DNA of 64,000 nt. Origin: Psychroflexus longus (GTDB lineage: Bacteria; Bacteroidota; Bacteroidia; Flavobacteriales; Flavobacteriaceae). The notes below the pieces were generated by a model that made no database searches, had not been told where the DNA came from, and was given only the letters and a program-made list of their open reading frames with translations. Shown here piece by piece: positions 1 to 64,000 of the stretch (position 1 is the stretch's first letter; each line of letters opens with the position of its first letter). The position numbers and the translations under genes were made by a program. The DNA is taken from positions 1 through 64,000 of the forward strand of contig NZ_JAIQZE010000010.1 of NCBI RefSeq assembly GCF_020164595.1, given 5' to 3'.

Positions 1-86
1 ATTTCTTCGACTACCTGAAGCTTAAAAGAAAGCGAATAATCTTTTTGGGTTCGCTTTACATACCCTTTATTTGTTGGTGATTCCAT
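1..86 (-). CDS. IS3-family transposase OrfA, N-terminal fragment
   Basis: The ATG at 86 opens a reading frame of 28 complete codons that runs off the left edge. The peptide starts MESPTNKGYVKRTQKDYSLS and continues FKLQVVEE, which resembles the first helix of the OrfA helix-turn-helix protein that binds the ends of IS3/IS150-type elements. OrfA normally acts with OrfB, an integrase made by frameshifting, which would lie outside the window. The frame is intact as far as it is visible. Assignment rests on a short peptide and is moderately sure. Confidence 0.6.
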   Translation of the reverse strand, partial: MESPTNKGYVKRTQKDYSLSFKLQVVEE

Positions 87-127
87 ATACACTTGATTTT
101 AGTGTATCGCTATATTAGGACGGGACA
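1..127 (-). mobile_element. End of an IS3-family insertion sequence (partial)
   Basis: The left edge of the window holds the 5' end of an insertion sequence read on the minus strand. Position 127 is the likely outer tip: the minus strand there begins TGTCCCGTCCTAATATAG, and IS3-family elements characteristically begin 5'-TG. About 40 bases inward an OrfA-like reading frame starts at 86. Only one end is in the window, so neither the other inverted repeat nor the target-site duplication can be checked. The family assignment comes from the encoded peptide and the TG tip together. Confidence 0.6.
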
Positions 128-141
128 TAAAATTTAAAAAA

Positions 142-170
142 AACGGCAACTGAAAAGTTGCCGTTTTTTT
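142..170 (-). terminator. Rho-independent terminator after the YciO-like gene
   Basis: The perfect stem AACGGCAAC / GTTGCCGTT with a six-base loop is flanked by A and T tracts, so it gives a U-run on the minus strand just past the stop codon at 175. It also has a T-run on the plus strand, so it may act in both directions and insulate the gene from the adjacent insertion sequence. Confidence 0.85.
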
Positions 171-174
171 TGCT

Positions 175-792
175 TTAAATATTAGCAGAACCTTTACCTT
201 GCCTTATAAGCTCGGGTTCTTGCTGTGTTAAATCAATGACCGTAGAAGCCATATTATCCCCATAACCAGCGTCTATAACTATGTCCACAAGTTTATCCCA
301 TTTTTCTGCAATGAGTTCTGGATCTGTTGTATATTCTACAACATCATCATCATCTTTGATTGATGTTGAAATGATAGGATTACCAAGATGTTGAACAAGC
401 ATTTGCGCTATTTTATTATCTGGAACTCTTATACCAACTGTTTTTTTCTTCTTAAATACTGAAGGTAAATTATTATTACCTGGCAATATGAAAGTGTAAG
501 GACCCGGTAAATTACGCTTTAAAATTTTGAAGGTTGCTGAATCAAGCTGAGCTACATATTCAGAAAGGTTGCTTAAGTTTTCGCAAACAAAGGAGAAATT
601 TGCTTTTTCAAGTTTCACGCCTTTGAGACGTGCAATTTTTTCTAAAGCTTTTGTGTTATTTATGTCACACCCAAGTCCATAAACGGTGTCTGTAGGGTAA
701 ATTACCAATCCACCATCTTTAAGAACTTTTGCAATGCGCTTTATTTCTTTTTCTGAAGGATTTTCTTCGTAAAGTTTGATGAGTTCTGCCAT
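175..792 (-). CDS. yciO: Sua5/YciO/YrdC-family protein, YciO-like
   Basis: This 205-residue protein belongs to the YrdC/Sua5 superfamily, whose best-known members make threonylcarbamoyl-AMP for the t6A modification of tRNAs. The nucleotide pocket signature IYPTDTVYGLGC lies near residues 31-42 and GIRVPDN near residue 120. Its length and the segments NFSFVCENLSNLSEY, PGPYTFILPG and NPIISTSI match the YciO branch (about 206 residues) better than the longer Sua5 branch. Whether it is the cell's t6A synthase or a paralogue cannot be decided here. It is followed by a strong terminator and preceded by the channel/helicase pair on the same strand after 35 bases. Confidence 0.88.
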   Translation of the reverse strand: MAELIKLYEENPSEKEIKRIAKVLKDGGLVIYPTDTVYGLGCDINNTKALEKIARLKGVKLEKANFSFVCENLSNLSEYVAQLDSATFKILKRNLPGPYTFILPGNNNLPSVFKKKKTVGIRVPDNKIAQMLVQHLGNPIISTSIKDDDDVVEYTTDPELIAEKWDKLVDIVIDAGYGDNMASTVIDLTQQEPELIRQGKGSANI

Positions 793-827
793 GTTCTTAT
801 GATTAAAATGAATTCTAATTTACGAAA

Positions 828-1463
828 TTATTCACCTATAGATGATCTTTTTTTGATGGTATTCACTTTATCTGTAATATAAGATACGATAGTACCAAAA
901 ATAGCTATTCCATTAAGAATTAAAATGCTTGTGACAAGTTTGCCTGGATTTGTTACCGGATAATAATCTCCATAGCCAACTGTTGTGATTGTGATATAGC
1001 TCCACCATAAGGCATCTTCAGCCGTTTGAATATTACCTACATCTTCTTCTAAGTACAAAACCAACGTTGAACTCAAAATTAATGTTATGGTAGATACGAA
1101 AACTATCAATCCATAGAGGCTTGCTTTTTTGTTGGTAATAATAAATTTATAAAGCCTGTTAAAAGATTTTATTATTCGTAACACTCTAAAAATTCTAAGA
1201 ACTCTAATGTATCTCAATTGATTTATAACAGGAAGAGAAGACAACAAGTCCAACCAGCCGTAGGTGTAGAAATACCGCCATCGTTTTTTTCTTTTGTATA
1301 ACTGTACAAAGAAATCATACAAAAAAATCATGCAAAGCCCGAAATCGTAATAATGAATTAGGCGATATAGCTCAGAATCCTTTTCAATGAAGAAAGTAAA
1401 ACTCAACAGTATGATACTGAATATTGATAATAGCGCAACAATGAGTTTGGTGACTGTTAACAT
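828..1463 (-). CDS. Voltage-gated-type potassium channel (six-TM ion transporter)
   Basis: This 211-residue membrane protein has the layout of a small bacterial voltage-gated potassium channel. An arginine-rich S4-like helix (RYIRVLRIFRVLRIIKSF, about residues 84-101) precedes a pore loop with the selectivity filter TTVGYGD near residue 160, and hydrophobic segments fit S1-S6. There is no C-terminal RCK/TrkA-N domain, so any gating ligand domain is absent. The start codon overlaps the stop of uvrD by one base (TAATG), so the two are translationally coupled, an odd but common kind of pairing in flavobacteria that need not mean shared function. Confidence 0.9.
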   Translation of the reverse strand: MLTVTKLIVALLSIFSIILLSFTFFIEKDSELYRLIHYYDFGLCMIFLYDFFVQLYKRKKRWRYFYTYGWLDLLSSLPVINQLRYIRVLRIFRVLRIIKSFNRLYKFIITNKKASLYGLIVFVSTITLILSSTLVLYLEEDVGNIQTAEDALWWSYITITTVGYGDYYPVTNPGKLVTSILILNGIAIFGTIVSYITDKVNTIKKRSSIGE

Positions 1464-3781
1464 TAAGAGATAACTTTAAGTTTAGCAAACTTCAGGATGA
1501 GGTTTTTAACTCCTCCATTTTCAAATTTGATGGCCGCTTTTTTATCCATACCCGCACCTTCAACTTTTAAAACCTCACCTTTTCCAAATCGTGTGTGTTC
1601 AACAATTTGCCCTTCATCTAGTTGTACCGGCTTAGCCTTTTTTGTAGGAAGTTCGTCACCTTCTGGCTTTACTTTCCTGAGTCGCCTTAGTTGTTGCTCT
1701 GTTGGTTTATGACTTGGGGGAGGTGTTCCATTGGTTGGTTTGGTTTGTCTTAATTTACTTTTATCGACATCGTCAAAAATATCCTTATCAATTAATGATT
1801 TGTATCTGTAATCATCTTTGGGAATCATGTAGTCCAGATACTGATCGTCAATTTCTTCGATAAATCGACTGGGTTCAGCATCGATTAATTTTCCCCATCT
1901 ATATCGGGAAAGCACATAAGTCAAGTAAGCTTCCTTCTCAGCTCGTGTAAGTGCGACATAAAACAAACGTCGTTCTTCTTCCAGTTCGGACCTTGTGTTC
2001 ATACTCATTGCGGAAGGAAAGAGGTCTTCTTCAAGACCAACTATATACACATAAGGAAACTCTAGTCCTTTTGCCAGGTGAATAGTCATGAGGGCAACCC
2101 GGTCTTCGTCTGCCGTTTCTTTATCCAGGTCGGTAGCCAAAGCAACATCTTCCATAAATTCTGAAAGAGATCCTTTAGCATCCACCAGTTCTTTTTGACC
2201 TTCCACAAAATCACTGATACCATTTAAAAGCTCTTCAATATTTTCAATTCTGGCAATGCCTTCTGGTGTACCGTCTTTTTTAAATTCCTGAAGAAGTCCT
2301 GTTTTTTTGGAGACAATTTCTGTGATCTCAAGGGCATTCAAATTTTCATTCTGTATTTGAAAACTCTTGACCATATTCACAAAGTTGGTCAGTTTGGTCT
2401 GAGTCCCTCTGTTGATTTTGAGATCCAGCTTTCCAATGTTTTCTATAATTTCAAAAATTGTTCTTTTATAGTGATTTGCCGCTAGTGTCAATTTATCTAA
2501 GGTCGTTTGTCCAATCCCTCGAGAAGGATAATTGATGACACGTTTTAAGGATTCCTCGTCTTTTGGATTTATAATTAATCTCAAATAGGCAAGAACATCT
2601 TTTATTTCTTTACGCTGATAAAAGGACAACCCCCCATAAATTCTGTAGGGAATATCTTTCCGTCTTAAAGCATCTTCAATGGCTCTACTTTGTGCATTGG
2701 TTCGGTATAAAACGGCAAAATCTCCATTTTTAGCACCCTCCTGCATGCGTTTTTCGGTGACAGAGCTCGCCACAAATCGACCTTCTTCGGCATCGTTGAT
2801 AAGGCGATTTACATGAATTTTAGAGCCATCTGTATTTTGTGTCCAGACTATCTTATCCAGCTTGGTTTTATTTTTTTCAATGATGGAGTTTGCTGCTTCT
2901 ACGATGTTTTTTGTGGATCTATAGTTCTGCTCTAACCTGTAGGACTTGACATCGTCATAGTCCTTTTGAAAATTCAAAATGTTATTGATGTTTGCTCCTC
3001 GAAACGCATAAATACTCTGAGCATCATCTCCTACGACACAAATGTTCTGAAATCTATCGCTAAGAGCTCTTACAATCAAATATTGAGAATGGTTCGTATC
3101 CTGATACTCGTCGACTAAAATGTATTTGAATTTCTGCTGATACTTAGCCAGCACATCCGGGAAACGCGTTAAAAGTTCGTTGGTTCTCAACAGTAAATCA
3201 TCGAAATCCATAGCGCCAGATTTGAAGCAGCGATCTACGTATTCCTGGTAGATATCGCCCATACGAGGACGTTTAGCCATAGCATCAGCTTCCTGCAATT
3301 CTGGGTTTTGATGATAAGCTTTAACAGTAATCAGGCTGTTTTTAAATGAGGAAATTCTCGATTGAATTTGTTTATATTTATAAATGTCCTTGTCGAGATT
3401 CTTTTCTTTAATGATTGTTCTAATCAGTTGTTGAGAATCATTACTATCGTAAATCGTAAAATTGGAGGGAAAGCCAAGTTTATCGCCTTCGAACCTCAAT
3501 ATTTTTGCAAATACGGAGTGGAAGGTTCCCATCCATAAGTTTTTTGCTTCAGGACCAACAATTTCAGAAATCCTGTTTTTCATTTCTCTTGCAGCCTTAT
3601 TGGTAAAAGTAAGTGCGAGAATATTGAAAGAATCGACACCTTCACTCATCAAATACGCAATTCTGTAAGTAAGAACTCTGGTCTTACCAGATCCAGCACC
3701 AGCGATAACGATCATAGGACCATCTTTCTGCAAGACAGCCTCGCGCTGAGCATCGTTCAATTGTTCAATATAGTTCTGCAA
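1463..3781 (-). CDS. uvrD: UvrD/PcrA-type superfamily 1 DNA helicase
   Basis: This 772-residue protein is an ATP-dependent 3'-5' DNA helicase used in excision and mismatch repair and replication restart. All SF1A motifs are present: GAGSGKT (residues 28-34), DEYQDTN, GDDAQSIYAFRGA, TIHLAKGLEFPYV and YVALTRA. The C-terminal segment EHTRFGKGEVLKVEG is the Tudor-like tail that PcrA uses to meet RNA polymerase. The start codon is TTG at 3781; no in-frame ATG exists upstream, and the next residues MQNYIEQLNDAQREAV fit the usual family start. A TAATTTTG box on the minus strand at 3820-3813 is a plausible promoter element. Confidence 0.96.
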   Translation of the reverse strand: MQNYIEQLNDAQREAVLQKDGPMIVIAGAGSGKTRVLTYRIAYLMSEGVDSFNILALTFTNKAAREMKNRISEIVGPEAKNLWMGTFHSVFAKILRFEGDKLGFPSNFTIYDSNDSQQLIRTIIKEKNLDKDIYKYKQIQSRISSFKNSLITVKAYHQNPELQEADAMAKRPRMGDIYQEYVDRCFKSGAMDFDDLLLRTNELLTRFPDVLAKYQQKFKYILVDEYQDTNHSQYLIVRALSDRFQNICVVGDDAQSIYAFRGANINNILNFQKDYDDVKSYRLEQNYRSTKNIVEAANSIIEKNKTKLDKIVWTQNTDGSKIHVNRLINDAEEGRFVASSVTEKRMQEGAKNGDFAVLYRTNAQSRAIEDALRRKDIPYRIYGGLSFYQRKEIKDVLAYLRLIINPKDEESLKRVINYPSRGIGQTTLDKLTLAANHYKRTIFEIIENIGKLDLKINRGTQTKLTNFVNMVKSFQIQNENLNALEITEIVSKKTGLLQEFKKDGTPEGIARIENIEELLNGISDFVEGQKELVDAKGSLSEFMEDVALATDLDKETADEDRVALMTIHLAKGLEFPYVYIVGLEEDLFPSAMSMNTRSELEEERRLFYVALTRAEKEAYLTYVLSRYRWGKLIDAEPSRFIEEIDDQYLDYMIPKDDYRYKSLIDKDIFDDVDKSKLRQTKPTNGTPPPSHKPTEQQLRRLRKVKPEGDELPTKKAKPVQLDEGQIVEHTRFGKGEVLKVEGAGMDKKAAIKFENGGVKNLILKFAKLKVIS

Positions 3782-3895
3782 GAGTTGAATTTTTAAATTA
3801 TTACAATCACTTCAAAATTAGTGAATTTTGTAAGCATTTAGTGGGATATCATCTTTAAAAATTAAATCTCTAAACCTAAACTAAGGTTTAATATT

Positions 3896-3903
3896 TATAT
3901 TTG
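3896..3903 (+). promoter_or_regulatory. Bacteroidota -7 box TATATTTG
   Basis: TATATTTG fits the TAnnTTTG -7 consensus and lies 14 bases before the ATG at 3918. No clear TTG element is found 17-20 bases upstream, so this is a half-supported promoter. Confidence 0.45.
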
Positions 3904-3917
3904 AAAAAAACTTCATA

Positions 3918-4442
3918 ATGGTATCATCTTCAGAATTTTTAAACTATTTGGCTTATTTGCTTCCTGCACTTATTGCTGGTGGTATAGGCTATTATTTTTT
4001 TAAAACTTATGTAGATCACCAAAAGGAGATGCAGTATCTAGTCCTAAGGAAAGAAAATAGGAGTGAGGTTCTTCCATTGCGACTTCAGGCCTTTGAGCGT
4101 TTGGTGCTCTTTCTTGAGCGTATATCTCCAGGCCAGCTTTTATCTCGGGTAAAACCTGTAGGTGATGATAAATATGATTATGAAAATCTTCTTATTGCTT
4201 CTATAGAGCAGGAATTTGAGCACAATCTTGTGCAACAAGTGTATGTAAGTCAGAAATGCTGGGATGCCATAAAGGCTTCCAAAAATTCGACCATTTCACT
4301 TATTCGACATACGAATATGAGTGATAAAATCACCAATGCTCAAAAGTTAAGAGAGGTTATTTTGACAGATTTACTGGAAAAGTCATCTCCAAGCGACACA
4401 GGTATTGCTTTTGTTAAAAATGAGATCAAACATCTTTTTTAG
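3918..4442 (+). CDS. Conserved membrane-anchored protein of unknown function (possibly DUF7935)
   Basis: This 174-residue protein has one N-terminal membrane helix (about residues 8-28, YLLPALIAGGIGYYFF) followed by a soluble cytoplasm-facing part. The segment LPLRLQAFERLVLFLERISPGQLL near residue 52 resembles a conserved flavobacterial family I associate with DUF7935, whose function is unknown. It stands alone on the plus strand and its TAG overlaps the stop codon of the convergent aminopeptidase gene by four bases. No catalytic motif is visible. Confidence 0.75.
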   Translation: MVSSSEFLNYLAYLLPALIAGGIGYYFFKTYVDHQKEMQYLVLRKENRSEVLPLRLQAFERLVLFLERISPGQLLSRVKPVGDDKYDYENLLIASIEQEFEHNLVQQVYVSQKCWDAIKASKNSTISLIRHTNMSDKITNAQKLREVILTDLLEKSSPSDTGIAFVKNEIKHLF

Positions 4443-6517
4443 TATCTGTTATTAAAAAAGGTTTTTTCTTTTGTAGAAAAGTTATCCCTCAGTTTTAGAA
4501 GTGCGTTTTTATGAAGATCAGATTTCATCAGTGTGTCCAATAGCTCTCTGCAAAATTTCTTGAACTGCCAAACAGGATGGAAAACACCTTCCATCAAATC
4601 CTTGTAATTATCTTCAGTGAATGTATTAATTTGATATAAATACCCAAAAGCATGGCGCCTTATTTGGTAAGGATAGCCTGGTTGAGTGTGACTGCTTAAT
4701 TCAGAATAAACTTTTGATTTCTCTTTTGGATTATAATCTGAAGTTGCAAGATTTAAGGTCAGCCATAAAAGTTTCACATTTTTATCCTGAAAGCCTGTGA
4801 TGTTATTTGTTCGATCCAGGTACTCGTGCCTGTCCTCTGGGAAAGACATCCATAGGTGTAATAGTGCTTTTTCTATTGTCGTGTATGACTTGTCATCAAG
4901 TAAAGTCTCGTAATCGGTTTTGAGAGCTTTTGGAACGGCCGTAAGAGAATTTGCTACAGCCTGACGAACGTAAAGATTATTTGTTTTTAGAGCCTTTCGG
5001 TACAAGGGTAGTGAAAGTTCAGGTTCATTACTGTTTAGTTGATAAACCGCTTCTTGTCCTAAATAATCATTGACAGGAAAATCAAGAGCTTCATCAAGCC
5101 TTTCAGTTTTAAAAGTTAGTCGCGTTTCTCTAAAAGCCACTAATTTCATGTAGTCTTGAATAAACTCATTTTTTTTCAAAAATTCCAAAGTTTCTCTCGA
5201 TTGGAAAGCCTTCTGGTTTAGCCATCTTTCTTTATAATTAGTGAGCGGTTGGCCGTATTCGAGTTCCACTTCATTCATAAAATCGTCTGTAGTCACATTT
5301 TTGAAAGTATATTTGTTTAGATAATTTTTTACGGCATTTTCAAAAACAGTTTCACCTACAATTTCTTTCAAAATGATAAGCGCCCAAGCTCCTTTTTGGT
5401 AATAGGTAAGGGAAGAGCCGCCGGGACTTACTAGAATCTGGCCTTTGCCTGTATCGCTTAAGGTTTTAAGTTCTTCTGCAGTTTTATAGATTTTGAAGTA
5501 ATAATAATCCTCCCCAAAAATTTCTCGTTCAGCTTCCAGAGCATAAAAGGTTGCAAAACCCTCATGGAGCCAATGATGGCGAGAGGAAGTTTCAGTAACT
5601 AGATTTCCAAACCATTGGTGAGCAAGCTCATGCGCCTGCACGTTGACAAAGCTCTGGTCGTTTAAACCTATATCATCAACTACAAATTCTTCAGAAAATA
5701 TATTAAGTGTAGTGTTTTCCATGCCAGCGTACAAAAAATCCCTCACAGGGACTTGCTTAAAATTCTGCCATGGATAGTTAACATTGATTTTGCTTTCCAG
5801 AAAATTAAAGATTTTGTTATGATGCTTATAGGTGGAATTCACTTTATCTGCATGTTTGGTTTCAAGATATAACTGAAGGGGAGTGCCATTATTACTTTTG
5901 CTTGTCGATCTCCTGAAGTGACCCATAGCAAAAGCAACGAGATAACTGCTCATAGGATTTTGCATTTCAAACGTCCACGATTTATGATTCAATCGATTTC
6001 TGGTTCGGGAAAGTTTGCCGTTAGCCATAACCTCATAATTCTTTGGTGCATTATAAGTGATATTAAAAATGAGTTTATCATTCATATCATCCAGGCTTGG
6101 TAACCAATGTGAGGTATATTTGCCTTGACCTTGTGTCCAGACTTGAGAAGGATAAGCTTTCAAATCTGAATTGAACCCAACAAAATAAACAGTTTGCCGT
6201 GGCTTTGCTTCATAAGAGAATTCTGCAGTGTATTCTGTATTTTCCTTAAAATTACTGGTGATCCATATCTTATCGTCCTCTTGAACAATCTTGAAAGGGT
6301 TTGTTTCAGAAGTCTTAATCTTCATATTTACCCCGTCCAAGAATACCGAATCTATGTTTTGAAGTGCTTTAAATTTGACTTGAATATTTCCTTTGATTTT
6401 AAACTCAAGGGTATCAACTTCAACTTCAGCCTCCATTTTCAAGAAGTCTACTTTATCAGTTTGCTGGCTAAATCCAATAGCAGAGTAGAGTAGTAAAAGT
6501 ATTGTCAGCTTTTGCAT
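4439..6517 (-). CDS. Secreted M1-family metalloaminopeptidase
   Basis: This is a zinc aminopeptidase of the M1 (gluzincin) family of about 692 residues. It carries the zinc motif HELAH with the third ligand Glu 18 residues later in HEGFATFYALE (residues 296-319 from this start), and the substrate-recognition motif GMENTT. An N-terminal signal peptide (MQKLTILLLLYSAIGFSQQ) sends it to the periplasm or outside. An in-frame ATG at 6541 would add eight residues, but it lies at the tail of the upstream terminator and before a TACCTTTG promoter box at 6529-6522, so the ATG at 6517 is preferred. It follows three SusCD importers on the same strand, which suggests a role in using imported or external peptides. 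HEAT-like C-terminal half. Confidence 0.93.
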   Translation of the reverse strand: MQKLTILLLLYSAIGFSQQTDKVDFLKMEAEVEVDTLEFKIKGNIQVKFKALQNIDSVFLDGVNMKIKTSETNPFKIVQEDDKIWITSNFKENTEYTAEFSYEAKPRQTVYFVGFNSDLKAYPSQVWTQGQGKYTSHWLPSLDDMNDKLIFNITYNAPKNYEVMANGKLSRTRNRLNHKSWTFEMQNPMSSYLVAFAMGHFRRSTSKSNNGTPLQLYLETKHADKVNSTYKHHNKIFNFLESKINVNYPWQNFKQVPVRDFLYAGMENTTLNIFSEEFVVDDIGLNDQSFVNVQAHELAHQWFGNLVTETSSRHHWLHEGFATFYALEAEREIFGEDYYYFKIYKTAEELKTLSDTGKGQILVSPGGSSLTYYQKGAWALIILKEIVGETVFENAVKNYLNKYTFKNVTTDDFMNEVELEYGQPLTNYKERWLNQKAFQSRETLEFLKKNEFIQDYMKLVAFRETRLTFKTERLDEALDFPVNDYLGQEAVYQLNSNEPELSLPLYRKALKTNNLYVRQAVANSLTAVPKALKTDYETLLDDKSYTTIEKALLHLWMSFPEDRHEYLDRTNNITGFQDKNVKLLWLTLNLATSDYNPKEKSKVYSELSSHTQPGYPYQIRRHAFGYLYQINTFTEDNYKDLMEGVFHPVWQFKKFCRELLDTLMKSDLHKNALLKLRDNFSTKEKTFFNNRY

Positions 6518-6521
6518 GTTC

Positions 6522-6529
6522 CAAAGGTA
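6522..6529 (-). promoter_or_regulatory. -7 box TACCTTTG four bases from the aminopeptidase ATG
   Basis: TACCTTTG matches TAnnTTTG exactly on the minus strand and is separated from the ATG at 6517 by only GAAC. Transcription should begin at or within a base or two of the start codon, implying a leaderless mRNA. There is no clear -33 TTG. Confidence 0.5.
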
Positions 6530-6541
6530 AGGCTTGGCCAT

Positions 6542-6573
6542 AAAAAAAACCTGCTAGAATTCTCTAGCAGGTT
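6542..6573 (-). terminator. Terminator of the first SusCD operon
   Basis: A perfect 11-bp stem (AACCTGCTAGA / TCTAGCAGGTT, loop ATTC) is followed on the minus strand by eight U residues. The same hairpin recurs after the other two SusD genes at 12906-12935 and 18185-18214. Confidence 0.92.
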
Positions 6574-6612
6574 TAAAGTTTTAGATAACGAATTAATCGT
6601 CTATCAATTATT

Positions 6613-7485
6613 TTACAATCTGTAATCTAATCTACAGTAGTCAATTAGTTCAGTATCCACTAATGGCCCTGGACCTGCATCTATTACAGTATTGCCATTT
6701 GCAGCTCTAACTTGGAAGCTAACTTCCCCATCAAAATCTCCAGATGAGAAAACAACTGAAACAACATCAGTGTCAGGTGGAACTATAAAGCTTGCTGTTC
6801 CTGAGCCACCATCATCCAAACCAAACCTTGTTTCAACTCCGTCAACAGTGACAATCAGTTCTGCACCATTCCAGCCATCACCAAAACTATCTTGTTGATC
6901 TATAACCCATGTTCCTGGTACAGGCTGTGCTGGTTGACAAATTAGGTTCATGCTGTATTGAAAAGGAGAACGGTAAAATCCTCCACCAGATACCACTGCA
7001 TTTACATTTGTACTCGTAAATACCCTGCCGTCATTCATGACTAGTTCCATACGGATATTGATTCGCCCACCAAGTGCATAGTCTGTATCATTTATACCAA
7101 AGAAATCGTCAAATTCATCTCCAGTAAAATCAAAATTCAAAACTGGATATTCACTACTATTGTCCAAGTCTGCTGGAGAAAACGTCTCGAAGAGAGTTTC
7201 ATCTTGAGTAACGTTGTCTGGATCAGATGCATCTCTATTATCAGTAAAAGATAAGAATACATCAATTTTCTCGAAATCTTGACCACGTTGATCTATAACT
7301 TCAGCAGACACTGAAATTAAATTATCTTCACCTACTTCAAACTCCAAGTTCGTTTCGATAGTTTTTAGTACAGTGCCTCTTTCAGTAGTTTCCTGTAGAA
7401 CTTCTGTTACTTTCTCTGTATCACTACAACCAACTAGAAAAGCAAGAACTGTAATGATACTTATTTGTTTTATGAGTGTTTTCAT
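6613..7485 (-). CDS. Surface-type lipoprotein in a SusCD operon
   Basis: This 290-residue protein has a lipoprotein signal ending LVGC (Cys20) followed by acidic residues, so it should be anchored in the outer membrane. The middle region is beta-rich and unrecognised. The C-terminal part holds DSFGDGWNGAEL near residue 200, a motif found in many Bacteroidota extracellular beta-sandwich modules, and ends in a short tail. It is the third gene after SusC and SusD, 13 bases past SusD, the usual place for a surface glycan- or ligand-binding lipoprotein that helps the importer. The actual ligand is unknown. Confidence 0.8.
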   Translation of the reverse strand: MKTLIKQISIITVLAFLVGCSDTEKVTEVLQETTERGTVLKTIETNLEFEVGEDNLISVSAEVIDQRGQDFEKIDVFLSFTDNRDASDPDNVTQDETLFETFSPADLDNSSEYPVLNFDFTGDEFDDFFGINDTDYALGGRINIRMELVMNDGRVFTSTNVNAVVSGGGFYRSPFQYSMNLICQPAQPVPGTWVIDQQDSFGDGWNGAELIVTVDGVETRFGLDDGGSGTASFIVPPDTDVVSVVFSSGDFDGEVSFQVRAANGNTVIDAGPGPLVDTELIDYCRLDYRL

Positions 7486-7498
7486 TTTAATATTTGTT

Positions 7499-9172
7499 TT
7501 AATTATTAACAGGGAAACCAGTGGATGGGTTATTATCCCAAAATACTTTCACTGTTAAATCATCCTTCTGAGATACGTTTGGATTAGCAGTAACTTCTGT
7601 TGCTGGATACCATAATGTTCTTGGTAGTAATCCTGGATTTGGTTCAACACTTGGCTGAATATCTGTCGGTGCCCCAGTTCTTCTATAGAAGTTGTAGGCA
7701 TCAGTGCCGTTACCGATCAAAGAAATAAAGAACTGCTCTCCAATGATGTTGAGTTGTTTTTCTGCATTTGCAGTATCAAACTCATCAATAACTTCTGTGA
7801 CGAAGCTTGACACTTCCGCGTTGGTTGGAATTGTCGATTCATCAAAATCTGCTGCACTTCTAGAGGTAAACGACTGAACATAGTTTATATGTTTTACCAT
7901 AGCATTTTCTAAAAGCTGAGATGCTGTACCTGGATCATTATCTATCTCCAATGCGATTTCTGCTCTCCAGAAATCAACCGTTGAGGCTAACAAAATTGGA
8001 GTAATTCCAGCACCATTTGCACCGTAGTTATTTCCATCAATAATTTCAAAACTGCTGTCGTCAAAACGACCGCCTGCTGGGTAAATTCCAAAAGCTGTTC
8101 TTAAGAATCCATCTGGCGGAATACCATCATCTTGTCCATGATCTCTACCCCATAAACCTCTATTGTCTTCAGGAAAACAATATAAGATATTGTTGTTTGC
8201 ATAATGCGGGGGTATAGTTTGTATAATACAACGCTTCTCTGAACCAGAATCCGGATCTACATTGGAGACCACATCATCTACTTGTCTGTAAAAGTAATAA
8301 CGAATTCTTGGATCTTCAGTAGTCTGGCCATTTCTCATTTGGTCCATTAACCAATTCGACATATACCATGTATCCGGACCACCTGGGGCATACTGGACGT
8401 TATAAATAGGATGTCTTGAATTTGGATTATCGAGGTTTTCTCCCCAGTTGAAAACAAAGTCTTCCCCTTCTTGAATATAGTTTCCTCCGCTTACAATGGT
8501 TTGAAAATCATCAATTGCAGATGGATTGACCAATCGCTGTTGAAAATATATTTTCATTTTTAAAGTGTTAGCTAGCTTAACCCATTTGTCATAGTCTCCT
8601 CCATAGTAAAGATCATTTGCTATATTAACAGTAGTTGGTTCATTAAGCTTTACAATAGCATCATCCAAAAGATTTAAAGCAGCTTGATAAACATCAGCTC
8701 CACTATCTACTGCTGGATTTAAAATTGCAGGATCCAGACCTTCTGAGTAAGGGATATCACCAAAATAATCTACTAAAGTTACTACGATATAGGCTTCTAT
8801 AACTTCACCGACGGCTCTATGCTTTTCAAATTCACCTTCTAAGCCATCTATTTGCTGGTTCATTGCACGTATGTCGCTCAAAATATCCGCATAAGCTTGG
8901 TTCCATACTCCGCTAAATGTAGCAGGACCAAAAACGTTAAGATAAGTTCTGCCAAACATATTTCTTATTCTAGTAAATCTCGAACCATAAGAACCCATTG
9001 TATTTGTAAAATCTCCAGTTCTTACTAAAATTGCATTCATAGATAAGTCGATATCAGCTTGATCTGGACTTAATTCGTTTGGGTTATTTAGTTTGTCTAG
9101 GTCTGTAGTTTCACACGAAAAAAGTGTAAGTAGACCTAGCATCAAAATAACAGTATATTTTATGTTTTTCAT
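7499..9172 (-). CDS. SusD/RagB-family nutrient-binding lipoprotein (SusD-like_2 type), unit 1
   Basis: This 557-residue protein is the outer-membrane lipoprotein lid of a SusC transporter, capturing substrate outside the cell. The signal peptide ends LFSC (Cys20). The features DLDKLNNPNELSPDQ, YGGDYDKWVKLANTLKMK and a C-terminal FWDNNP segment are typical of the SusD-like_2 group, which differs from the classic SusD of the middle unit. It begins 12 bases after the SusC stop at 9185 and is followed by the lipoprotein, forming one operon that ends at 6542. The substrate cannot be read from sequence. Confidence 0.93.
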   Translation of the reverse strand: MKNIKYTVILMLGLLTLFSCETTDLDKLNNPNELSPDQADIDLSMNAILVRTGDFTNTMGSYGSRFTRIRNMFGRTYLNVFGPATFSGVWNQAYADILSDIRAMNQQIDGLEGEFEKHRAVGEVIEAYIVVTLVDYFGDIPYSEGLDPAILNPAVDSGADVYQAALNLLDDAIVKLNEPTTVNIANDLYYGGDYDKWVKLANTLKMKIYFQQRLVNPSAIDDFQTIVSGGNYIQEGEDFVFNWGENLDNPNSRHPIYNVQYAPGGPDTWYMSNWLMDQMRNGQTTEDPRIRYYFYRQVDDVVSNVDPDSGSEKRCIIQTIPPHYANNNILYCFPEDNRGLWGRDHGQDDGIPPDGFLRTAFGIYPAGGRFDDSSFEIIDGNNYGANGAGITPILLASTVDFWRAEIALEIDNDPGTASQLLENAMVKHINYVQSFTSRSAADFDESTIPTNAEVSSFVTEVIDEFDTANAEKQLNIIGEQFFISLIGNGTDAYNFYRRTGAPTDIQPSVEPNPGLLPRTLWYPATEVTANPNVSQKDDLTVKVFWDNNPSTGFPVNN

Positions 9173-9184
9173 TGTAGTTATTTT

Positions 9185-12100
9185 TTAAAATGTTGCTCTT
9201 AAAGTAAATCCATATCGCTTTCCGCTTGGGCCGTTTAGAAAATCAAAGCCTCGACCATTACCCACTCCAGTACCTATGATGTTTGGATCAAAGTTTACCC
9301 CATCCGGAGTATTTGGAGCATTATACCAAAGGTTATTACCTTGAACTGATAAAGATAAATTACCAAAAGGTGTTGAATCTAGCCATTCTTTAGGAAATTT
9401 ATAAGTTAAAGATACCTCTTGTAAACGAACAAATGAGCCATCGTACACTTTTAACTCATCTGGCGCACCAATACCAAATACATCAAAATAGTAAGTGGAA
9501 TTGTTGATTTGGATATCATTTGGCTGTCCTGAGTCAGCTAGTACACCTGGAAGAATGTAAGTATCTAATCTGTTTTCTGTATCTGTTGTTACCCCTCTAC
9601 CTAGCATGGTTGCAATGGTGTTGGAGTAAATATCTCCTCCATGTTGGTAACTAATTAATGCATTGAATGTGAAATTTTTGTAAGATAAAGTTGTGCTGAA
9701 GTTAGTTAAGAAATCAGGTGTAGCATCTCCAATGACATTAGGTCCGTTATCTATGACGTAAGTACCCTGAGAATTCACCAATGGGTTTCCATCCTCATCT
9801 CTAGCAACCGACGATCCAATCATTGTGCTAAATGGTAGGCCTTCAATAGCTGCGTTTCCTAAGTTTGAAAATCCAGAATAAGGAATGGCGTTATCTACGG
9901 GGTCATCAGTTGGTTCCAAACCAAGATCTGTAACATTAGAACGTATCTTAGTGTAATTCAAATTTACATTCCAATTTAATCCTGTTCCATCATTTTGAAT
10001 GACGTCTATTCCTAAATCTCCTTCAAAACCATAACCCTGGATTTCACCAATATTAAACTGTGTTGAAGTGAAACCAGTAGTTGGAGCTAAAGGTCTATTG
10101 ATTATTAAGTCCTGTGTATTTCTCTTGAAATAAGAAAAGTCCAGTGATATTCTATTGTCTAGAGCTCTAGCCTCTAATCCAATTTCATATTCTTCATAAA
10201 GCTCAGGCCTAATGTCTGGATTAGCTAAGACTCTTGATAAAGAGTTGCTTGCTATTGGCGTACTGCTTCCAGCTGATTGGAAAAATCGTGTATTTAAAGG
10301 TAGCGTATTTACCGTAGGAAATCCTGAGGCAAAACCAGCAGAGGTACCATATCCTGCTCTAATTTTTAAGTAATTCAGTCCATCTTGACTTCTTAAGTCT
10401 GAAAAAGCAGATGTTGGAAGAAAGGATACACTTGTACTTGGATAAAATTGAGAGTTATTCTCTTGATTTGACACCCAATCGTTACGAGCTGATAAATTAA
10501 AGTATAAGTAATCCTTATATTCAAAATCGGCAACTCCATATACACCTACAATATTTTGAAAAGTTTCAAATTGTATAGGTGATTGCTGTCTAAAGTTGAA
10601 ATGCCTAAATACATCAAAAACAATTTGGCCAGAGCTTCTTACACCGTCTCTTTGAAATTTGTTGTATCTAGATGTAGCACCTAGAGTAAAATTTACATTG
10701 AGATCTGATGTTAAATCATATTCACCATTCAATTGGAAGTTATGATCCCATACGATATTGGTGTTTGTAAAAGAAGAATATTCTCCAAGAACTGGACCTA
10801 TTGTAGCACCAATATTAGTACCTGTCTCGTTACGTTCTGAATAGATATCTAAACCACCTCTGTATAAAAAATTCAAACTTTCATTTATTTCATACGTTAG
10901 TGTATTAGCAGTATTAAACCTAGAAGTTGTTTGTCTTACAAAACTATTATTGGCAACCCATCTTGGGTTTGGAATTGCTTCATCGTTTCTATAATAAACA
11001 CTAGCACCAGTCACGGGATTCTGGAAAGGAATCTCCATTAATGGAATGTTTCTAGGGGTAAAAAATATATTTGAATATACAGACAATCCATCACCCGTTG
11101 TACTGTTACCATCGCCAAGGGCTACAGGAGGTGTTTTAAAGTCAGTTCTTGAGACGTTAATTGTACTATTAACAGTTAGCTTATTTGATAATAGAGCTCT
11201 GCCTCCTACAGAAAAGTTAGTTCTGGATAGACTGTTGTTAGGAGTAAATCCTTCATCATCTAGATGTCCAAAATTAACATTGTAAGAAATTTTACCATCT
11301 TCTGAAGTTTTCCCTATGTTCACTGAAGTATTTTTTACTAATCCAGTTCTAAAGAAGTCTTTTACGTTGTTTGGCTGGTTTTCCCATTGCAATGTTGCTC
11401 CTTGAAACTCTGGAAATACGTCTGCTAAATTAGCTCGGTTATAAGGATGGTTATAAGTTCCATCAGCATTAATTCCACTTCCTTGTTGCGGATATCCACC
11501 AAAACCCTCGGCATTAAAACCAGGGCCCCAGTTTGAAAAAAAGTTTCCAAAGGCACCATCAAATCCATTACCATACTTACTGTTATAGTCCGGTAATGAA
11601 GCTATTTCATTGAAGAAAATTCCTTGTGAAACAGAGACTTCACTTTTCTTTTGTCTTTCCCCAGCAGAACCAGCTTTGGTAGTGATTAAAATCACCCCGT
11701 TTTTTCCAGCAGAACCGTAAACAGTTGCTGCAGCAAACCCTTTAAGCACAGATACGCTTTCAATGGAGTTTGGATCTAAATCTAAAGATCGTGAAGATCC
11801 TGCGTTACCATCTTCAAAATCACCAACTCCATTGGTGTCGTTTGAAATTGGCACACCATCTACAATGAATAAGGGTTGGTTGCTACCATTTATAGAAGTA
11901 TATCCTCTAATATTAATGTTGGTTGCAGATCCAGAAACACCGCTAGAGTTGTTAATCACAACCCCGGAAGCCTTACCTTGTAATACGCGTCCTAAATCAC
12001 CTTCAGATCGGTCTTCCAATCCTTCTGACTCAACAGCACTTACAGAATAACCAAGAGATTTCTTTTCTCTACTCGTACCAAAACCAACAACGACAACTTC

Positions 12101-12406
12101 ATCAAGCGCTTCTCCTGATTCCATTTGAACATTGATTTCAGACTTGTTACTCACAGCAATGGTCTGCGTTGTAAAACCGATGTAAGAGAACTCTAATTGT
12201 TGAGTAGGCTCCACATCGATGGAGTAATTTCCATCAAAATCGGTTTGTGTTCCTTGTGTTGTTCCTTTCACCAAAACATTAACTCCCGGTAATGGTAAAC
12301 CAGTGTTATCGGTAACCGTACCGGTTACCGTTTTGGTCTGTGCAATACTGAATTGCACCGTTAATGCCAGAAAGAGCATTAAAATTCCATTTAACTTTGT
12401 TTTCAT
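9185..12406 (-). CDS. SusC/RagA-family TonB-linked outer membrane transporter, unit 1
   Basis: This 1073-residue protein is a TonB-dependent channel that pairs with SusD. In order it has a signal peptide (to about residue 22), a carboxypeptidase-regulatory-like beta-sandwich (residues 24-100, VTGTVTDNTGLPLPGVNV), a plug with the SusC signature SIESVSVLKGFAAATVYGS and GVILITTKAG, and a 22-strand barrel ending in the aromatic RATF. After the first domain comes VVVGFGTSREKKSLGYS, a lineage mark shared with unit 3 but not unit 2. A consensus promoter lies at 12436-12466. Confidence 0.96.
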   Translation of the reverse strand: MKTKLNGILMLFLALTVQFSIAQTKTVTGTVTDNTGLPLPGVNVLVKGTTQGTQTDFDGNYSIDVEPTQQLEFSYIGFTTQTIAVSNKSEINVQMESGEALDEVVVVGFGTSREKKSLGYSVSAVESEGLEDRSEGDLGRVLQGKASGVVINNSSGVSGSATNINIRGYTSINGSNQPLFIVDGVPISNDTNGVGDFEDGNAGSSRSLDLDPNSIESVSVLKGFAAATVYGSAGKNGVILITTKAGSAGERQKKSEVSVSQGIFFNEIASLPDYNSKYGNGFDGAFGNFFSNWGPGFNAEGFGGYPQQGSGINADGTYNHPYNRANLADVFPEFQGATLQWENQPNNVKDFFRTGLVKNTSVNIGKTSEDGKISYNVNFGHLDDEGFTPNNSLSRTNFSVGGRALLSNKLTVNSTINVSRTDFKTPPVALGDGNSTTGDGLSVYSNIFFTPRNIPLMEIPFQNPVTGASVYYRNDEAIPNPRWVANNSFVRQTTSRFNTANTLTYEINESLNFLYRGGLDIYSERNETGTNIGATIGPVLGEYSSFTNTNIVWDHNFQLNGEYDLTSDLNVNFTLGATSRYNKFQRDGVRSSGQIVFDVFRHFNFRQQSPIQFETFQNIVGVYGVADFEYKDYLYFNLSARNDWVSNQENNSQFYPSTSVSFLPTSAFSDLRSQDGLNYLKIRAGYGTSAGFASGFPTVNTLPLNTRFFQSAGSSTPIASNSLSRVLANPDIRPELYEEYEIGLEARALDNRISLDFSYFKRNTQDLIINRPLAPTTGFTSTQFNIGEIQGYGFEGDLGIDVIQNDGTGLNWNVNLNYTKIRSNVTDLGLEPTDDPVDNAIPYSGFSNLGNAAIEGLPFSTMIGSSVARDEDGNPLVNSQGTYVIDNGPNVIGDATPDFLTNFSTTLSYKNFTFNALISYQHGGDIYSNTIATMLGRGVTTDTENRLDTYILPGVLADSGQPNDIQINNSTYYFDVFGIGAPDELKVYDGSFVRLQEVSLTYKFPKEWLDSTPFGNLSLSVQGNNLWYNAPNTPDGVNFDPNIIGTGVGNGRGFDFLNGPSGKRYGFTLRATF

Positions 12407-12435
12407 ATCATTTGTTTAATTGAATTAGCCAACTA

Positions 12436-12466
12436 CAAACCTAAATGCATTTTAACATATTAACAA
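12436..12466 (-). promoter_or_regulatory. Promoter of SusC unit 1 (TTG-N20-TAGGTTTG)
   Basis: On the minus strand TTG (12466-12464) is followed after 20 bases by TAGGTTTG (12443-12436), close to the Bacteroidota consensus. The next bases contain TTGGCTAATTCAA before the ATG at 12406. A close match to this leader and the -7 box occurs before all three susC genes of the locus. Confidence 0.75.
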
Positions 12467-12648
12467 GATACTAACGTTAAAATTACATAATTTATTAAAA
12501 AATATTTATTAATAATTTTCAAAATACTGAAAAACAGTGATTTACGTATTGTTTATTATAATTGTTTAAATAACGAACAGAAGTTACAAAATTAACTATA
12601 TCGGTTTAGTAAAAGATTTTCAAAAAGTGAGTCACTTTATTTTACCGA
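12467..12648. other. Non-coding upstream region with a nested inverted repeat
   Basis: This very AT-rich stretch has no open reading frame of note. At 12624-12638 it holds the perfect inverted repeat AAAGTGA-G-TCACTTT. This sits inside a wider pair TCGGT (12601-12605) / ACCGA (12644-12648), so 12601-12648 can form a nested hairpin. It ends exactly where the long direct repeat begins. An operator or recombination end is possible, but no matching site was seen at the second repeat copy. Confidence 0.4.
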
Positions 12649-12942
12649 ATAAAGCAAGATTTAACTTAAAAATGAATTCAAGATCAAAAGACAAAAATTA
12701 AGACCGATTTTGATTAGAGATCTTTTATGAGATACCATTTAATTTTAAATATTTAATTAAGTCTGAAATTATATCTTGATTTTATCCCTTTTAGGAGTAC
12801 GTATTTATTTTAAAAAAAGGATCTTATTGGATTTTTTGAAAACTATGATATCAAGTAAAAATCAATTTAAAAGGTTTAATCCATCTTTAAGGGTGATTTT
12901 CAACCAAAAAAAACCTGCTAGATATTCTAGCAGGTCTTGATA
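12649..12942. repeat. Non-coding direct repeat, copy A (about 290 bp)
   Basis: This intergenic segment aligns along its length with 17941-18222 in the same orientation; by eye roughly four bases in five agree, with small indels (one of about 11 bases near 12745). Conserved blocks on the plus strand include AAGACCGATTTTG, AGAGATCTTTTAT, AAGTCTGAAATTAT, AACTATGATATC and the terminator hairpin at its right end. No reading frame is conserved between the copies, so it is not a protein gene. The two copies bracket the second SusCD unit precisely. Confidence 0.85.
12906..12935 (-). terminator. Terminator of the second SusCD operon
   Basis: The stem CCTGCTAGA / TCTAGCAGG with loop TAT is followed on the minus strand by a run of eight U residues. 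It ends the SusC-SusD pair 12965-17740 and is the right end of repeat copy A. Confidence 0.9.
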
Positions 12943-12964
12943 CTAAGTTAAAAGGATTATTAGT

Positions 12965-14608
12965 TTAATTCTGATCACTTGAGCTTAAGTTTGGATTTGC
13001 GTTAATTTCAGCCTGAGGAATCTTAAAGATCCAATCGTCATTTATTGATGGTCTATCGATTTGATAGGCTTGCTGGTAAAGAACTTGAGAAGCTCCAGAT
13101 CCACCATCTGCAGCATGATCTATATTTTCATCCCAACGTATTTTATCGGTATATCCAAAACCTTCACCCCAAAGCTCTAATCGTCTTTGAAACTTGATTT
13201 GTTCCATTAACGTTTGTTTGGTGTTAAATACGGAAACATCAAAAGCGCTGTCCCTTTCGTTAACTAAGGCCTCAAGTGCTATTTGAGCATTTGGAATATC
13301 ATCCATCATCGCTAAGGCTTCAGCTTCAATTAGATACATTTCTGAAGATCGCATATAAATGACATCATCTGGATCAATTGTACCAGGATTTGCATTCTTT
13401 AATTTGAAATGCATATATGGATGTTGATTAAAACTGTTTGAAATACCATATTCAGCATTAATCTCAGCTCTACGTGCATTAAATTCGGCCTGGTCAGTAT
13501 AATTAGGATCATTTCCAAACCCACCTTGTCCATTTGCAGCTGATGTATTTGTGTTTGGTGCATCCACTATAAAAACTTTACCTCTATAGTCTGTTTCAGG
13601 AATAGCATCTACCAATCTACGGTCTGCTATTTTAGGATTATTTCTTATCTGACTTCCATTGAATGTATTACTGGCTAAATAGAAATAAGATCTAAAAAAT
13701 GTAGTTTCAGCTTCTATTACATGGCTTCCCCAAATCACTTCTGAGAGTTCATTAGAATTAAAACCAGAAAGCCAGTCAGCTTCATTCATTAAAGGGTAAT
13801 CTTGTCTTGCAGCTACTGCAGATGCTGCAGCAGTTTCCCAGTCTCCTTTAGATAAAGCCCATCTTGCTCTAATGCCATAAGCCACATCAATATTCAATTG
13901 AGATTTTGCTGCAGCTCCCGAACCAGATCTTCCTGTACCGTTTTCAAATGCTGTTATAGCATCGGTCAAATCACTTCCAATTTGGTCGTATATATCTTGT
14001 ACACTTGACCTTGGTTGACTTGTGAACGGAGATTCTGAAGAAAATAATAATGGTACACCTGGATCTGTTTCTGGATTACCAATCAGATAACCTTTTGCGT
14101 AATGTTGTACTAAAGAAAGGTAGGCCATAGCTCTATAGGTATAAGCTTGACCTAATATTTCATTAAGTCTCGCTGTTTCAGTAAATCCACTTTCAGCAAT
14201 ACCATTAATTAAAAGATTTGCGTGTAATATGATGTTGTAACGGTGATACCAAAGTAATTCAGTTGTTAAAGAGGTTTGAACTGTGTGATCATTCCATTGC
14301 GCATTGGTTCGCCATCCGAGATTATTGGCGTTTGCAGAATGAATAAGATAACCTGCTAAATTGTCGCCCATTGGTACCCAGTAATGATCATTAGCCCTCC
14401 CAGTGTTACCACCAGGGAAAACGGTTTGTGATTGAGAATATAAGCCCCTGTGTACACCGTTTAAAACAAGTTGCATATTGTCAACACTTGCAAGTGCATC
14501 GTCAGCCGATATCGCATCGGTAGGAGTTCTCTCTAAGAACTCGTCTTCGCATGATAGTACTGGAAAAAATAAAGCAGCCAGTAGTATAAGTTTAATTTTA
14601 TTTATCAT
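12965..14608 (-). CDS. SusD/RagB-family lipoprotein (classic SusD type), unit 2
   Basis: This 547-residue protein has a lipoprotein signal ending VLSC (Cys20) followed by EDE, acidic residues that fit a surface-export signal. It has the classic two-part SusD layout: N-terminal TPR-like helices (EILGQAYTYRAMAYLSLVQHY) and the C-terminal RSSEMYLIEAEALA and FQRRLELWGEGFGYTDKIRW motifs. This lineage differs from the SusD-like_2 proteins of units 1 and 3. It sits 12 bases after its SusC, and no third gene follows before the terminator. Confidence 0.95.
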   Translation of the reverse strand: MINKIKLILLAALFFPVLSCEDEFLERTPTDAISADDALASVDNMQLVLNGVHRGLYSQSQTVFPGGNTGRANDHYWVPMGDNLAGYLIHSANANNLGWRTNAQWNDHTVQTSLTTELLWYHRYNIILHANLLINGIAESGFTETARLNEILGQAYTYRAMAYLSLVQHYAKGYLIGNPETDPGVPLLFSSESPFTSQPRSSVQDIYDQIGSDLTDAITAFENGTGRSGSGAAAKSQLNIDVAYGIRARWALSKGDWETAAASAVAARQDYPLMNEADWLSGFNSNELSEVIWGSHVIEAETTFFRSYFYLASNTFNGSQIRNNPKIADRRLVDAIPETDYRGKVFIVDAPNTNTSAANGQGGFGNDPNYTDQAEFNARRAEINAEYGISNSFNQHPYMHFKLKNANPGTIDPDDVIYMRSSEMYLIEAEALAMMDDIPNAQIALEALVNERDSAFDVSVFNTKQTLMEQIKFQRRLELWGEGFGYTDKIRWDENIDHAADGGSGASQVLYQQAYQIDRPSINDDWIFKIPQAEINANPNLSSSDQN

Positions 14609-14620
14609 ATCTATAATTTT

Positions 14621-17600
14621 TTATAGTGAAATGTTTAACCCTAGGGATATAATTCTTGGAGCAAAAAAGTTGTTAGCTGGAGAGGTGCCCGCTAAATTGA
14701 ATTGAGGATCGAGTCCATCTCTTTTACTTTTAAAATAAAGGTTTTCTCCTGTTAAGTTTACAGTCAAATTATCTAAGCCTAATTTTTCGACCATAGAGCT
14801 GTCGAATCTATAGCTAAGACTAGCATTTCTTAAGTTAATATAAGAACCATCTGTTAAAAAGCGATCAGATTGAGTTTGAACTAAAAGGACATTTCCATTT
14901 TCTAATCGTGGTACATCTGTAATGTCTCCAGGTTGTCTCCAGGCATTTAAAATATCAGGATGTGAGGATCTTCCATAAGCACCCGCGTGCATAAGGTCGG
15001 CGTAACCATTGTCTAAAACACTTCCTCCAATACCATAAGTAATCAATAGATCTAGCGTAAATCCTTTATAGCTGATTGTATTAGCAACAGAGCCAATAAA
15101 ATCTGGAATTGAAGAATCTCCTGTATATGCTCTCTCTGTTTCTGTCCAATCGTTGGTCGTTAATTGATTTCCATTAGCATCTAAGACTGGAATACTCTCG
15201 TTGTTTGCGTCAAGTTCGTATTGTAAGTATAACTGGTCTCCCGTAGCTGGATCGACTCCTGCAGTTCTAAAAAGGAAGAAATCAAATCTAGATACTCCTT
15301 CAGCCCATCGTTTACTTCCATTAATGAATGGATCTGGTAGACTTGTGATTTCATTTTTAAGCGTTGATCCTAATAAGGTTAAATCCCATTTAAGTTCATC
15401 GGTATTAACCATATGACCAGTCAAGGCCATTTCCCAACCAGAATTGTAAAGGTCTCCAGCGTTTACTGGAACCACATTCAGTCCGTTACTAGGTGCAATT
15501 GGAAGATTGTAAAGTAGGTCAGTAGAATTTCTTCTATAATATTCAACAGAACCATCTAAAAAGTTATTGAATAAACCAAACTCTAAAGCCACATCATAGC
15601 TTTCTGTGGTTTCCCACTGTAAATCCTCATTTCCGATATCAGTAAACAATATTGCAGGATTTGCAGCATTAGAGGTGATGTTGAATCTAGCTTGTGAGAG
15701 ATAAGAATCTAAAAGATCGTCATTACCTACTTCACCATAAGAGCCTCTTATTTTTAGCTGATCTATCCAATCTATCTTCTGTATAAATTCTTCCTGATCC
15801 ATTCTCCATGAAGCTCCAACAGAGTAAAAATTACCCCATCTGTTTTCAGACTGGAAAACCGAAGAACCATCAGCTCTAACAGATGCACTTAAGTAATATT
15901 TGTCATTGAAGTTGTAATTTCCTCTAAAGAAATAACTTTCCAAAGACCTGTCGAATGTTGCTCCATCTAAGTCTACAATGTTTGAAAAATTAGCAAATTC
16001 AAATATGCCGCTTGCAGCCTGAATCGTTGCCAAACCATCCAAATCACTAATAGAAGTTTCGTAGCTCTCATGACCAGCAGTCAAGTCTAAATTATGAAAA
16101 CCAAAACTTTTCTGATAAGTTAGAAGTTGGTTAAAAGTTTCTGTATCACGTCTTGCCCGTCTTTGATCTAAACGACCAACTGGCTGAGCATCTCCAATAA
16201 TTGGGTTTTCGTATTGACTTGCAAAAAAGTCAGTTAAATCTCTACCATAATTTAATTTAAAGGTCAACCCATCTATGATTTCATACTCACCAAACAAACG
16301 TATACCATATGTATTGTTTTGTTCGAGTTCACGATTTAAAGTTAATTCTTGAATCGCGTGTCTTCCTTGATTCGTTGGTCGTGATCCAATTCCAAAGTCT
16401 GGGAAGCCTTCTCCACTATCCCATAAAGGAGCACCTACTTCATCTAAAACTATGTTTCCATCTCTATCGTTGACAAAAACTGGATAGATAGAACCAATGC
16501 CTTGTGCAAAGCTAAAAGGGTTAACAATACTACCTGTTCCTGCAGAACTTGGTGCTCTTGCTTCAGTTAAAGAAAGGTTTGTACTACCACCGACCTTAAT
16601 TTTATCAGTGACCTGAAAATCGGCATTCAATCTAGCAGTGAATCTGTCAAAACCTGAAGTGATCACATAACTGTCTTCTTCCAAATATGAAGCAGAGAAA
16701 AATACAGAGTGATCTTCCCCGCCTCCAGATACATTCACATTATAATTTTGTCTTTGTCCAGTTCGCTCCAATTCCTCAAACCAGTCTAAGCTTTTGTAAA
16801 TGAGTTGAGCATTAGGATTGAGTCTACCATCGGTTCCTACAATTTGATCGTTGGCCACATTGAAGGGGTTATAACCTAATTGATTGTAGATGTTTGCACT
16901 AGCAAAAGCAGCGTCTCCATTGGCAGCAGAAGAATTTCTTAGAGCTTCCCACATTGTTTCATAATATTGACCTGGATTCACCTGATCATATAATGGTCTA
17001 CCTCTATTTATAATACTGGATTGAGCAGAAGCACTTACTTTTATTGCTCCTTTGGTACCGCTCTTTGTTGTAATGATAACCACACCATTAGCAGCTCTGG
17101 ATCCATAAATAGATGTTGATGCGGCATCTTTTAGAATAGTGAAAGACGCTATATCTTCCTGGTTCAATGTATTTAAAGGCGCATTATATTGTACTCCATC
17201 TACGATATACAAAGGATCAGTATCGCCATTTAGTGTTCCAACACCTCTAATGACTATTCCTGGAGAATCCCCAGGGCCTGTGGGTGTTGTAAATTGCACA
17301 CCTGTTGCTCTACCTTCGATAGCTTCAATTGGAGAGGTCACATTACGGGTTTCCAATTGTTTTGAAGAAATTACACTTGCAGAACCTGTAAAAGATTCTT
17401 TAGAGGCTGTTCCATAGGCGACAACAAAGACTTCATCTAAGGATTCACCAGTCTCTAACTGGATGTTGATTTCTGTTCTATCACCAACACGAACGGTTTG
17501 GGTTTGAAACCCTACGTACGAAAATATGAGTTGCTGGTTATTGTCCACTTCAATGGAATAATTTCCATCAAAATCAGTTTGTGTACCACTCGAAGACCCC

Positions 17601-17740
17601 TTAATAAGCACATTTACACCAGGTAATGGCAAGCTTTCTGAATCTGTAACAGTTCCAGTAACCGTCTTGGTTTGAGCAATTGTTACTTGCACCACAAACG
17701 CTAAAAAAAGCGTCATAAATCCATTAATTTTTAATTTCAT
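14621..17740 (-). CDS. SusC/RagA-family TonB-linked transporter, unit 2
   Basis: This 1039-residue transporter has the signal peptide, regulatory-like domain (VTGTVTDSESLPLPGVNV), plug with SuSC signature DIASFTILKDAASTSIYGS and GVVIITTKSG, and a TonB barrel ending LNISL. The N-terminal 100 residues are close to unit 1, but from the plug onward it diverges (VVAYGTASKESFTGSASVIS), placing it in another SusC branch. The 5' leader matches the other two units, but the upstream TTG lies only 11 bases before the -7 box. The pair it forms with the SusD lies exactly between two direct repeats. Confidence 0.96.
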   Translation of the reverse strand: MKLKINGFMTLFLAFVVQVTIAQTKTVTGTVTDSESLPLPGVNVLIKGSSSGTQTDFDGNYSIEVDNNQQLIFSYVGFQTQTVRVGDRTEINIQLETGESLDEVFVVAYGTASKESFTGSASVISSKQLETRNVTSPIEAIEGRATGVQFTTPTGPGDSPGIVIRGVGTLNGDTDPLYIVDGVQYNAPLNTLNQEDIASFTILKDAASTSIYGSRAANGVVIITTKSGTKGAIKVSASAQSSIINRGRPLYDQVNPGQYYETMWEALRNSSAANGDAAFASANIYNQLGYNPFNVANDQIVGTDGRLNPNAQLIYKSLDWFEELERTGQRQNYNVNVSGGGEDHSVFFSASYLEEDSYVITSGFDRFTARLNADFQVTDKIKVGGSTNLSLTEARAPSSAGTGSIVNPFSFAQGIGSIYPVFVNDRDGNIVLDEVGAPLWDSGEGFPDFGIGSRPTNQGRHAIQELTLNRELEQNNTYGIRLFGEYEIIDGLTFKLNYGRDLTDFFASQYENPIIGDAQPVGRLDQRRARRDTETFNQLLTYQKSFGFHNLDLTAGHESYETSISDLDGLATIQAASGIFEFANFSNIVDLDGATFDRSLESYFFRGNYNFNDKYYLSASVRADGSSVFQSENRWGNFYSVGASWRMDQEEFIQKIDWIDQLKIRGSYGEVGNDDLLDSYLSQARFNITSNAANPAILFTDIGNEDLQWETTESYDVALEFGLFNNFLDGSVEYYRRNSTDLLYNLPIAPSNGLNVVPVNAGDLYNSGWEMALTGHMVNTDELKWDLTLLGSTLKNEITSLPDPFINGSKRWAEGVSRFDFFLFRTAGVDPATGDQLYLQYELDANNESIPVLDANGNQLTTNDWTETERAYTGDSSIPDFIGSVANTISYKGFTLDLLITYGIGGSVLDNGYADLMHAGAYGRSSHPDILNAWRQPGDITDVPRLENGNVLLVQTQSDRFLTDGSYINLRNASLSYRFDSSMVEKLGLDNLTVNLTGENLYFKSKRDGLDPQFNLAGTSPANNFFAPRIISLGLNISL

Positions 17741-17768
17741 GTTTTTATTTATTTGAATTAGCCAAACA

Positions 17769-17776
17769 CAAACCTA
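17769..17776 (-). promoter_or_regulatory. -7 box of SusC unit 2 with short spacer
   Basis: TAGGTTTG on the minus strand is followed by TTTGGCTAATTCAA as in unit 1. The nearest TTG (17790-17788) is only 11 bases away instead of 20, as if about nine bases were lost between the two boxes. Confidence 0.5.
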
Positions 17777-17940
17777 AACTAAATTAACAATATATTTATG
17801 TTAAATTTATTTTTTTAAAAAATTATATAATAATCTGTTAAACAGGTTATTATATAAAAGCTATTTATTTATAACACCAAAAATGTTAATTTTAAATCCT
17901 AATAAGAAAAACAATTTTAACGTTCTTTATTCTTACTTTT
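17777..17940. other. AT-rich upstream region without a gene
   Basis: No reading frame, tRNA or strong hairpin is visible in this stretch between the -7 box of SusC unit 2 and repeat copy B. It does not contain the nested inverted repeat found at the equivalent place in front of unit 1. Confidence 0.5.
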
Positions 17941-18222
17941 AATAAAGCCAGATTTAACTTTAAAATGAATTCAAAATCAAAAGACAAAAAATAAGACCGA
18001 TTTTGGTTAGAGATCTTTTATAAAATACCATTTAATTAAGTCTGAAATTATTTCTTGATTTATTTTTTTTAGAGATCATGTATTTATTTTAAAAAATGAT
18101 CTAATTGGACTTTTTGATAACTATGATATCGAGTAAAATATAATTTAAAATATTTAATCCAGATTTTTAGAGTGATTTTTAACCAAAAAAAACCTGCTAG
18201 AATTCTCTAGCAGGTCTTGATA
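17941..18222. repeat. Non-coding direct repeat, copy B (about 280 bp)
   Basis: This is the second copy of the element at 12649-12942, same orientation, ending like copy A in a terminator hairpin and the bases AGGTCTTGATA. A 15-codon frame present here on the minus strand is destroyed in copy A, so coding function is unlikely. The distance between copies is about 5.3 kb. Confidence 0.85.
18185..18214 (-). terminator. Terminator of the third SusCD operon
   Basis: The stem CCTGCTAGA / TCTAGCAGG with loop ATTC and a minus-strand U-run ends the pair 18243-22911. Stem and loop are identical to those of the hairpin at 6542-6573. Confidence 0.9.
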
Positions 18223-18242
18223 ATATACTATAAAATTGAAAG

Positions 18243-19676
18243 CTAATTCACATCCCAGAAGATTTGGGTTTGTTGTGTGTCTCCTCCAATAGCTTGAGAA
18301 GCTTCATTATAATTTGCTTCATTCAAATTTTGCTCATTAACAGGATAAGTATATCTCACTGGTACTGGATTTCCTGTAGATCCGGGTAGATTTAAATTTG
18401 GTTCGTTGTATTTTCTCCAAGTTGACCATCCTTCCAAAGGATTATCAAACATAGCAATCCAAAATTGAGTTCCTATTAAAGTATTGGAGTTCGAAGGATC
18501 ATAAGAAACATTCGGTTTGCTCAAATAAGCATCAATAGCATCTTGGTCATCAATACCAGCATAATTCATAGATGCTGTAATAGCATTGTTATAATGTGTT
18601 TCTGCATCACCAAAAACATTATAATTTAATTCTGATGCAGTTGCTAAATGAAATGAAACTTCAGCAAAATCTAAATATATACCTGCATGTGTTGGATCTC
18701 TAAAGGCTTCCCCTATATGAGTCGATCCAGAAAATGGATTTTGAGACCCATAAATACCTCCTTCATAAACACCATCTCCTAGGTTTTGATCGAAATAGTA
18801 GGTTCGTCTTGGATCTTCCAGATCGTTCATGATATCAACTATAGTATTTGCTGCAACATAATCGGATCTTCCGCTTTGTACTAAATCTTCCCACAATGGG
18901 TTGGTATTAGGCGGTGAACTTTGGTAAGCTATTATCGCATTATCTTGATTTCCTGTAAAAACTCCTTTACTAGCGGCATCTTCTGCAGCGCTTTTTGATA
19001 AATTTGGATTACTATCAGAAATTCTCATTGCTAATCTAAGTTGAAGAGAGTTATTGAATTTACTCCATTTACTCATATCTCCTCCGAATATTACATCTGG
19101 ACCGACAAATCCTTGTCCAGAATTTAACAATGCACTTGCAGCTTGAAGTCTTTCTATAAGATCTTCATATATTACGGCATCATCTTCGTAAGCTGGAAGT
19201 GTATTTGTTTCTGCCTGTAAAGCTTCATTATAGGGTATATCTCCAAAGGTATCAACCAAAACTTGCCATGCATAAACTTGAATAACTTCAATTTGTCCTA
19301 TACGTGCATCCTTCTCACTTTGAGAAAGATCAGAATTATCATTGATATACCCTTTAGCGTCATCAAGATCTAATAAGATATCTCTATATATTTCAGACCA
19401 CTGGGACTGAGGTATATTTCTGTTTGTCAAGTCATAATTTGGCTCATCTACGTAAGTTGTAGCTGTGAGGTACTGACTTACGAATCTAAAAATATTGATG
19501 TTTACATTTGGGCTTGCCAAAAAGTCTCCCAAACTCACCGCTGCCGAAGTAAATAAGAAGTCTTCTGATACTTGGGTTGGATTTTTTGGGTCTTGATTGA
19601 GCCTTTCGTACTTTTCATCATCAGAACATGATGCGAAAAGAAAGGCTACCGTTAATATGATTAAGTATTTTTTCAT
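18243..19676 (-). CDS. SusD/RagB-family lipoprotein (SusD-like_2 type), unit 3
   Basis: This 477-residue protein has the lipoprotein signal ending FASC (Cys17) followed by SDDE, a good acidic surface-export signal. FGGDMSKWSKFNNSLQLRLAMRIS and the C-terminal YNEASQAIGGDTQQTQIFWDVN are typical of SusD-like_2 proteins. It pairs with the SusC at 19687 after a 10-base gap. It is shorter than its unit 1 relative (557 residues), mostly in loop regions. Confidence 0.94.
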   Translation of the reverse strand: MKKYLIILTVAFLFASCSDDEKYERLNQDPKNPTQVSEDFLFTSAAVSLGDFLASPNVNINIFRFVSQYLTATTYVDEPNYDLTNRNIPQSQWSEIYRDILLDLDDAKGYINDNSDLSQSEKDARIGQIEVIQVYAWQVLVDTFGDIPYNEALQAETNTLPAYEDDAVIYEDLIERLQAASALLNSGQGFVGPDVIFGGDMSKWSKFNNSLQLRLAMRISDSNPNLSKSAAEDAASKGVFTGNQDNAIIAYQSSPPNTNPLWEDLVQSGRSDYVAANTIVDIMNDLEDPRRTYYFDQNLGDGVYEGGIYGSQNPFSGSTHIGEAFRDPTHAGIYLDFAEVSFHLATASELNYNVFGDAETHYNNAITASMNYAGIDDQDAIDAYLSKPNVSYDPSNSNTLIGTQFWIAMFDNPLEGWSTWRKYNEPNLNLPGSTGNPVPVRYTYPVNEQNLNEANYNEASQAIGGDTQQTQIFWDVN

Positions 19677-19686
19677 TTTTTATTGT

Positions 19687-22600
19687 TTAAAAATTAAACC
19701 TAAGATTAAGACCATATTGCTTCATTGCTGGATACGCTCCAGACTGATAGCCTTGTACATTACCAGAACTCAATCCAGCTTCAGGATCTGAATACGGTAA
19801 GTTTTTATCAATAATCCATAGATTTCTACCTATGAATGAAATAGAAGCGTTGGTAAATGGCAATTTTTCGAGAATTTTATCGCTGAAATCATAAGTAAGA
19901 CTTAATTCTCTAAGCTTTATGTAAGAGGCATCATAAACGTGCCCTTTGTTCGCATCACGTGCATACCCGTAAGGATTAGCATAGGTATCAAAAGGAACTC
20001 TTGTTTCGTTTTGGGATCCATCTGCATTTACACCTGGTAAAATTATACCACCGCTATCAGCTCCTCCAGTTAATGGTGCTCTCATCTCGTTTCCAAGATC
20101 ATTTATACCTGCTGTGACATCATAAACTCCGGTAGCCATTCCGTACCAAGTATCTAATGAAAAGATATCTCCTCCTTCTTGTATATCAATCAAGAAACTA
20201 AATCTGAAATTTTTATATCTAAATGAGTTTGTGATACCTGCATTCCAATCTGGCTGAATGTTTCCAATTACGTTATTATTAGAATCTGTTGTTTCGTAAT
20301 AACCGTCGCTATTTACGATTTTACTTCCATTTTCATCGTAAACATAATCAGTTCCTCTTATCGCTCCATATGGTTGACCTGGAGCTGCATTAATTGAAAC
20401 TCCTCCTTGCAGGCTTGCCAGTTGAAGGTTATCGACTCCATCTGTTAGGCTTATCACTTCATTTCTATTTCTAGACCAGTTTACACTAACATTCCAGTTG
20501 AAATCATCCATCTGTACTGGCTTACCACTAAGAAGAACTTCAAAACCTTTGTTTTCTATCTCTCCTGCGTTAAGAAGTTTTCTTGTGTAACCTGTGGCAT
20601 TAGAAACAGGAACAGGAGTGATTTGATCCTCTGTTCTAGTGTTGTAGTAAGAAAAATCTACACTTAATCTGTTGTCTATAAAGCTGGACTCTAAACCTAC
20701 TTCAAATGACTTAGAAGTTTCGGATTTTAATTCAAGATTATTGAGAGTTCCGTTCAAACTTGCAACACCTTGACCGTCAAATGGTGCTGAGACCAGGTAA
20801 GTGTTAAAAACTCTGTAAGGATCTGTTCCACTTCCTACTTGTGCATAGTTGGCTCTAAATTTTGCAAAACTCAACCAATACTTATCAATGATGTTTGATA
20901 ATAAAACACTTGTTGAAATTGATGGATAATAATAAGTATTGTCTGAACTTGGTAAAGTAGAAGATCTGTCTCTTCTCATGGTAGCTTCCATGTAATATGT
21001 GTTCAGGTAACCTAAACTTGCTCTGGCAAATATACCGTCGAGCATTTGGTCTGCTTCATATTCTGAAGGTGGATTTAGCGGATCTTTACTATTGCTCAAG
21101 GCAAAAAAGTCAGGTGCATTTAATCCTCCATTGGTGGATGCTCTGATAGATGATTGCTCATTTCTTCTCAAATTGAAACCAACATTACCATCTAAATTTA
21201 AGTCATCACTTAAATTTTTATTGAAATTTAAAATTAAGTCATAATTGTATTCAGCGACTCTGTTATCAAATCTTGAATACCCTGAAACTCCAACAGATCC
21301 AACATTTTTACGTTCTTCTTGTAGTTCACTGTATGTATCAAATGTGAAACGTCCTAAAACACTAAATACATCACTGATTTGATAATTCAAATTAATATTA
21401 CCAAAGTAGCGATTTCTAGTGTCTGTTTGGTAATTTTCATATCTCGTAAAATAGGGATTATCTGTATAGATTGGAGTCAAATTATTTGGACCGTTTGGAT
21501 TCCAAGTAATATTATTACCAGTAGCAAAATATGCATCTCTTTGTTTGTACAAATCAACGTTTGATTGATTCCATTGTCTAAATGATTGCATAACATTCAA
21601 AGCATCATAACCAGTACCATATCTTCCTTTTCCATCTGTTTTGATAAAGTTGAAATTAGAACTCACACTGAATTTATCAGTCAAATCATGAGATGCAGAA
21701 AATTTGATGTTGTTACGAGTGATGCTACTATTTGGTAAGGCTCCTTCTTGATCTAAATTTGTGAATCCAACTCTGTATGTGCTTTTATCGGTTCCACCAT
21801 CCAGTGCAACAGAATTGATCATTGTATAACCAGTTTCCCAAATGTCATTTGGGGTGTTTTTTCCAGCCACCCAAGGGGAAGCTTGTTGATAAGTGTCTAG
21901 CTCAGGATAGATAGAATTCCATTGATAAATCATTCTATCCGGGTCGAAAGCTGCACCAAAAGAAGCATCTTCTGTAAAAGGAGTTGTTTCATCTAAAACA
22001 CCATCACCGTTGACATCAAAAAGATTAAAATAACCATCTTCAGATTGATAGTATGGCCCATATCCAGCTCCATATTTTTGCTGGTAGTCTGGTAAGGTTT
22101 CATCATCTGCGTTAGAAAACATTACAGATGATCTTACGGTTACGCCTATACCTTTGTTTTTTTGTCCCCTTTTAGTTTCGATAATGATCACACCATTAGC
22201 AGCTCTCTCTCCATAAAGTGCAGAAGCAGCAGCTCCTCGCAGGACATTGATGGATTCAATATCATCAGGATTGATATCCGCAGCAGCGTTCCCGTAATCA
22301 TACCCACCACGTCCTTGGGTTTGTCCTGTTGTGTTGGAATTTTGATTGATAATTGGCGTTCCATCTACTACAAATAAGGCTTGATTACTTCCTGTTAATG
22401 AAGCATTTCCTCTTATTACTACATTGGTAGAACCTCCCATGGTACCCGAAGATTTTACCTTAAGACCGGCAACTTTACCAGATAAAGCGTTTGTAAAATT
22501 TTGTGTTGCTACATCAGAGACTTCATTTCCTCCGACCTCTTGAGTCGCATAGCCTAAAGATTTCTTCTCTCTTTTTATACCCAAAGCAGTTACAACAACT

Positions 22601-22911
22601 TCATCAAGTTGACCCGTATCAGGTTGTAATGTAATGTCAAGGCTTGTTTTAGTCCCAATATTTACTTGTTGTTCTTTCATTCCTAAATAGGAAAACACCA
22701 AAGTAGCGTCATCACCAACTTGAAGGGTAAATTCTCCATCAAAGTTAGTCTGAGTACCATTAGTTGTTCCTTTTTCAATGACGTTAACACCTGGTAAGGG
22801 TAATCCAGTGTTGTCAACGACAGTTCCTGTCACTTCTTGATTCTGCGCTAACCCCACATGGGAGATTAAAGCGAAAACGAATAAAAAGATCCAATTTGCA
22901 TTTTGTTTCAT
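19687..22911 (-). CDS. SusC/RagA-family TonB-linked transporter, unit 3
   Basis: This 1074-residue transporter has a signal peptide, the regulatory-like domain (VTGTVVDNTGLPLPGVNV), a plug with DIESINVLRGAAASALYGE and GVIIIETKRG, and a barrel ending LNLRFNF. The post-domain segment VVTALGIKREKKSLGYAT places it with unit 1. A TTG-N20-TAGTTTCG promoter is found at 22941-22971 and the leader again contains TGGCTAATTCAA. It is the first gene of the tandem set in transcription order. Confidence 0.96.
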   Translation of the reverse strand: MKQNANWIFLFVFALISHVGLAQNQEVTGTVVDNTGLPLPGVNVIEKGTTNGTQTNFDGEFTLQVGDDATLVFSYLGMKEQQVNIGTKTSLDITLQPDTGQLDEVVVTALGIKREKKSLGYATQEVGGNEVSDVATQNFTNALSGKVAGLKVKSSGTMGGSTNVVIRGNASLTGSNQALFVVDGTPIINQNSNTTGQTQGRGGYDYGNAAADINPDDIESINVLRGAAASALYGERAANGVIIIETKRGQKNKGIGVTVRSSVMFSNADDETLPDYQQKYGAGYGPYYQSEDGYFNLFDVNGDGVLDETTPFTEDASFGAAFDPDRMIYQWNSIYPELDTYQQASPWVAGKNTPNDIWETGYTMINSVALDGGTDKSTYRVGFTNLDQEGALPNSSITRNNIKFSASHDLTDKFSVSSNFNFIKTDGKGRYGTGYDALNVMQSFRQWNQSNVDLYKQRDAYFATGNNITWNPNGPNNLTPIYTDNPYFTRYENYQTDTRNRYFGNINLNYQISDVFSVLGRFTFDTYSELQEERKNVGSVGVSGYSRFDNRVAEYNYDLILNFNKNLSDDLNLDGNVGFNLRRNEQSSIRASTNGGLNAPDFFALSNSKDPLNPPSEYEADQMLDGIFARASLGYLNTYYMEATMRRDRSSTLPSSDNTYYYPSISTSVLLSNIIDKYWLSFAKFRANYAQVGSGTDPYRVFNTYLVSAPFDGQGVASLNGTLNNLELKSETSKSFEVGLESSFIDNRLSVDFSYYNTRTEDQITPVPVSNATGYTRKLLNAGEIENKGFEVLLSGKPVQMDDFNWNVSVNWSRNRNEVISLTDGVDNLQLASLQGGVSINAAPGQPYGAIRGTDYVYDENGSKIVNSDGYYETTDSNNNVIGNIQPDWNAGITNSFRYKNFRFSFLIDIQEGGDIFSLDTWYGMATGVYDVTAGINDLGNEMRAPLTGGADSGGIILPGVNADGSQNETRVPFDTYANPYGYARDANKGHVYDASYIKLRELSLTYDFSDKILEKLPFTNASISFIGRNLWIIDKNLPYSDPEAGLSSGNVQGYQSGAYPAMKQYGLNLRFNF

Positions 22912-22940
22912 TAGTTAGTTGTTTTTGAATTAGCCAGCGG

Positions 22941-22971
22941 CGAAACTAAAGGGCTCAAAAACTTTTAACAA
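22941..22971 (-). promoter_or_regulatory. Promoter of SusC unit 3 (TTG-N20-TAGTTTCG)
   Basis: On the minus strand TTG (22971-22969) lies 20 bases before TAGTTTCG (22948-22941), one mismatch from TAnnTTTG. Spacing and the following CTGGCTAATTCAA match unit 1. Confidence 0.65.
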
Positions 22972-23064
22972 GGCGATAAGGTTAAAACTTTATGACTTGT
23001 TAAGTAGTTACTATAATTTTGTAAATATTGCTCTGGGCGAGAGAGGATTGAAGCTATTTAGAAA

Positions 23065-24153
23065 TCATCTAAATATCGACCAGTCCAATTTTAAAGAGAA
23101 AACATTGGAGTATAAAGCAAGACTTTGGTCGCCAATATCGGTAAGGGCATAGTCAATTTGTATGCCTTTATACTTGAAGCCAACTCCAAAGTTGGGCTGA
23201 AAACCAAGCTCGGTGCCGTTTCCTCCCAGTTGCTCCAGATTTTGAAAATTGCCAACGCCTCCTCGCAGATAAACTAAATTGACATAGCCTACTTCAAAAC
23301 CAAAAGCAGGGGTAGCACTTAACGTACCGGAGGAGATCACGTCGTTGGTTTGCGCAAATCTCATGTCAAGATTTAAAGAAGTGTTCAAGTCAAAATCTCT
23401 TGTAATTGCAGTTTTTCTTGCAATCCCAATTTGAAGTTTTGGTAAAGTGATTTCTGAGGTTTCTGGCATTGACTGATTTTGACCTTCTATTGCATTCTGA
23501 ATTGTAGCTAATTCAGAATCATCAAAAGTCCATGTATTGTAGGTGGTTGTAATGTCTCTTGCCATTACACCGAAGTACCAGGAGTTTTTTTGAAATTGAA
23601 TTCCAGCATCAAAACCAAATCCCCAGGCATTGGCAAAATCGCCAATGACTCTTCTTATGATTTTGGCATTCACGCCATAAGAAAATCCTTCAAGAGGTAA
23701 ACTTCTGGCGTAAGATAAAGTAAAAGCATAGTCTGCTGTCGAGAAAAGACTTATGCGATTGTAATCAATATTGCCCTGTTCGTCTATAAGTTGAGTTGTA
23801 TTTAAAATGTCATCTACACCAAACCTTATTACGCTAAAGCCAACAGCGCTTCTACGGTCAATCGGCATCGCACCAGCGACATAATTGTAAGTAGCAATAT
23901 TGGCAAAATAATTGGCATGCATTGCAGAAACTTGATTGTCTTCCAGATGAATCAAACCAGCAGGATTCCAATATCCAGAATTCACATCACTCGTAGTAGC
24001 TGTTACAGCGTTTGCCATTCCAAAGGAAGCGGCATCCACACCAATGTTTAAGAATTCGTTGGAATACTTTGCTGTCTGTGAAAAAGCAAAAAATGTAGAA
24101 AACGAAATTAATATGAAGGTAAGCCTCTTCAATCTTGTAATTATTTTGAGCAA
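23065..24153 (-). CDS. PorV/PorQ-family outer membrane protein
   Basis: This 362-residue beta-barrel protein has a signal peptide ending at FAFSQ (about residue 26). The N-terminal hallmark FLNIGVDAASFGMANAVTATTSDVNSGYWNPAGL (read in pieces near residues 34-68) is that of the PorV/PorQ family, members of which act in type IX secretion. It could be a non-secretion paralogue of the same barrel family. It is divergent from pssA with 67 bases between them; there is no terminator to the SusCD locus at 23064, so it does not appear to belong to it. Confidence 0.8.
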   Translation of the reverse strand: MLKIITRLKRLTFILISFSTFFAFSQTAKYSNEFLNIGVDAASFGMANAVTATTSDVNSGYWNPAGLIHLEDNQVSAMHANYFANIATYNYVAGAMPIDRRSAVGFSVIRFGVDDILNTTQLIDEQGNIDYNRISLFSTADYAFTLSYARSLPLEGFSYGVNAKIIRRVIGDFANAWGFGFDAGIQFQKNSWYFGVMARDITTTYNTWTFDDSELATIQNAIEGQNQSMPETSEITLPKLQIGIARKTAITRDFDLNTSLNLDMRFAQTNDVISSGTLSATPAFGFEVGYVNLVYLRGGVGNFQNLEQLGGNGTELGFQPNFGVGFKYKGIQIDYALTDIGDQSLALYSNVFSLKLDWSIFR

Positions 24154-24220
24154 ATATGCTACAATTAATAATATTAAAACTTATTTTGCTATTTCTTATT
24201 GTGTGAAAATATTCAACTTT

Positions 24221-24949
24221 ATGTCATTGATAAAAAGACAAATCCCAAACTTTATAACCCTTTTAAATTTACTCTCCGGAAGTGTTGCTGCTGTACTTGC
24301 AGTGCAAGGCGACTTAGGGGTTGCAACTCTGTTTGTCGGCTTTGGTATTTTTTTTGATTTTTTCGATGGCTTGGCTGCCAGGGCTTTGGACGTGAAAAGT
24401 GATCTGGGCTTACAATTAGATTCCTTAGCAGATATGGTTACAAGTGGTTTGGTTCCAGGGATTGTAATGTGTCAGCTTTTATTACAATCTATCGATTCTT
24501 ATATGGATTTAGACTTTCTGTCTTCAGAGGTGAATTGGATGATTTTTATAGGATTAATCATTACACTTGGTTCTGCCTACAGATTGGCAAAATTCAATAT
24601 CGACGAGCGGCAGACTGAAAGTTTTATAGGCTTGCCAACACCAGCCAATGCCTTGTTGATTTTAAGTTTAGGACTTATCCTGGAATACCATCCGGAATCT
24701 TTTTTAATTCCTTTGATTGAAAATACTTACGTTCTTATTTTTATTTCAGTACTCAGCGTTTTATTACTCAATGCAGAATTGAAATTATTCGCATTGAAAT
24801 TCAAAAACTTAAACTTTAAAGAAAATTGGTTTAGATATTTTATTGTGATTTTCTCCATCGTAGCTTTACTTTTACTTCAGTTTGTTGCGATCCCTCTCAT
24901 TATTTTGACTTACATAATGTTATCGATAGCTCTGCAGTCTAAAACTTGA
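24221..24949 (+). CDS. pssA: CDP-diacylglycerol-serine O-phosphatidyltransferase
   Basis: This 242-residue membrane enzyme makes phosphatidylserine, precursor of phosphatidylethanolamine. The CDP-alcohol phosphotransferase signature is complete: D49-G50-x2-A53-R54-x8-G63-x3-D67-x3-D71. Membrane segments fill the rest. The frame is open further upstream to 24044, but that part runs over the start of the divergent PorV-like gene, while the ATG at 24221 begins the family-typical MSLIKRQIPNFITLLNLLSG. It converges with lnt with one base between the stop codons. Confidence 0.94.
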   Translation: MSLIKRQIPNFITLLNLLSGSVAAVLAVQGDLGVATLFVGFGIFFDFFDGLAARALDVKSDLGLQLDSLADMVTSGLVPGIVMCQLLLQSIDSYMDLDFLSSEVNWMIFIGLIITLGSAYRLAKFNIDERQTESFIGLPTPANALLILSLGLILEYHPESFLIPLIENTYVLIFISVLSVLLLNAELKLFALKFKNLNFKENWFRYFIVIFSIVALLLLQFVAIPLIILTYIMLSIALQSKT

Positions 24950-24950
24950 T

Positions 24951-26534
24951 TTATCTTCTCCTTCTTGTCACTGCAAATAGAAATATGAATAACGCCAGGA
25001 AATTTGAAATTCTAGGAATATAGTCGCCAGATTTAACGTAAAAAGTTTCACCTTCATACAGAGGTAAATCATATTTCAGAATAGTTTTTTCATCATATTC
25101 AGATTTTTTAAGAACAGTCCCATCTTTGTCTACAAAGCCTGATATTCCAGTATTTGCACTTCTTACAACCGCTCGTCTTGTTTCAATAGCTCTCAATCTC
25201 GCATAACTCCAATGTTGTTTGTGCCCTTGAGTTTCTCCCCACCAGGCATCGTTTGTTATGATAGCCAGTGCATTGGCACCATTTTTTATGTATCCATTTA
25301 CAAATTCACCGTAAACTGACTCATAACAAATAATAGGAGCAATGCTCGAACCATTATTCAATTCAAAAACGCTTCTCTTATCTTGAGTGGTTTTCATAGC
25401 AACGGTGCCGCCAAGATCTATCATAATATCTCCCAATAATGGCTTTAGAGTAGATTGATAAGGAAAGTTTTCTACTCCTACGACTAATTTCGATTTATGG
25501 TAAAACTCATGTTGAGTGTCTTTTCTCTCGAATACTGCACTGTTATAATCATTGAACCAAACACCTTTTCTCAAAAAATTGCTTTGTGGTGACAATTGAT
25601 TCTTATCGCGTAAAATTTCATACATCGATATGCCATATAAAATGTTGAGTTTCTCGTTTTGTTCAAAAAGTTGCTGAGAAAATCTCTTAGCTTGAGAAAA
25701 TCTGTAGTTGTTTATATCGACACCTTCAGCAAAAACCGTCTCAGGCGCTATGAGAAGTTGCTTCTTTTCATTGAGGTAAGGTTTAGTAAGCTTGATTAGG
25801 CTTTTGGAAATTCCTTTATTATCTGTTGTGTACTTTTCAGCATAAGGGTCAACATTAGGTTGAAGACTTAAGGTTTCAATAGTATTTTCTGAACTTGTTT
25901 CAGGCTTTATTATAAGGCTAACGATGATAGGTAACGCAATTATGAGTATAAATCTTAGTCCTGTGCGAACGAGTATCCCTTTATCTTTATGCTGGATATA
26001 AAGCAAAATCCCCTTAAAAATTATGAAGTTGGAAATCAAGATCCATAGACTTCCGCCAAAAGTCCCTGTGTATTCATACCACTGGATGAGATTGATATCA
26101 TTTGCAAAGACATTACCAAGATTTAGCCAGGGCCATGAGAATTCCCAACCAAGGTGAAGTTTTTCAAAGCTAAGCCATAAGGCAATAAAAAATGAAGATG
26201 CTGCTGTAAATGTAACTTTTTTAGCTATGATATGATAAATCAATAAAACCACGCTCATCAATAGAGAGTTGGCGAGAATAGCAAAAATCCCACCGAAGGG
26301 AGTAGAGAAGTAAAGCCAATAAGTCGTTATAATATTCCATATTAAGAAGCTGAGGTAAGCATAACCAAAGGTTCTCAAGTTTTTTCTTTTAAAATTATCT
26401 TTCCTGATGTCAAATTCAGCAAGTAGAAGTGGGACAAATCCAATAAAACTTAAAGGGCTAAATCCGCTTGTAGGCCAGCTTAATGCTAATAATAATCCAG
26501 ATGCTAAGGCTAAAAGTATGTTTTTCAAACTCAA
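24951..26534 (-). CDS. lnt: Apolipoprotein N-acyltransferase
   Basis: This 527-residue inner-membrane enzyme adds the third acyl chain to lipoproteins. Several N-terminal membrane helices are followed by a nitrilase-like periplasmic domain. The catalytic triad is in place: Glu in APETVFAEG, Lys in SKLVVGVENFP and Cys403 in ICYESVYG, plus NDAWWGETQGHKQHWSYA. The start codon is TTG at 26534; no ATG precedes the first membrane helix. A full promoter ends only seven bases before it, so the mRNA is probably leaderless. It supports the many lipoproteins encoded in this window. Confidence 0.95.
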   Translation of the reverse strand: MSLKNILLALASGLLLALSWPTSGFSPLSFIGFVPLLLAEFDIRKDNFKRKNLRTFGYAYLSFLIWNIITTYWLYFSTPFGGIFAILANSLLMSVVLLIYHIIAKKVTFTAASSFFIALWLSFEKLHLGWEFSWPWLNLGNVFANDINLIQWYEYTGTFGGSLWILISNFIIFKGILLYIQHKDKGILVRTGLRFILIIALPIIVSLIIKPETSSENTIETLSLQPNVDPYAEKYTTDNKGISKSLIKLTKPYLNEKKQLLIAPETVFAEGVDINNYRFSQAKRFSQQLFEQNEKLNILYGISMYEILRDKNQLSPQSNFLRKGVWFNDYNSAVFERKDTQHEFYHKSKLVVGVENFPYQSTLKPLLGDIMIDLGGTVAMKTTQDKRSVFELNNGSSIAPIICYESVYGEFVNGYIKNGANALAIITNDAWWGETQGHKQHWSYARLRAIETRRAVVRSANTGISGFVDKDGTVLKKSEYDEKTILKYDLPLYEGETFYVKSGDYIPRISNFLALFIFLFAVTRRRR

Positions 26535-26541
26535 TTTTTTT

Positions 26542-26571
26542 CAAATTTACTTTAAAATTGAAGCCCTCAAA
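26542..26571 (-). promoter_or_regulatory. Promoter of lnt (TTTG-N18-TAAATTTG)
   Basis: On the minus strand TTTG (26571-26568) is followed after 18 bases by TAAATTTG (26549-26542), a full match to the Bacteroidota consensus. The TTG start codon is seven bases farther on. Confidence 0.75.
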
Positions 26572-26633
26572 AGAAATTCTAACAAACAAAAATATAAAGA
26601 AATAGTTCATCGAGTATTCATCTGGATATTTTA

Positions 26634-26641
26634 TAAATTTG
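26634..26641 (+). promoter_or_regulatory. -7 box TAAATTTG before the sugar transferase gene
   Basis: TAAATTTG lies 17 bases before the ATG at 26659. No TTG element is seen at the right distance upstream. Confidence 0.45.
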
Positions 26642-26658
26642 TCTGCTCATCCTGAAAT

Positions 26659-28035
26659 ATGAAAACTAACCAAGCTACCCATTTTGAGATTTCTGAGAGA
26701 AAAATACTACTTAGAATTTTTGATGTGGTTTTTGTTTGGATCGCCCTCTATATAACTACAGAAAGCTCCGCGTTCACTTATTTTCCATTCAAAGACAATG
26801 TATGGACTTGGTTAGTCACGCTGGGTTTTTACATTTTATTGTTTGGAACTGTTTTCGAAATTTATGATTTGCAAAAAGCTGAGTCCAGAAAGGCTACAGT
26901 AAAAAATGTAGTGTTCACTAGCTTGCTTGTTACCTTATTTTTTCTGCTTACACCTATTTTCTCTCCTCCACTTCCAGATAACCGATTTCAAATCATCTAT
27001 TTTTTTGGAATAATTCTTTTTACTCTATTGGTTTGGAGATTCCTTTACATAGGCTTAATTGCTTCACCTAGATTCTTTAAAAGAGTTTTGATCGTTGGTG
27101 ATGATGTTGATATTGATAAAATTGGAAATGATTTGTTATCGAATGACCCTAATTATGAAATCAAAGGTTTTATAAGTACTAAAGAAAGGACATCTGTCAA
27201 TTTTGAAGCTTACAAACTTAGTGATCTGCAAAATGTTGTCCAGGCCCGTAAAGTAGGGGAGATTGTAGTTGCAAATTCTATGGATGGTTTGAGTTCCGAG
27301 CTTTATCAGGCTTTGACACCTCTTCTTAAGACAGGATTTCCAATTAAAGCCTATGCGCATGTTTATGAAGAAATCACCAGTAAAGTGCCCATTCAATATA
27401 TCAACAACGATTTTTATTTTTATTTTCCTTTTAGTAGAAGCAATCAGAATCGACTTTATCTTTTATACCATAGAATAGTCGATATTCTAATGAGTTTAAT
27501 TGGTTTGATTTTTGGTGTTTTCTTTTTGCCTTTGGTATTGCTTGGTAACTTGATAGGAAATAGGGGTAGTCTATTTTACAAGCAATTAAGGTTAGGAAAA
27601 TCCGGTAAGGAGTTTTATATAATCAAATTCAGATCTATGATCAAAAATGCTGAGACTGATGGTGCTCAACTTGCTTCGAAAGGTGATGTAAGAATCACAA
27701 AATTCGGAAATTTTTTAAGAAGAAGTCGACTTGATGAAATCCCTCAGTTTTTTAATGTGTTGAAAGGAGATATGAGTTTGATCGGTCCAAGGCCGGAACG
27801 TCCTGAGTTTGTTAAAACACTTTCAGAAAAAATACCATTTTATGAAGTGAGACAAATTATAAAACCTGGTCTTACCGGCTGGGCTCAGGTGAATTCAAAA
27901 TACGCCAATTCCGATGAAGATATGATTGAAAAGCTTCAATATGACCTTTACTACATCAAGCATAGAAGTATTTTTTTGGATTTAAGAATTATTCTCAAAA
28001 CGATAAGTACGGTTATATTCTTTAGAGGTCAATAG
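26659..28035 (+). CDS. Polyprenyl-phosphate sugar-1-phosphate transferase (WcaJ/WbaP type)
   Basis: This 458-residue protein starts an exopolysaccharide or O-antigen repeat unit by moving a hexose-1-phosphate onto undecaprenyl phosphate. It has four N-terminal membrane helices, a nucleotide-binding-like central domain (RVLIVGDDVDIDKIG near residue 144), a fifth membrane helix (about residue 280) and the C-terminal bacterial sugar transferase domain with KFRSMIKNAE, RRSRLDEIPQFFNVLKGDMS and LIGPRPERPEF. No other polysaccharide gene is adjacent, so the polymer is unknown. Its stop codon directly abuts the stop of the convergent fbpC. Confidence 0.92.
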   Translation: MKTNQATHFEISERKILLRIFDVVFVWIALYITTESSAFTYFPFKDNVWTWLVTLGFYILLFGTVFEIYDLQKAESRKATVKNVVFTSLLVTLFFLLTPIFSPPLPDNRFQIIYFFGIILFTLLVWRFLYIGLIASPRFFKRVLIVGDDVDIDKIGNDLLSNDPNYEIKGFISTKERTSVNFEAYKLSDLQNVVQARKVGEIVVANSMDGLSSELYQALTPLLKTGFPIKAYAHVYEEITSKVPIQYINNDFYFYFPFSRSNQNRLYLLYHRIVDILMSLIGLIFGVFFLPLVLLGNLIGNRGSLFYKQLRLGKSGKEFYIIKFRSMIKNAETDGAQLASKGDVRITKFGNFLRRSRLDEIPQFFNVLKGDMSLIGPRPERPEFVKTLSEKIPFYEVRQIIKPGLTGWAQVNSKYANSDEDMIEKLQYDLYYIKHRSIFLDLRIILKTISTVIFFRGQ

Positions 28036-29031
28036 TTATTCGTCGAAAGCCAGAACATCCTTAGAATTAAATCCAATCTTTATGGTATTGCCTAAAACAG
28101 GTTCGTTTGTGACAACTGTAAGGTGTTCTCCATTATCAAGTTTTAGAAGTAATTGAGAGTGGGTGCCTAGAAAGGTTCTTTTGAGTATTTCAGCTTCAGA
28201 AACATAATCACAATCTTGATTTACAGTAAGGTTTTCATTTCTTATGGCATGGCAACAATCCTCCTTTAGCGGACATTTGAATGCAGTCTGCAAACCTTTA
28301 TTAAGTTGGACTGTATTCCCGAATAATGAAGCGACGTATATGGACTGTGGTTTTTTATACAAAGCTGAAGCCTCATCTTTTTGTACTAGCCTGCCATTTT
28401 GAAGAATCAGAATTTCATCTGCTACTGCTAGGGCATCCTGAGTATCATGAGTAACAAAAATAGCGGTTACACCAGTTTTTTTGATGATATTGAAAACTTC
28501 GTTTCTTAGCCTGTGCCTCATCATGGCATCCAGGTTACTGAAGGGCTCATCCAAGATCAATACAGAGGGGTTGGGAGCCAGAGCTCTTGCTAATGCAACT
28601 CTTTGTTGTTGTCCTCCAGACAATTCATGAGGATAACGTTTTTCAAAACCTTTCAAACCAACAAGGTCAAGGGTTTCTAATGCAACATCTTTTTTGGTTT
28701 TCGATTTTTTAATGCCGTAAATCACATTTTCTAAAACGGAAAGGTGTGGGAACAAGGCATATTCTTGAAATACCATCCCGACATCTCTTTTTTCTGGAGC
28801 AGTATTTTTTTTGATGGAAGCTACGAGTTGGTCTTTTATGAGGATTTCTCCATTATCTAGTTCTTCCAAGCCAGCAATCAATCTGATTAGGGTTGTTTTA
28901 CCACTCCCACTTTCACCAACTACTGCGCAGATATCTCCTTTTTTGACGAAAAAAGATATGTTATCGAGCGCTTTTACCTTTCCTTGGTCATAAGACTTTG
29001 ATAAGTTAGAAATGTTAAGTGTTGCTTGCAT
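28036..29031 (-). CDS. fbpC: Iron(III) ABC transporter, ATP-binding protein
   Basis: This 331-residue ATPase powers ferric iron import. It has Walker A GESGSGKT, the Q-loop FQEYALFPHLS, signature LSGGQQQRVALARAL, Walker B VLILDEPFSN and the switch HDTQDALAVADE, followed by a C-terminal TOBE-like regulatory domain. That domain carries an unusual cluster of Cys253, Cys259, Cys260, His261 and Cys274, which could bind metal or iron-sulfur. It overlaps the permease gene by 17 bases, so it is the last gene of an fbpA-fbpB-fbpC operon. Confidence 0.92.
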   Translation of the reverse strand: MQATLNISNLSKSYDQGKVKALDNISFFVKKGDICAVVGESGSGKTTLIRLIAGLEELDNGEILIKDQLVASIKKNTAPEKRDVGMVFQEYALFPHLSVLENVIYGIKKSKTKKDVALETLDLVGLKGFEKRYPHELSGGQQQRVALARALAPNPSVLILDEPFSNLDAMMRHRLRNEVFNIIKKTGVTAIFVTHDTQDALAVADEILILQNGRLVQKDEASALYKKPQSIYVASLFGNTVQLNKGLQTAFKCPLKEDCCHAIRNENLTVNQDCDYVSEAEILKRTFLGTHSQLLLKLDNGEHLTVVTNEPVLGNTIKIGFNSKDVLAFDE

Positions 29032-30652
29032 TCTTCAAAAGTAACTTATTTAAAAAAATTGCGGGAATTAATGCCGTTAATATTATGAGAAGAGAAGGAA
29101 GTGCTGCAGAACTTACCATTTCATCACTAGCGTATTCAAAAGCCTTAACGGCCAAAGTATTTACGTCGTAAGGTTTCATGATTAAAGTAAGCGGTAATTC
29201 CTTCAGAATATCAATGAAGACAAGAATAAAAGCACTCAATAATCCAGTTCTTATGAGGGGGAACTCAATTTTGAAGAAGGTTCTGAAGTTTCCTTTGCCT
29301 AAGACTTTAGAAGAATCAGATAAGCTTCTGTCTATTTTTAGACTAGAAGACTCTAGGGGTTGGTAGGCTACAGCTAGAAATCTTACTACATATGCATATA
29401 CTAATGCAATTAACGTCGCATTCAAAATCAGTTTTGAAGTAATATTTCTTTCGATTAACCACTTATCTAGGTATAAACTAGGTATTAAAACACCTATAGC
29501 AATTATAATCCCAGGAATCGCATAACCTAAAACACCAAGCTTTGAGGTGGTTTTAAGCAATTCAATTTTATTCCATTTTGTAAAAAAGAGTAGGAGTAGA
29601 GCTACCAAAACGGTAACCGAAGCAGTTAGAAAAGCAATGCCAAAACTTTCAAGGGTAATTGAAATAAATTCAACATTCCAAACTTTTTCTAAAGTTTGTT
29701 TTACCCAGATAACTAACTGGACAACAGGTAAAATGAAACCTAAAAAAACAGGGACAAAGCAAATTATACTAAACCAAATTTGATTACTCATTTTTGGTTT
29801 TAACCTTGAGTTGTAATTCTGCTTTGAAGATTTTGCTGAAGTGAAGTTCAGATTTCTTCTTTGCCACTTTTCGAAAAGAATTAATCCGAATACGATAATC
29901 AAAAGGATGGCTGATAAATAGATAGCAGTTTCAGGTTCTCCAAGAGAAAACCAGGATCTAAAAATCCCAGTAGTAAATGTACTTACTCCGTAATAACTTG
30001 CAGCACCGTAGTCATTCAATACTTCCATAAGTACTAAGACTAATCCTGCTATTACAGCTGGACGAGCTAGTGGGAAAATAAGTTTGAAAAAAGATTTGAA
30101 TTCACTTATTCCAAGCATTCTTGAAGCTTCGAGTAAATTGGTTGCCTGAGCTAGAAAAAAAGTTCTACAACTTACATAAACATAGGGGAAGAGTGAGATG
30201 CTGAGAACAAATGAGAGGCCGTAAATGTTCATGAATTCTATTCTGAAACTATCTACTCCCACTAATTCCATAAAGTTTGAAAATACTCCAGAATATCCAA
30301 AAACACCAGCATAAGCATAGGCCATAATATAAGCGGGGACCGACAGTGGTAAAATTAGAAGCCACTCCAATTGTTTTCTGAAAGGAAATTCAAACCTGGA
30401 AACCAGCCAAGCTGTTGTAACTCCGAAGACAATAACAATGATAGAACAGAAAATGGCTAATAGAAATGAATTTTGCAAATAGTCAAACAGTACGTAGTCT
30501 ACTATATGATTCCAGCTTTCTCCAGGACCGTCAAATAATTTGAGGCCTATGGTGAGAATTGGTATGGCTACTACTGCTAAGATTAACAACAACAAAAGAG
30601 ACCATCTATTGAGGTCTCTTTTTAGTTTGTAAAATCTATCTTTTATGTTCAA
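29015..30652 (-). CDS. fbpB: Iron(III) ABC transporter, fused double permease
   Basis: This 545-residue inner-membrane protein has about twelve helices in two homologous halves, each with an ABC permease coupling loop (EASRMLGISEFKSFFKLIFPLARPAV in pieces near residue 180, and KVLGKGNFRTFFKIEFPLIRTG in the second half). This is the usual fused FbpB layout for ferric iron. The start is TTG at 30652; a stop codon lies immediately upstream in frame, so no ATG is possible. It begins seven bases after the stop of fbpA. Confidence 0.92.
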   Translation of the reverse strand: MNIKDRFYKLKRDLNRWSLLLLLILAVVAIPILTIGLKLFDGPGESWNHIVDYVLFDYLQNSFLLAIFCSIIVIVFGVTTAWLVSRFEFPFRKQLEWLLILPLSVPAYIMAYAYAGVFGYSGVFSNFMELVGVDSFRIEFMNIYGLSFVLSISLFPYVYVSCRTFFLAQATNLLEASRMLGISEFKSFFKLIFPLARPAVIAGLVLVLMEVLNDYGAASYYGVSTFTTGIFRSWFSLGEPETAIYLSAILLIIVFGLILFEKWQRRNLNFTSAKSSKQNYNSRLKPKMSNQIWFSIICFVPVFLGFILPVVQLVIWVKQTLEKVWNVEFISITLESFGIAFLTASVTVLVALLLLFFTKWNKIELLKTTSKLGVLGYAIPGIIIAIGVLIPSLYLDKWLIERNITSKLILNATLIALVYAYVVRFLAVAYQPLESSSLKIDRSLSDSSKVLGKGNFRTFFKIEFPLIRTGLLSAFILVFIDILKELPLTLIMKPYDVNTLAVKAFEYASDEMVSSAALPSLLIILTALIPAIFLNKLLLKNASNT

Positions 30653-30659
30653 CTAAATA

Positions 30660-31688
30660 TTATTTCCAGCCTACTTTATCAAAAATAATAACAGCTTCTT
30701 TATTATTTCTGCCAAGTTCGTTTAGTGATAATTTGTCTTCTTTAAAATCCCCCCACTGCTTCAATATATCTGAAGGCTCAACATTTGGATTTACAGGATA
30801 CTCATAGTTAGATCCTGCAAATATATTTTGAGCTTCTTCTTTCAATAAGAATTCAATAAATTGAATAGCATTTTCTTTGTTTGGAGAATATTTAGCAACA
30901 CCAATACCACTCACATTAATATGTGTTCCTGTTGTTTCTTGGTTTGGGAAAAATATATTAACACTATTTCCAGCTTTTAATTCATCCTCATCTTCAGAAT
31001 TTAAAAGTTTTCCAATATAATAGGTGTTCACAATAGCTAAATTCCCAACACCATTAGCTACTGCTTTTACCTGATCCCGATCATTACCTTTAGGTGACCT
31101 AGCCATGTTATTAACTATGCCCTGGGCCCAATTTTCTGCATTCTCTTGACCTTTATTAGCTATAATAGAGGCTAAAAGAGACTGATTATAAATATTAGAA
31201 GAACTCCTAACAAGTATTTCATTTTTCCATTTATCTGAAGTTAAATCTTCATATGTAGATAATTGAGTGGAGTCTATATTTTCTTTAGAATAAGCAATCA
31301 CTCTAGCTCTTTTGGTCAATCCAACCCAGTGTCCATCTTCATCCTTTAAATAGCTGGGTACAATAGAATCTATAAGAGATGAAGAAATCGGTTGTAATAA
31401 ATCTTGAGATTTAGCTCTGTAAAGTCGACCTGCATCTACAGTTATAAGTACATCAGCAGGAGACTGCTTACCTTCAAGACTCATTTTTTGTATCAATTCA
31501 TCAGCACTGGCATTCACAATATTGAGTTTTATTCCGCTTTCTTTTTCAAAACGTTTGAATAATTCCTGATCCGATTCATAGTGTCTGTGTGTATATACAG
31601 TTAGTATTTTTTCAGATTCTTCTTTGTTTTCAGATTTACATCCGATTATTGAAACTGCAATTAGAAGTAAATAGATTATTCTTTTCAT
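30660..31688 (-). CDS. fbpA: Iron(III)-binding lipoprotein of the ABC transporter
   Basis: This 342-residue solute-binding protein has a lipoprotein signal ending IIGC (Cys17). TVYTHRHYESDQELFKRFE, SPADVLITVDAGRL and the tyrosine pair in VNTYYIGKLL match the FutA/FbpA ferric-binding group, in which tyrosines coordinate iron. It is the first gene of the iron operon. Upstream a TAAATTTG box and two ACTTATT repeats ten bases apart could be promoter and operator, respectively. Confidence 0.92.
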   Translation of the reverse strand: MKRIIYLLLIAVSIIGCKSENKEESEKILTVYTHRHYESDQELFKRFEKESGIKLNIVNASADELIQKMSLEGKQSPADVLITVDAGRLYRAKSQDLLQPISSSLIDSIVPSYLKDEDGHWVGLTKRARVIAYSKENIDSTQLSTYEDLTSDKWKNEILVRSSSNIYNQSLLASIIANKGQENAENWAQGIVNNMARSPKGNDRDQVKAVANGVGNLAIVNTYYIGKLLNSEDEDELKAGNSVNIFFPNQETTGTHINVSGIGVAKYSPNKENAIQFIEFLLKEEAQNIFAGSNYEYPVNPNVEPSDILKQWGDFKEDKLSLNELGRNNKEAVIIFDKVGWK

Positions 31689-31701
31689 AGTTTTTTATTT
31701 A

Positions 31702-31736
31702 CAAATTTATAACAACTAAACTTATTTAGACTTATT
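31702..31736 (-). promoter_or_regulatory. Candidate promoter and operator of the iron importer operon
   Basis: TAAATTTG on the minus strand (31709-31702) lies 13 bases before the fbpA ATG. The heptamer ACTTATT occurs on the plus strand at 31720-31726 and again at 31730-31736, ten bases apart and so on the same helix face, over the -33 region. An iron-responsive regulator might bind here; the motif is not a recognised Fur box. Confidence 0.35.
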
Positions 31737-31749
31737 ATTAATAATATTT

Positions 31750-31786
31750 TTGATCAAAAAAAATGACCTCAATTAAGAGATCATTT
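31750..31786 (-). terminator. Terminator after rpsT
   Basis: On the minus strand AAATGATCTC / GAGGTCATTT form a stem (one G-U pair) with loop TTAATT, followed by a U-run. It separates ribosomal protein S20 from the iron operon. Confidence 0.8.
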
Positions 31787-31805
31787 AATTATTAAACGCT
31801 TCAAC

Positions 31806-32057
31806 TTAAAGAGCTGAAACATGTTTTGTAAGTTGAGACTTCAAATTAGCAGCTTTGTTATTGTGAATAATGTTATTCTTAGCCAATTTATCGATCATTG
31901 AAATGATCTCAGGAAGACTTTTAGTCGCTTCGGACTTATCTTCTGTAGCTTTCAATCTTCTGATGGCATTACGAGCCGTCTTATGTTGATAACGATTTCT
32001 TAAGCGCTTTGCCTCGTTACTTCTTATTCTCTTTAATGCTGATTTATGATTAGCCAT
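31806..32057 (-). CDS. rpsT: 30S ribosomal protein S20
   Basis: This 83-residue basic protein binds 16S rRNA in the small subunit. [21 protein letters not shown] and the C-terminal [18 protein letters not shown] are the family's typical ends, and length is normal. It lies 26 bases after the second tRNA-Glu gene on the same strand, so it is probably co-transcribed with the tRNAs. Confidence 0.97.
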
Positions 32058-32082
32058 AACTTTAAATATAAAATTTTAATAG

Positions 32083-32154
32083 TAGTCCGTAGGGGAATCG
32101 AACCCCTGTTACCAGGATGAAAACCTGGCGTCCTAACCCCTAGACGAACGGACC
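32083..32154 (-). tRNA. tRNA-Glu (UUC), copy 2
   Basis: On the minus strand the acceptor halves GGTCCGT and ACGGACT pair (with one G-U), the anticodon stem CCAGG/CCTGG holds loop TTTTCAT with anticodon TTC, and the T arm is AGGGG-TTCGATT-CCCCT. CCA is not encoded. It is identical to the copy 33 bases upstream. Confidence 0.96.
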
Positions 32155-32187
32155 GTGTTAATAATTTATTATATGAACTTAAACTTG

Positions 32188-32259
32188 TAGTCCGTAGGGG
32201 AATCGAACCCCTGTTACCAGGATGAAAACCTGGCGTCCTAACCCCTAGACGAACGGACC
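32188..32259 (-). tRNA. tRNA-Glu (UUC), copy 1
   Basis: This has the same 72 bases, cloverleaf and anticodon TTC as the copy at 32083-32154. It is the first transcript of the cluster, 16 bases after a full-consensus promoter. Confidence 0.96.
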
Positions 32260-32275
32260 ATTAAATTTGCGAGTG

Positions 32276-32306
32276 CAAAAATAACCAATTTTTTAAATTG
32301 CACAAA
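32276..32306 (-). promoter_or_regulatory. Promoter of the tRNA-Glu cluster (TTTG-N19-TATTTTTG)
   Basis: On the minus strand TTTG (32306-32303) is followed after 19 bases by TATTTTTG (32283-32276), a full Bacteroidota consensus promoter, in the gap between proS and the tRNAs. Confidence 0.85.
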
Positions 32307-32323
32307 TGTTTTTTTGAAAAAAA

Positions 32324-33802
32324 TCAATAAGCTTTCGCGAATAAAACGCGTTGAGAAGAAAAATTGCCTGTTAAGACGCATTCACCATTTTTTTTATGAC
32401 CTTCCATAGGAATACAACGGATTGTGGCTTTTGTGATTTCTTTAATTTTTTCTTCAGTTTCTGAAGTTCCATCCCAATGTGCCGAAATAAATCCACCTTT
32501 ATTTTCAAGGATGTCTTTAAAATCCTCAAAAGTATCCACTTCAGTAATATGAGAATCTCTAAAATTCTTAGCTTTCGTAAACAATGCACCTTGAATTTCT
32601 TTAAGGAGATTGTCAATAAGGTTTTCAATACCCTCTTGATCTTCAAAAGACTTGGTAAGCGAATCCCTTCTGGCAAGTTCAACGGTTCCTTTTTCAAGAT
32701 CTTTTGGTCCAATAGCAATTCTTAATGGTATACCTTTCAGCTCATATTCTGCAAATTTCCAACCCGGCTTATGAGTAGTTCTATTATCATACTTTACTCT
32801 GATGTTTTTAGCTTTTAAGGCTTCAGCTATCGACTCTGCTTTCTCAGTGATTAGATCTAATTGTTCTTGATTTTTGAAAATAGGAACAATGACCACTTGT
32901 ATAGGTGCTAAGTTTGGCGGAAGGACTAAACCATTGTCATCTGAATGGGTCATCACTAGTGCGCCCATTAGCCTTGTTGAAACTCCCCAGCTTGTTGCCC
33001 AAACATATTCTTGTTTTCCCTGGTCTGAGGTGAACTTTACATCAAATGCTTTAGCGAAATTCTCACCTAAAAAGTGTGAAGTTCCTGCTTGTAAAGCCTT
33101 TCCGTCTTGCATTAAAGCTTCTATACAATAAGTCTCCAAAGCACCAGCAAATCTTTCACTTTCAGATTTCAAACCCTGTATCACTGGCATTGCTAGAAAG
33201 TTTTCAGCGAAATCGGCATAAAGTGAGTTTATAAGCTCAGCCTCTTCAATAGCTTCTTTTTTCGTGGCATGAGCTGTGTGTCCCTCTTGCCACAAAAATT
33301 CTGTCGTTCTTAAAAACAAACGGGTTCTCATCTCCCATCTTACCACATTTGCCCATTGGTTGATTTTCAATGGTAAATCTCTATATGATTGTATCCAACC
33401 TTTAAAAGTATTCCAGATAACCGCTTCTGAAGTAGGTCTCACTACAAGCTCTTCGTCAAGTTTAGCTTCAGGGTCAACTCTTAATTTTCCAGGTCTGTCC
33501 GGATCATTTTGTAATCTATAGTGTGTAACGACAGCACATTCTTTAGCGAAACCTTCAGCGTTTTTTTCTTCTGCTTCAAACAGAGATTTTGGAACAAATA
33601 GGGGGAAGTATGCATTTTCATGCCCAGTTTCTTTTAATCTCCTATCCAGCTCAGCTTGCATTTTTTCCCAAATGGCAAAGCCGTAAGGTTTAATAGTCAT
33701 ACAGCCTCTTACAGCTGAGTTTTCAGCCAAATCTGCCTTTACAACTAACTCGTTATACCACTTGGAGTAATCTTCTTTTCTACTTGTTAAGCTCTTTCCC
33801 AT
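32324..33802 (-). CDS. proS: Prolyl-tRNA synthetase (short type)
   Basis: This 492-residue class II synthetase charges tRNA-Pro. Motif 2 and 3 regions are seen in [36 protein letters not shown] and [18 protein letters not shown], followed by the anticodon-binding domain and a C-terminal zinc-like domain ending KAY. It is the short eukaryote/archaeon-like form without the editing insertion of the E. coli enzyme, the usual one in Bacteroidota. It is divergent from the lipoprotein gene at 33903, and a TAGTTTTG box lies on the minus strand at 33864-33857. Confidence 0.97.
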
Positions 33803-33856
33803 GCTGTTTGCTTTGGCACAAATGTTGTACCTGTGTTAATGATTATTTAGTTAGCA

Positions 33857-33874
33857 CAAAACTAATTAAATTTG
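33857..33874. promoter_or_regulatory. Back-to-back -7 boxes for proS and the lipoprotein gene
   Basis: TAGTTTTG on the minus strand (33864-33857) and TAAATTTG on the plus strand (33867-33874) are separated by two bases. If both act, initiation in one direction should hinder the other. No -33 element is evident for either. Confidence 0.4.
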
Positions 33875-33902
33875 ATAATAGTAATAATAAAAACCACAAG
33901 TT

Positions 33903-35141
33903 ATGATACAATCAAACAAAATTTTAAATTTCGTATCCTTAGGAATATTATCTGTGGTTTTCTTGACTTCGTGTTCGTCTTACAGAAATGTAAATTCTAC
34001 GTCTGATGGAATTTATGGATCTAGCGTCCCTTCGGAGACTAGAAGGTCAGTTTCTAATGAAAATACTACACAACGAAAATCCATTTCAGTTCAGAATTCA
34101 GATAACCAAACAAATACTTACTCAAAGTTCTTTCAAGATCAGGGGCAAATGATTTCTGAAGCTAGAATTTCTAATAATGAAGTATTTACTGATGTTGACA
34201 ATTATTCATCTGATGATGGCAACTATACTGAAGAGGAAAAATATTACGAAGAACCAGTGTACAATGGTAATAATGCCGGTTGGGGTACAAACCCAACTTC
34301 CGTAAGCGTTAACTACATAAATAATGGCTTTTTCGGTCCTAGTTGGGGCGGCTTTGGTTTCGGTGGACCATTCTTTGGAGGAGGCTTTTATGGCCCAAGT
34401 TGGGGTTTCGGTAGATTTGGATATGGAGGCTTTTATGGTCCAGGCTGGGGAGGATTTGGCTATGGAGGATTCGGTTATGGAGGATTTGGTTACGGCGGCT
34501 TTTTTGGCCCAGGATTCTATGGCGGAGGATTTGGTTATCCTTTTTATGGTGGTTTCTATGGTGGCGGCTTTTATGGCAGAGGATATAATGGTATAGCTTA
34601 TAATAGATACAATAGAGGGTATACAAGCAATACTAGATCTTTAACAAACTCGAGAGGTAATTATAGTAATAGATCAGGAACTGCCAGATCTAATGTTACT
34701 AGAGCAAATTCTACAAGATCTAGAGGTAACGTTACCAGAGCTTCAAGTAACAGGTCTAATGTTGCTAGAAGTACACGAACTAATACTTCAAGATATTCTA
34801 ATAGAGTAAACAACTCAAGAAGCATTGGGGTAAGAAGTTCCTCTAATTATTCAAGATCTGGAATTAGAAATTCTAATAATGTGAATGCAAGATCCAGAAC
34901 AAATTCAAGCTATTCAAACAATTCTTCTAGAGCAGGATTATATAATTCATCTTCCAGAAGTACGAGGAGTTCTGGTGTTAGATCTTCAAGCGGTTCATCA
35001 AGAAGTTCTGGTGTTAGATCTACAGGCAGCTCATCAAGAAGTTCTTCTACGAGAAGCAGTGGTAGTAGTTCAAGGTCTTCTGGAGGAAGATCATCCGGTG
35101 GAAGATCTTCTGGTGGTAGAAGTTCAGGAGGAAGAGGATAA
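33903..35141 (+). CDS. Low-complexity lipoprotein rich in Gly/aromatic and Ser/Arg repeats
   Basis: This 412-residue protein of unknown function has a lipoprotein signal ending LTSC (Cys24). After an acidic stretch near residues 95-120 comes a Gly/Phe/Tyr/Trp region (about 138-230) of units such as GFGYGGFGYGG and GPSWGFGRFG, then a Ser/Arg/Asn-rich region with SSGVRSS and a tail of repeated SSGGR ending GGRG. The DNA repeats too, with GGAGGATT-type units. The FadL-like gene follows after 21 bases and is probably co-transcribed. Such RGG-like low complexity is unusual in a bacterial envelope protein. An adhesive or phase-separating role is a guess. Confidence 0.85.
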   Translation: MIQSNKILNFVSLGILSVVFLTSCSSYRNVNSTSDGIYGSSVPSETRRSVSNENTTQRKSISVQNSDNQTNTYSKFFQDQGQMISEARISNNEVFTDVDNYSSDDGNYTEEEKYYEEPVYNGNNAGWGTNPTSVSVNYINNGFFGPSWGGFGFGGPFFGGGFYGPSWGFGRFGYGGFYGPGWGGFGYGGFGYGGFGYGGFFGPGFYGGGFGYPFYGGFYGGGFYGRGYNGIAYNRYNRGYTSNTRSLTNSRGNYSNRSGTARSNVTRANSTRSRGNVTRASSNRSNVARSTRTNTSRYSNRVNNSRSIGVRSSSNYSRSGIRNSNNVNARSRTNSSYSNNSSRAGLYNSSSRSTRSSGVRSSSGSSRSSGVRSTGSSSRSSSTRSSGSSSRSSGGRSSGGRSSGGRSSGGRG

Positions 35142-35162
35142 TTTTTAATCAAAACAGATCGA

Positions 35163-36653
35163 ATGAAAAGGTTTATAATTTTAGTCTTATTTATTGGTAC
35201 AAGTGGCTTCTCGCAGGATATTACAGATGCTCTACGGTTTTCTACTCAGGAAGTTAACGGAACTGCAAGGTATACAGCAATGGGAGGAGCATTCGGTGCT
35301 CTAGGTGGAGATATATCTGCGATTAATATTAACCCAGCGAGTTCTGCAGTTTTTTTAAATAATAAATTTTCAGGATCTTTAGATTTAACCTCTGTCAATA
35401 ATGACGCTTTTTATGGAGGAGGTTTCAACTCTACGTCTTCATCAAATTTTGATCTTAATCAGCTAGGCGCAGTATTTGTATTTGAAGCCAATAATCAAGA
35501 TGCCTTATTTAAGAAATTGACATTAGGATTTTCATACAACAGAACAAATAATTACGATAACGAATATTTTGTGAATGGAGATAATATAGAAACCATTGCA
35601 GATTATTTTATCAACAGAGCAGATGGAACTGCCCTTAATACATTTGATCAAGGTTTGTCAAATCCTATTGGAGCTTATCGTGACTTTGGCAGAAGACAAA
35701 ATTTTGCCGCTCAACAGGGCTTTATAGGGTATAACACATTCATAATTGATGCTGCAAATCCTGACAATCCTAATAATACTTCATACGTGAGTAATGTTTT
35801 TGGGACGAGTTCCAATCAAAATTATAGTGAAACCACTAGAGGGAGTTCAGGGAAATATACGATTAATGGTGGAGGTATGATTGGTGATCGGCTTCATCTA
35901 GGATTGAACCTTAATTTTCATTTTTCGGAATATAGAAGAGAAACTTTATTTGATGAATTTAATTCTGGGCCTGGAGTAAATGAAATATTTTTTGATAATG
36001 ATTTAAGAATTAGAGGTAGTGGATTTTCATTCCAGTTGGGTGGAATTGCCAAAATCACCGAAGAGTGGAGGTTAGGTTTTACCTATGATTCTCCAACTTG
36101 GATGAGTATTTCAGAAGAACTTATCCAAAGATTAGAAACGGTAAGGGCAGGCGTTAATACTCCAGCGATCCTAGATCCAGATATCCTCAATATTTATCCA
36201 GATTATAATTTTAAAACTCCAGGGCGATTGTCTTTGAGCACAGCTTACGTATTTGGAGGCTCTGGGTTAATCAGTTTTGATTACAGTTATAAAGATTTTT
36301 CAGCTATGGAATTCACTTCAAGAGGATTTGGTTTTCAAAATGATGAAATTTCAAACTTAATGTCAGGAGCTTCTACTTTCAATCTTGGTGGTGAATACAG
36401 AATTCAAAATACTAGTTTAAGGGCTGGTTACTTTATTCAAGAAAGTCCATATTCAGATGAAAATTTTCTTGGTGATACGACGGGGTATTCTTTTGGGTTA
36501 GGCTTCAATTTTGGCAATGCCATTTTGGATTTCTCCTACCAACGTGTAGATCAAGATCGACAAGGCATTTTATATTTTACAGATATAACTCAGGAAGCAG
36601 ACATACAAAGTTTTATGAATAATTATATGGTTACGTTGACTTTAAATTTATAA
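35163..36653 (+). CDS. FadL/OMPP1-like outer membrane transport protein
   Basis: This 496-residue beta-barrel has a signal peptide ending GFSQ (about residue 18) and the family's N-terminal pattern QEVNGTARYTAMGGAFGALG and ISAININPASSA. FadL-type channels carry hydrophobic substrates across the outer membrane; Bacteroidota members are sometimes called hemin receptors, but nothing here identifies a substrate. It ends in a strand MVTLTLNL with a C-terminal aliphatic residue. It is probably co-transcribed with the preceding lipoprotein gene. Confidence 0.85.
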   Translation: MKRFIILVLFIGTSGFSQDITDALRFSTQEVNGTARYTAMGGAFGALGGDISAININPASSAVFLNNKFSGSLDLTSVNNDAFYGGGFNSTSSSNFDLNQLGAVFVFEANNQDALFKKLTLGFSYNRTNNYDNEYFVNGDNIETIADYFINRADGTALNTFDQGLSNPIGAYRDFGRRQNFAAQQGFIGYNTFIIDAANPDNPNNTSYVSNVFGTSSNQNYSETTRGSSGKYTINGGGMIGDRLHLGLNLNFHFSEYRRETLFDEFNSGPGVNEIFFDNDLRIRGSGFSFQLGGIAKITEEWRLGFTYDSPTWMSISEELIQRLETVRAGVNTPAILDPDILNIYPDYNFKTPGRLSLSTAYVFGGSGLISFDYSYKDFSAMEFTSRGFGFQNDEISNLMSGASTFNLGGEYRIQNTSLRAGYFIQESPYSDENFLGDTTGYSFGLGFNFGNAILDFSYQRVDQDRQGILYFTDITQEADIQSFMNNYMVTLTLNL

Positions 36654-36721
36654 CATCAAACTTTAGAGGAGATTTTATAATCACATATCTTTCAAAATCC
36701 TATTTTCGCTAAAAAAAATTA

Positions 36722-37672
36722 ATGGATATTTTTTTAGTAATCTTAGGATTTATTCTTTTAGTGGTAGGAGGAGAGTTTTTAGTAAGATCTTCTGTTGCTC
36801 TTTCATTAAGATTTAATATATCAAAAATGATCATCGGTCTTACTGTTGTATCATTTGCTACATCAGCTCCGGAACTTTTAGTAAGCTTACAGGCCGCCTT
36901 GTCCGGTTTTTCTGATATCTCCTTAGGAAATGTTATTGGGTCAAATATTGCTAACATAGGCTTGGTACTCGGTCTCACTGCTATTATTTCTTCAATAGAC
37001 ACCGATAAGGACTTTTTGAAATTTAATTTTCCAGTTATGATTTTATTATCTGGATTGCTTTATTTATTTCTTTTTACAGGGAAGCAAATATCCAGAGTTG
37101 AAGGGATAGCCTTATTAATAGTCATTTTTATTTTTGTTCTGATTTTGATTCGAAAAGCTATAAAAGGACAAGTTGATGGTTCTGAAGGTGTAGATGAAAC
37201 CCTAACTCACACCTCCATTTTTAAAATAATTCTATGGCTTTTTATAGGTGCCGCAGGACTTTATTTTGGGTCTGAATGGTTAGTTGATGGCGCTGTAGGA
37301 ATAGCAGAATCGTTTGACGTAAGCGAACGAATTATCTCTGTAACGATGATAGCAGTGGGCACAAGTGTACCTGAATTGGCTGCTTCCGTAATTGCTGCAC
37401 TGAAGAAAGAAAAAGGGATCTCATTAGGAAACCTTATAGGTTCCAATATTTTTAATATTGGTTCTGTAATAGGACTCACCGCACTCATTCAACCTATCTT
37501 TCTTCAATCTGAGGAAGTTTTAAGCAATGATATTTTGTGGATGATTGGATTTTCATTGGTACTTCTTCCATTAGTTTTTCTGCCTCCAAAAAACACAATA
37601 TCTAGATATAAGGGGGTTATTATATTTTTAGCTTATATTTTGTTTCTACTTCTAACCTTCATTAAAAAATAG
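36722..37672 (+). CDS. Sodium/calcium antiporter (YrbG family)
   Basis: This 316-residue inner-membrane exchanger has about ten helices in two inverted halves. The alpha repeats that form the ion site are clear: SFATSAPELLVS with GNVIGSNIANIGLVLG (residues about 43-80) and AVGTSVPELAAS with GNLIGSNIFNIGSVIG (about 212-258). The key acidic residues in each SAPE/SVPE motif are present. A TATTTTCG box at about 36702 is one mismatch from the -7 consensus. A weak GGGGTTA/TAACCCC pairing after the stop may act as a terminator. Confidence 0.93.
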   Translation: MDIFLVILGFILLVVGGEFLVRSSVALSLRFNISKMIIGLTVVSFATSAPELLVSLQAALSGFSDISLGNVIGSNIANIGLVLGLTAIISSIDTDKDFLKFNFPVMILLSGLLYLFLFTGKQISRVEGIALLIVIFIFVLILIRKAIKGQVDGSEGVDETLTHTSIFKIILWLFIGAAGLYFGSEWLVDGAVGIAESFDVSERIISVTMIAVGTSVPELAASVIAALKKEKGISLGNLIGSNIFNIGSVIGLTALIQPIFLQSEEVLSNDILWMIGFSLVLLPLVFLPPKNTISRYKGVIIFLAYILFLLLTFIKK

Positions 37673-37745
37673 AGGGGTTATTTTTTAAAAATGCTGTCTT
37701 ATTAAATTTAACCCCCTTTATTTTATATCATATTCTAAAATTATC

Positions 37746-37753
37746 TATTTTTG
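37746..37753 (+). promoter_or_regulatory. -7 box TATTTTTG before glnN
   Basis: TATTTTTG fits TAnnTTTG and lies 24 bases before the ATG at 37778. A -33 TTG is not evident. Confidence 0.45.
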
Positions 37754-37777
37754 TTTGAATTCAAAACTTAATTCAAC

Positions 37778-39964
37778 ATGGCAACTTTGAGATTTAATGC
37801 TTTAAAAGAATCACTTAATAGAACACCGGTTAAAATTCAGGAAGACGAACGCCGCTCCGATCTTTTTGGAAGCAATGTTTTTAACCAAAAGGCTATGCGC
37901 CAATACCTTACCAAAGACTCTTTTGAAGGGCTAAAAAGTGCAATAGAAAGCGGCACTAAAATAGATCGTTCGCTTGCGGAAAATATTTCAACAGGGATGA
38001 AAGAATGGGCTATTTCAAAAGGAGCGACCCATTATACACACTGGTTTCAGCCGCTCACAGGATCAACAGCCGAAAAACACGATGCTTTTTTTGAAACTAT
38101 TGAAGACGGAGGTGCCATGGAAAAATTCAGTGGTTCTCAATTGGTTCAGCAGGAACCAGATGCATCCAGTCTTCCTCACGGTGGAATCAGAAATACTTTT
38201 GAAGCCAGAGGTTATACGGCCTGGGATCCATCTTCGCCTGCTTTCGTTTGGGGGCCTACTTTATGTATTCCAACAATTTTCGTGTCTTACACTGGAGAAG
38301 CTTTAGATTATAAAACACCGCTGTTGAGATCGGTTTCCGCATTAGATAAAGCGGCTACAGATGTAGCTAAATATTTTGATAAAAAGACAAATAAAGTCAT
38401 AACCACATTAGGCTGGGAACAAGAATATTTTCTTGTAGATTCAGCTTTAGCTTCATCGCGTCCAGATTTGATGATGTCAGGTCGAACCTTAATAGGTCAC
38501 TCTCCGGCAAAAGGTCAACAGCTTGACGACCATTACTTCGGATCTATTCCTAGTCGTGTTCTCAACTATATGAGAGATTTGGAAAAAGAATGTATGTTGC
38601 TTGGAATTCCTGTCAAAACTAGACACAATGAAGTAGCACCAAATCAATTTGAACTTGCTCCAATTTTCGAAGAGGTTAACCTTGCAGTAGACCACAATTC
38701 ATTATTGATGGATGTGATGGATAAAATTGCAGAGCGTCATCATTTTAAAGTGCTATTTCATGAAAAACCATTCCAAGGGGTAAACGGTAGCGGAAAACAT
38801 AATAACTGGTCTTTGGCAACAGATACTGGAGCTAACTTACTAAGTCCTGGAAAGACGCCTATGAAAAATATGAGATTCCTCACATTTTTCATTAATACGA
38901 TTAAGGCCTTTTATGAAAATGAAGAAATCATAAGAGCGACTATCGCCTCTGCTTCCAACGATCATAGATTAGGTGCAAATGAAGCACCACCAGCAGTAAT
39001 GTCAGTTTTCATTGGATCACAACTTACCAAAGTTCTTGATGAACTTGAAAAAGTTACTGACGGAAAGTTATCCCCACAAGAAAAAACTGAACTTAAACTC
39101 AATGTAGTAGGTAAAATTCCAGAAATTTTATTGGATAATACTGATAGAAATAGGACTTCACCTTTTGCATTTACAGGGAATAAGTTTGAATTAAGAGCCG
39201 TAGGATCAACTGCAAACTGTGCAGATCCTATGACAGTTCTCAATGCAATAGTTACAAAACAACTTAAAGAATTTAAAATTGAGGTTGATAGTCTTATTTC
39301 AGATAATAAAATGAAAAAAGACGATGCTATCTTTAATGTTTTGAGAGAGTACATTAAATCGTCTAAAAAAATACGATTTGAAGGCGATGGATATGGTGAA
39401 GCTTGGGAAAAAGAAGCGAAAAAACGTGGTTTGAGTAATTTTAGAACAACACCTGAAGCCCTTAAGGCAAAGATTTCTAAAAAGGCTATTGATCTGTTTG
39501 GGGAACTTAATATCATGAATGAAAGAGAAGTCAAAGCTAGGTATGAAATCGAGATCGAAGATTATTCCAAGCATATTCAGATTGAAGGTAGAGTCCTAGG
39601 TGATATCGCCAGAAATCATATTATCCCAACAGCTATTAAGTATCAAAACGTACTTATCAAAAACGTGAAGGGCTTAAAAGAGATATATGGTTCAAACTTT
39701 AAAGATCAAGCCAAGCAACAGATCAGCATTATTGAAGCTATTTCTGAGCATATAGAAAAGATAAATGAAGAAGTAGAGTTGATGATAGAAGAGCGTAAAA
39801 AGGCTAATGTTCTTGAAGATCCTACAGAAAAAGCCTTTGCATATTGCAATCAGGTGAAACCTTACTTTGATGATATTCGTTACCACTGTGATAAATTAGA
39901 ACTATTAGTGGATAATGAAATTTGGCCTATGACTAAATATAGAGAGCTTTTATTTACTAAATAA
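37778..39964 (+). CDS. glnN: Glutamine synthetase type III
   Basis: This 728-residue enzyme makes glutamine from glutamate, ammonia and ATP, the entry to nitrogen assimilation. The length and motifs are those of GSIII: the N-terminal RRSDLFGSNVFN, LGWEQEYFLVD for metal binding, VAPNQFELAPIFEEVN, NGSGKHNNWSLATDTG and NDHRLGANEAPPAVMS. It is much longer than GSI. It stands as a single gene between a weak terminator and a good one, with its own promoter box. No PII or GS regulator gene is adjacent. Confidence 0.97.
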   Translation: MATLRFNALKESLNRTPVKIQEDERRSDLFGSNVFNQKAMRQYLTKDSFEGLKSAIESGTKIDRSLAENISTGMKEWAISKGATHYTHWFQPLTGSTAEKHDAFFETIEDGGAMEKFSGSQLVQQEPDASSLPHGGIRNTFEARGYTAWDPSSPAFVWGPTLCIPTIFVSYTGEALDYKTPLLRSVSALDKAATDVAKYFDKKTNKVITTLGWEQEYFLVDSALASSRPDLMMSGRTLIGHSPAKGQQLDDHYFGSIPSRVLNYMRDLEKECMLLGIPVKTRHNEVAPNQFELAPIFEEVNLAVDHNSLLMDVMDKIAERHHFKVLFHEKPFQGVNGSGKHNNWSLATDTGANLLSPGKTPMKNMRFLTFFINTIKAFYENEEIIRATIASASNDHRLGANEAPPAVMSVFIGSQLTKVLDELEKVTDGKLSPQEKTELKLNVVGKIPEILLDNTDRNRTSPFAFTGNKFELRAVGSTANCADPMTVLNAIVTKQLKEFKIEVDSLISDNKMKKDDAIFNVLREYIKSSKKIRFEGDGYGEAWEKEAKKRGLSNFRTTPEALKAKISKKAIDLFGELNIMNEREVKARYEIEIEDYSKHIQIEGRVLGDIARNHIIPTAIKYQNVLIKNVKGLKEIYGSNFKDQAKQQISIIEAISEHIEKINEEVELMIEERKKANVLEDPTEKAFAYCNQVKPYFDDIRYHCDKLELLVDNEIWPMTKYRELLFTK

Positions 39965-39985
39965 AACAATAAATAGATTTCTTTC

Positions 39986-40026
39986 ACCCAGTCTAGTATG
40001 TTTACTACGGCTGGGTTATTTTTTTA
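39986..40026 (+). terminator. Terminator of glnN
   Basis: ACCCAG and TAGTA pair with TACTA and CTGGGT across a TGTT loop with a small internal mismatch, followed by a run of T residues at 40015-40026. The promoter box of purM begins right after it. Confidence 0.85.
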
Positions 40027-40034
40027 TAAATTTG
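40027..40034 (+). promoter_or_regulatory. -7 box TAAATTTG before purM
   Basis: TAAATTTG lies 16 bases before the ATG at 40051, directly after the T-run of the glnN terminator. No TTG is seen at the right distance. Confidence 0.5.
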
Positions 40035-40050
40035 CCATAAATTTTTTAAG

Positions 40051-41226
40051 ATGAGTGATCAAGATAGATATGCAAAAAGAGGGGTTTCTTCACAAAAGGA
40101 AGATGTCCACAAAGCCATAAAGAATATAGATAAAGGCCTTTTTCCACAGGCTTTTTGCAAGATTATTCCAGACTATCTTACCGGTAGTGACGATCATTGC
40201 GTTGTCATGCACGCCGATGGTGCAGGAACTAAGTCTTCACTCGCTTATCTTTATTGGAAAGAAACTGGCGACCTATCCGTCTGGAAAGGAATAGCTCAGG
40301 ATGCATTGATTATGAATATTGACGACTTGCTTTGTGTAGGAGCTACAGATCATATTTTGGTGTCTTCAACTATAGGTAGAAATAAAAACTTAATTCCTGG
40401 AGATGTTATTGCTGAAATCATTAACGGTACTGAAAATTTAGTCAATGACTTAAAAGCACATGGTGTCAATGTTTATACAACTGGAGGAGAGACTGCAGAT
40501 GTCGGTGATTTAGTGAGAACTATCATCGTTGATTCCACAGTAACGGCCAGAATGCAAAAAAATGATGTTATTGATAATGCTAATATAAAACCTGGTAACG
40601 TCATTGTTGGACTTTCATCTTTTGGTAAGGCAGCATACGAAGATCAATATAATGGTGGTATGGGAAGCAATGGATTAACTTCAGCCAGACATGATGTTCT
40701 GAACCACAAGTTAGCTGAGAAATACCCAGAATCTTTTGATCCTGATGTTCCGAAAGATTTAATTTACTCAGGTAGTAAATCTTTGACCGATCATATTTCT
40801 GAAACTTTACCAGACGTAGGTAAATTGATCTTATCTCCAACTCGAACTTATGCACCAATAGTTAAAAAGATTTTTGAAAAACTAGGTAGAAAATCTATAA
40901 ATGGCATGGTTCATTGCAGTGGCGGAGCTCAAACTAAAATACTTCATTTTGTCAATAACTTGCACATCATAAAAGATAATATGTTCGATGTTCCTCCGTT
41001 ATTTCAACTCATACAAGAAGAAAGCCAAACAAACTGGAGAGAAATGTATCAGGTTTTTAACATGGGACATCGTTTAGAATTTTATGTTGATGAGTCTGTT
41101 GCTGATGAAATTATAGAGATTTCAAAGAGCTTCAATGTTGATGCGCAAATAGTAGGAAGGGTAGAAGCTTCAGAAAATAAATCTCTAAGTATTTCATCAG
41201 ACCAAGGTCATTTCGTTTATCAATAA
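40051..41226 (+). CDS. purM: Phosphoribosylformylglycinamidine cyclo-ligase (AIR synthetase)
   Basis: This 391-residue ATP-dependent enzyme makes aminoimidazole ribotide in purine synthesis. It has the ADP-forming PurM fold: RYAKRGVSSQ at the start, HADGAGTKSSLAYLYW, IAQDALIMNIDDLLCVGA and TTGGETADVGDLVRT. It is the longer Bacteroidota form compared with about 345 residues in E. coli. Two other housekeeping genes, DUF3078 and prfA, follow on the same strand, six bases and then 87 bases apart. Confidence 0.94.
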   Translation: MSDQDRYAKRGVSSQKEDVHKAIKNIDKGLFPQAFCKIIPDYLTGSDDHCVVMHADGAGTKSSLAYLYWKETGDLSVWKGIAQDALIMNIDDLLCVGATDHILVSSTIGRNKNLIPGDVIAEIINGTENLVNDLKAHGVNVYTTGGETADVGDLVRTIIVDSTVTARMQKNDVIDNANIKPGNVIVGLSSFGKAAYEDQYNGGMGSNGLTSARHDVLNHKLAEKYPESFDPDVPKDLIYSGSKSLTDHISETLPDVGKLILSPTRTYAPIVKKIFEKLGRKSINGMVHCSGGAQTKILHFVNNLHIIKDNMFDVPPLFQLIQEESQTNWREMYQVFNMGHRLEFYVDESVADEIIEISKSFNVDAQIVGRVEASENKSLSISSDQGHFVYQ

Positions 41227-41232
41227 ATATTA

Positions 41233-42291
41233 ATGAATCGAGTTTTAATAGTCGTTTTTTTCCTGGGTTGTATAACTCATGGATTTTCTCAGTCTTTTGG
41301 AGAAATTATTGATGTGAAACCCATTGGGGATAATATTTTTCCAGTGGGCGCAACCCCATTTATCAAAACAAGCTTGGATCTGGTAGTTAAATATGAGTTC
41401 AGTTACAACGAGTTGGTGCCAAGAACTGGTAGAACTAGTTTTTGGGAATCTGTGAATAAGTTCACTTTGGACGTGAGTGAAGTTGCATTTGTGAACTGGA
41501 ACGCAGGGGGTGTAAATTCAATCTCTGGGCTTTACGGGATGAATTTAGTAAGGGCCTATAATAATGATGGTTTTAGATGGGATAATCAATTTCGATTCAG
41601 GTACGGAATTAATCAACAGGAAGGTCAGGAGCTGAGAAAAACTGATGATGATTTGGAGTTTAATTCATCTTTTGGCTATGAAATTTCTAAAAACTCGAAA
41701 TGGTTTTACACTGGTAAATTTAGGTTTAAAACTCAAGTTGCCAGAGGATTTGATTATCCAGACACAGAGGTTTCAATTTCAGAGTTTATGGCGCCCGGCT
41801 ATATTTTTCTTGGTGCAGGTGCAAAATTTGTTGAAACTAAAAGCAACTTTGAACTCTATTTATCTCCTTTAACACAAAAGTCAACGTTTGTATTAAACCA
41901 ACGCTTGGCAAACCAAGGAGCTTTTGGTGTAAGAGAAGCTGTAAGGAATGATCAGGGTGTAATTATAAGAGAAGGAAAAACTTCCAGAAATGAACTCGGT
42001 ATTTTGGTAACCAATGATTTTGAACAAAAGCTGTTTGAAAGTACTGTGCTTTCCAGCAGAATAAGCCTATACACAGATTATTTAAACAATTTTGGAAATA
42101 TTGATATTGACTGGGAGCTTGTTTTAGATTTCAAAATTAATAGTTTCATGAGAGCAAATCTAGGCGCTCATATCAGATACGATGACGACATCAAAGTGCA
42201 AAATGAAGCCGAAGATGGCTCACTTACTCAGGGAGGTCCCAAAGTTCAGCTTAAGCAGCAATTGGGTATAGGCATCGCCATTGACTTGTAG
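41233..42291 (+). CDS. DUF3078 outer membrane protein
   Basis: This 352-residue protein has a signal peptide ending GFSQ (about residue 20) and alternating hydrophobic strands that suggest a beta-barrel. FWESVNKFTLDVSEVAFVNWNAGG and NDGFRWDNQFRFRYG are hallmarks of DUF3078, a Bacteroidota family without known function. It begins six bases after purM and is probably transcribed with it, though a link to purine synthesis is unlikely. Confidence 0.88.
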   Translation: MNRVLIVVFFLGCITHGFSQSFGEIIDVKPIGDNIFPVGATPFIKTSLDLVVKYEFSYNELVPRTGRTSFWESVNKFTLDVSEVAFVNWNAGGVNSISGLYGMNLVRAYNNDGFRWDNQFRFRYGINQQEGQELRKTDDDLEFNSSFGYEISKNSKWFYTGKFRFKTQVARGFDYPDTEVSISEFMAPGYIFLGAGAKFVETKSNFELYLSPLTQKSTFVLNQRLANQGAFGVREAVRNDQGVIIREGKTSRNELGILVTNDFEQKLFESTVLSSRISLYTDYLNNFGNIDIDWELVLDFKINSFMRANLGAHIRYDDDIKVQNEAEDGSLTQGGPKVQLKQQLGIGIAIDL

Positions 42292-42353
42292 AGACACTTT
42301 ATTATATAAAAGATTAAGGAGGTTTTGTGGTAAAAAAATCATCAGAATTCACT

Positions 42354-42361
42354 TAAATTTG
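42354..42361 (+). promoter_or_regulatory. -7 box TAAATTTG before prfA
   Basis: TAAATTTG lies 17 bases before the ATG at 42379. A TTTTG upstream is 26 bases away, longer than the usual spacer. Confidence 0.45.
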
Positions 42362-42378
42362 CATCACATTTAATAGAT

Positions 42379-43455
42379 ATGCTAGATAAATTAAATTTTA
42401 TAAAACAACGTTTTGATGAAGTGAGTGATCTTATCATTCAGCCAGACATCATGTCTGATCAAAAGCGTTATATAAATCTTTCTAAAGAGTACAAAGATCT
42501 CAAAGCCATCATGGATGAGCGCGAGGTTTATATTGAATTGAAAAACAACATAGAGGAAGCAGAAGAAATTATTTCGAATGAGTCTGATTCTGAAATGGTA
42601 GACATGGCCAAGCTTCAGTATGATGAAGCCAAAGATGAACTGCCAAAACTCGAGGAAAAAATCCGGATGATGCTTATTCCCAAAGATCCCGAAGATGCAA
42701 AGAATGCAGTTGTTGAAGTAAGGGCTGGAGCTGGTGGTGATGAAGCAAGTATTTTTGCCGGAGATATTTTTAGAATGTTGACAAAATACTGCGAAGGCAA
42801 AGGCTGGAAAGTAGATGTTGTGGACTATAGTGAAGGCACTAATGGTGGATACAAAGAGATTCAATTTGAAGTTTCCGGAGAAGACGTTTATGGAACCTTG
42901 AAGTATGAAGCAGGCGTGCATCGTGTGCAACGTGTACCACAAACAGAAACTCAAGGCCGTGTACATACCAGTGCTGCTACAGTTATGGTTTTTCCTGAAG
43001 CGGAAGAGTTTGATATAGAAGTAAACCCTAAAGATGTACGTATCGATTATTTCTGTTCTTCAGGACCAGGTGGACAATCGGTTAATACAACTTATTCTGC
43101 AGTAAGATTAACACACGAACCTACCGGAATTGTAGCTCAGTGTCAAGATCAAAAATCACAGCATAAGAATAAAGAAAAGGCTTTTAGAGTTTTACGATCT
43201 AGACTTTATGAAATGGAACTCGCTAAAAAACAGGCAGAAGATGCTGAAAAAAGAGGTTCTATGGTGACTAGTGGTGACCGAAGTGCAAAAATTAGAACCT
43301 ATAATTACGCACAAAGCAGAGTCACAGATCACAGAATCAACTTGACGCTTTATGATCTAGACAACGTTATAAACGGTGATATTGAAAAAATAATTAATGA
43401 ATTAAAACTCGTTGATAATACCGAAAAACTCAAAAATATCTCTGACGATTTATAA
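42379..43455 (+). CDS. prfA: Peptide chain release factor 1
   Basis: This 358-residue factor ends translation at UAA and UAG codons. The codon-recognition tripeptide is PQT in [16 protein letters not shown] (PxT form, as in RF1 rather than the SPF of RF2), and the catalytic GGQ is in [18 protein letters not shown]. Length is normal, and no frameshift is needed, as expected for RF1. pyrF follows after six bases, and both end at the terminator at 44275. Confidence 0.97.
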
Positions 43456-43461
43456 AAGTTA

Positions 43462-44274
43462 ATGGAAATTCAAAAGTTAATCCAGCAAATTGAAAAGAAA
43501 AAGTCCATGCTTTGTGTTGGTTTGGATGTGGATTTAGAAAAAATACCCAAGCACTTGCTTGATCATGAAGATCCTATTTTTGAATTTAATAAGGCTATAA
43601 TTGAAGCCACACAGGAATTTTGTGTAGCCTTCAAGCCTAATACCGCATTTTATGAAGCTCAAGGACTTAAAGGTTGGGCAGCACTTAAGAAAACCATAGA
43701 CTATCTCAACACGTTTTATCCCGAGCAATTCACCATTGCTGATGCTAAGCGTGGTGATATTGGGAATACATCTTCAATGTATGCCAAAGCTTTTTTTAAA
43801 AATTTAAATTTTGACTCTGTTACAGTCGCTCCTTATATGGGTAGAGATTCGGTTGAGCCTTTTTTGAGTTTTAATGATAAGCATACGATTTTATTGGGAC
43901 TAACTTCAAATCAGGGATCCGAGGATTTTCAGTTCTTGAAATCTGAAGATGAATTTCTGTTTGAAAACGTATTAAAAAAATCACAGACCTGGGAAAATAG
44001 TCAGCAATTGATGTATGTAATAGGAGCTACTAAAGCAGATCATTTAAAGTCAATTAGGTCAATTCTACCCAATAGTTTTTTACTTATTCCAGGAGTTGGT
44101 GCACAAGGCGGCTCATTAAAAGAGGTATGTAAGAACGGAATGAATAGCTCTTATGGATTGCTTATCAATTCTTCCAGAGGAATTATTTATGCATCAAATC
44201 AAAACGATTTCGCCGAAAAAGCGAAGTTAAAAGCTAAAGCACTTCAAAAGGAAATGGCATTATTCATAAATTAA
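43462..44274 (+). CDS. pyrF: Orotidine 5'-phosphate decarboxylase (type 2)
   Basis: This 270-residue enzyme makes UMP, the last step of pyrimidine synthesis. [17 protein letters not shown] near the start, [15 protein letters not shown] and the catalytic segment [21 protein letters not shown] mark the longer type 2 subfamily. GVGAQGG near residue 215 binds phosphate. It is co-transcribed with prfA. Confidence 0.96.
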
Positions 44275-44306
44275 AAAAGCTTACACTGTCAAGTGTAAGC
44301 TTTTTA
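44275..44306. terminator. Bidirectional terminator between pyrF and a small lipoprotein gene
   Basis: The stem AAAAAGCTTACACT / AGTGTAAGCTTTTT with loop GTCA gives a U-run on both strands, so it ends pyrF on the plus strand and the gene at 44328 on the minus strand. Confidence 0.92.
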
Positions 44307-44327
44307 TGATAAGAATTTAAAATGCAA

Positions 44328-44555
44328 TTACATTTCTTCCTTAGTTTCTTCCATTGCATCTCCAGTTTCTTCAGCAGCATCTTCTACCGCATCACCAGTT
44401 TCATCTGCAGCGTCTTCAACTGCATCACCAGCATCTTCCATGGACTCTTCTACTTCGTCTGCTGCTTTTTCAGCATCACTTTTTTGTTCTCTACAGCTCA
44501 CTATTCCTAATCCAAGAAGTGCAGCCATTGTAATTGATAAGATTGACTTTTTCAT
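44328..44555 (-). CDS. Small acidic repeat lipoprotein
   Basis: This 75-residue protein has a lipoprotein signal MKKSILSITMAALLGLGIVSC (Cys21 from this start) and a tail of Asp/Glu/Ala heptad-like repeats, DAVEDAADETG and DAVEDAAEETG, that should form an acidic amphipathic helix. The frame opens at 44582, but a TACTTTTG promoter box at 44587-44580 overlaps that codon, so the ATG at 44555 is preferred. Short acidic lipoproteins of this sort are common in flavobacteria without known role. Confidence 0.75.
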   Translation of the reverse strand: MKKSILSITMAALLGLGIVSCREQKSDAEKAADEVEESMEDAGDAVEDAADETGDAVEDAAEETGDAMEETKEEM

Positions 44556-44579
44556 TTGTTTTGATTTTTGATTGAAAGC

Positions 44580-44587
44580 CAAAAGTA
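44580..44587 (-). promoter_or_regulatory. -7 box TACTTTTG of the small lipoprotein gene
   Basis: TACTTTTG on the minus strand fits TAnnTTTG and lies 24 bases before the ATG at 44555. It overlaps the alternative upstream ATG, which it argues against. Confidence 0.5.
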
Positions 44588-44606
44588 TAGAAATTTCTTA
44601 AATATT

Positions 44607-46145
44607 TTAAAAATTACCAGGGTTTTTTATTATTTCTCTTGAGCGATTAATGTGGTTATCAAGCGTTTCCTTTTTCATTTTTTTGAGAAGACTCATCATC
44701 ATATTCATTCGCATATTTCCTTTAAAATGCTCTTGTTTTTCATAAAGAAAATTCCAGTATAAGTTGTTGAATGGACAGGCATCATCGCCTTCTTTTTTGC
44801 TTACCTTATACTTGCAGGACTTACAGTAGTTCCCCATTTTATTGATGTAACTCCCACTGGAAACATAGGGTTTGGTAGCTACGATACCGCCATCTGCAAA
44901 TTGACTCATTCCTCTCGTGTTAGTTAGTTCAACCCATTCGATCGCGTCTATATATACACCGAGATACCAAGCATCGACTTCATCTGGATCGGTCATGGTT
45001 AATAAGGCGAAGTTTCCTAAAATCATCAATCGCTGAATGTGATGCGCATAAGCGTCATCAAGACTTTGATTGACAGAATGCTTTAGGCAATTCATATCCG
45101 TTTCACCAGTCCAATAAAAATCTGGAAGTTTGTTGGTGTTTTTAAGTTCATTTTTGGACTTATAGCCAGGCATTTCTTTCCAATAAATACCTCTCATGAA
45201 CTCTCTCCAACCCAAAATTTGCCTTACAAATCCTTCAATTTGAGAAATATCAATATTTTCTTTATTCTCGTAATAATAATCTAATGTTGTTTCAATAACT
45301 TCTTTTGGAGATAACATCTTACTATTCATGGCAAAGGAAAGCCTTGAGTGAAATAAGAACTTCTGGTCGGTGTGAAGTGCATCTTCGTAGTCACCAAAAT
45401 GAACCAGTAAATTCTCACAAAAATAATCTAGCACTTTTAGGCATTCTTCTCTGGATGTAGGCCAAGGGAATTTGTTCTCGTCAATTCTCCCCATGGTTTT
45501 TACATCCATTGCCTTCAGTTGTTTCAAAACCCCACTGATGTCTTTATCAAAAGTTTTCGCCTCTGGTATAGATGGCTTTCCGGTCCATTTTTTACGATTG
45601 CTTTTGTCGTAATTCCATTCTCCACCTTCGGGTTTTTTGTCATTGAGCATCATTATCCCATGTTTCTTCCGCATATCTCTGTAGAAGTACTCCATGGTCA
45701 TTTCCTTTTTACCCTCGAAAAACTTTTCTATGTCTTCTCTTTTTGTGTAGAAATGCTCAGTGTCATAAGCTTCACTTGTAATATCTAACTTATTACAGTA
45801 AGTTTTTAACTTAATGTCAAGTCTATATTCGTCTGGATACAAATATTCAAAATGTTCAATATGTTCTTCCTTTAAGATTTGGTCAAGGTTGGATGGCAAA
45901 TTCTGTTGATTTTTCTTATCATCAATCTGATAATAAATCACTTGATGTCCTTTTTCTTTTAGCTCATTTGCAAAATTTCTCATGGATAGAAAGAAAGCCA
46001 CTACCTTTTGCACGTGATGTCTTACATAACCAGTTTCCTGTTGAGTTTCTGCCATGAAGTAAATGACGTTCTCATTTCTTTCCTGAAACCAGGAATGCTT
46101 GTGGTTTAGCTGGTCACCGAGTATAAATCGTAATGTTTTTTCCAT
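44607..46145 (-). CDS. Iron-sulfur bacterial photolyase / cryptochrome (PhrB-like, FeS-BCP class)
   Basis: This 512-residue flavoprotein belongs to the class whose studied members repair (6-4) photoproducts. RFILGDQLN starts the antenna domain, LTMEYFYRDMRKKHG and GWREFMRGIYWKEMPG mark the class, and four cysteines for a 4Fe-4S cluster are at 353 (MNCLKHSV), 441, 444 and 457 (YCKSCKY and ACPFNNLYW), at nearly the same places as in Agrobacterium PhrB. The frame stays open 54 codons upstream to a TTG at 46307, but the ATG at 46145 starts the protein at the family's normal position. It is the last gene of a cluster with a DASH cryptochrome. Confidence 0.93.
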   Translation of the reverse strand: MEKTLRFILGDQLNHKHSWFQERNENVIYFMAETQQETGYVRHHVQKVVAFFLSMRNFANELKEKGHQVIYYQIDDKKNQQNLPSNLDQILKEEHIEHFEYLYPDEYRLDIKLKTYCNKLDITSEAYDTEHFYTKREDIEKFFEGKKEMTMEYFYRDMRKKHGIMMLNDKKPEGGEWNYDKSNRKKWTGKPSIPEAKTFDKDISGVLKQLKAMDVKTMGRIDENKFPWPTSREECLKVLDYFCENLLVHFGDYEDALHTDQKFLFHSRLSFAMNSKMLSPKEVIETTLDYYYENKENIDISQIEGFVRQILGWREFMRGIYWKEMPGYKSKNELKNTNKLPDFYWTGETDMNCLKHSVNQSLDDAYAHHIQRLMILGNFALLTMTDPDEVDAWYLGVYIDAIEWVELTNTRGMSQFADGGIVATKPYVSSGSYINKMGNYCKSCKYKVSKKEGDDACPFNNLYWNFLYEKQEHFKGNMRMNMMMSLLKKMKKETLDNHINRSREIIKNPGNF

Positions 46146-46335
46146 TGCATCAATTTTTACAATCTTATTCTTTAATTTTCTACTACCTAAATAGCCCTGA
46201 TGGAAGCGATATCCTTGGCCTTTGAGTGACTTTGCAAACTGCTTTCTAAAAAGCGACTGATAAGAAGCTCTTTTATAAAGCCTAGTTTGCTGTAGCTCAT
46301 AGGGCAAGATTTAGCTGAGAGCAGGTTCCTGGCTC

Positions 46336-47646
46336 TTAGAACAAAGAGTCCTGCAACCAAGTTCTCTGGTACTTTCCGTTGGAATCATAACGATCTGCCT
46401 GGCTTTTTATATTGAATTTTCTGTCTCTAGGATCATTGCCCACTCCGGAGTTGTACATCCAGTTGCCCCAGTTGCTGTGGACATCATAATCCACCAACAT
46501 GGCTTCAAAATATGCAGCACCAATCCTCCAGTCCTGTTTCCATTCCTTTGCCCAGTAACTATTGACGTTTTGTCTACCGCGATTACTCATAAAACCAGTT
46601 TCACGAATTTCTATCATATTGGCATTGACAAATGATTCTGGAGTGTTACCATTAATCCATTGATTGATGGCTTTACTACTATTTCCCCAGTCATAATTCT
46701 TGTTGGTAATACCTTTCAACTGAAATATTTTGTTGCCGTGTTTAAGCGAAACATATTTGAAGTAATCTCTCCAGATGAGCTCAAATATCAACCAATAAGT
46801 ATCCTGATTTTTCTTAATTTTTTTTTCAAATTTTTTGACTTCATGATAAATAGAAACCGCTGAAATACTTCCGTTTGCAAGCCATGCAGAAAATTTGGAA
46901 CTGTAATCTTTGCCTAGCAAACCATTTCTGGTCTTTTTGTAATACTGTAGTTTCTTAGTATCCCAAAAATAATGTTGTAGGCGGTTCCAGGCTTCATTCT
47001 CTCCTCCATGAAATGGAAATGCTGTTCTTTCATCCATCTCAAATTCTTCTAAGCCTAAATCTTCAAGACCTGGTATTTTGGTTTCAATGTCCAATAAATC
47101 ATTGGAAGAACGAGCATCTGGGACAGGAATCTCACTCCTTACCTCACTTTGCTTTTCGCATTTCTTCCTGAAATTTGTGTAAACCTCTGGAATCTGACTA
47201 AAGTCGTCATATGGAACATCGTCCGGATGAAATAGGAATTGATTGTAGTTATCAACAAAATTAGATTTTGTTAGGGCTGACTTCACTTCGAGCTCTACTT
47301 GTTTTTCTTCCTTCGTCCATTCGGTTTGAAAAAAAACAGTCTTGATGTTATACTTTTCGTCGAGTTGTTTCAACACATTTACCGGCTCATCGTGCTCAAC
47401 TTGCAAGCTGATGTTTAGATTTTTCAGATTTGTGGAAAGTTGAGTAACCGACTCTATTAAAAATTTAGCTCTGTACTTTTCGGTTTTTTTAAAACCATAT
47501 TTTGTGGTTTCGTAATGTCTTGGATCGAAGCAATATAAGCCTAATACCGGTTCATCGTGTTGGCAAGCCTCATGTAATGATTTTTGATCTCTGGTGCGTA
47601 GATCATTTCTAAACCAAACTATATTTATGTCTTGTTTCTTCTGCAT
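46336..47646 (-). CDS. DASH-type cryptochrome
   Basis: This 436-residue flavoprotein has the photolyase antenna domain ([13 protein letters not shown] at the start) and the FAD domain. [14 protein letters not shown] near residue 53, [20 protein letters not shown] and [16 protein letters not shown] near the end are typical of CRY-DASH, which repairs CPD in single-stranded DNA or senses blue light. The Asn and Trp of SNWGNW that contact FAD and carry electrons are present. Its start overlaps the DUF2256 gene by 22 bases in another frame. Confidence 0.95.
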
Positions 47647-47762
47647 TTTTCGCTACAATATTTTACGTTTTCCCAATTTTTTTCCCATTTCTTTCTCCAG
47701 GCAAATGGTAAACCACAAGTAGCACATATCTTCTCCGGTAGATTTACTTTTTTATGTGCCAT
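47625..47762 (-). CDS. DUF2256 zinc-ribbon mini-protein
   Basis: This 45-residue protein was read directly from the sequence: [20 protein letters not shown], then [20 protein letters not shown] and five more residues. Cys13, Cys16, Cys36 and Cys40 form CX2C and CX3C pairs expected to bind zinc. The pattern KICxxCGxPFxWRKKW with KYCSExCRR defines DUF2256, usually found beside photolyase and cryptochrome genes, function unknown. Its ATG overlaps the stop codon of the flavin reductase by one base and its end overlaps the cryptochrome by 22 bases, so all three are tightly coupled. Confidence 0.93.
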
Positions 47763-48400
47763 TATCTTTTCAAAGTTTTTAATGTTTTGTCTGGCCTTGC
47801 ATACTCGTACCTCTCAATGAGTTGAGTTTTTACATAGCCGTCTAAACCTATTATTCCTGCTGAATTTGCTTTTGCTAAATCTAAAAATCCGTCATTATCT
47901 TGTAATCCATCATCGAATGTGAGATGTTGAATTTCTCCAATAATTAGCCTGCAACCGTTTTCTTTGATGTAATATTCGTTGATGTATTTGCAGCCCATTT
48001 TAATTTTCGACTCTTTGACGAATGGGGCTTTGAAGTTATGAATGTATTCTTCGGTTAACCCTACTTTTTTGAACTCTGAATCTTCTTTCTCATACTTAGC
48101 TGAAGTTTGATGTGCTTTATCCACGAAATTTTCATTAATGTGATTCACTGTGAAAAACAAATTTTGACAGAAGTTATCGTACGAATGACGCTCTACAGTA
48201 GTAGGTCTCAACATGAAACTTAACATCGGTGGATTGCTACCCAAATGAATTACTGAATTAAAAACAGCTAAATTGGAAATCCCAGATCTTGAAACAGTGC
48301 CAATAAGATTCCCTGATTTAATACCTCCACACGAATTGATGAGGTGCATTCGCTCAATTCCAGGTAAGTTGATAATGTCTTCTTTTGAAAAATAAGGCAT
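47762..48400 (-). CDS. Flavin reductase-like (FMN-binding split barrel) protein
   Basis: This 212-residue protein resembles the DIM6/NTAB flavin reductase family, which binds FMN in a split barrel. [21 protein letters not shown] and [20 protein letters not shown] mark the FMN site and [20 protein letters not shown] follows. It probably supplies reduced flavin or acts on a small oxidised substrate. It is first in a TAATG-coupled chain to DUF2256 and the DASH cryptochrome, suggesting it serves the light operon. It lies 78 bases from the alkene reductase. Confidence 0.85.
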
Positions 48401-48478
48401 AAAAAAAGGTCGAGTTTTAATCTACCTAAAAATAGATATTGTTCAATCATTTATTGTTAAAAATTAAACAAAATTAAA

Positions 48479-49579
48479 TTATTTCTGTTCTTCAAGTTTG
48501 GGATAGTCTGTATAACCTTCTTTACCAATTGCATAAAAGGTGTCCTGATCCCAGTCCTGCATTTCTGCATTTTTTTCAAATCTCACAGGTAAATCTGGAT
48601 TAGAGATAAATAATTTACCAAAAGCTACCATATCCGCATGGCTTTCTTCGATCACTTTATTTCCGCTATCCTGGTCAAAACCTGCATTGATCATAAGGTT
48701 TCCTTTGTATAAAGGTCTAAAGTGTTCAGCAATATTGCTTACCAGATAATCCTTTTCACTTACATCATTAAAAGGTTCTGACAAGTGGAGGTAAGCCAAA
48801 TCATACTCATTTAGCTTCTTGACGATATATTCAAAAGTTGGAATGGTTTCTTCATCAGCTTCCATCCCGAATATTCCATCTAGTGAAGGATTTAATCTCA
48901 ATCCTATCTTATTCTCTGGCATAAAAACTTTCACGGCGTTCAGTATTTCAAAAAGTATTCTAGCTCTATTCTCAATCGACCCGCCGTATTCATCTGTTCG
49001 ATGATTGGAAGATTTGTTAAAGAATTGATGTAGTAGATAGCCGTTGGAAGAGTGAATCTCTATACCATCAAAACCTGCGTCTACAGCATTTTTAGCAGCT
49101 CTTTTAAAATCCTGAACAGTTTGTTTTACTTCTTCTGTTGTCATAGCTCTAGGCTCTACAGTATCCTTAAAACCTTCTTCTGTAAAACATTGTGCGTTTG
49201 CATTAATTGCACTTGGGGCAACCGGTTTTTCACCATTATGAAAGTCTGGATGTGAAATTCTTCCTACATGCCATAACTGGACGAAGATTTTTCCATCCTC
49301 TTCATGAACTGCATCTGTCACCTTTTTCCATCCCTCAATCTGTTCTGGCAAATGAATGCCTGCCGTATTTATATACCCTCTGGCTTGATAAGATATTTGG
49401 GCACCTTCGCTTATAATTAGTCCTGCACTTGCGCGTTGTTTATAATACTCTGCGTGAAGGTCCGTAGGTGCATTATGCTTATTATTGGCTCGATTTCTTG
49501 TCATTGGAGCCATAATCACTCTATTTTTTAATTCCATATCGCCCATTTTAATAGGCTTTAGTAAAGCTTGATCACTCAT
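48479..49579 (-). CDS. Old yellow enzyme-type alkene reductase
   Basis: This 366-residue FMN enzyme reduces activated C=C bonds using NADPH and resembles NemA. NRVIMAPMTRNRA near the start binds flavin, QLWHVGRISHP near residue 105 and the catalytic His/Asn pair in IEIHSSNGYLLHQF near residue 185 are present, with GGSIENRARILFEI following. It heads the minus-strand light cluster; a TAATTTTG box at its 3' end (48476-48469) could drive the following genes separately. Confidence 0.95.
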   Translation of the reverse strand: MSDQALLKPIKMGDMELKNRVIMAPMTRNRANNKHNAPTDLHAEYYKQRASAGLIISEGAQISYQARGYINTAGIHLPEQIEGWKKVTDAVHEEDGKIFVQLWHVGRISHPDFHNGEKPVAPSAINANAQCFTEEGFKDTVEPRAMTTEEVKQTVQDFKRAAKNAVDAGFDGIEIHSSNGYLLHQFFNKSSNHRTDEYGGSIENRARILFEILNAVKVFMPENKIGLRLNPSLDGIFGMEADEETIPTFEYIVKKLNEYDLAYLHLSEPFNDVSEKDYLVSNIAEHFRPLYKGNLMINAGFDQDSGNKVIEESHADMVAFGKLFISNPDLPVRFEKNAEMQDWDQDTFYAIGKEGYTDYPKLEEQK

Positions 49580-49698
49580 TATTAAATATTTTTTTTGTAA
49601 ACTTAGTATTTATTAAAATCTAGTTAGTTAAGGCAATTATAAAAGAAACTTACTTTTATCTTATTAAGATATAATGATTTATTATACTAAAACAAATT

Positions 49699-50046
49699 AT
49701 GAATATTTCAGAAAATAATTTAAGCTGGTCCGATTTTCAAAAAGTAGATATGAGAGTTGGTACAATTCTCAAAGCTGAAGTATTTAAGGAAGCTAATAAG
49801 CCGGCAATAAAACTAGAAATTGACTTTGGAGAATTAGGAGTGAAGCGTTCTTCCGCACAAATCAACAGGCTGTATTCACCAGAGAATATCATTGGAAAAC
49901 AAATCATAGCTGTTGTCAATTTCCCACCCAAACAAATCGCTAACATGATGAGTGAGTGTTTGGTCCTAGCTGGAGTAGATAATGAAATTGGGATATCTCT
50001 TTTATCCCTAGATCATAGGTTAAAAAATGGAACTCGAATTTCTTAG
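49699..50046 (+). CDS. csaA: CsaA-like tRNA-binding domain protein (secretion chaperone)
   Basis: This 115-residue protein is a single OB-fold tRNA-binding domain of the CsaA type. FQKVDMRVGTILKAEVF, KPAIKLEIDFGELGVKRSSAQI and VVNFPPKQIANMMSECLVL match the family closely. In Bacillus CsaA is a protein-export chaperone; homologues also bind tRNA. It stands alone, convergent with aat, and the two stop codons overlap by four bases. Confidence 0.92.
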   Translation: MNISENNLSWSDFQKVDMRVGTILKAEVFKEANKPAIKLEIDFGELGVKRSSAQINRLYSPENIIGKQIIAVVNFPPKQIANMMSECLVLAGVDNEIGISLLSLDHRLKNGTRIS

Positions 50047-50690
50047 ACCTTGGAATTTAAAATGGTTAAAAAGTTATGCCTGCTTATTTCTTCTGCGCCA
50101 AGGCTTTCCAGATGCTTGGTATAAACCTGACAGTCTATAAGACTAATGCCATTTTTTTCCATATTTTTGACCAGGGTAATGAATCCATACTTCGACGCGT
50201 TGTCCGCCTCAGTAAACATGCTTTCTCCACAAAATACTTTTTTTTCTTTCAATAGAATTCCATAAAGACCACCAACAATTTTATCATCCTTCCAAACTTC
50301 AACAGATTTCGCTAATCCTGCTTCATGAAGTTTGATGAAACTCTCTATCATATCTTCAGTAATCCAGGTGCCGTCTTGTCGATCTCTATTAATGTTTGCA
50401 CATTTGCGCATCACATATTCAAAATCCTTGTTGTACGTCACTGTGAAGGCTTTTTCTTTAAAAAGCTTCTTCATAGATTTTGAGACTTTTAAGTTCTCAG
50501 GAAACAGTACCATCCGAGGATCTGGACTCCACCATAAAATAGGCTGCCCTTCCTCATACCATGGAAAAATTCCATTTTCATAAGCAACTTTTATACGTTC
50601 CAAACTCAAATCTCCTCCAAAAGCCAATAATCCTTTGTCGTCTGCAAATTTTGGATGTGGAAATATGATGTCTTTAGTGAGTTTATACAT
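50043..50690 (-). CDS. aat: Leucyl/phenylalanyl-tRNA-protein transferase
   Basis: This 215-residue enzyme adds Leu or Phe to N-terminal Arg or Lys of proteins, marking them for ClpAP. GIFPWYEEGQPILWWSPDPR near residue 42, GGLYGILLKEKKVFCGESMF and the start LTKDIIFPHPKFADDKGLLA are the family hallmarks. It follows the AtoE-like transporter gene after three bases, so the two form an operon. Confidence 0.95.
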   Translation of the reverse strand: MYKLTKDIIFPHPKFADDKGLLAFGGDLSLERIKVAYENGIFPWYEEGQPILWWSPDPRMVLFPENLKVSKSMKKLFKEKAFTVTYNKDFEYVMRKCANINRDRQDGTWITEDMIESFIKLHEAGLAKSVEVWKDDKIVGGLYGILLKEKKVFCGESMFTEADNASKYGFITLVKNMEKNGISLIDCQVYTKHLESLGAEEISRHNFLTILNSKV

Positions 50691-50693
50691 GTT

Positions 50694-52046
50694 TCAAAAA
50701 ATAAGTAATCCTGTTATAAAAATAAGACTCCCAACTATAAATAATATAAAAGTGAATGGGAAAATATCACTTGCTTTTAACTTGGTTATGGCAAGAAGCG
50801 GTAAAGCCCAAAAAGGCTGGAGCATATTTGTAATCTGGTCACCATAACTCAAGGCCATGATAATTTTGGGGAGTTGCACGCCAAGTTCTGTAGCAGATTG
50901 CAAGGCAATAGGTCCTTGTATTGCCCACTGCCCACCACCGCTGGGGACAAAAATATTTACGATACCAGAACTGATGAATGTAAAAATCGGTAATGTCGTT
51001 TCATTAGAAATACTAATAAAAAATTGGGCAAAGTTTATGGCCAGTCCACTTTCCTTCATCACCCCTATGATTCCAAAATAAAGTGGAAATTGAATTAAAA
51101 TCCCTGAAGCTCCTTTAATAGCTTCAGAAAGAGAATCCAGGTAACGAATGATGGATTTATGAAATAAAATCCCCAATCCAAGCATCAGGAAATTGAGCAT
51201 ATTGGGAGTGATATTGAGTTTTAGCAGATTCTCATGATACACCACGAAAAAGCATAAACTAATCAATCCTCCAAAAATTAAAGGTAAAAGCCTGTTGTTC
51301 TCCAGAGGATGCGCTGTTTTTTCTTCTGAATTTGATCCTACTTCACTTAAGAGATTAGAGACATCAAACCTGGAAGAGGATCTATGCTTTATGCATCTGA
51401 AAATTAATGGAACTACTAAAAGAATTACGACAAATATGATGATGTTGCTCCAGCTAAAGATAGTTTCAGAAGTAGATAGTTCTGAAGGAAAACCAGCAGG
51501 AATATCACTGATAATAGAATGTAGATGACCATTTTCTGAAGCCTTCAAAGGAGCTGAGCCAGATATGCCGCCATGCCAAACCATCATTCCAGAATAACCT
51601 AAAGCGCCAATGAGCGGATAGTTGATGTCCAGGTTTTCTTTTGCGGATTTCTCGCCAATTTTTCTGGCGAGTATGGCTCCAAAAATCAACCCTAAACCCC
51701 AGTTGAAAAATCCCATTAGCATGGTGCTTACGCTTACTATGACGATGGCAGTTTTGGTGTCTGTTACGCCTTTTGTTATTAATTCAAGAAGTTTATTTAC
51801 AGGACTACTTAAAACAAAAACATGACCAAGAACTAAAATTAGCATCATTTGGTAGCCAAAAACCAATAGATCTTGATTCCATATTCCAGATTGCCAGGCT
51901 TGTAATGTGGAAACTACTTGGGAATGGTCACCAGAGAAATCGCCGAAGACAAAAGCTAAAACAAGAGTAAGCAAAGTAAGTCCAATACTCAAGGTAAAAG
52001 GTGAGGGGAGTACTTTTGCAAAAAAGAGTTCGAGTTTAGCGATCAA
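50694..52046 (-). CDS. Short-chain fatty acid transporter (AtoE family)
   Basis: This 450-residue membrane protein with about ten or more helices belongs to the AtoE short-chain fatty acid transporter family. LPSPFTLSIGLTLLTLVLA, GFFNWGLGLIFGAILARKIG, YSGMMVWHGGISGSAPL and the late FVPSGGGQWAIQGPI are typical. A role in acetoacetate or butyrate movement is inferred from the family only. The start is TTG at 52046; no ATG precedes the first helix. aat follows immediately. Confidence 0.9.
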   Translation of the reverse strand: MIAKLELFFAKVLPSPFTLSIGLTLLTLVLAFVFGDFSGDHSQVVSTLQAWQSGIWNQDLLVFGYQMMLILVLGHVFVLSSPVNKLLELITKGVTDTKTAIVIVSVSTMLMGFFNWGLGLIFGAILARKIGEKSAKENLDINYPLIGALGYSGMMVWHGGISGSAPLKASENGHLHSIISDIPAGFPSELSTSETIFSWSNIIIFVVILLVVPLIFRCIKHRSSSRFDVSNLLSEVGSNSEEKTAHPLENNRLLPLIFGGLISLCFFVVYHENLLKLNITPNMLNFLMLGLGILFHKSIIRYLDSLSEAIKGASGILIQFPLYFGIIGVMKESGLAINFAQFFISISNETTLPIFTFISSGIVNIFVPSGGGQWAIQGPIALQSATELGVQLPKIIMALSYGDQITNMLQPFWALPLLAITKLKASDIFPFTFILFIVGSLIFITGLLIF

Positions 52047-52077
52047 CAGATAATGGTTATTTCAAAAATTCTGAAGT

Positions 52078-52113
52078 AAAAATAAAAAAAGCTCTAGATA
52101 AACGTCTAGAGCT
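52078..52113 (-). terminator. Terminator after the DUF3127 gene
   Basis: On the minus strand AGCTCTAGA / TCTAGAGCT pair across a short loop (bases about CGTTTA) and are followed by a U-rich run. It separates the DUF3127 gene from the AtoE-aat operon. Confidence 0.85.
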
Positions 52114-52138
52114 GTAAGTATTTGTTATTGAATACGAG

Positions 52139-52513
52139 TTAAAATGGCAAATCATCCTCGTCATCATCATTCAGGTCCTGTACAGGTTCAAATTGATCCG
52201 ACGGTGGCACTGGAGGAGCTCCAGCTGAATTACTTTGCTCCAAGTTCTCAATTCTCCAACCATTTAAAGAGTTGAAGTATTTGGTTTCTCCTTGTGGACT
52301 TACCCACTCACGACCTCTTAAATTAATCCCTACTTTCACGTTTTGTCCAACATTGAAATTATCTAATAAGTTGGTTTTATCCTGAACAAATTCAATAAGA
52401 ATATGTTGAGGGTATTGTTCTTCTGTGGTTACAACCATCTCTCGTTTTCTGAAACCATTACTTCCAAATTCTTTGGTTTCTCCTAAGACTTTAATTTTTC
52501 CTTGTACTTCCAT
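52139..52513 (-). CDS. DUF3127 protein with an SSB-like acidic tail
   Basis: This 124-residue protein is a DUF3127 family member (KIKVLGETKEFGSNGFRKREMVV, near residues 5-27; REWVSPQGETKYFNSLNGWRI, near residues 71-91), predicted to be a small OB-fold-like beta-barrel. Its last residues DDDEDDLPF strongly resemble the protein-docking tail of bacterial single-strand DNA-binding protein (usually DDDIPF), preceded by a flexible Pro/Gly linker. It may therefore bind single-stranded DNA or partners of SSB. It is two bases after the flavin reductase stop. Confidence 0.88.
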   Translation of the reverse strand: MEVQGKIKVLGETKEFGSNGFRKREMVVTTEEQYPQHILIEFVQDKTNLLDNFNVGQNVKVGINLRGREWVSPQGETKYFNSLNGWRIENLEQSNSAGAPPVPPSDQFEPVQDLNDDDEDDLPF

Positions 52514-52515
52514 AA

Positions 52516-53388
52516 TTATTGTTTTGCGAGTAAAATATTTAAAGCTTTTTCAAGCTCATTTTTTTCTATATATTCCTGAGCGATCACATGTATGCGCTCA
52601 TCAGTGCTTTCTTCTATAAAATGTTCTAAATCATTTTCAGAAATAAATTTTTGAATTAAAACTTTGTCAGGTAATTCTTCAATATTTCCAAGTTTCCCCA
52701 AATCGTTTCCTGTTAGAATTTTACTTAGCCTCACAGATTTCGGTAATTGGTCAACACCAATTCCAGTTTTATGTATAGGCTTTTCAACTTCAAACATGCC
52801 TTCATTTGCTCTGGAATACCAGTTACCACCCATTCTGGACACTAAGTCTATTTTATGTTGATCGATGTGCAAACCTTCATCCAGTAAATCTTCTCTAACG
52901 TGAATTTTAACCACCTCGGCAACTACAAGATTTCCTGCACCGCCTTCTTCTCCAAGTGAGATAATGTCATTGACCATACACTCATATTGTACCGGAGATT
53001 CTTTTACTCTTGGTGGTTTCACTAAATCCGATTCTAGCATTGTAAAGCCAGCCTTTTCAAATTCATTTATACCTTGAGCGTATTCTGTACTTGAGAGTGA
53101 GACTTGCTGAACCATATCCCAATTGACAACATTGATGACTACTTCTTTTGCCTCCATTGAATTTTCCAAGGTATGCTTTATGGAATTATCCCTAACGCGC
53201 CTCACGGGTGAAAATATTAAAATAGGTGGCTTAGCGCTAAAAACGTTGAAAAAACTGTAGGGAGATAAATTAGGTTTCCCATTCTTATCGACGCTGCTCA
53301 CAAAAGCAATAGGTCTAGGTCCTACAGAACCAGAAAGAAGTCCGTAAACGTTTTTAGTTTCCAGTTCTGAAGGCAAAAAACTTTTCAT
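52516..53388 (-). CDS. Flavin reductase family protein with a C-terminal extension
   Basis: This 290-residue protein has the FMN-binding split barrel (SGSVGPRPIAFVSSVDKNGK, near residue 19; LSPYSFFNVFSAKPP follows) and a C-terminal helical extension of about 75 residues after residue 215. It resembles DIM6/NTAB flavin reductases used for FMN or riboflavin-dependent partners. A TACCTTTG promoter box on the minus strand is at 53409-53402. It is the first of two genes with DUF3127. Confidence 0.88.
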   Translation of the reverse strand: MKSFLPSELETKNVYGLLSGSVGPRPIAFVSSVDKNGKPNLSPYSFFNVFSAKPPILIFSPVRRVRDNSIKHTLENSMEAKEVVINVVNWDMVQQVSLSSTEYAQGINEFEKAGFTMLESDLVKPPRVKESPVQYECMVNDIISLGEEGGAGNLVVAEVVKIHVREDLLDEGLHIDQHKIDLVSRMGGNWYSRANEGMFEVEKPIHKTGIGVDQLPKSVRLSKILTGNDLGKLGNIEELPDKVLIQKFISENDLEHFIEESTDERIHVIAQEYIEKNELEKALNILLAKQ

Positions 53389-53468
53389 GCTTGAATTTTT
53401 ACAAAGGTAATTAATCTCTTTTGGAATTTCTTTTCAGAAAAGATCTCACTTAAAAAAAATACCTGGAG

Positions 53469-54005
53469 CTAGATTTTAAAAAAGCTAAACACAGAATTTC
53501 CATATCTTCTTTGTTCAGAAAAGGTATCGATATGTTCCAGCTTTGTATGTTTTGAGTGTTCAATAATGAGCAAACCATCCTCATTCAAAAGTTTACGTTC
53601 TCTTATAGTATTTTCAATCCTTTCAAATTCTTCCAGAGGAATTCCATAAGGAGGATCTGCAAAAATAAGATCTGCTTTCTGAGGTGTTTTCTCTAAAAAA
53701 TCAAAAACATCACTTTTTATAATGTTTAAATTCAAATCTAATTCTTCAGAAGTTTTGGTCAAAAATTTAATGCAGTCATAATTTGAATCCACAGCAGTAA
53801 TGCGTTGAGTTCCTCTTGAAATAAATTCAAAAGAAATACTTCCTATCCCTGCAAAAAGGTCAATTACTTCTAAATCTCTAAAGTGCAATCTGTTATTCAG
53901 AATGTTAAATAAACCTTCCTTGGCCATGTCTGTAGTTGGCCTTACAGGAAGTTTCTTGGGAGCTATAATTCTTCGTCCCTTAAGACTGCCAGATACAATT
54001 CTCAT
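53469..54005 (-). CDS. rsmD: 16S rRNA (guanine966-N2)-methyltransferase
   Basis: This 178-residue enzyme methylates G966 of 16S rRNA. The start MRIVSGSLKGRRIIAPK, VRPTTDMAKEGLFNIL, VIDLFAGIGSISFEFISRG for S-adenosylmethionine and the catalytic DPPYG in LIFADPPYGIP are all present. It follows DUF3822 after three bases, as often in this phylum. Confidence 0.95.
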   Translation of the reverse strand: MRIVSGSLKGRRIIAPKKLPVRPTTDMAKEGLFNILNNRLHFRDLEVIDLFAGIGSISFEFISRGTQRITAVDSNYDCIKFLTKTSEELDLNLNIIKSDVFDFLEKTPQKADLIFADPPYGIPLEEFERIENTIRERKLLNEDGLLIIEHSKHTKLEHIDTFSEQRRYGNSVFSFFKI

Positions 54006-54008
54006 ATG

Positions 54009-54806
54009 TTATATTAGATTAAAATGCTCGTGAAATCCTTCTTTATATTCAAAACCAGATAAATCTTCCTTGTTTTTGAAGTGCATATGCCGGATATAGG
54101 TTGAAAGTATTGAGAAAGCTTTATTGTCTTCAGAATTATAAAAATTTCCTGTGAAATCAATAATCAAATCTTCTCTATTGAAATTCAATTCTTCAATAGA
54201 GAACAACACATAGTAGGCAAAATCTTCTGCTGTTTCAAAGAAAAAGGCATTTGCAAGTTGTAATTTTTGATTTTTAAACGCCGCCAGATAGAACTGATTT
54301 CTGGATACATGAATTTTCAAATATTCTGCTGAAACTGAACTTTCATTAAACCCATCCTCAACCAAACCTGAAACTATATGAGTGAATTTAAAGCTTCCAA
54401 ATTCTTCGAACAAATAGTTGTTGATATTGATGTAGGGAATATAAACTGTATTCCCATGTATAGACTTAATTTCATCATAAGAGAAATCATCACCTTCTAT
54501 AAGTTTTGAACTATATTTTAAATAGTGAGGCAGATGAGACTCTTCAAAATATTCCTGGGGAACGATGCAGAATTGAGGATTTCCATAAATGATTTCAAGT
54601 TCTTTAATTGCATAATAGCTTAAGAACTGAGAATTGATTTTTGATCTTAAAAGCTTAAAAAGTTCGGATACAGATGAAGTTGCTTCCAGTTTAAAATGTT
54701 CAAAAACCAGTGGAGTTTGATATTCGTTAAGTACTAAAAAAGAAAATCCATCTTGTAAAATTAAGATGGATAGTCTATTATGAATATGTGTTGTGTATAC
54801 ACTCAT
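54009..54806 (-). CDS. DUF3822 protein of unknown function
   Basis: This 265-residue protein is of the DUF3822 family, commonly located just before rsmD in Bacteroidota. It has an actin-like/ASKHA-type alternation of strands, with no recognisable catalytic motif. HIHNRLSILILQDGFSFLV at the start and HVSRNQFYLAAFKNQKLQLAN are its clearest segments. Its ATG overlaps the stop of the preceding membrane protein by one base (TAATG). Confidence 0.8.
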   Translation of the reverse strand: MSVYTTHIHNRLSILILQDGFSFLVLNEYQTPLVFEHFKLEATSSVSELFKLLRSKINSQFLSYYAIKELEIIYGNPQFCIVPQEYFEESHLPHYLKYSSKLIEGDDFSYDEIKSIHGNTVYIPYININNYLFEEFGSFKFTHIVSGLVEDGFNESSVSAEYLKIHVSRNQFYLAAFKNQKLQLANAFFFETAEDFAYYVLFSIEELNFNREDLIIDFTGNFYNSEDNKAFSILSTYIRHMHFKNKEDLSGFEYKEGFHEHFNLI

Positions 54807-55450
54807 TAATTGTCACCAAAGTTTTTTGGCCAATTACCATTTGTATTAACTTGTCTCATAGATCCTACTTTAATAGCATCTCCATCAACACCATCAACAG
54901 ATTTTATTTGCTTTTCTTGGATCACCAAATCTCTATCTTGGTCTGCAAGAATCAAGTCTTTTGGTGCACTCACTTCGAAAACAGGAATTTTATTTCCATC
55001 TTCTTCTATAAATCCCGCATCAATTTTGAAAGTCTTCTTGTCTGTATGTGGTATATACATTATTTGCTTATATCTGTCTGATTGACCAAATATGGAATCT
55101 TTAACAGCTGCAAACCCTAAAGTATCAATCACTACGTCTTGAATATATCTGTCTACTCCGTAGGTTTTAAGGTATTCTTCGTCAAGAAAAGTAGTATCTC
55201 TTCTTTGCGTAATAACATATTCAGCAGTGTCAATGAATTTAATCATATCATCGAAATTTCCAACAAAGTTACCTATGATTTCTCTGTGAGCTAACTCCAC
55301 ATCACGGATGTCTTTCATTTTTTCAACAATATCTACGTATCTTCTGTCTCTTATTTTATTGAATTCGACAGGTCCGTAAACCGCGTTATAAGTGAAGTAA
55401 CCTAGCACTCCGATAACAACCCATAAAACAATCTGTATTACAATCTTCAT
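54806..55450 (-). CDS. Conserved membrane-anchored protein of unknown function
   Basis: This 214-residue protein has one N-terminal membrane helix (about residues 5-23) followed by a charged alpha-helical segment with IRDRRYVDIVEKMKDIRDVELAHREI and a C-terminal part rich in beta strands. Such proteins precede DUF3822 and rsmD in flavobacterial genomes, but I recognise no function. It is the first gene of the operon with a consensus promoter at 55480-55508. Confidence 0.78.
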   Translation of the reverse strand: MKIVIQIVLWVVIGVLGYFTYNAVYGPVEFNKIRDRRYVDIVEKMKDIRDVELAHREIIGNFVGNFDDMIKFIDTAEYVITQRRDTTFLDEEYLKTYGVDRYIQDVVIDTLGFAAVKDSIFGQSDRYKQIMYIPHTDKKTFKIDAGFIEEDGNKIPVFEVSAPKDLILADQDRDLVIQEKQIKSVDGVDGDAIKVGSMRQVNTNGNWPKNFGDN

Positions 55451-55479
55451 AACTTAAAATTAAGAATTTTTGATTTAAA

Positions 55480-55508
55480 CAAAACTACAACTTTTTTTCA
55501 ATCACAAA
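55480..55508 (-). promoter_or_regulatory. Promoter of the DUF3822-rsmD operon (TTTG-N17-TAGTTTTG)
   Basis: On the minus strand TTTG (55508-55505) is followed after 17 bases by TAGTTTTG (55487-55480), 29 bases before the ATG at 55450. Confidence 0.75.
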
Positions 55509-55532
55509 AGTTTACTACCAAAAAATCGTGCT

Positions 55533-55540
55533 TATATTTG
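55533..55540 (+). promoter_or_regulatory. -7 box TATATTTG before the RecD-like gene
   Basis: TATATTTG on the plus strand fits TAnnTTTG and lies 25 bases before the ATG at 55566. No -33 element is clear. Confidence 0.45.
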
Positions 55541-55565
55541 AAATTTACGAATTGTATCTTACTTT

Positions 55566-56999
55566 ATGAACAATCAAGAGTTTTACGAAGCCCTCAAAAC
55601 CGATTTTGGACACCTTCCAACACCAAAGCAAGATCTTACTTTACAATTGTTGTCCAAGTTTGTTTTGGAAACTTCAGTAGACCGCATTTTTTTATTAAAA
55701 GGCTATGCGGGAACAGGTAAAACAACGATAATAGGAACACTTGTCAAAAACATCTGGAAGGTAAAAAAGAAGGTCATTTTGGCGGCACCAACAGGTAGAG
55801 CTGCTAAAGTCATCTCAAACTACAGTAATCAATACGCTCAAACCATTCACAGAAAAATATATCAGCCCAAAAGTACCAGTGGTGGAGGAATAGAGTTTGT
55901 TCCTCAAATTAATAAGCATAAAAACACAATTTTTATTGTAGATGAGGCTTCAATGATTCCAGATTTCCCAAGTGGAGATCAACTTTTCAACCGTGGATCT
56001 GTGTTAGATGACCTCATGGAATATGTTTATTCTGGAGAAAATTGTAAGTTAATTTTTATCGGAGATACTGCTCAGCTACCTCCGGTTAAAGCGAATCTGA
56101 GTCCCGCATTAGATGAAAAAACCTTAACTACTCATTACCAAATGGATGTAATTCCTGTAGAGCTTGATGAGGTTGTAAGACAAAAACTCGAGAGTAGTAT
56201 TTTATTAAATGCTACCAAAATCCGGGAAACCATTGAAAATGAAGATTTTGAAAGCTTCAAATTTGAGTTGTCTAATAAAGCTGACATGGTGAGACTTGTA
56301 GATGGCTACGAAATCCTGGATGCTATCAATGAAGCTTATGACAATCTTGGTCATGAGGAAACCGCCATCATTGTAAGATCCAATAAAAGAGCTAATCTAT
56401 ATAACGAGCAAATACGGAGTAGGATATTACTGAGAGAAGATGAAATTGCTCCGGGTGATTTTTTGATGGTTGTTAAAAATAATTACTTCTGGGTCAAACC
56501 GAAAAGCGATGCAGGCTTTATTGCTAATGGTGATATTGTTGAAATTTTAGAAATTTTTGGAATCAAAGAACTTTACGGGTTTAGGTTTGCAGAAGTAAAA
56601 GTCCAAATGGTAGATTACCCTAAAATGAAACCTTTTGAAACGGTGATTATGTTGGACACATTAAATTTGAATTCTCCGTCCTTGCCCTATGAGCAGTCCA
56701 ATCAGCTATATCAGGAAGTGATGAAAGACTATGAAGACATTACTTCCAAATACAAGAAGTTCTTGAAGGTGAAACAGAATCCATTTTTTAATGCTTTGCA
56801 GGTCAAATTCAGTTATGCGATCACTTGTCATAAATCCCAAGGTGGACAATGGGACACGGTGTTTGTAGAACAGCCTTATTTGCCAGATGGTATTACCAAA
56901 GATTATTTAAGGTGGTTATATACCGCATGTACTCGAGCTAAAGAAAAACTTTATCTCATCGGTTTTAAAGATGATTTTTTCAGCGAAAAGCAATTGTAA
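55566..56999 (+). CDS. RecD-like ATP-dependent DNA helicase
   Basis: This 477-residue superfamily 1B helicase has Walker A GYAGTGKTT near residue 47, DEASMIPD, GDTAQLPPV and a UvrD_C_2 domain with CHKSQGGQWDTVFVEQPYL and YTACTRAKEKLYL near the end. It resembles RecD/Pif1-type helicases but lacks the N-terminal domain of RecD2. The cellular role is not known; kdsB follows after 23 bases on the same strand. Confidence 0.92.
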   Translation: MNNQEFYEALKTDFGHLPTPKQDLTLQLLSKFVLETSVDRIFLLKGYAGTGKTTIIGTLVKNIWKVKKKVILAAPTGRAAKVISNYSNQYAQTIHRKIYQPKSTSGGGIEFVPQINKHKNTIFIVDEASMIPDFPSGDQLFNRGSVLDDLMEYVYSGENCKLIFIGDTAQLPPVKANLSPALDEKTLTTHYQMDVIPVELDEVVRQKLESSILLNATKIRETIENEDFESFKFELSNKADMVRLVDGYEILDAINEAYDNLGHEETAIIVRSNKRANLYNEQIRSRILLREDEIAPGDFLMVVKNNYFWVKPKSDAGFIANGDIVEILEIFGIKELYGFRFAEVKVQMVDYPKMKPFETVIMLDTLNLNSPSLPYEQSNQLYQEVMKDYEDITSKYKKFLKVKQNPFFNALQVKFSYAITCHKSQGGQWDTVFVEQPYLPDGITKDYLRWLYTACTRAKEKLYLIGFKDDFFSEKQL

Positions 57000-57022
57000 A
57001 CTTTTAATAAAACCTTTAAACT

Positions 57023-57766
57023 ATGTCTAAGTCTTTCAAAGTGATAGCAATGATTCCAGCTCGGTACGAAGCCTCCAGATTTCCTGGAAAGTTGATGCAG
57101 GATTTAGCAGGGAAAACGGTAATTACCCGAACTTACGAAGCCGCAAAATCAACTGAATTGTTTGATGAAGTTTACGTTGTTACAGATTCTGAACTCATTT
57201 TTTCTGAAATTGAAAAAGAAGGTGGAAAGGTGATAATGAGTAAAAAGGAACACGAGTGTGGCAGCGATCGCATTGCAGAAGCTGTTCAACATATGGATGT
57301 TGATATTGTTATCAATGTTCAAGGTGATGAACCTTTCATTAATGAAAAGGCCTTAAGTAAACTACTGAATGTTTTCAAAGAAGATAAAGACAGACTCATA
57401 GACTTAGCGTCGTTAAAAGTAAAATTAACCTCTGAAGAGGATATTTTGAATCCAAATCATGTCAAAGTGATTACAGACCTCAATAATTTTGCGCTTTACT
57501 TTTCCAGGTCACCAATTCCTTTTCACAGAGCCAAAGACTTACAGGTCGATTATTTTAAACATGTGGGCATTTACGCCTTCAGGAAAGATGCCCTGATGGC
57601 TTTTTATAACCTGCCGATGAGTCCATTGGAATCAGCAGAAAAAATCGAATGCATTCGTTATTTGGAAAATGGTAAAACCATAAAAATGGTGGAAACACAA
57701 GAAGTAAGTATCGGAATTGATACGCCGCAAGATCTAGAAAAAGCAAGACTTAGATTTACTCATTGA
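57023..57766 (+). CDS. kdsB: CMP-Kdo synthetase
   Basis: This 247-residue enzyme activates Kdo with CTP for lipopolysaccharide synthesis. [19 protein letters not shown] near the start, [25 protein letters not shown] and [14 protein letters not shown] match the family. The position next to a RecD-like helicase is common in flavobacteria. Confidence 0.96.
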
Positions 57767-57829
57767 GGGTCTAATAACCGTTCGTGTAAGTTTTAAAGTA
57801 TCCACTTGTTTAACTGGAAATTGATAGAT

Positions 57830-59287
57830 TTATCTACTTCCTCTTATGGTATGTCGCTTCAGAATTTTCTTTCCTTCAATTTTTGACCTTTCAGATTGAA
57901 TAATTTTCCAGATAGAATCTGAGGCGTGTTGGCGAGATTTTTCTAAATCAACCACGGGTTCTGGGTAATCTTCACCCAGTTTGAATCCATACATTTCTTG
58001 TTCCATACTAGTTAATTTCCAAGGTTCGTGAACAAATTCAATGGGGATCGTATTCAATTCTGGGACATATTTCAATATAAACTCTCCATCAGGATCATGT
58101 TTATAGGAATTTTTTACCGGATTGTAAATCCTTAACGTATGGATACCTGTAGTTCCAGCTTGCATTTGCAGTTGAGGATAATGAATGCCTGGCTCAAAAT
58201 CTAAAAATAAACTCGCTAAATGTTCTGATGCATCCTGCCACTTTTGCCATAATAAATGAGTGAAAAATGAGACCAGAAGAGCTCGCATTCTAAAATTAAG
58301 ATATCCCGTTTGAGTCAAGCATCTCATACTTGCATCCACAAGCGGAAATCCTGTCATACCCTTTTTCCAGGCTTTAATTAAAACATTATCTTTTTTATGC
58401 TTTAATACATCAAACGCAGAATTAAAATTTTGTGATTCTGCTTTGTATTCCATTTCAAACTTCTGTATGAAGTGTGCCTGCCATCTCAATCTAGATTGAA
58501 ATTGACTTAAAGCTTGCTTGTTTTTAATTTTTTCTCCTTTTTCCATTGAAGCATGAATAACTTCCCTTATGGATAGCACTCCCCAGGCGATGTAAGGCGA
58601 TAAACGACTACAGGATTTTCTGGCCAAAAGTGGTTTTGAAATGTGATTTTGATAGTTGGAATAGCGTTCTTCCAGAAAACTATTGAGATAACGAAGAGCG
58701 GTTTTTCGACCTCCTTTTTGATAATTTGCATCTCTTTCTACAGAAATATTTACAGTTTCAAATTGGCCTTTGAGCTTTTGTATGGTCTTGGAATCGACAA
58801 GCTGACCCTGATTTGCAGAAAATGGAATCACCTCTTGATTCATGAAATTCTCCCATGAATTGACCCAGGTCCTTCGGTTGCTCAAACCCCTAATGACACC
58901 ATTATTGATAAATTCTTTCCATTGGATTTTATGAGAATCAAAAAAGCTTTTTAACCTTTTGTCCCTTTGGAAAGTAATATTCAAACCAGTCTCCTGATGA
59001 GAAAAAACACTTTTAATTTTCAGTTGTGCGTGTATCTTTTTAAATGCCTCTTCTGCTGATGATTTTACAATTAATACTTCAGATTGATAACCAGCTAATT
59101 CTTTTTGAAGATCTGCTAAAGATTCTTTGATGAATCTAAAATGCCTTTCACTATAATGTGGATCTTTAAGAAGAATAGGCTCAAACACATAAAGAATCAG
59201 AACTGGATGCCTGTTTTGTAAAGCCTTATGTAATGGTGCATGGTCCTGCAATCTCAAATCTCTCTTCAGCCATACTACATTTACCAT
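57830..59287 (-). CDS. Divergent cryptochrome/photolyase-family flavoprotein
   Basis: This 485-residue protein has the antenna-like domain ([18 protein letters not shown] at the start), the linker and the FAD domain ([18 protein letters not shown] and [20 protein letters not shown]). But where photolyases have the Asn and Trp tract NNGGWQW, it has HYPQLQMQ (residues 369-376) and then [23 protein letters not shown]. Thus His replaces the FAD-facing Asn and no Trp takes the place of the proximal electron carrier, although the other two positions of the triad appear to have Trp. I recall a poorly studied bacterial clade with this tract. It is 11 bases after the CPD photolyase gene, so the two are co-transcribed. 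Confidence 0.9.
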
Positions 59288-59298
59288 TTTATTTTCTC

Positions 59299-60606
59299 TT
59301 AATTTTTTACTGCGTCTTTATACGTTTCCAGACAACGCTCTCTAGCCATTTTATGCTCAACCATGGGTTCAGGATATTCGTCGGATTCAAACTCTGGCAC
59401 CCATTTTTTGATGAATTTTTTATCCTTATCAAATCTGTCAGTTTGAGAATAGGGATTAAAAACCCGGAAGTAAGGTGCTGCATCTACGCCAGAACCAGCG
59501 ACCCATTGCCAGCCTCCGACATTGGAGGACATTTCATAATCCAGTAGTTTTTTTGCAAAGTAGGCTTCACCCCAGCGCCAATCAATCAACAAATGTTTAC
59601 AAAGAAAACTTCCAACAACCATTCTCAAACGATTATGCATCCATCCAGTTTTATTGAGTTGACGCATTCCTGCATCCACGATGGGATAACCCGTTTGTCC
59701 TGTTTTCCATTTTTCAAACTCTTCTTCGTTATTTCTCCATTCAATTCTGTCGTATTTGGGCTTGAAGGCTCTATCCTGTGTTTCCGGATAATGATATAGA
59801 ATGGCTTTATAAAATTCTCTCCAGATCAACTCATCCAAAAATGCTTTATTCTCAACAGATAATGCCTTTTTCACAATTTTTCTGTAACCGATGGTGCCGA
59901 ACCTTAAATAAGGACTTAACCTTGAAGTACCCTCTATAGAAGGAATGTTTCTGGTATCGTCATAATCTCTTAATAAGTCTTTATCAAAATTATGGTCTGG
60001 AACTTTTATGGAAGACTTCTCAAATCCCATGTCAGACAAGGAAAAATTGGGTAATCTTGTATTTTTATAAGTGTTATTTAGTAAGTCTTCAGAAGGATTG
60101 ATTTTAAAATTGATATCTTCGAATTCTTTTTTCCACTGCTTCATATAGGGCGTGAATACTAAGTACATCCCACCATCATTTTTTTCGACTTCAGTTTTTT
60201 CAAAAATGACTTGATCTTTAAAATCGTGGAATTCTATACCGTTTTCAGCTAACAGAGCATTAATTTCAGCGTCTCGTTTTTGAGCATAAGGTTCGTAGTC
60301 TCTATTGGTGTAAATCGCTTCAACTTCAAAATCTTCAATAAGCTGTTTAATTGCATTTTCTGGAGTATCATGGTAAGTGGCAATAGAAGAATCGTGATGC
60401 TCCTGAAGATAAGAGCGCATTTTTTGTAATTCATCGTGAATAAAAGTAACGCGAGCATCGTTTTTTGGGAGCTCGTCCAGAATATGCTTGTCAAATATAA
60501 ATAAAGGAAGCACAGGAAATTCACCTGAAAGCGCATGATATAGCCCGACATTATCCTCAAAACGCATATCTCTTCTAAACCAAAACACTCTTACTTTATC
60601 ACTCAT
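59299..60606 (-). CDS. phr: Class I CPD-type DNA photolyase
   Basis: This 435-residue enzyme should split cyclobutane pyrimidine dimers with FADH- and light. [15 protein letters not shown] at the start, [38 protein letters not shown] and the diagnostic [25 protein letters not shown] tract (Asn and Trp that contact FAD) are all intact. It is the first gene of a two-gene operon with the divergent cryptochrome. Upstream lies the SDR terminator, so it has its own promoter. Confidence 0.94.
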
Positions 60607-60636
60607 TTTATTAGAAATTTAAATTACTTTCTTAAA

Positions 60637-60679
60637 CGTAAAAAATCTTCTTGTAAGTTAACCGACTTACAAGAAGATT
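60637..60679 (-). terminator. Terminator after the SDR gene
   Basis: On the minus strand AATCTTCTTGTAAG / CTTACAAGAAGATT form a perfect 14-bp stem with an eight-base loop, followed by a U-run. It closes the SRPBCC-SDR operon and separates it from the photolyase. Confidence 0.92.
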
Positions 60680-60699
60680 TTAAAAATTTTAGCTGAAAT

Positions 60700-61398
60700 C
60701 TAACTTACATTAAGACTTCCCATTCCACCATCTACTCCAAGAACTTGGCCTGTAATCCATGTAGAATCTTCGGATAGTAAGAAACTTGCTATTTTTCCGA
60801 TATCAGAAGGTTCACCTACACGCTTAAGTGGGTGTCTTTCATCCATTTTTTCTTTCTTTTTATCGTTGTTTAGCAATTTACCAGCCAATTGTGAATTAAC
60901 AAGAGATGGGGCAATTACATTCACTCTAAATGAAGGTGCGTACTCTGCTGCTAGTGATCTAGCAAAACCTTCTATAGCACCTTTCGCTGCCGCAACACTG
61001 GTGTGAAATGGCATTCCAGTTTGTACTGCAACAGTACTAAAGTATACAATACTAGCTTGTTTAGAATTTTTCAACTTGGATAGCAAACCATGAGTAACTT
61101 TTACCAAACTCATAAAATTCAATTGAAAATCATCTTCAAAGACTTCAGGTTTCATCATTTTGAAAGGCTTCAAATTGATACTTCCCGGGCAGTATACTAA
61201 ACCATCTAAAGTGTCTGGTAAATCCAATTCTGAAATGTCATCTGTTAATGCGTCAAACTTATGATAAGTCACATCATAGTCTGATAAATTTTCATCAGAT
61301 CTTGATGCCACTATTATATTGTGTTCTGCACTTAACTCTTTTACGATTTCCAAACCTATTCCTTTGGATCCACCAATAAGTAAAATATTCTTTTTCAT
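60700..61398 (-). CDS. Short-chain dehydrogenase/reductase
   Basis: This 232-residue enzyme has the NAD(P) site LIGGSKGIGLEIV (residues 6-18), the catalytic Ser and the loop VYFSTVAVQTGMPFHTSVAAAKGAI, and GVDGGMGSLNVS near the C-terminus. Position of the active Tyr is taken by the segment PFHTSVAAAKG: the usual YxxxK is here HTSVAAAK, so the Tyr is not in place, which casts doubt on ordinary dehydrogenase activity. SDR genes of this kind accompany photolyase genes in several bacteria. It is coupled to the SRPBCC gene after six bases. Confidence 0.88.
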   Translation of the reverse strand: MKKNILLIGGSKGIGLEIVKELSAEHNIIVASRSDENLSDYDVTYHKFDALTDDISELDLPDTLDGLVYCPGSINLKPFKMMKPEVFEDDFQLNFMSLVKVTHGLLSKLKNSKQASIVYFSTVAVQTGMPFHTSVAAAKGAIEGFARSLAAEYAPSFRVNVIAPSLVNSQLAGKLLNNDKKKEKMDERHPLKRVGEPSDIGKIASFLLSEDSTWITGQVLGVDGGMGSLNVS

Positions 61399-61404
61399 AA
61401 TTAT

Positions 61405-61878
61405 CTATTTATTTTGATTTTCAAAATGACCAAATTTTTCAATCATTTTAGCCTCTCTGGCTCTAAAAATTTTATTCAATTTTGGCTTAACAACTAGTGG
61501 GTGCATTAATCTACCCAAAACTCCGAGTGGTAATTTATAGTGGACTAAATCCTCAACCTCTACGCCACCTTCAATTTCATTGATAAAATGCTTGTGATGC
61601 CACAACGCATATGGCCCATATAGCTGAATGTCTACAAAATAGTTAGGTTTTTCCACATGTGTAATTTCAGTCACCCATTTTGTATTGAAACCTGGCAGAG
61701 GAGTTACATTATATTGTAGCAATTGTCCAGTAAACATTTTTCTATCCGCGCCAGATAATATTTCAAACCCCATGTCATCCGGCATAATTTCTTGTAAATT
61801 TTTAGGATCTGAAAGAAATTCCCAAGTTTCTAGTTTTGTAATGGGTAATTTCTGTTTAGTGTTGATTTCATATATCAT
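61405..61878 (-). CDS. SRPBCC-fold (START-like) lipid- or ligand-binding protein
   Basis: This 157-residue protein starts MIYEINTKQKLPITKLETWE and has DPKNLQEIMPDDMGFEIL, which is typical of the SRPBCC/START-like group (ligand-binding cavity), with the later LVHYKLPLGVLGRLMHPLVV. Such proteins are frequently encoded beside photolyase/SDR genes and are called Cyclase/dehydrase-like. A TACTTTTG box ends four bases before its ATG, which again implies a leaderless mRNA. Confidence 0.88.
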   Translation of the reverse strand: MIYEINTKQKLPITKLETWEFLSDPKNLQEIMPDDMGFEILSGADRKMFTGQLLQYNVTPLPGFNTKWVTEITHVEKPNYFVDIQLYGPYALWHHKHFINEIEGGVEVEDLVHYKLPLGVLGRLMHPLVVKPKLNKIFRAREAKMIEKFGHFENQNK

Positions 61879-61882
61879 GATC

Positions 61883-61890
61883 CAAAAGTA
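61883..61890 (-). promoter_or_regulatory. -7 box TACTTTTG four bases from the SRPBCC ATG
   Basis: TACTTTTG on the minus strand matches TAnnTTTG, and GATC separates it from the ATG at 61878. No TTG is seen at the -33 position. Confidence 0.5.
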
Positions 61891-62033
61891 AATATTTTAT
61901 TGTTTAATGAAATAAGATTGAAGTTAAACAAAAGTTATTGTTACGTAGTTTCAAACCTAAAAACTGATAAATAAATCTTTATACGATACTTGATCATAAG
62001 GAGTATGCTTTTATTTGTAACAAAATAATTTAG

Positions 62034-62507
62034 ATGATATATAAGAGTCTTTTATTACTGCTTGTACTCACGGGCTGTAAAAGTTCTCAAACTGATTTGC
62101 CTGTTTTGCAGAATTGTCCTGGGAATGGGGATTGTGAAGTTCAAGTTTTTAAAGAAACTAAACTATTACTTCAAAAAGAATCATCAGAAATCTCAGATGT
62201 ATCTTTTGAAGAGGACAAAGATTTTCAAGTTATTTTTATCAAATACAAAGACTCCAAGAGAAAAGAATATATTGAAGAAATCTATCTTCAAATCCCATCA
62301 AGATTTAGAGAAATTCATTCCAAAAATCATAGTCTAAACAATCAGAAGGTAGTGTTTGGTAAAATCTGTGATTGTGAAGAGACTGGATTTACTTATGTAA
62401 ATCACGGAGAACTTGTAATTATAAATAACAAGGAAACTATTTCACTTCATTTAGAAATCAAATCAGATAAAAAACATATAATTCAGATTATCGATCTTGA
62501 AATCTAA
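62034..62507 (+). CDS. Small hypothetical lipoprotein
   Basis: This 157-residue protein has a lipoprotein signal MIYKSLLLLLVLTGC (Cys15). The mature part is polar, with Cys28 and Cys34 in NCPGNGDC and a CDC pair (residues 111-113) later in GKICDCEETGF, so disulphide bonds or metal binding are possible. I do not recognise the family. Its stop overlaps that of the convergent ExbD-like gene by four bases. Confidence 0.7.
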   Translation: MIYKSLLLLLVLTGCKSSQTDLPVLQNCPGNGDCEVQVFKETKLLLQKESSEISDVSFEEDKDFQVIFIKYKDSKRKEYIEEIYLQIPSRFREIHSKNHSLNNQKVVFGKICDCEETGFTYVNHGELVIINNKETISLHLEIKSDKKHIIQIIDLEI

Positions 62508-63067
62508 TTATCAATAACATCCCCAGAAAATGTAGGAACGCCAGGTGAGAAACTCGGTTTTTTTGTATCCTCTTCAGAGTTTAGTTCTATGACATTGTAA
62601 GGGAAGTTCCCATTTCTGATCTTCTTTCTTTTCTTACAATCCAAATTGGCGTAAAACGTTTCATACTTTTCCTCAGCAGTCGTATCCCAGGCATACAAAT
62701 AAACTTCTCTTACATAGGTTAAAATCAAATCGTAAGAATCGTGTTCTCCATAAGATCCTAACGCAATGATAGCTTGTTTTGAAGAGTCAGCTTTAGTTTT
62801 TTCCTTATTAGGATTAGTTATAAAATCATAAACCGTTTCTTTTAATTTAATTTCAGAAATTCCTTCTTTTTTGATACCATTCATCAATAACTTTCCCTCC
62901 TGATCAATGATTAGCGTCAACAGATTATTGGATTTTGAAGAGGTATAATCTTCATTTGAAATTTCTATTTCAATTGGGCAGGTGTTGTCAAGCCAGACTT
63001 GACTATGTGCACTACTTAATATTAATAAATATAAAACAGTAGAAAATAGAGTTTTCATAATTTTCAT
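62504..63067 (-). CDS. Secreted ExbD-like periplasmic domain protein
   Basis: This 187-residue protein has a cleavable-looking signal peptide (ending AHSQ) and then LTLIIDQEGKLLMNG, a pattern like the periplasmic part of flavobacterial ExbD/biopolymer transporters, continuing through the segment ETVYDFITNPNKE and a late CKKRKKIRNGNFPYNVIE. The membrane helix of ExbD with its catalytic Asp is not obvious, so it may be a free periplasmic relative. The family link is moderate. The next-best start is the ATG at 63058. A TATCTTTG box is at 63087-63080. Confidence 0.55.
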   Translation of the reverse strand: MKIMKTLFSTVLYLLILSSAHSQVWLDNTCPIEIEISNEDYTSSKSNNLLTLIIDQEGKLLMNGIKKEGISEIKLKETVYDFITNPNKEKTKADSSKQAIIALGSYGEHDSYDLILTYVREVYLYAWDTTAEEKYETFYANLDCKKRKKIRNGNFPYNVIELNSEEDTKKPSFSPGVPTFSGDVIDN

Positions 63068-63176
63068 CTTTATCTACAGCAAAGATATAAACTTATTCCT
63101 CCAATATCACTAGAGCTGATACATATCATTTTTAGTAACAGGCTATTGTGAGATTTTTGTATCCTAATTTAATTTT

Positions 63177-64000
63177 ATGTCAAAGGATAAGTGTTTTCAC
63201 TGTGGTGATGACTGTTCAACCAAGGTTTATCACGATGATAAAGTCTTTTGTTGTAATGGTTGTAAAACTGTTTTTGAGATCTTTTCTGAAAATGACTTGA
63301 CTTGCTACTATGATTTAGAGCAAAATCCTGGGGCAACTCCAAATGAAATCAATGGTAAATTTGATTATCTTGAAAAGGAAGATATCGTAAATAAGCTCAT
63401 TGATTTTCAGGAAGATTCTACTGAAATTGTTACTCTTTATATCCCTCATATTCACTGTAGCTCATGCATTTGGGTTCTCGAAAATCTTCATAAATTAAAT
63501 AAACACGTCGTTTCTTCTCAAGTTGACTTTCCCAAGAAAAAAGTTACGATAACTTACAATACAGAAGAATTTTCTCTGAAGTCATTGGTCGAGTTGATGT
63601 CGAGAATTGGCTACGAACCTTATATCAGTCTTGAAAATTACGGACAAGCCAAGCAAAATTTGGATAGAAGTCTCGTTTACAAAATTGGGGTTGCCGGCTT
63701 TGCTTTTGGTAATGTAATGTTTCTGAGTTTTCCAGAATACTTTGAAGTATCTGAATATTGGTTGGAGCAGTATAAGCCAGTTTTTAGATGGCTCATGTTT
63801 TTCTTCAGTTTGCCGGTGGTTATCTACGCTGGACAAGATTATTTCAAGTCGGCCATCAAGGGTTTGAGAAGTAAAATTCTAAATATTGATATTCCCATCG
63901 CTCTAGGAATTACCGTTTTGTTCTTGAGAAGTACCGTTGATATTCTTTTCAATTTAGGATCTGGATTTTTCGATAGTCTTACGGGTTTAGTATTCTTTCT
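63177..64000 (+). CDS. Heavy-metal P-type ATPase, CcoI/FixI type (3'-truncated by the window)
   Basis: The ATG at 63177 opens a frame of 274 codons that runs off the right edge. It starts MSKDKCFHCGDDCSTKVYHD and has CCNGCKTVFEIF, the N-terminal cysteine-rich zinc-finger-like region of CcoI-type copper ATPases, then a heavy-metal-associated domain IPHIHCSSCIWVLENL (residues about 94-109) and membrane helices (from residue 165). CcoI puts copper into cbb3 cytochrome oxidase, whose genes are expected next. The phosphorylation domain is beyond the window. Confidence 0.92.
   Translation, partial: MSKDKCFHCGDDCSTKVYHDDKVFCCNGCKTVFEIFSENDLTCYYDLEQNPGATPNEINGKFDYLEKEDIVNKLIDFQEDSTEIVTLYIPHIHCSSCIWVLENLHKLNKHVVSSQVDFPKKKVTITYNTEEFSLKSLVELMSRIGYEPYISLENYGQAKQNLDRSLVYKIGVAGFAFGNVMFLSFPEYFEVSEYWLEQYKPVFRWLMFFFSLPVVIYAGQDYFKSAIKGLRSKILNIDIPIALGITVLFLRSTVDILFNLGSGFFDSLTGLVFF

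Follow-up and report, generated by a model that had tools for sequence, protein, structure and literature searches.

The SusCD island of Psychroflexus longus

The window analysed here, a 64,000-nt stretch of the 2.95 Mb genome of Psychroflexus longus (G000), was compared with 27 congeners. It contains three SusC-SusD (SusCD) units, transcribed from the minus strand in the order unit 3, repeat copy B, unit 2, repeat copy A, unit 1 and M1 peptidase gene (Table 1). The units are abbreviated u1, u2 and u3, with u1C, u2C and u3C for SusC and u1D, u2D and u3D for SusD. A partner with a SusD family domain lies directly downstream of susC in each unit, and membership of TIGR04056 was assigned by full-length matches above the curated cut-off of 368 bits. 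After the TonB box, SKESFTG is found in the SusC of u2, whereas REKKSLGY is found in those of u1 and u3; u2C also matches solved SusC homologues and RagA. Units 1-3 do not represent a distinct transporter type, and their novelty lies in how they are rearranged.

Table 1. Features of the SusCD island, with positions in the window
Feature	Position	Strand	Remarks
Conserved "23065 gene", one border of site S1	23065..24132	-	weak PorV match
Unit 3 SusC (REKKSLGY type)	19687..22911	-	orthologous to G007, 97% aa; TIGR04056 649.1 bits
Unit 3 SusD (SusD-like_2)	18243..19676	-	orthologous to G007, 96% aa
Repeat copy B	17941..18222	-	unit 3 terminator and apparently duplicated intergenic DNA; lies upstream of unit 2
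Leader of unit 2 SusC, outside repeat	17741..17940	-	only last ~90 nt like other susC leaders, including 24-nt block before ATG
Unit 2 SusC, 1039 aa	14621..17740	-	TIGR04056 740.7 bits; Winogradskyella-like, foreign body; Psychroflexus-like N-terminal ~107 aa
Unit 2 susC 5' module	17421..17740	-	signal peptide and PF13715 domain (N-terminal extension)
Unit 2 SusD (SusD-like_3/SusD_RagB), 547 aa	12965..14608	-	homology to P. curvus stops at stop codon
Repeat copy A	12649..12942	-	unit 2 terminator and intergenic DNA; with right flank, end-to-end alignment to the single G007 intergenic region
Unit 1 SusC (REKKSLGY type)	9185..12406	-	TIGR04056 550.1 bits
Unit 1 susC 5' module	12087..12406	-	own-genome best match of unit 2 module, 68% aa
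Unit 1 SusD (SusD-like_2)	7499..9172	-	
u1E, third gene of unit 1, 290 aa	6613..7485	-	no family match
Terminator-like hairpin after unit 1	6542..6572	-	31 nt, 100% identical to 18185-18215 at copy B start
M1-family peptidase gene, other border of S1	4439..6541	-	follows the 23065 gene directly where S1 is empty (six congeners)

Over 301 aligned columns, 19 of them gap columns, the two repeat copies share 83% identity (E = 2e-82 in a search of the own genome). Each copy begins at a terminator-like hairpin about 20 nt past the stop codon of a susD gene, and the 31-nt core of this hairpin in copy B recurs unchanged after unit 1. Beyond the repeat, a dissimilar gap of about 100-150 nt is followed by renewed similarity between the two loci, which continues weakly for about 320 nt into both downstream susC genes. 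The whole similarity of the A and B loci spans 867 nt at 70.6% identity, and a sliding identity profile shows the same course. No third copy was found in the 2.95 Mb genome, where all other matches were the terminator (22-31 nt) or shorter. The first-pass annotation of the window had described A and B as direct, non-coding repeats in the same orientation with nothing but the SusC and SusD of unit 2 between them, and had separated the REKKSLGY-type SusC and SusD-like_2 pairs of u1 and u3 from a unit 2 with another plug and a classic SusD. This description was confirmed throughout, and with two copies only, the repeats are not scattered over the genome.

Inverted-repeat pairs of at least 60 nt were absent from the window. 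An Rfam scan of the window returned just two tRNAs, and the repeat matches no known RNA family; the two tRNA genes (32083-32259) are identical and stand in tandem, 105 nt apart. The repeat is unlikely to be a conserved regulatory leader needed by SusCDs, because only two of the 27 congeners carry it and the susC-proximal leaders lie outside it. A cassette-specific attachment sequence was likewise rejected on this narrow distribution and on the unrelated repeats that surround SusCD units of other species.

Origin of unit 2 and the single-repeat locus of a sister species

In a tree of SusC bodies, the u2 proteins of P. longus and P. curvus CAK1W (G003) are sister to Winogradskyella (SH-aLRT 100), that of P. 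sediminis DSM 19803 (G013) groups with Flaviramulus (SH-aLRT 98), and that of G002 with Salegentibacter (SH-aLRT 99). The bodies of units 1 and 3 fall on the other main SusC branch (SH-aLRT 100). The u2 units of Psychroflexus thus represent three or more independent acquisitions. Between P. longus and P. curvus, the synonymous divergence (pS) of u2C and u2D is 0.56-0.58, below that of all eight vertical genes used as the reference set for this pair (0.68-0.87). Judged from the tree and these values, unit 2 was evidently acquired horizontally, from another bacterial lineage. This agrees with the first-pass annotation, which had assigned unit 2 to a foreign lineage; the body tree also bears out its view that units 1-3 are not one monophyletic group formed by tandem duplication. 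GC content is uninformative in this respect (37.6% in u2, 37.2% in u1 and 36.3% in u3), and no convincing source of the first ~110 nt of the u2 leader was found in the 27 congeners. A recent transfer of u2 between P. longus and P. curvus was also considered. The pS of 0.56 exceeds the 0.25-0.46 of vertical genes between the sister species P. longus and G007, indicating that the u2 event is not recent and pointing to an unsampled donor or an old event instead.

In G007, u3 is followed by one repeat-like intergenic region of 618 nt and by u1, and u2 is missing. Copy A and its right flank align with this region over its full length, whereas copy B matches about 280 nt and is then followed by an unrelated leader of about 200 nt. 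Of the informative sites in the repeat, 41 unite A and B to the exclusion of the G007 copy, and each of the two alternative groupings has 20. The G007 copy is not the B-left/A-right mosaic that a deletion would predict. Since A and B are sisters relative to the G007 copy and no deletion mosaic was seen, duplication and gain of u2 in the P. longus lineage appears likelier than loss in G007, barring gene conversion between A and B. The divergence of A and B (17%) is at least that of the vertically inherited upstream region of u3 between P. longus and G007 (12%), which suggests that the insertion event is old; gene conversion could mimic the sister relation of A and B. Present-day excision between the two copies seems unlikely because their longest exact match is only 22 nt.

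The insert is flanked by direct copies of a sequence that is single in G007, with a downstream flank that is xenologous. The G007 locus is not a clean empty site, because G007, the one genome found with a single repeat, is another species, its downstream half of S1 has been replaced and its u1 is xenologous to that of P. longus (pS 0.72, compared with 0.25-0.46 for vertical genes). This downstream half (u3b and M1) derives from a G004-like lineage, with pS of 0.18-0.20 (0.20 for M1). For P. longus itself, one line of evidence, the sister relation of A and B against G007, points to a host origin of the duplicated DNA. The replaced segment of G007 (C12:108252-117670; L008/L009) contains the second unit 3 copy and M1 near the G004-type allele, and the other genes of G007 are G000-like; an IS-family transposase ORF (108862-110463) lies in the intergenic region. 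The first-pass annotation had proposed a cassette that can be gained or lost by homologous recombination between the repeats, leaving one of them. The expected one-repeat form without unit 2 does exist, in another species, and the site counts favour gain. Current excision or loss, by contrast, is at odds with 17% divergence and a 22-nt longest run, and as a description of present behaviour the cassette is not supported; the relation of A and B to the G007 copy argues for gain here.

SusCD sites, probable insertion scars and a proposed mode of insertion

Two main SusCD sites were recognised among the Psychroflexus loci examined, in a survey covering the genomes whose loci were retrieved. S1 is the site in the window, with the 23065 gene and the M1 peptidase gene as its borders. 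It is empty in G001, G002, G003, G009, G013 and G026, and is filled with u3-u2-u1 in P. longus, u3-u1-u3b in G007, y-u3 in G004 and G025, and u1 in G015. S2 lies between rpsL/fusA with a porin-like gene and RlmB/RarA. It contains u1-u2-u3-x in P. curvus and P. sediminis, u1-u2-x in G021 (with u1 broken), u2-x in G002, u1 in G009 and G026, and another SusCD in P. longus, G007, G025 and G001. Unit 2 is therefore found at S2 in four congeners and at S1 in P. longus. Most relatives with readable context carry u2-type units at S2, and u2-type SusCDs occupy S2-like positions in Winogradskyella flava, W. echinorum, Flaviramulus, Salegentibacter and Tamlana. The usual presence of this type at S2 in relatives and other genera makes its place at S1 in P. 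longus unusual. With a peptidase gene at S1, a subtilase gene at S2 and no glycan-degrading enzyme recognised in the neighbourhood examined, the SusCDs of these two sites might import peptide instead of glycan.

Several minor features of these sites were recorded. S1 is bordered by the M1 peptidase (window 4439-6541), and the subtilase at S2 (L033 14579-16516) ends in a type IX secretion tail. The u1 SusC of G021 (C213:22277-25513; L036) is interrupted by one in-frame stop codon. In P. curvus, the region between u2D and u3C at S2 (G003:C31:133223-133544; L033) resembles the 3' end of the 23065 gene of S1, which suggests that unit 3 may have moved from S1 to S2 with the tail of that gene. In the single-contig genome G025, the 3' part of the 23065 gene is present three times (C1:3049358-3072543; L045, L091), once in the full gene and twice in fragments at 96% and 82%, and these copies flank unit y and an insertion of about 16 kb. 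Elsewhere in G025 (C1:1090365-1095829; L081), tandem paralogues of the S2 subtilase are separated by repeats of about 400 nt (87%).

Direct repeats around a SusCD unit are also present in three other species. In P. curvus, u1 lies between repeats of 665 nt with 97.6% identity (550 nt exact), which contain a 346-nt piece from the 3' end of the porin-like gene. In P. sediminis, u2 lies between 371-nt repeats with 98.9% identity and a longest exact run of 185 nt, and the insert carries part of a diverged second copy of u1E. Both cases come from draft assemblies. In G004, y is enclosed by repeats of about 517 nt (93.4%) that include the 3' end of the 23065 gene. The duplicated porin-like fragment of P. 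curvus is 97% identical to the species' own gene, and the duplicated 23065-gene fragment of G004 is 96% identical to its own gene; both show at most 77% identity to the other species compared. These identities make it clear that P. curvus and G004 each duplicated DNA of their own. With P. longus, four species thus have a repeat pair whose later copy stops a short distance upstream of a resident susC. The sequence of the repeat varies from species to species, and two copies were present in each genome that was searched (P. longus and P. sediminis); the repeats are therefore not attachment sites, nor are they mobile elements. The left ends of the repeats lie inside genes in P. curvus and G004 and between genes in P. 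sediminis, so anchoring at a terminator is not general. In P. curvus, the repeat ends close to the ATG, and over the N-terminal region u1 and u2 share only 57-80% identity; thus, the 5' module itself was not duplicated there.

The preferred reading, to which a probability of roughly 0.6 is assigned, is that unit 2 is a horizontally acquired operon inserted between the resident units 3 and 1 at the hotspot S1, duplicating about 290 nt of host intergenic DNA (B before it and A after it) in a homology-guided event. The repeats look more like the scar of an old insertion than like a cassette that is still being excised. An incoming unit may pair at homology common to neighbouring SusCD operons. 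One anchor would be the susC 5' module, comprising the end of the leader, the signal peptide and the N-terminal extension; the other, in P. longus, would be the terminator after SusD. Pairing in unequal register would double the stretch between the two anchors. It may have come about between sister chromosomes during DNA uptake, or a resident unit may first have been duplicated in tandem and one of the two then replaced. Both routes fit equally well. The P. longus genome encodes DprA, which is compatible with DNA uptake and alone does not prove competence.

Among the other explanations, a block transfer is possible if rather unlikely. It would have brought B-u2-A, perhaps with u1, from an unsampled Psychroflexus donor already so arranged, by homologous replacement through the flanking units. 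Such a transfer would accommodate the xenologous u1 beside a vertical u3, and the G004-like block in G007 demonstrates replacement at the same site; however, no donor was found among the 27 congeners, and the arrival of the repeats would be explained but not their origin. A reversible cassette, in which RecA recombination at A and B takes unit 2 out and puts it back so that populations are mixed, is improbable. The repeats do flank exactly one unit and a one-repeat form is known from G007, but the divergence of A and B, their short exact runs and the lack of a mosaic in the G007 copy speak against it. Recombination between copies as divergent as A and B has probably ceased; the near-identical repeats of P. 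curvus and P. sediminis could still recombine, and reversibility is more plausible for these two species than for P. longus.

Tandem duplication and divergence, with the repeats as remnants of one duplicated operon and u2 as a diverged sister of u1, is very improbable: the bodies of u1 and u2 occupy different main SusC branches, that of u2 with Winogradskyella, and their SusD partners match different Pfam families, even though the similarity of the two units covers intergenic DNA and the 5' ends of susC. Duplication followed by replacement is possible and forms part of the best explanation. Hardly any credence is given to a composite transposon or MITE pair, in which A and B would be two copies of one mobile element. 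SusCD islands of relatives, such as that of G007, do include IS-family transposases, but the repeats differ from species to species, they have two copies in the genomes searched (P. longus, with both at this locus, and P. sediminis), no transposase lies in the insert and no inverted-repeat pair of at least 60 nt in the window.

The insertion reading can be compared with two known systems. In Region EE of Bacteroides fragilis, an intergenic susC/ragA shufflon, SusCD pairs recombine by inversion at repeats overlapping the susC start codon, and strains exchange whole SusCD sets (PMC5729914). The P. longus locus would resemble this shufflon in the proposed recombination of SusCD sets at repeats by the start of susC. 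The shufflon, however, uses large inverted repeats, DNA inversion and one invertible promoter, whereas P. longus has direct repeats and a leader for each unit; with no inverted repeats and no recombinase in the insert, the locus does not qualify as a SusCD shufflon. Transformation of Streptococcus pneumoniae creates tandem duplications by alternative pairing (PMC3784515). Those duplications are experimental, span 100-900 kb and arise at IS remnants, whereas the Psychroflexus duplications were deduced from sequence, measure 0.3-0.65 kb and accompany an inserted foreign operon. SusCD transporters decide which large nutrients Bacteroidota take up, and their movement between species is known, but few accounts exist of how a foreign SusCD is fitted into the genome of its new host. 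The present findings suggest how imported SusCDs become spliced into new genomes, with the scars as datable traces.

Host-type front ends on SusC bodies

The N-terminal region and the body of SusC were found to have different relationships. The distribution of Psychroflexus proteins requires 3 changes on the tree of the N-terminal ~107 residues and 8 on the body tree, all 8 forced by supported branches. When clades of the body tree were tested on the N-terminal data, with the groups chosen from the body relationships, the data rejected the grouping of G000/G003 u2 with Winogradskyella (p 0.0017), of G002 u2 with Salegentibacter (p 0.0001), of G013 u2 with Flaviramulus (p 3e-6) and of the two y orthologues (p 2e-59). 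In cross-genus SusC pairs, N-terminal identity is about 50% both where the bodies are relatives (mean body identity 68%) and where they are not (mean 26%). On these comparisons, the N-terminal ~107 residues evidently track the host genus and the body tracks the transporter lineage. The cleanest chimera is y in G025. Its first ~100 codons are 85-97% identical to the neighbouring u3, and the rest, in the stretch examined, is 87-98% identical to y of G004, which has a u1-type N-terminus.

The 5' homology that would guide insertion may also let incoming SusC bodies gain or keep a host-type N-terminal domain. More broadly, the chances are about even that SusCs of marine Flavobacteriaceae are routinely two-part proteins, in which a host-specific 5' module is joined near residue 100-115 to a travelling body. 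The 5' end would then serve as a homology handle that captures foreign SusCDs beside resident ones, fits the front end to the TonB, secretion or assembly machinery of the host and leaves repeats as scars. Host-type front ends on travelling bodies are the more interesting result here. No description of SusC N-terminus exchange was found in the open-access literature. The N-terminal extension (PF13715) precedes the TonB box; when it was deleted from Bt1763, growth on levan was lost, and specificity for a TonB partner has been suggested as a possible role (PMC7782687). That work tested one transporter, whereas in the Psychroflexus comparison the same domain follows the host genus and is exchanged independently of the body. 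The decoupling bears on the role of the extension: if it is host-adapted, swaps of the extension between hosts should matter and swaps of the body should not.

Within P. longus, the N-terminus of unit 1 is nearest to those of unit 2 (68%) and the S2 SusC (65%), with the others at most 51%. A specific conversion of the u2 N-terminus from u1 of P. longus was not borne out, as the closest relative of the u2 N-terminus is that of P. curvus u2, at 84% amino acid identity and a DNA identity of 0.67-0.82, below most of the body.
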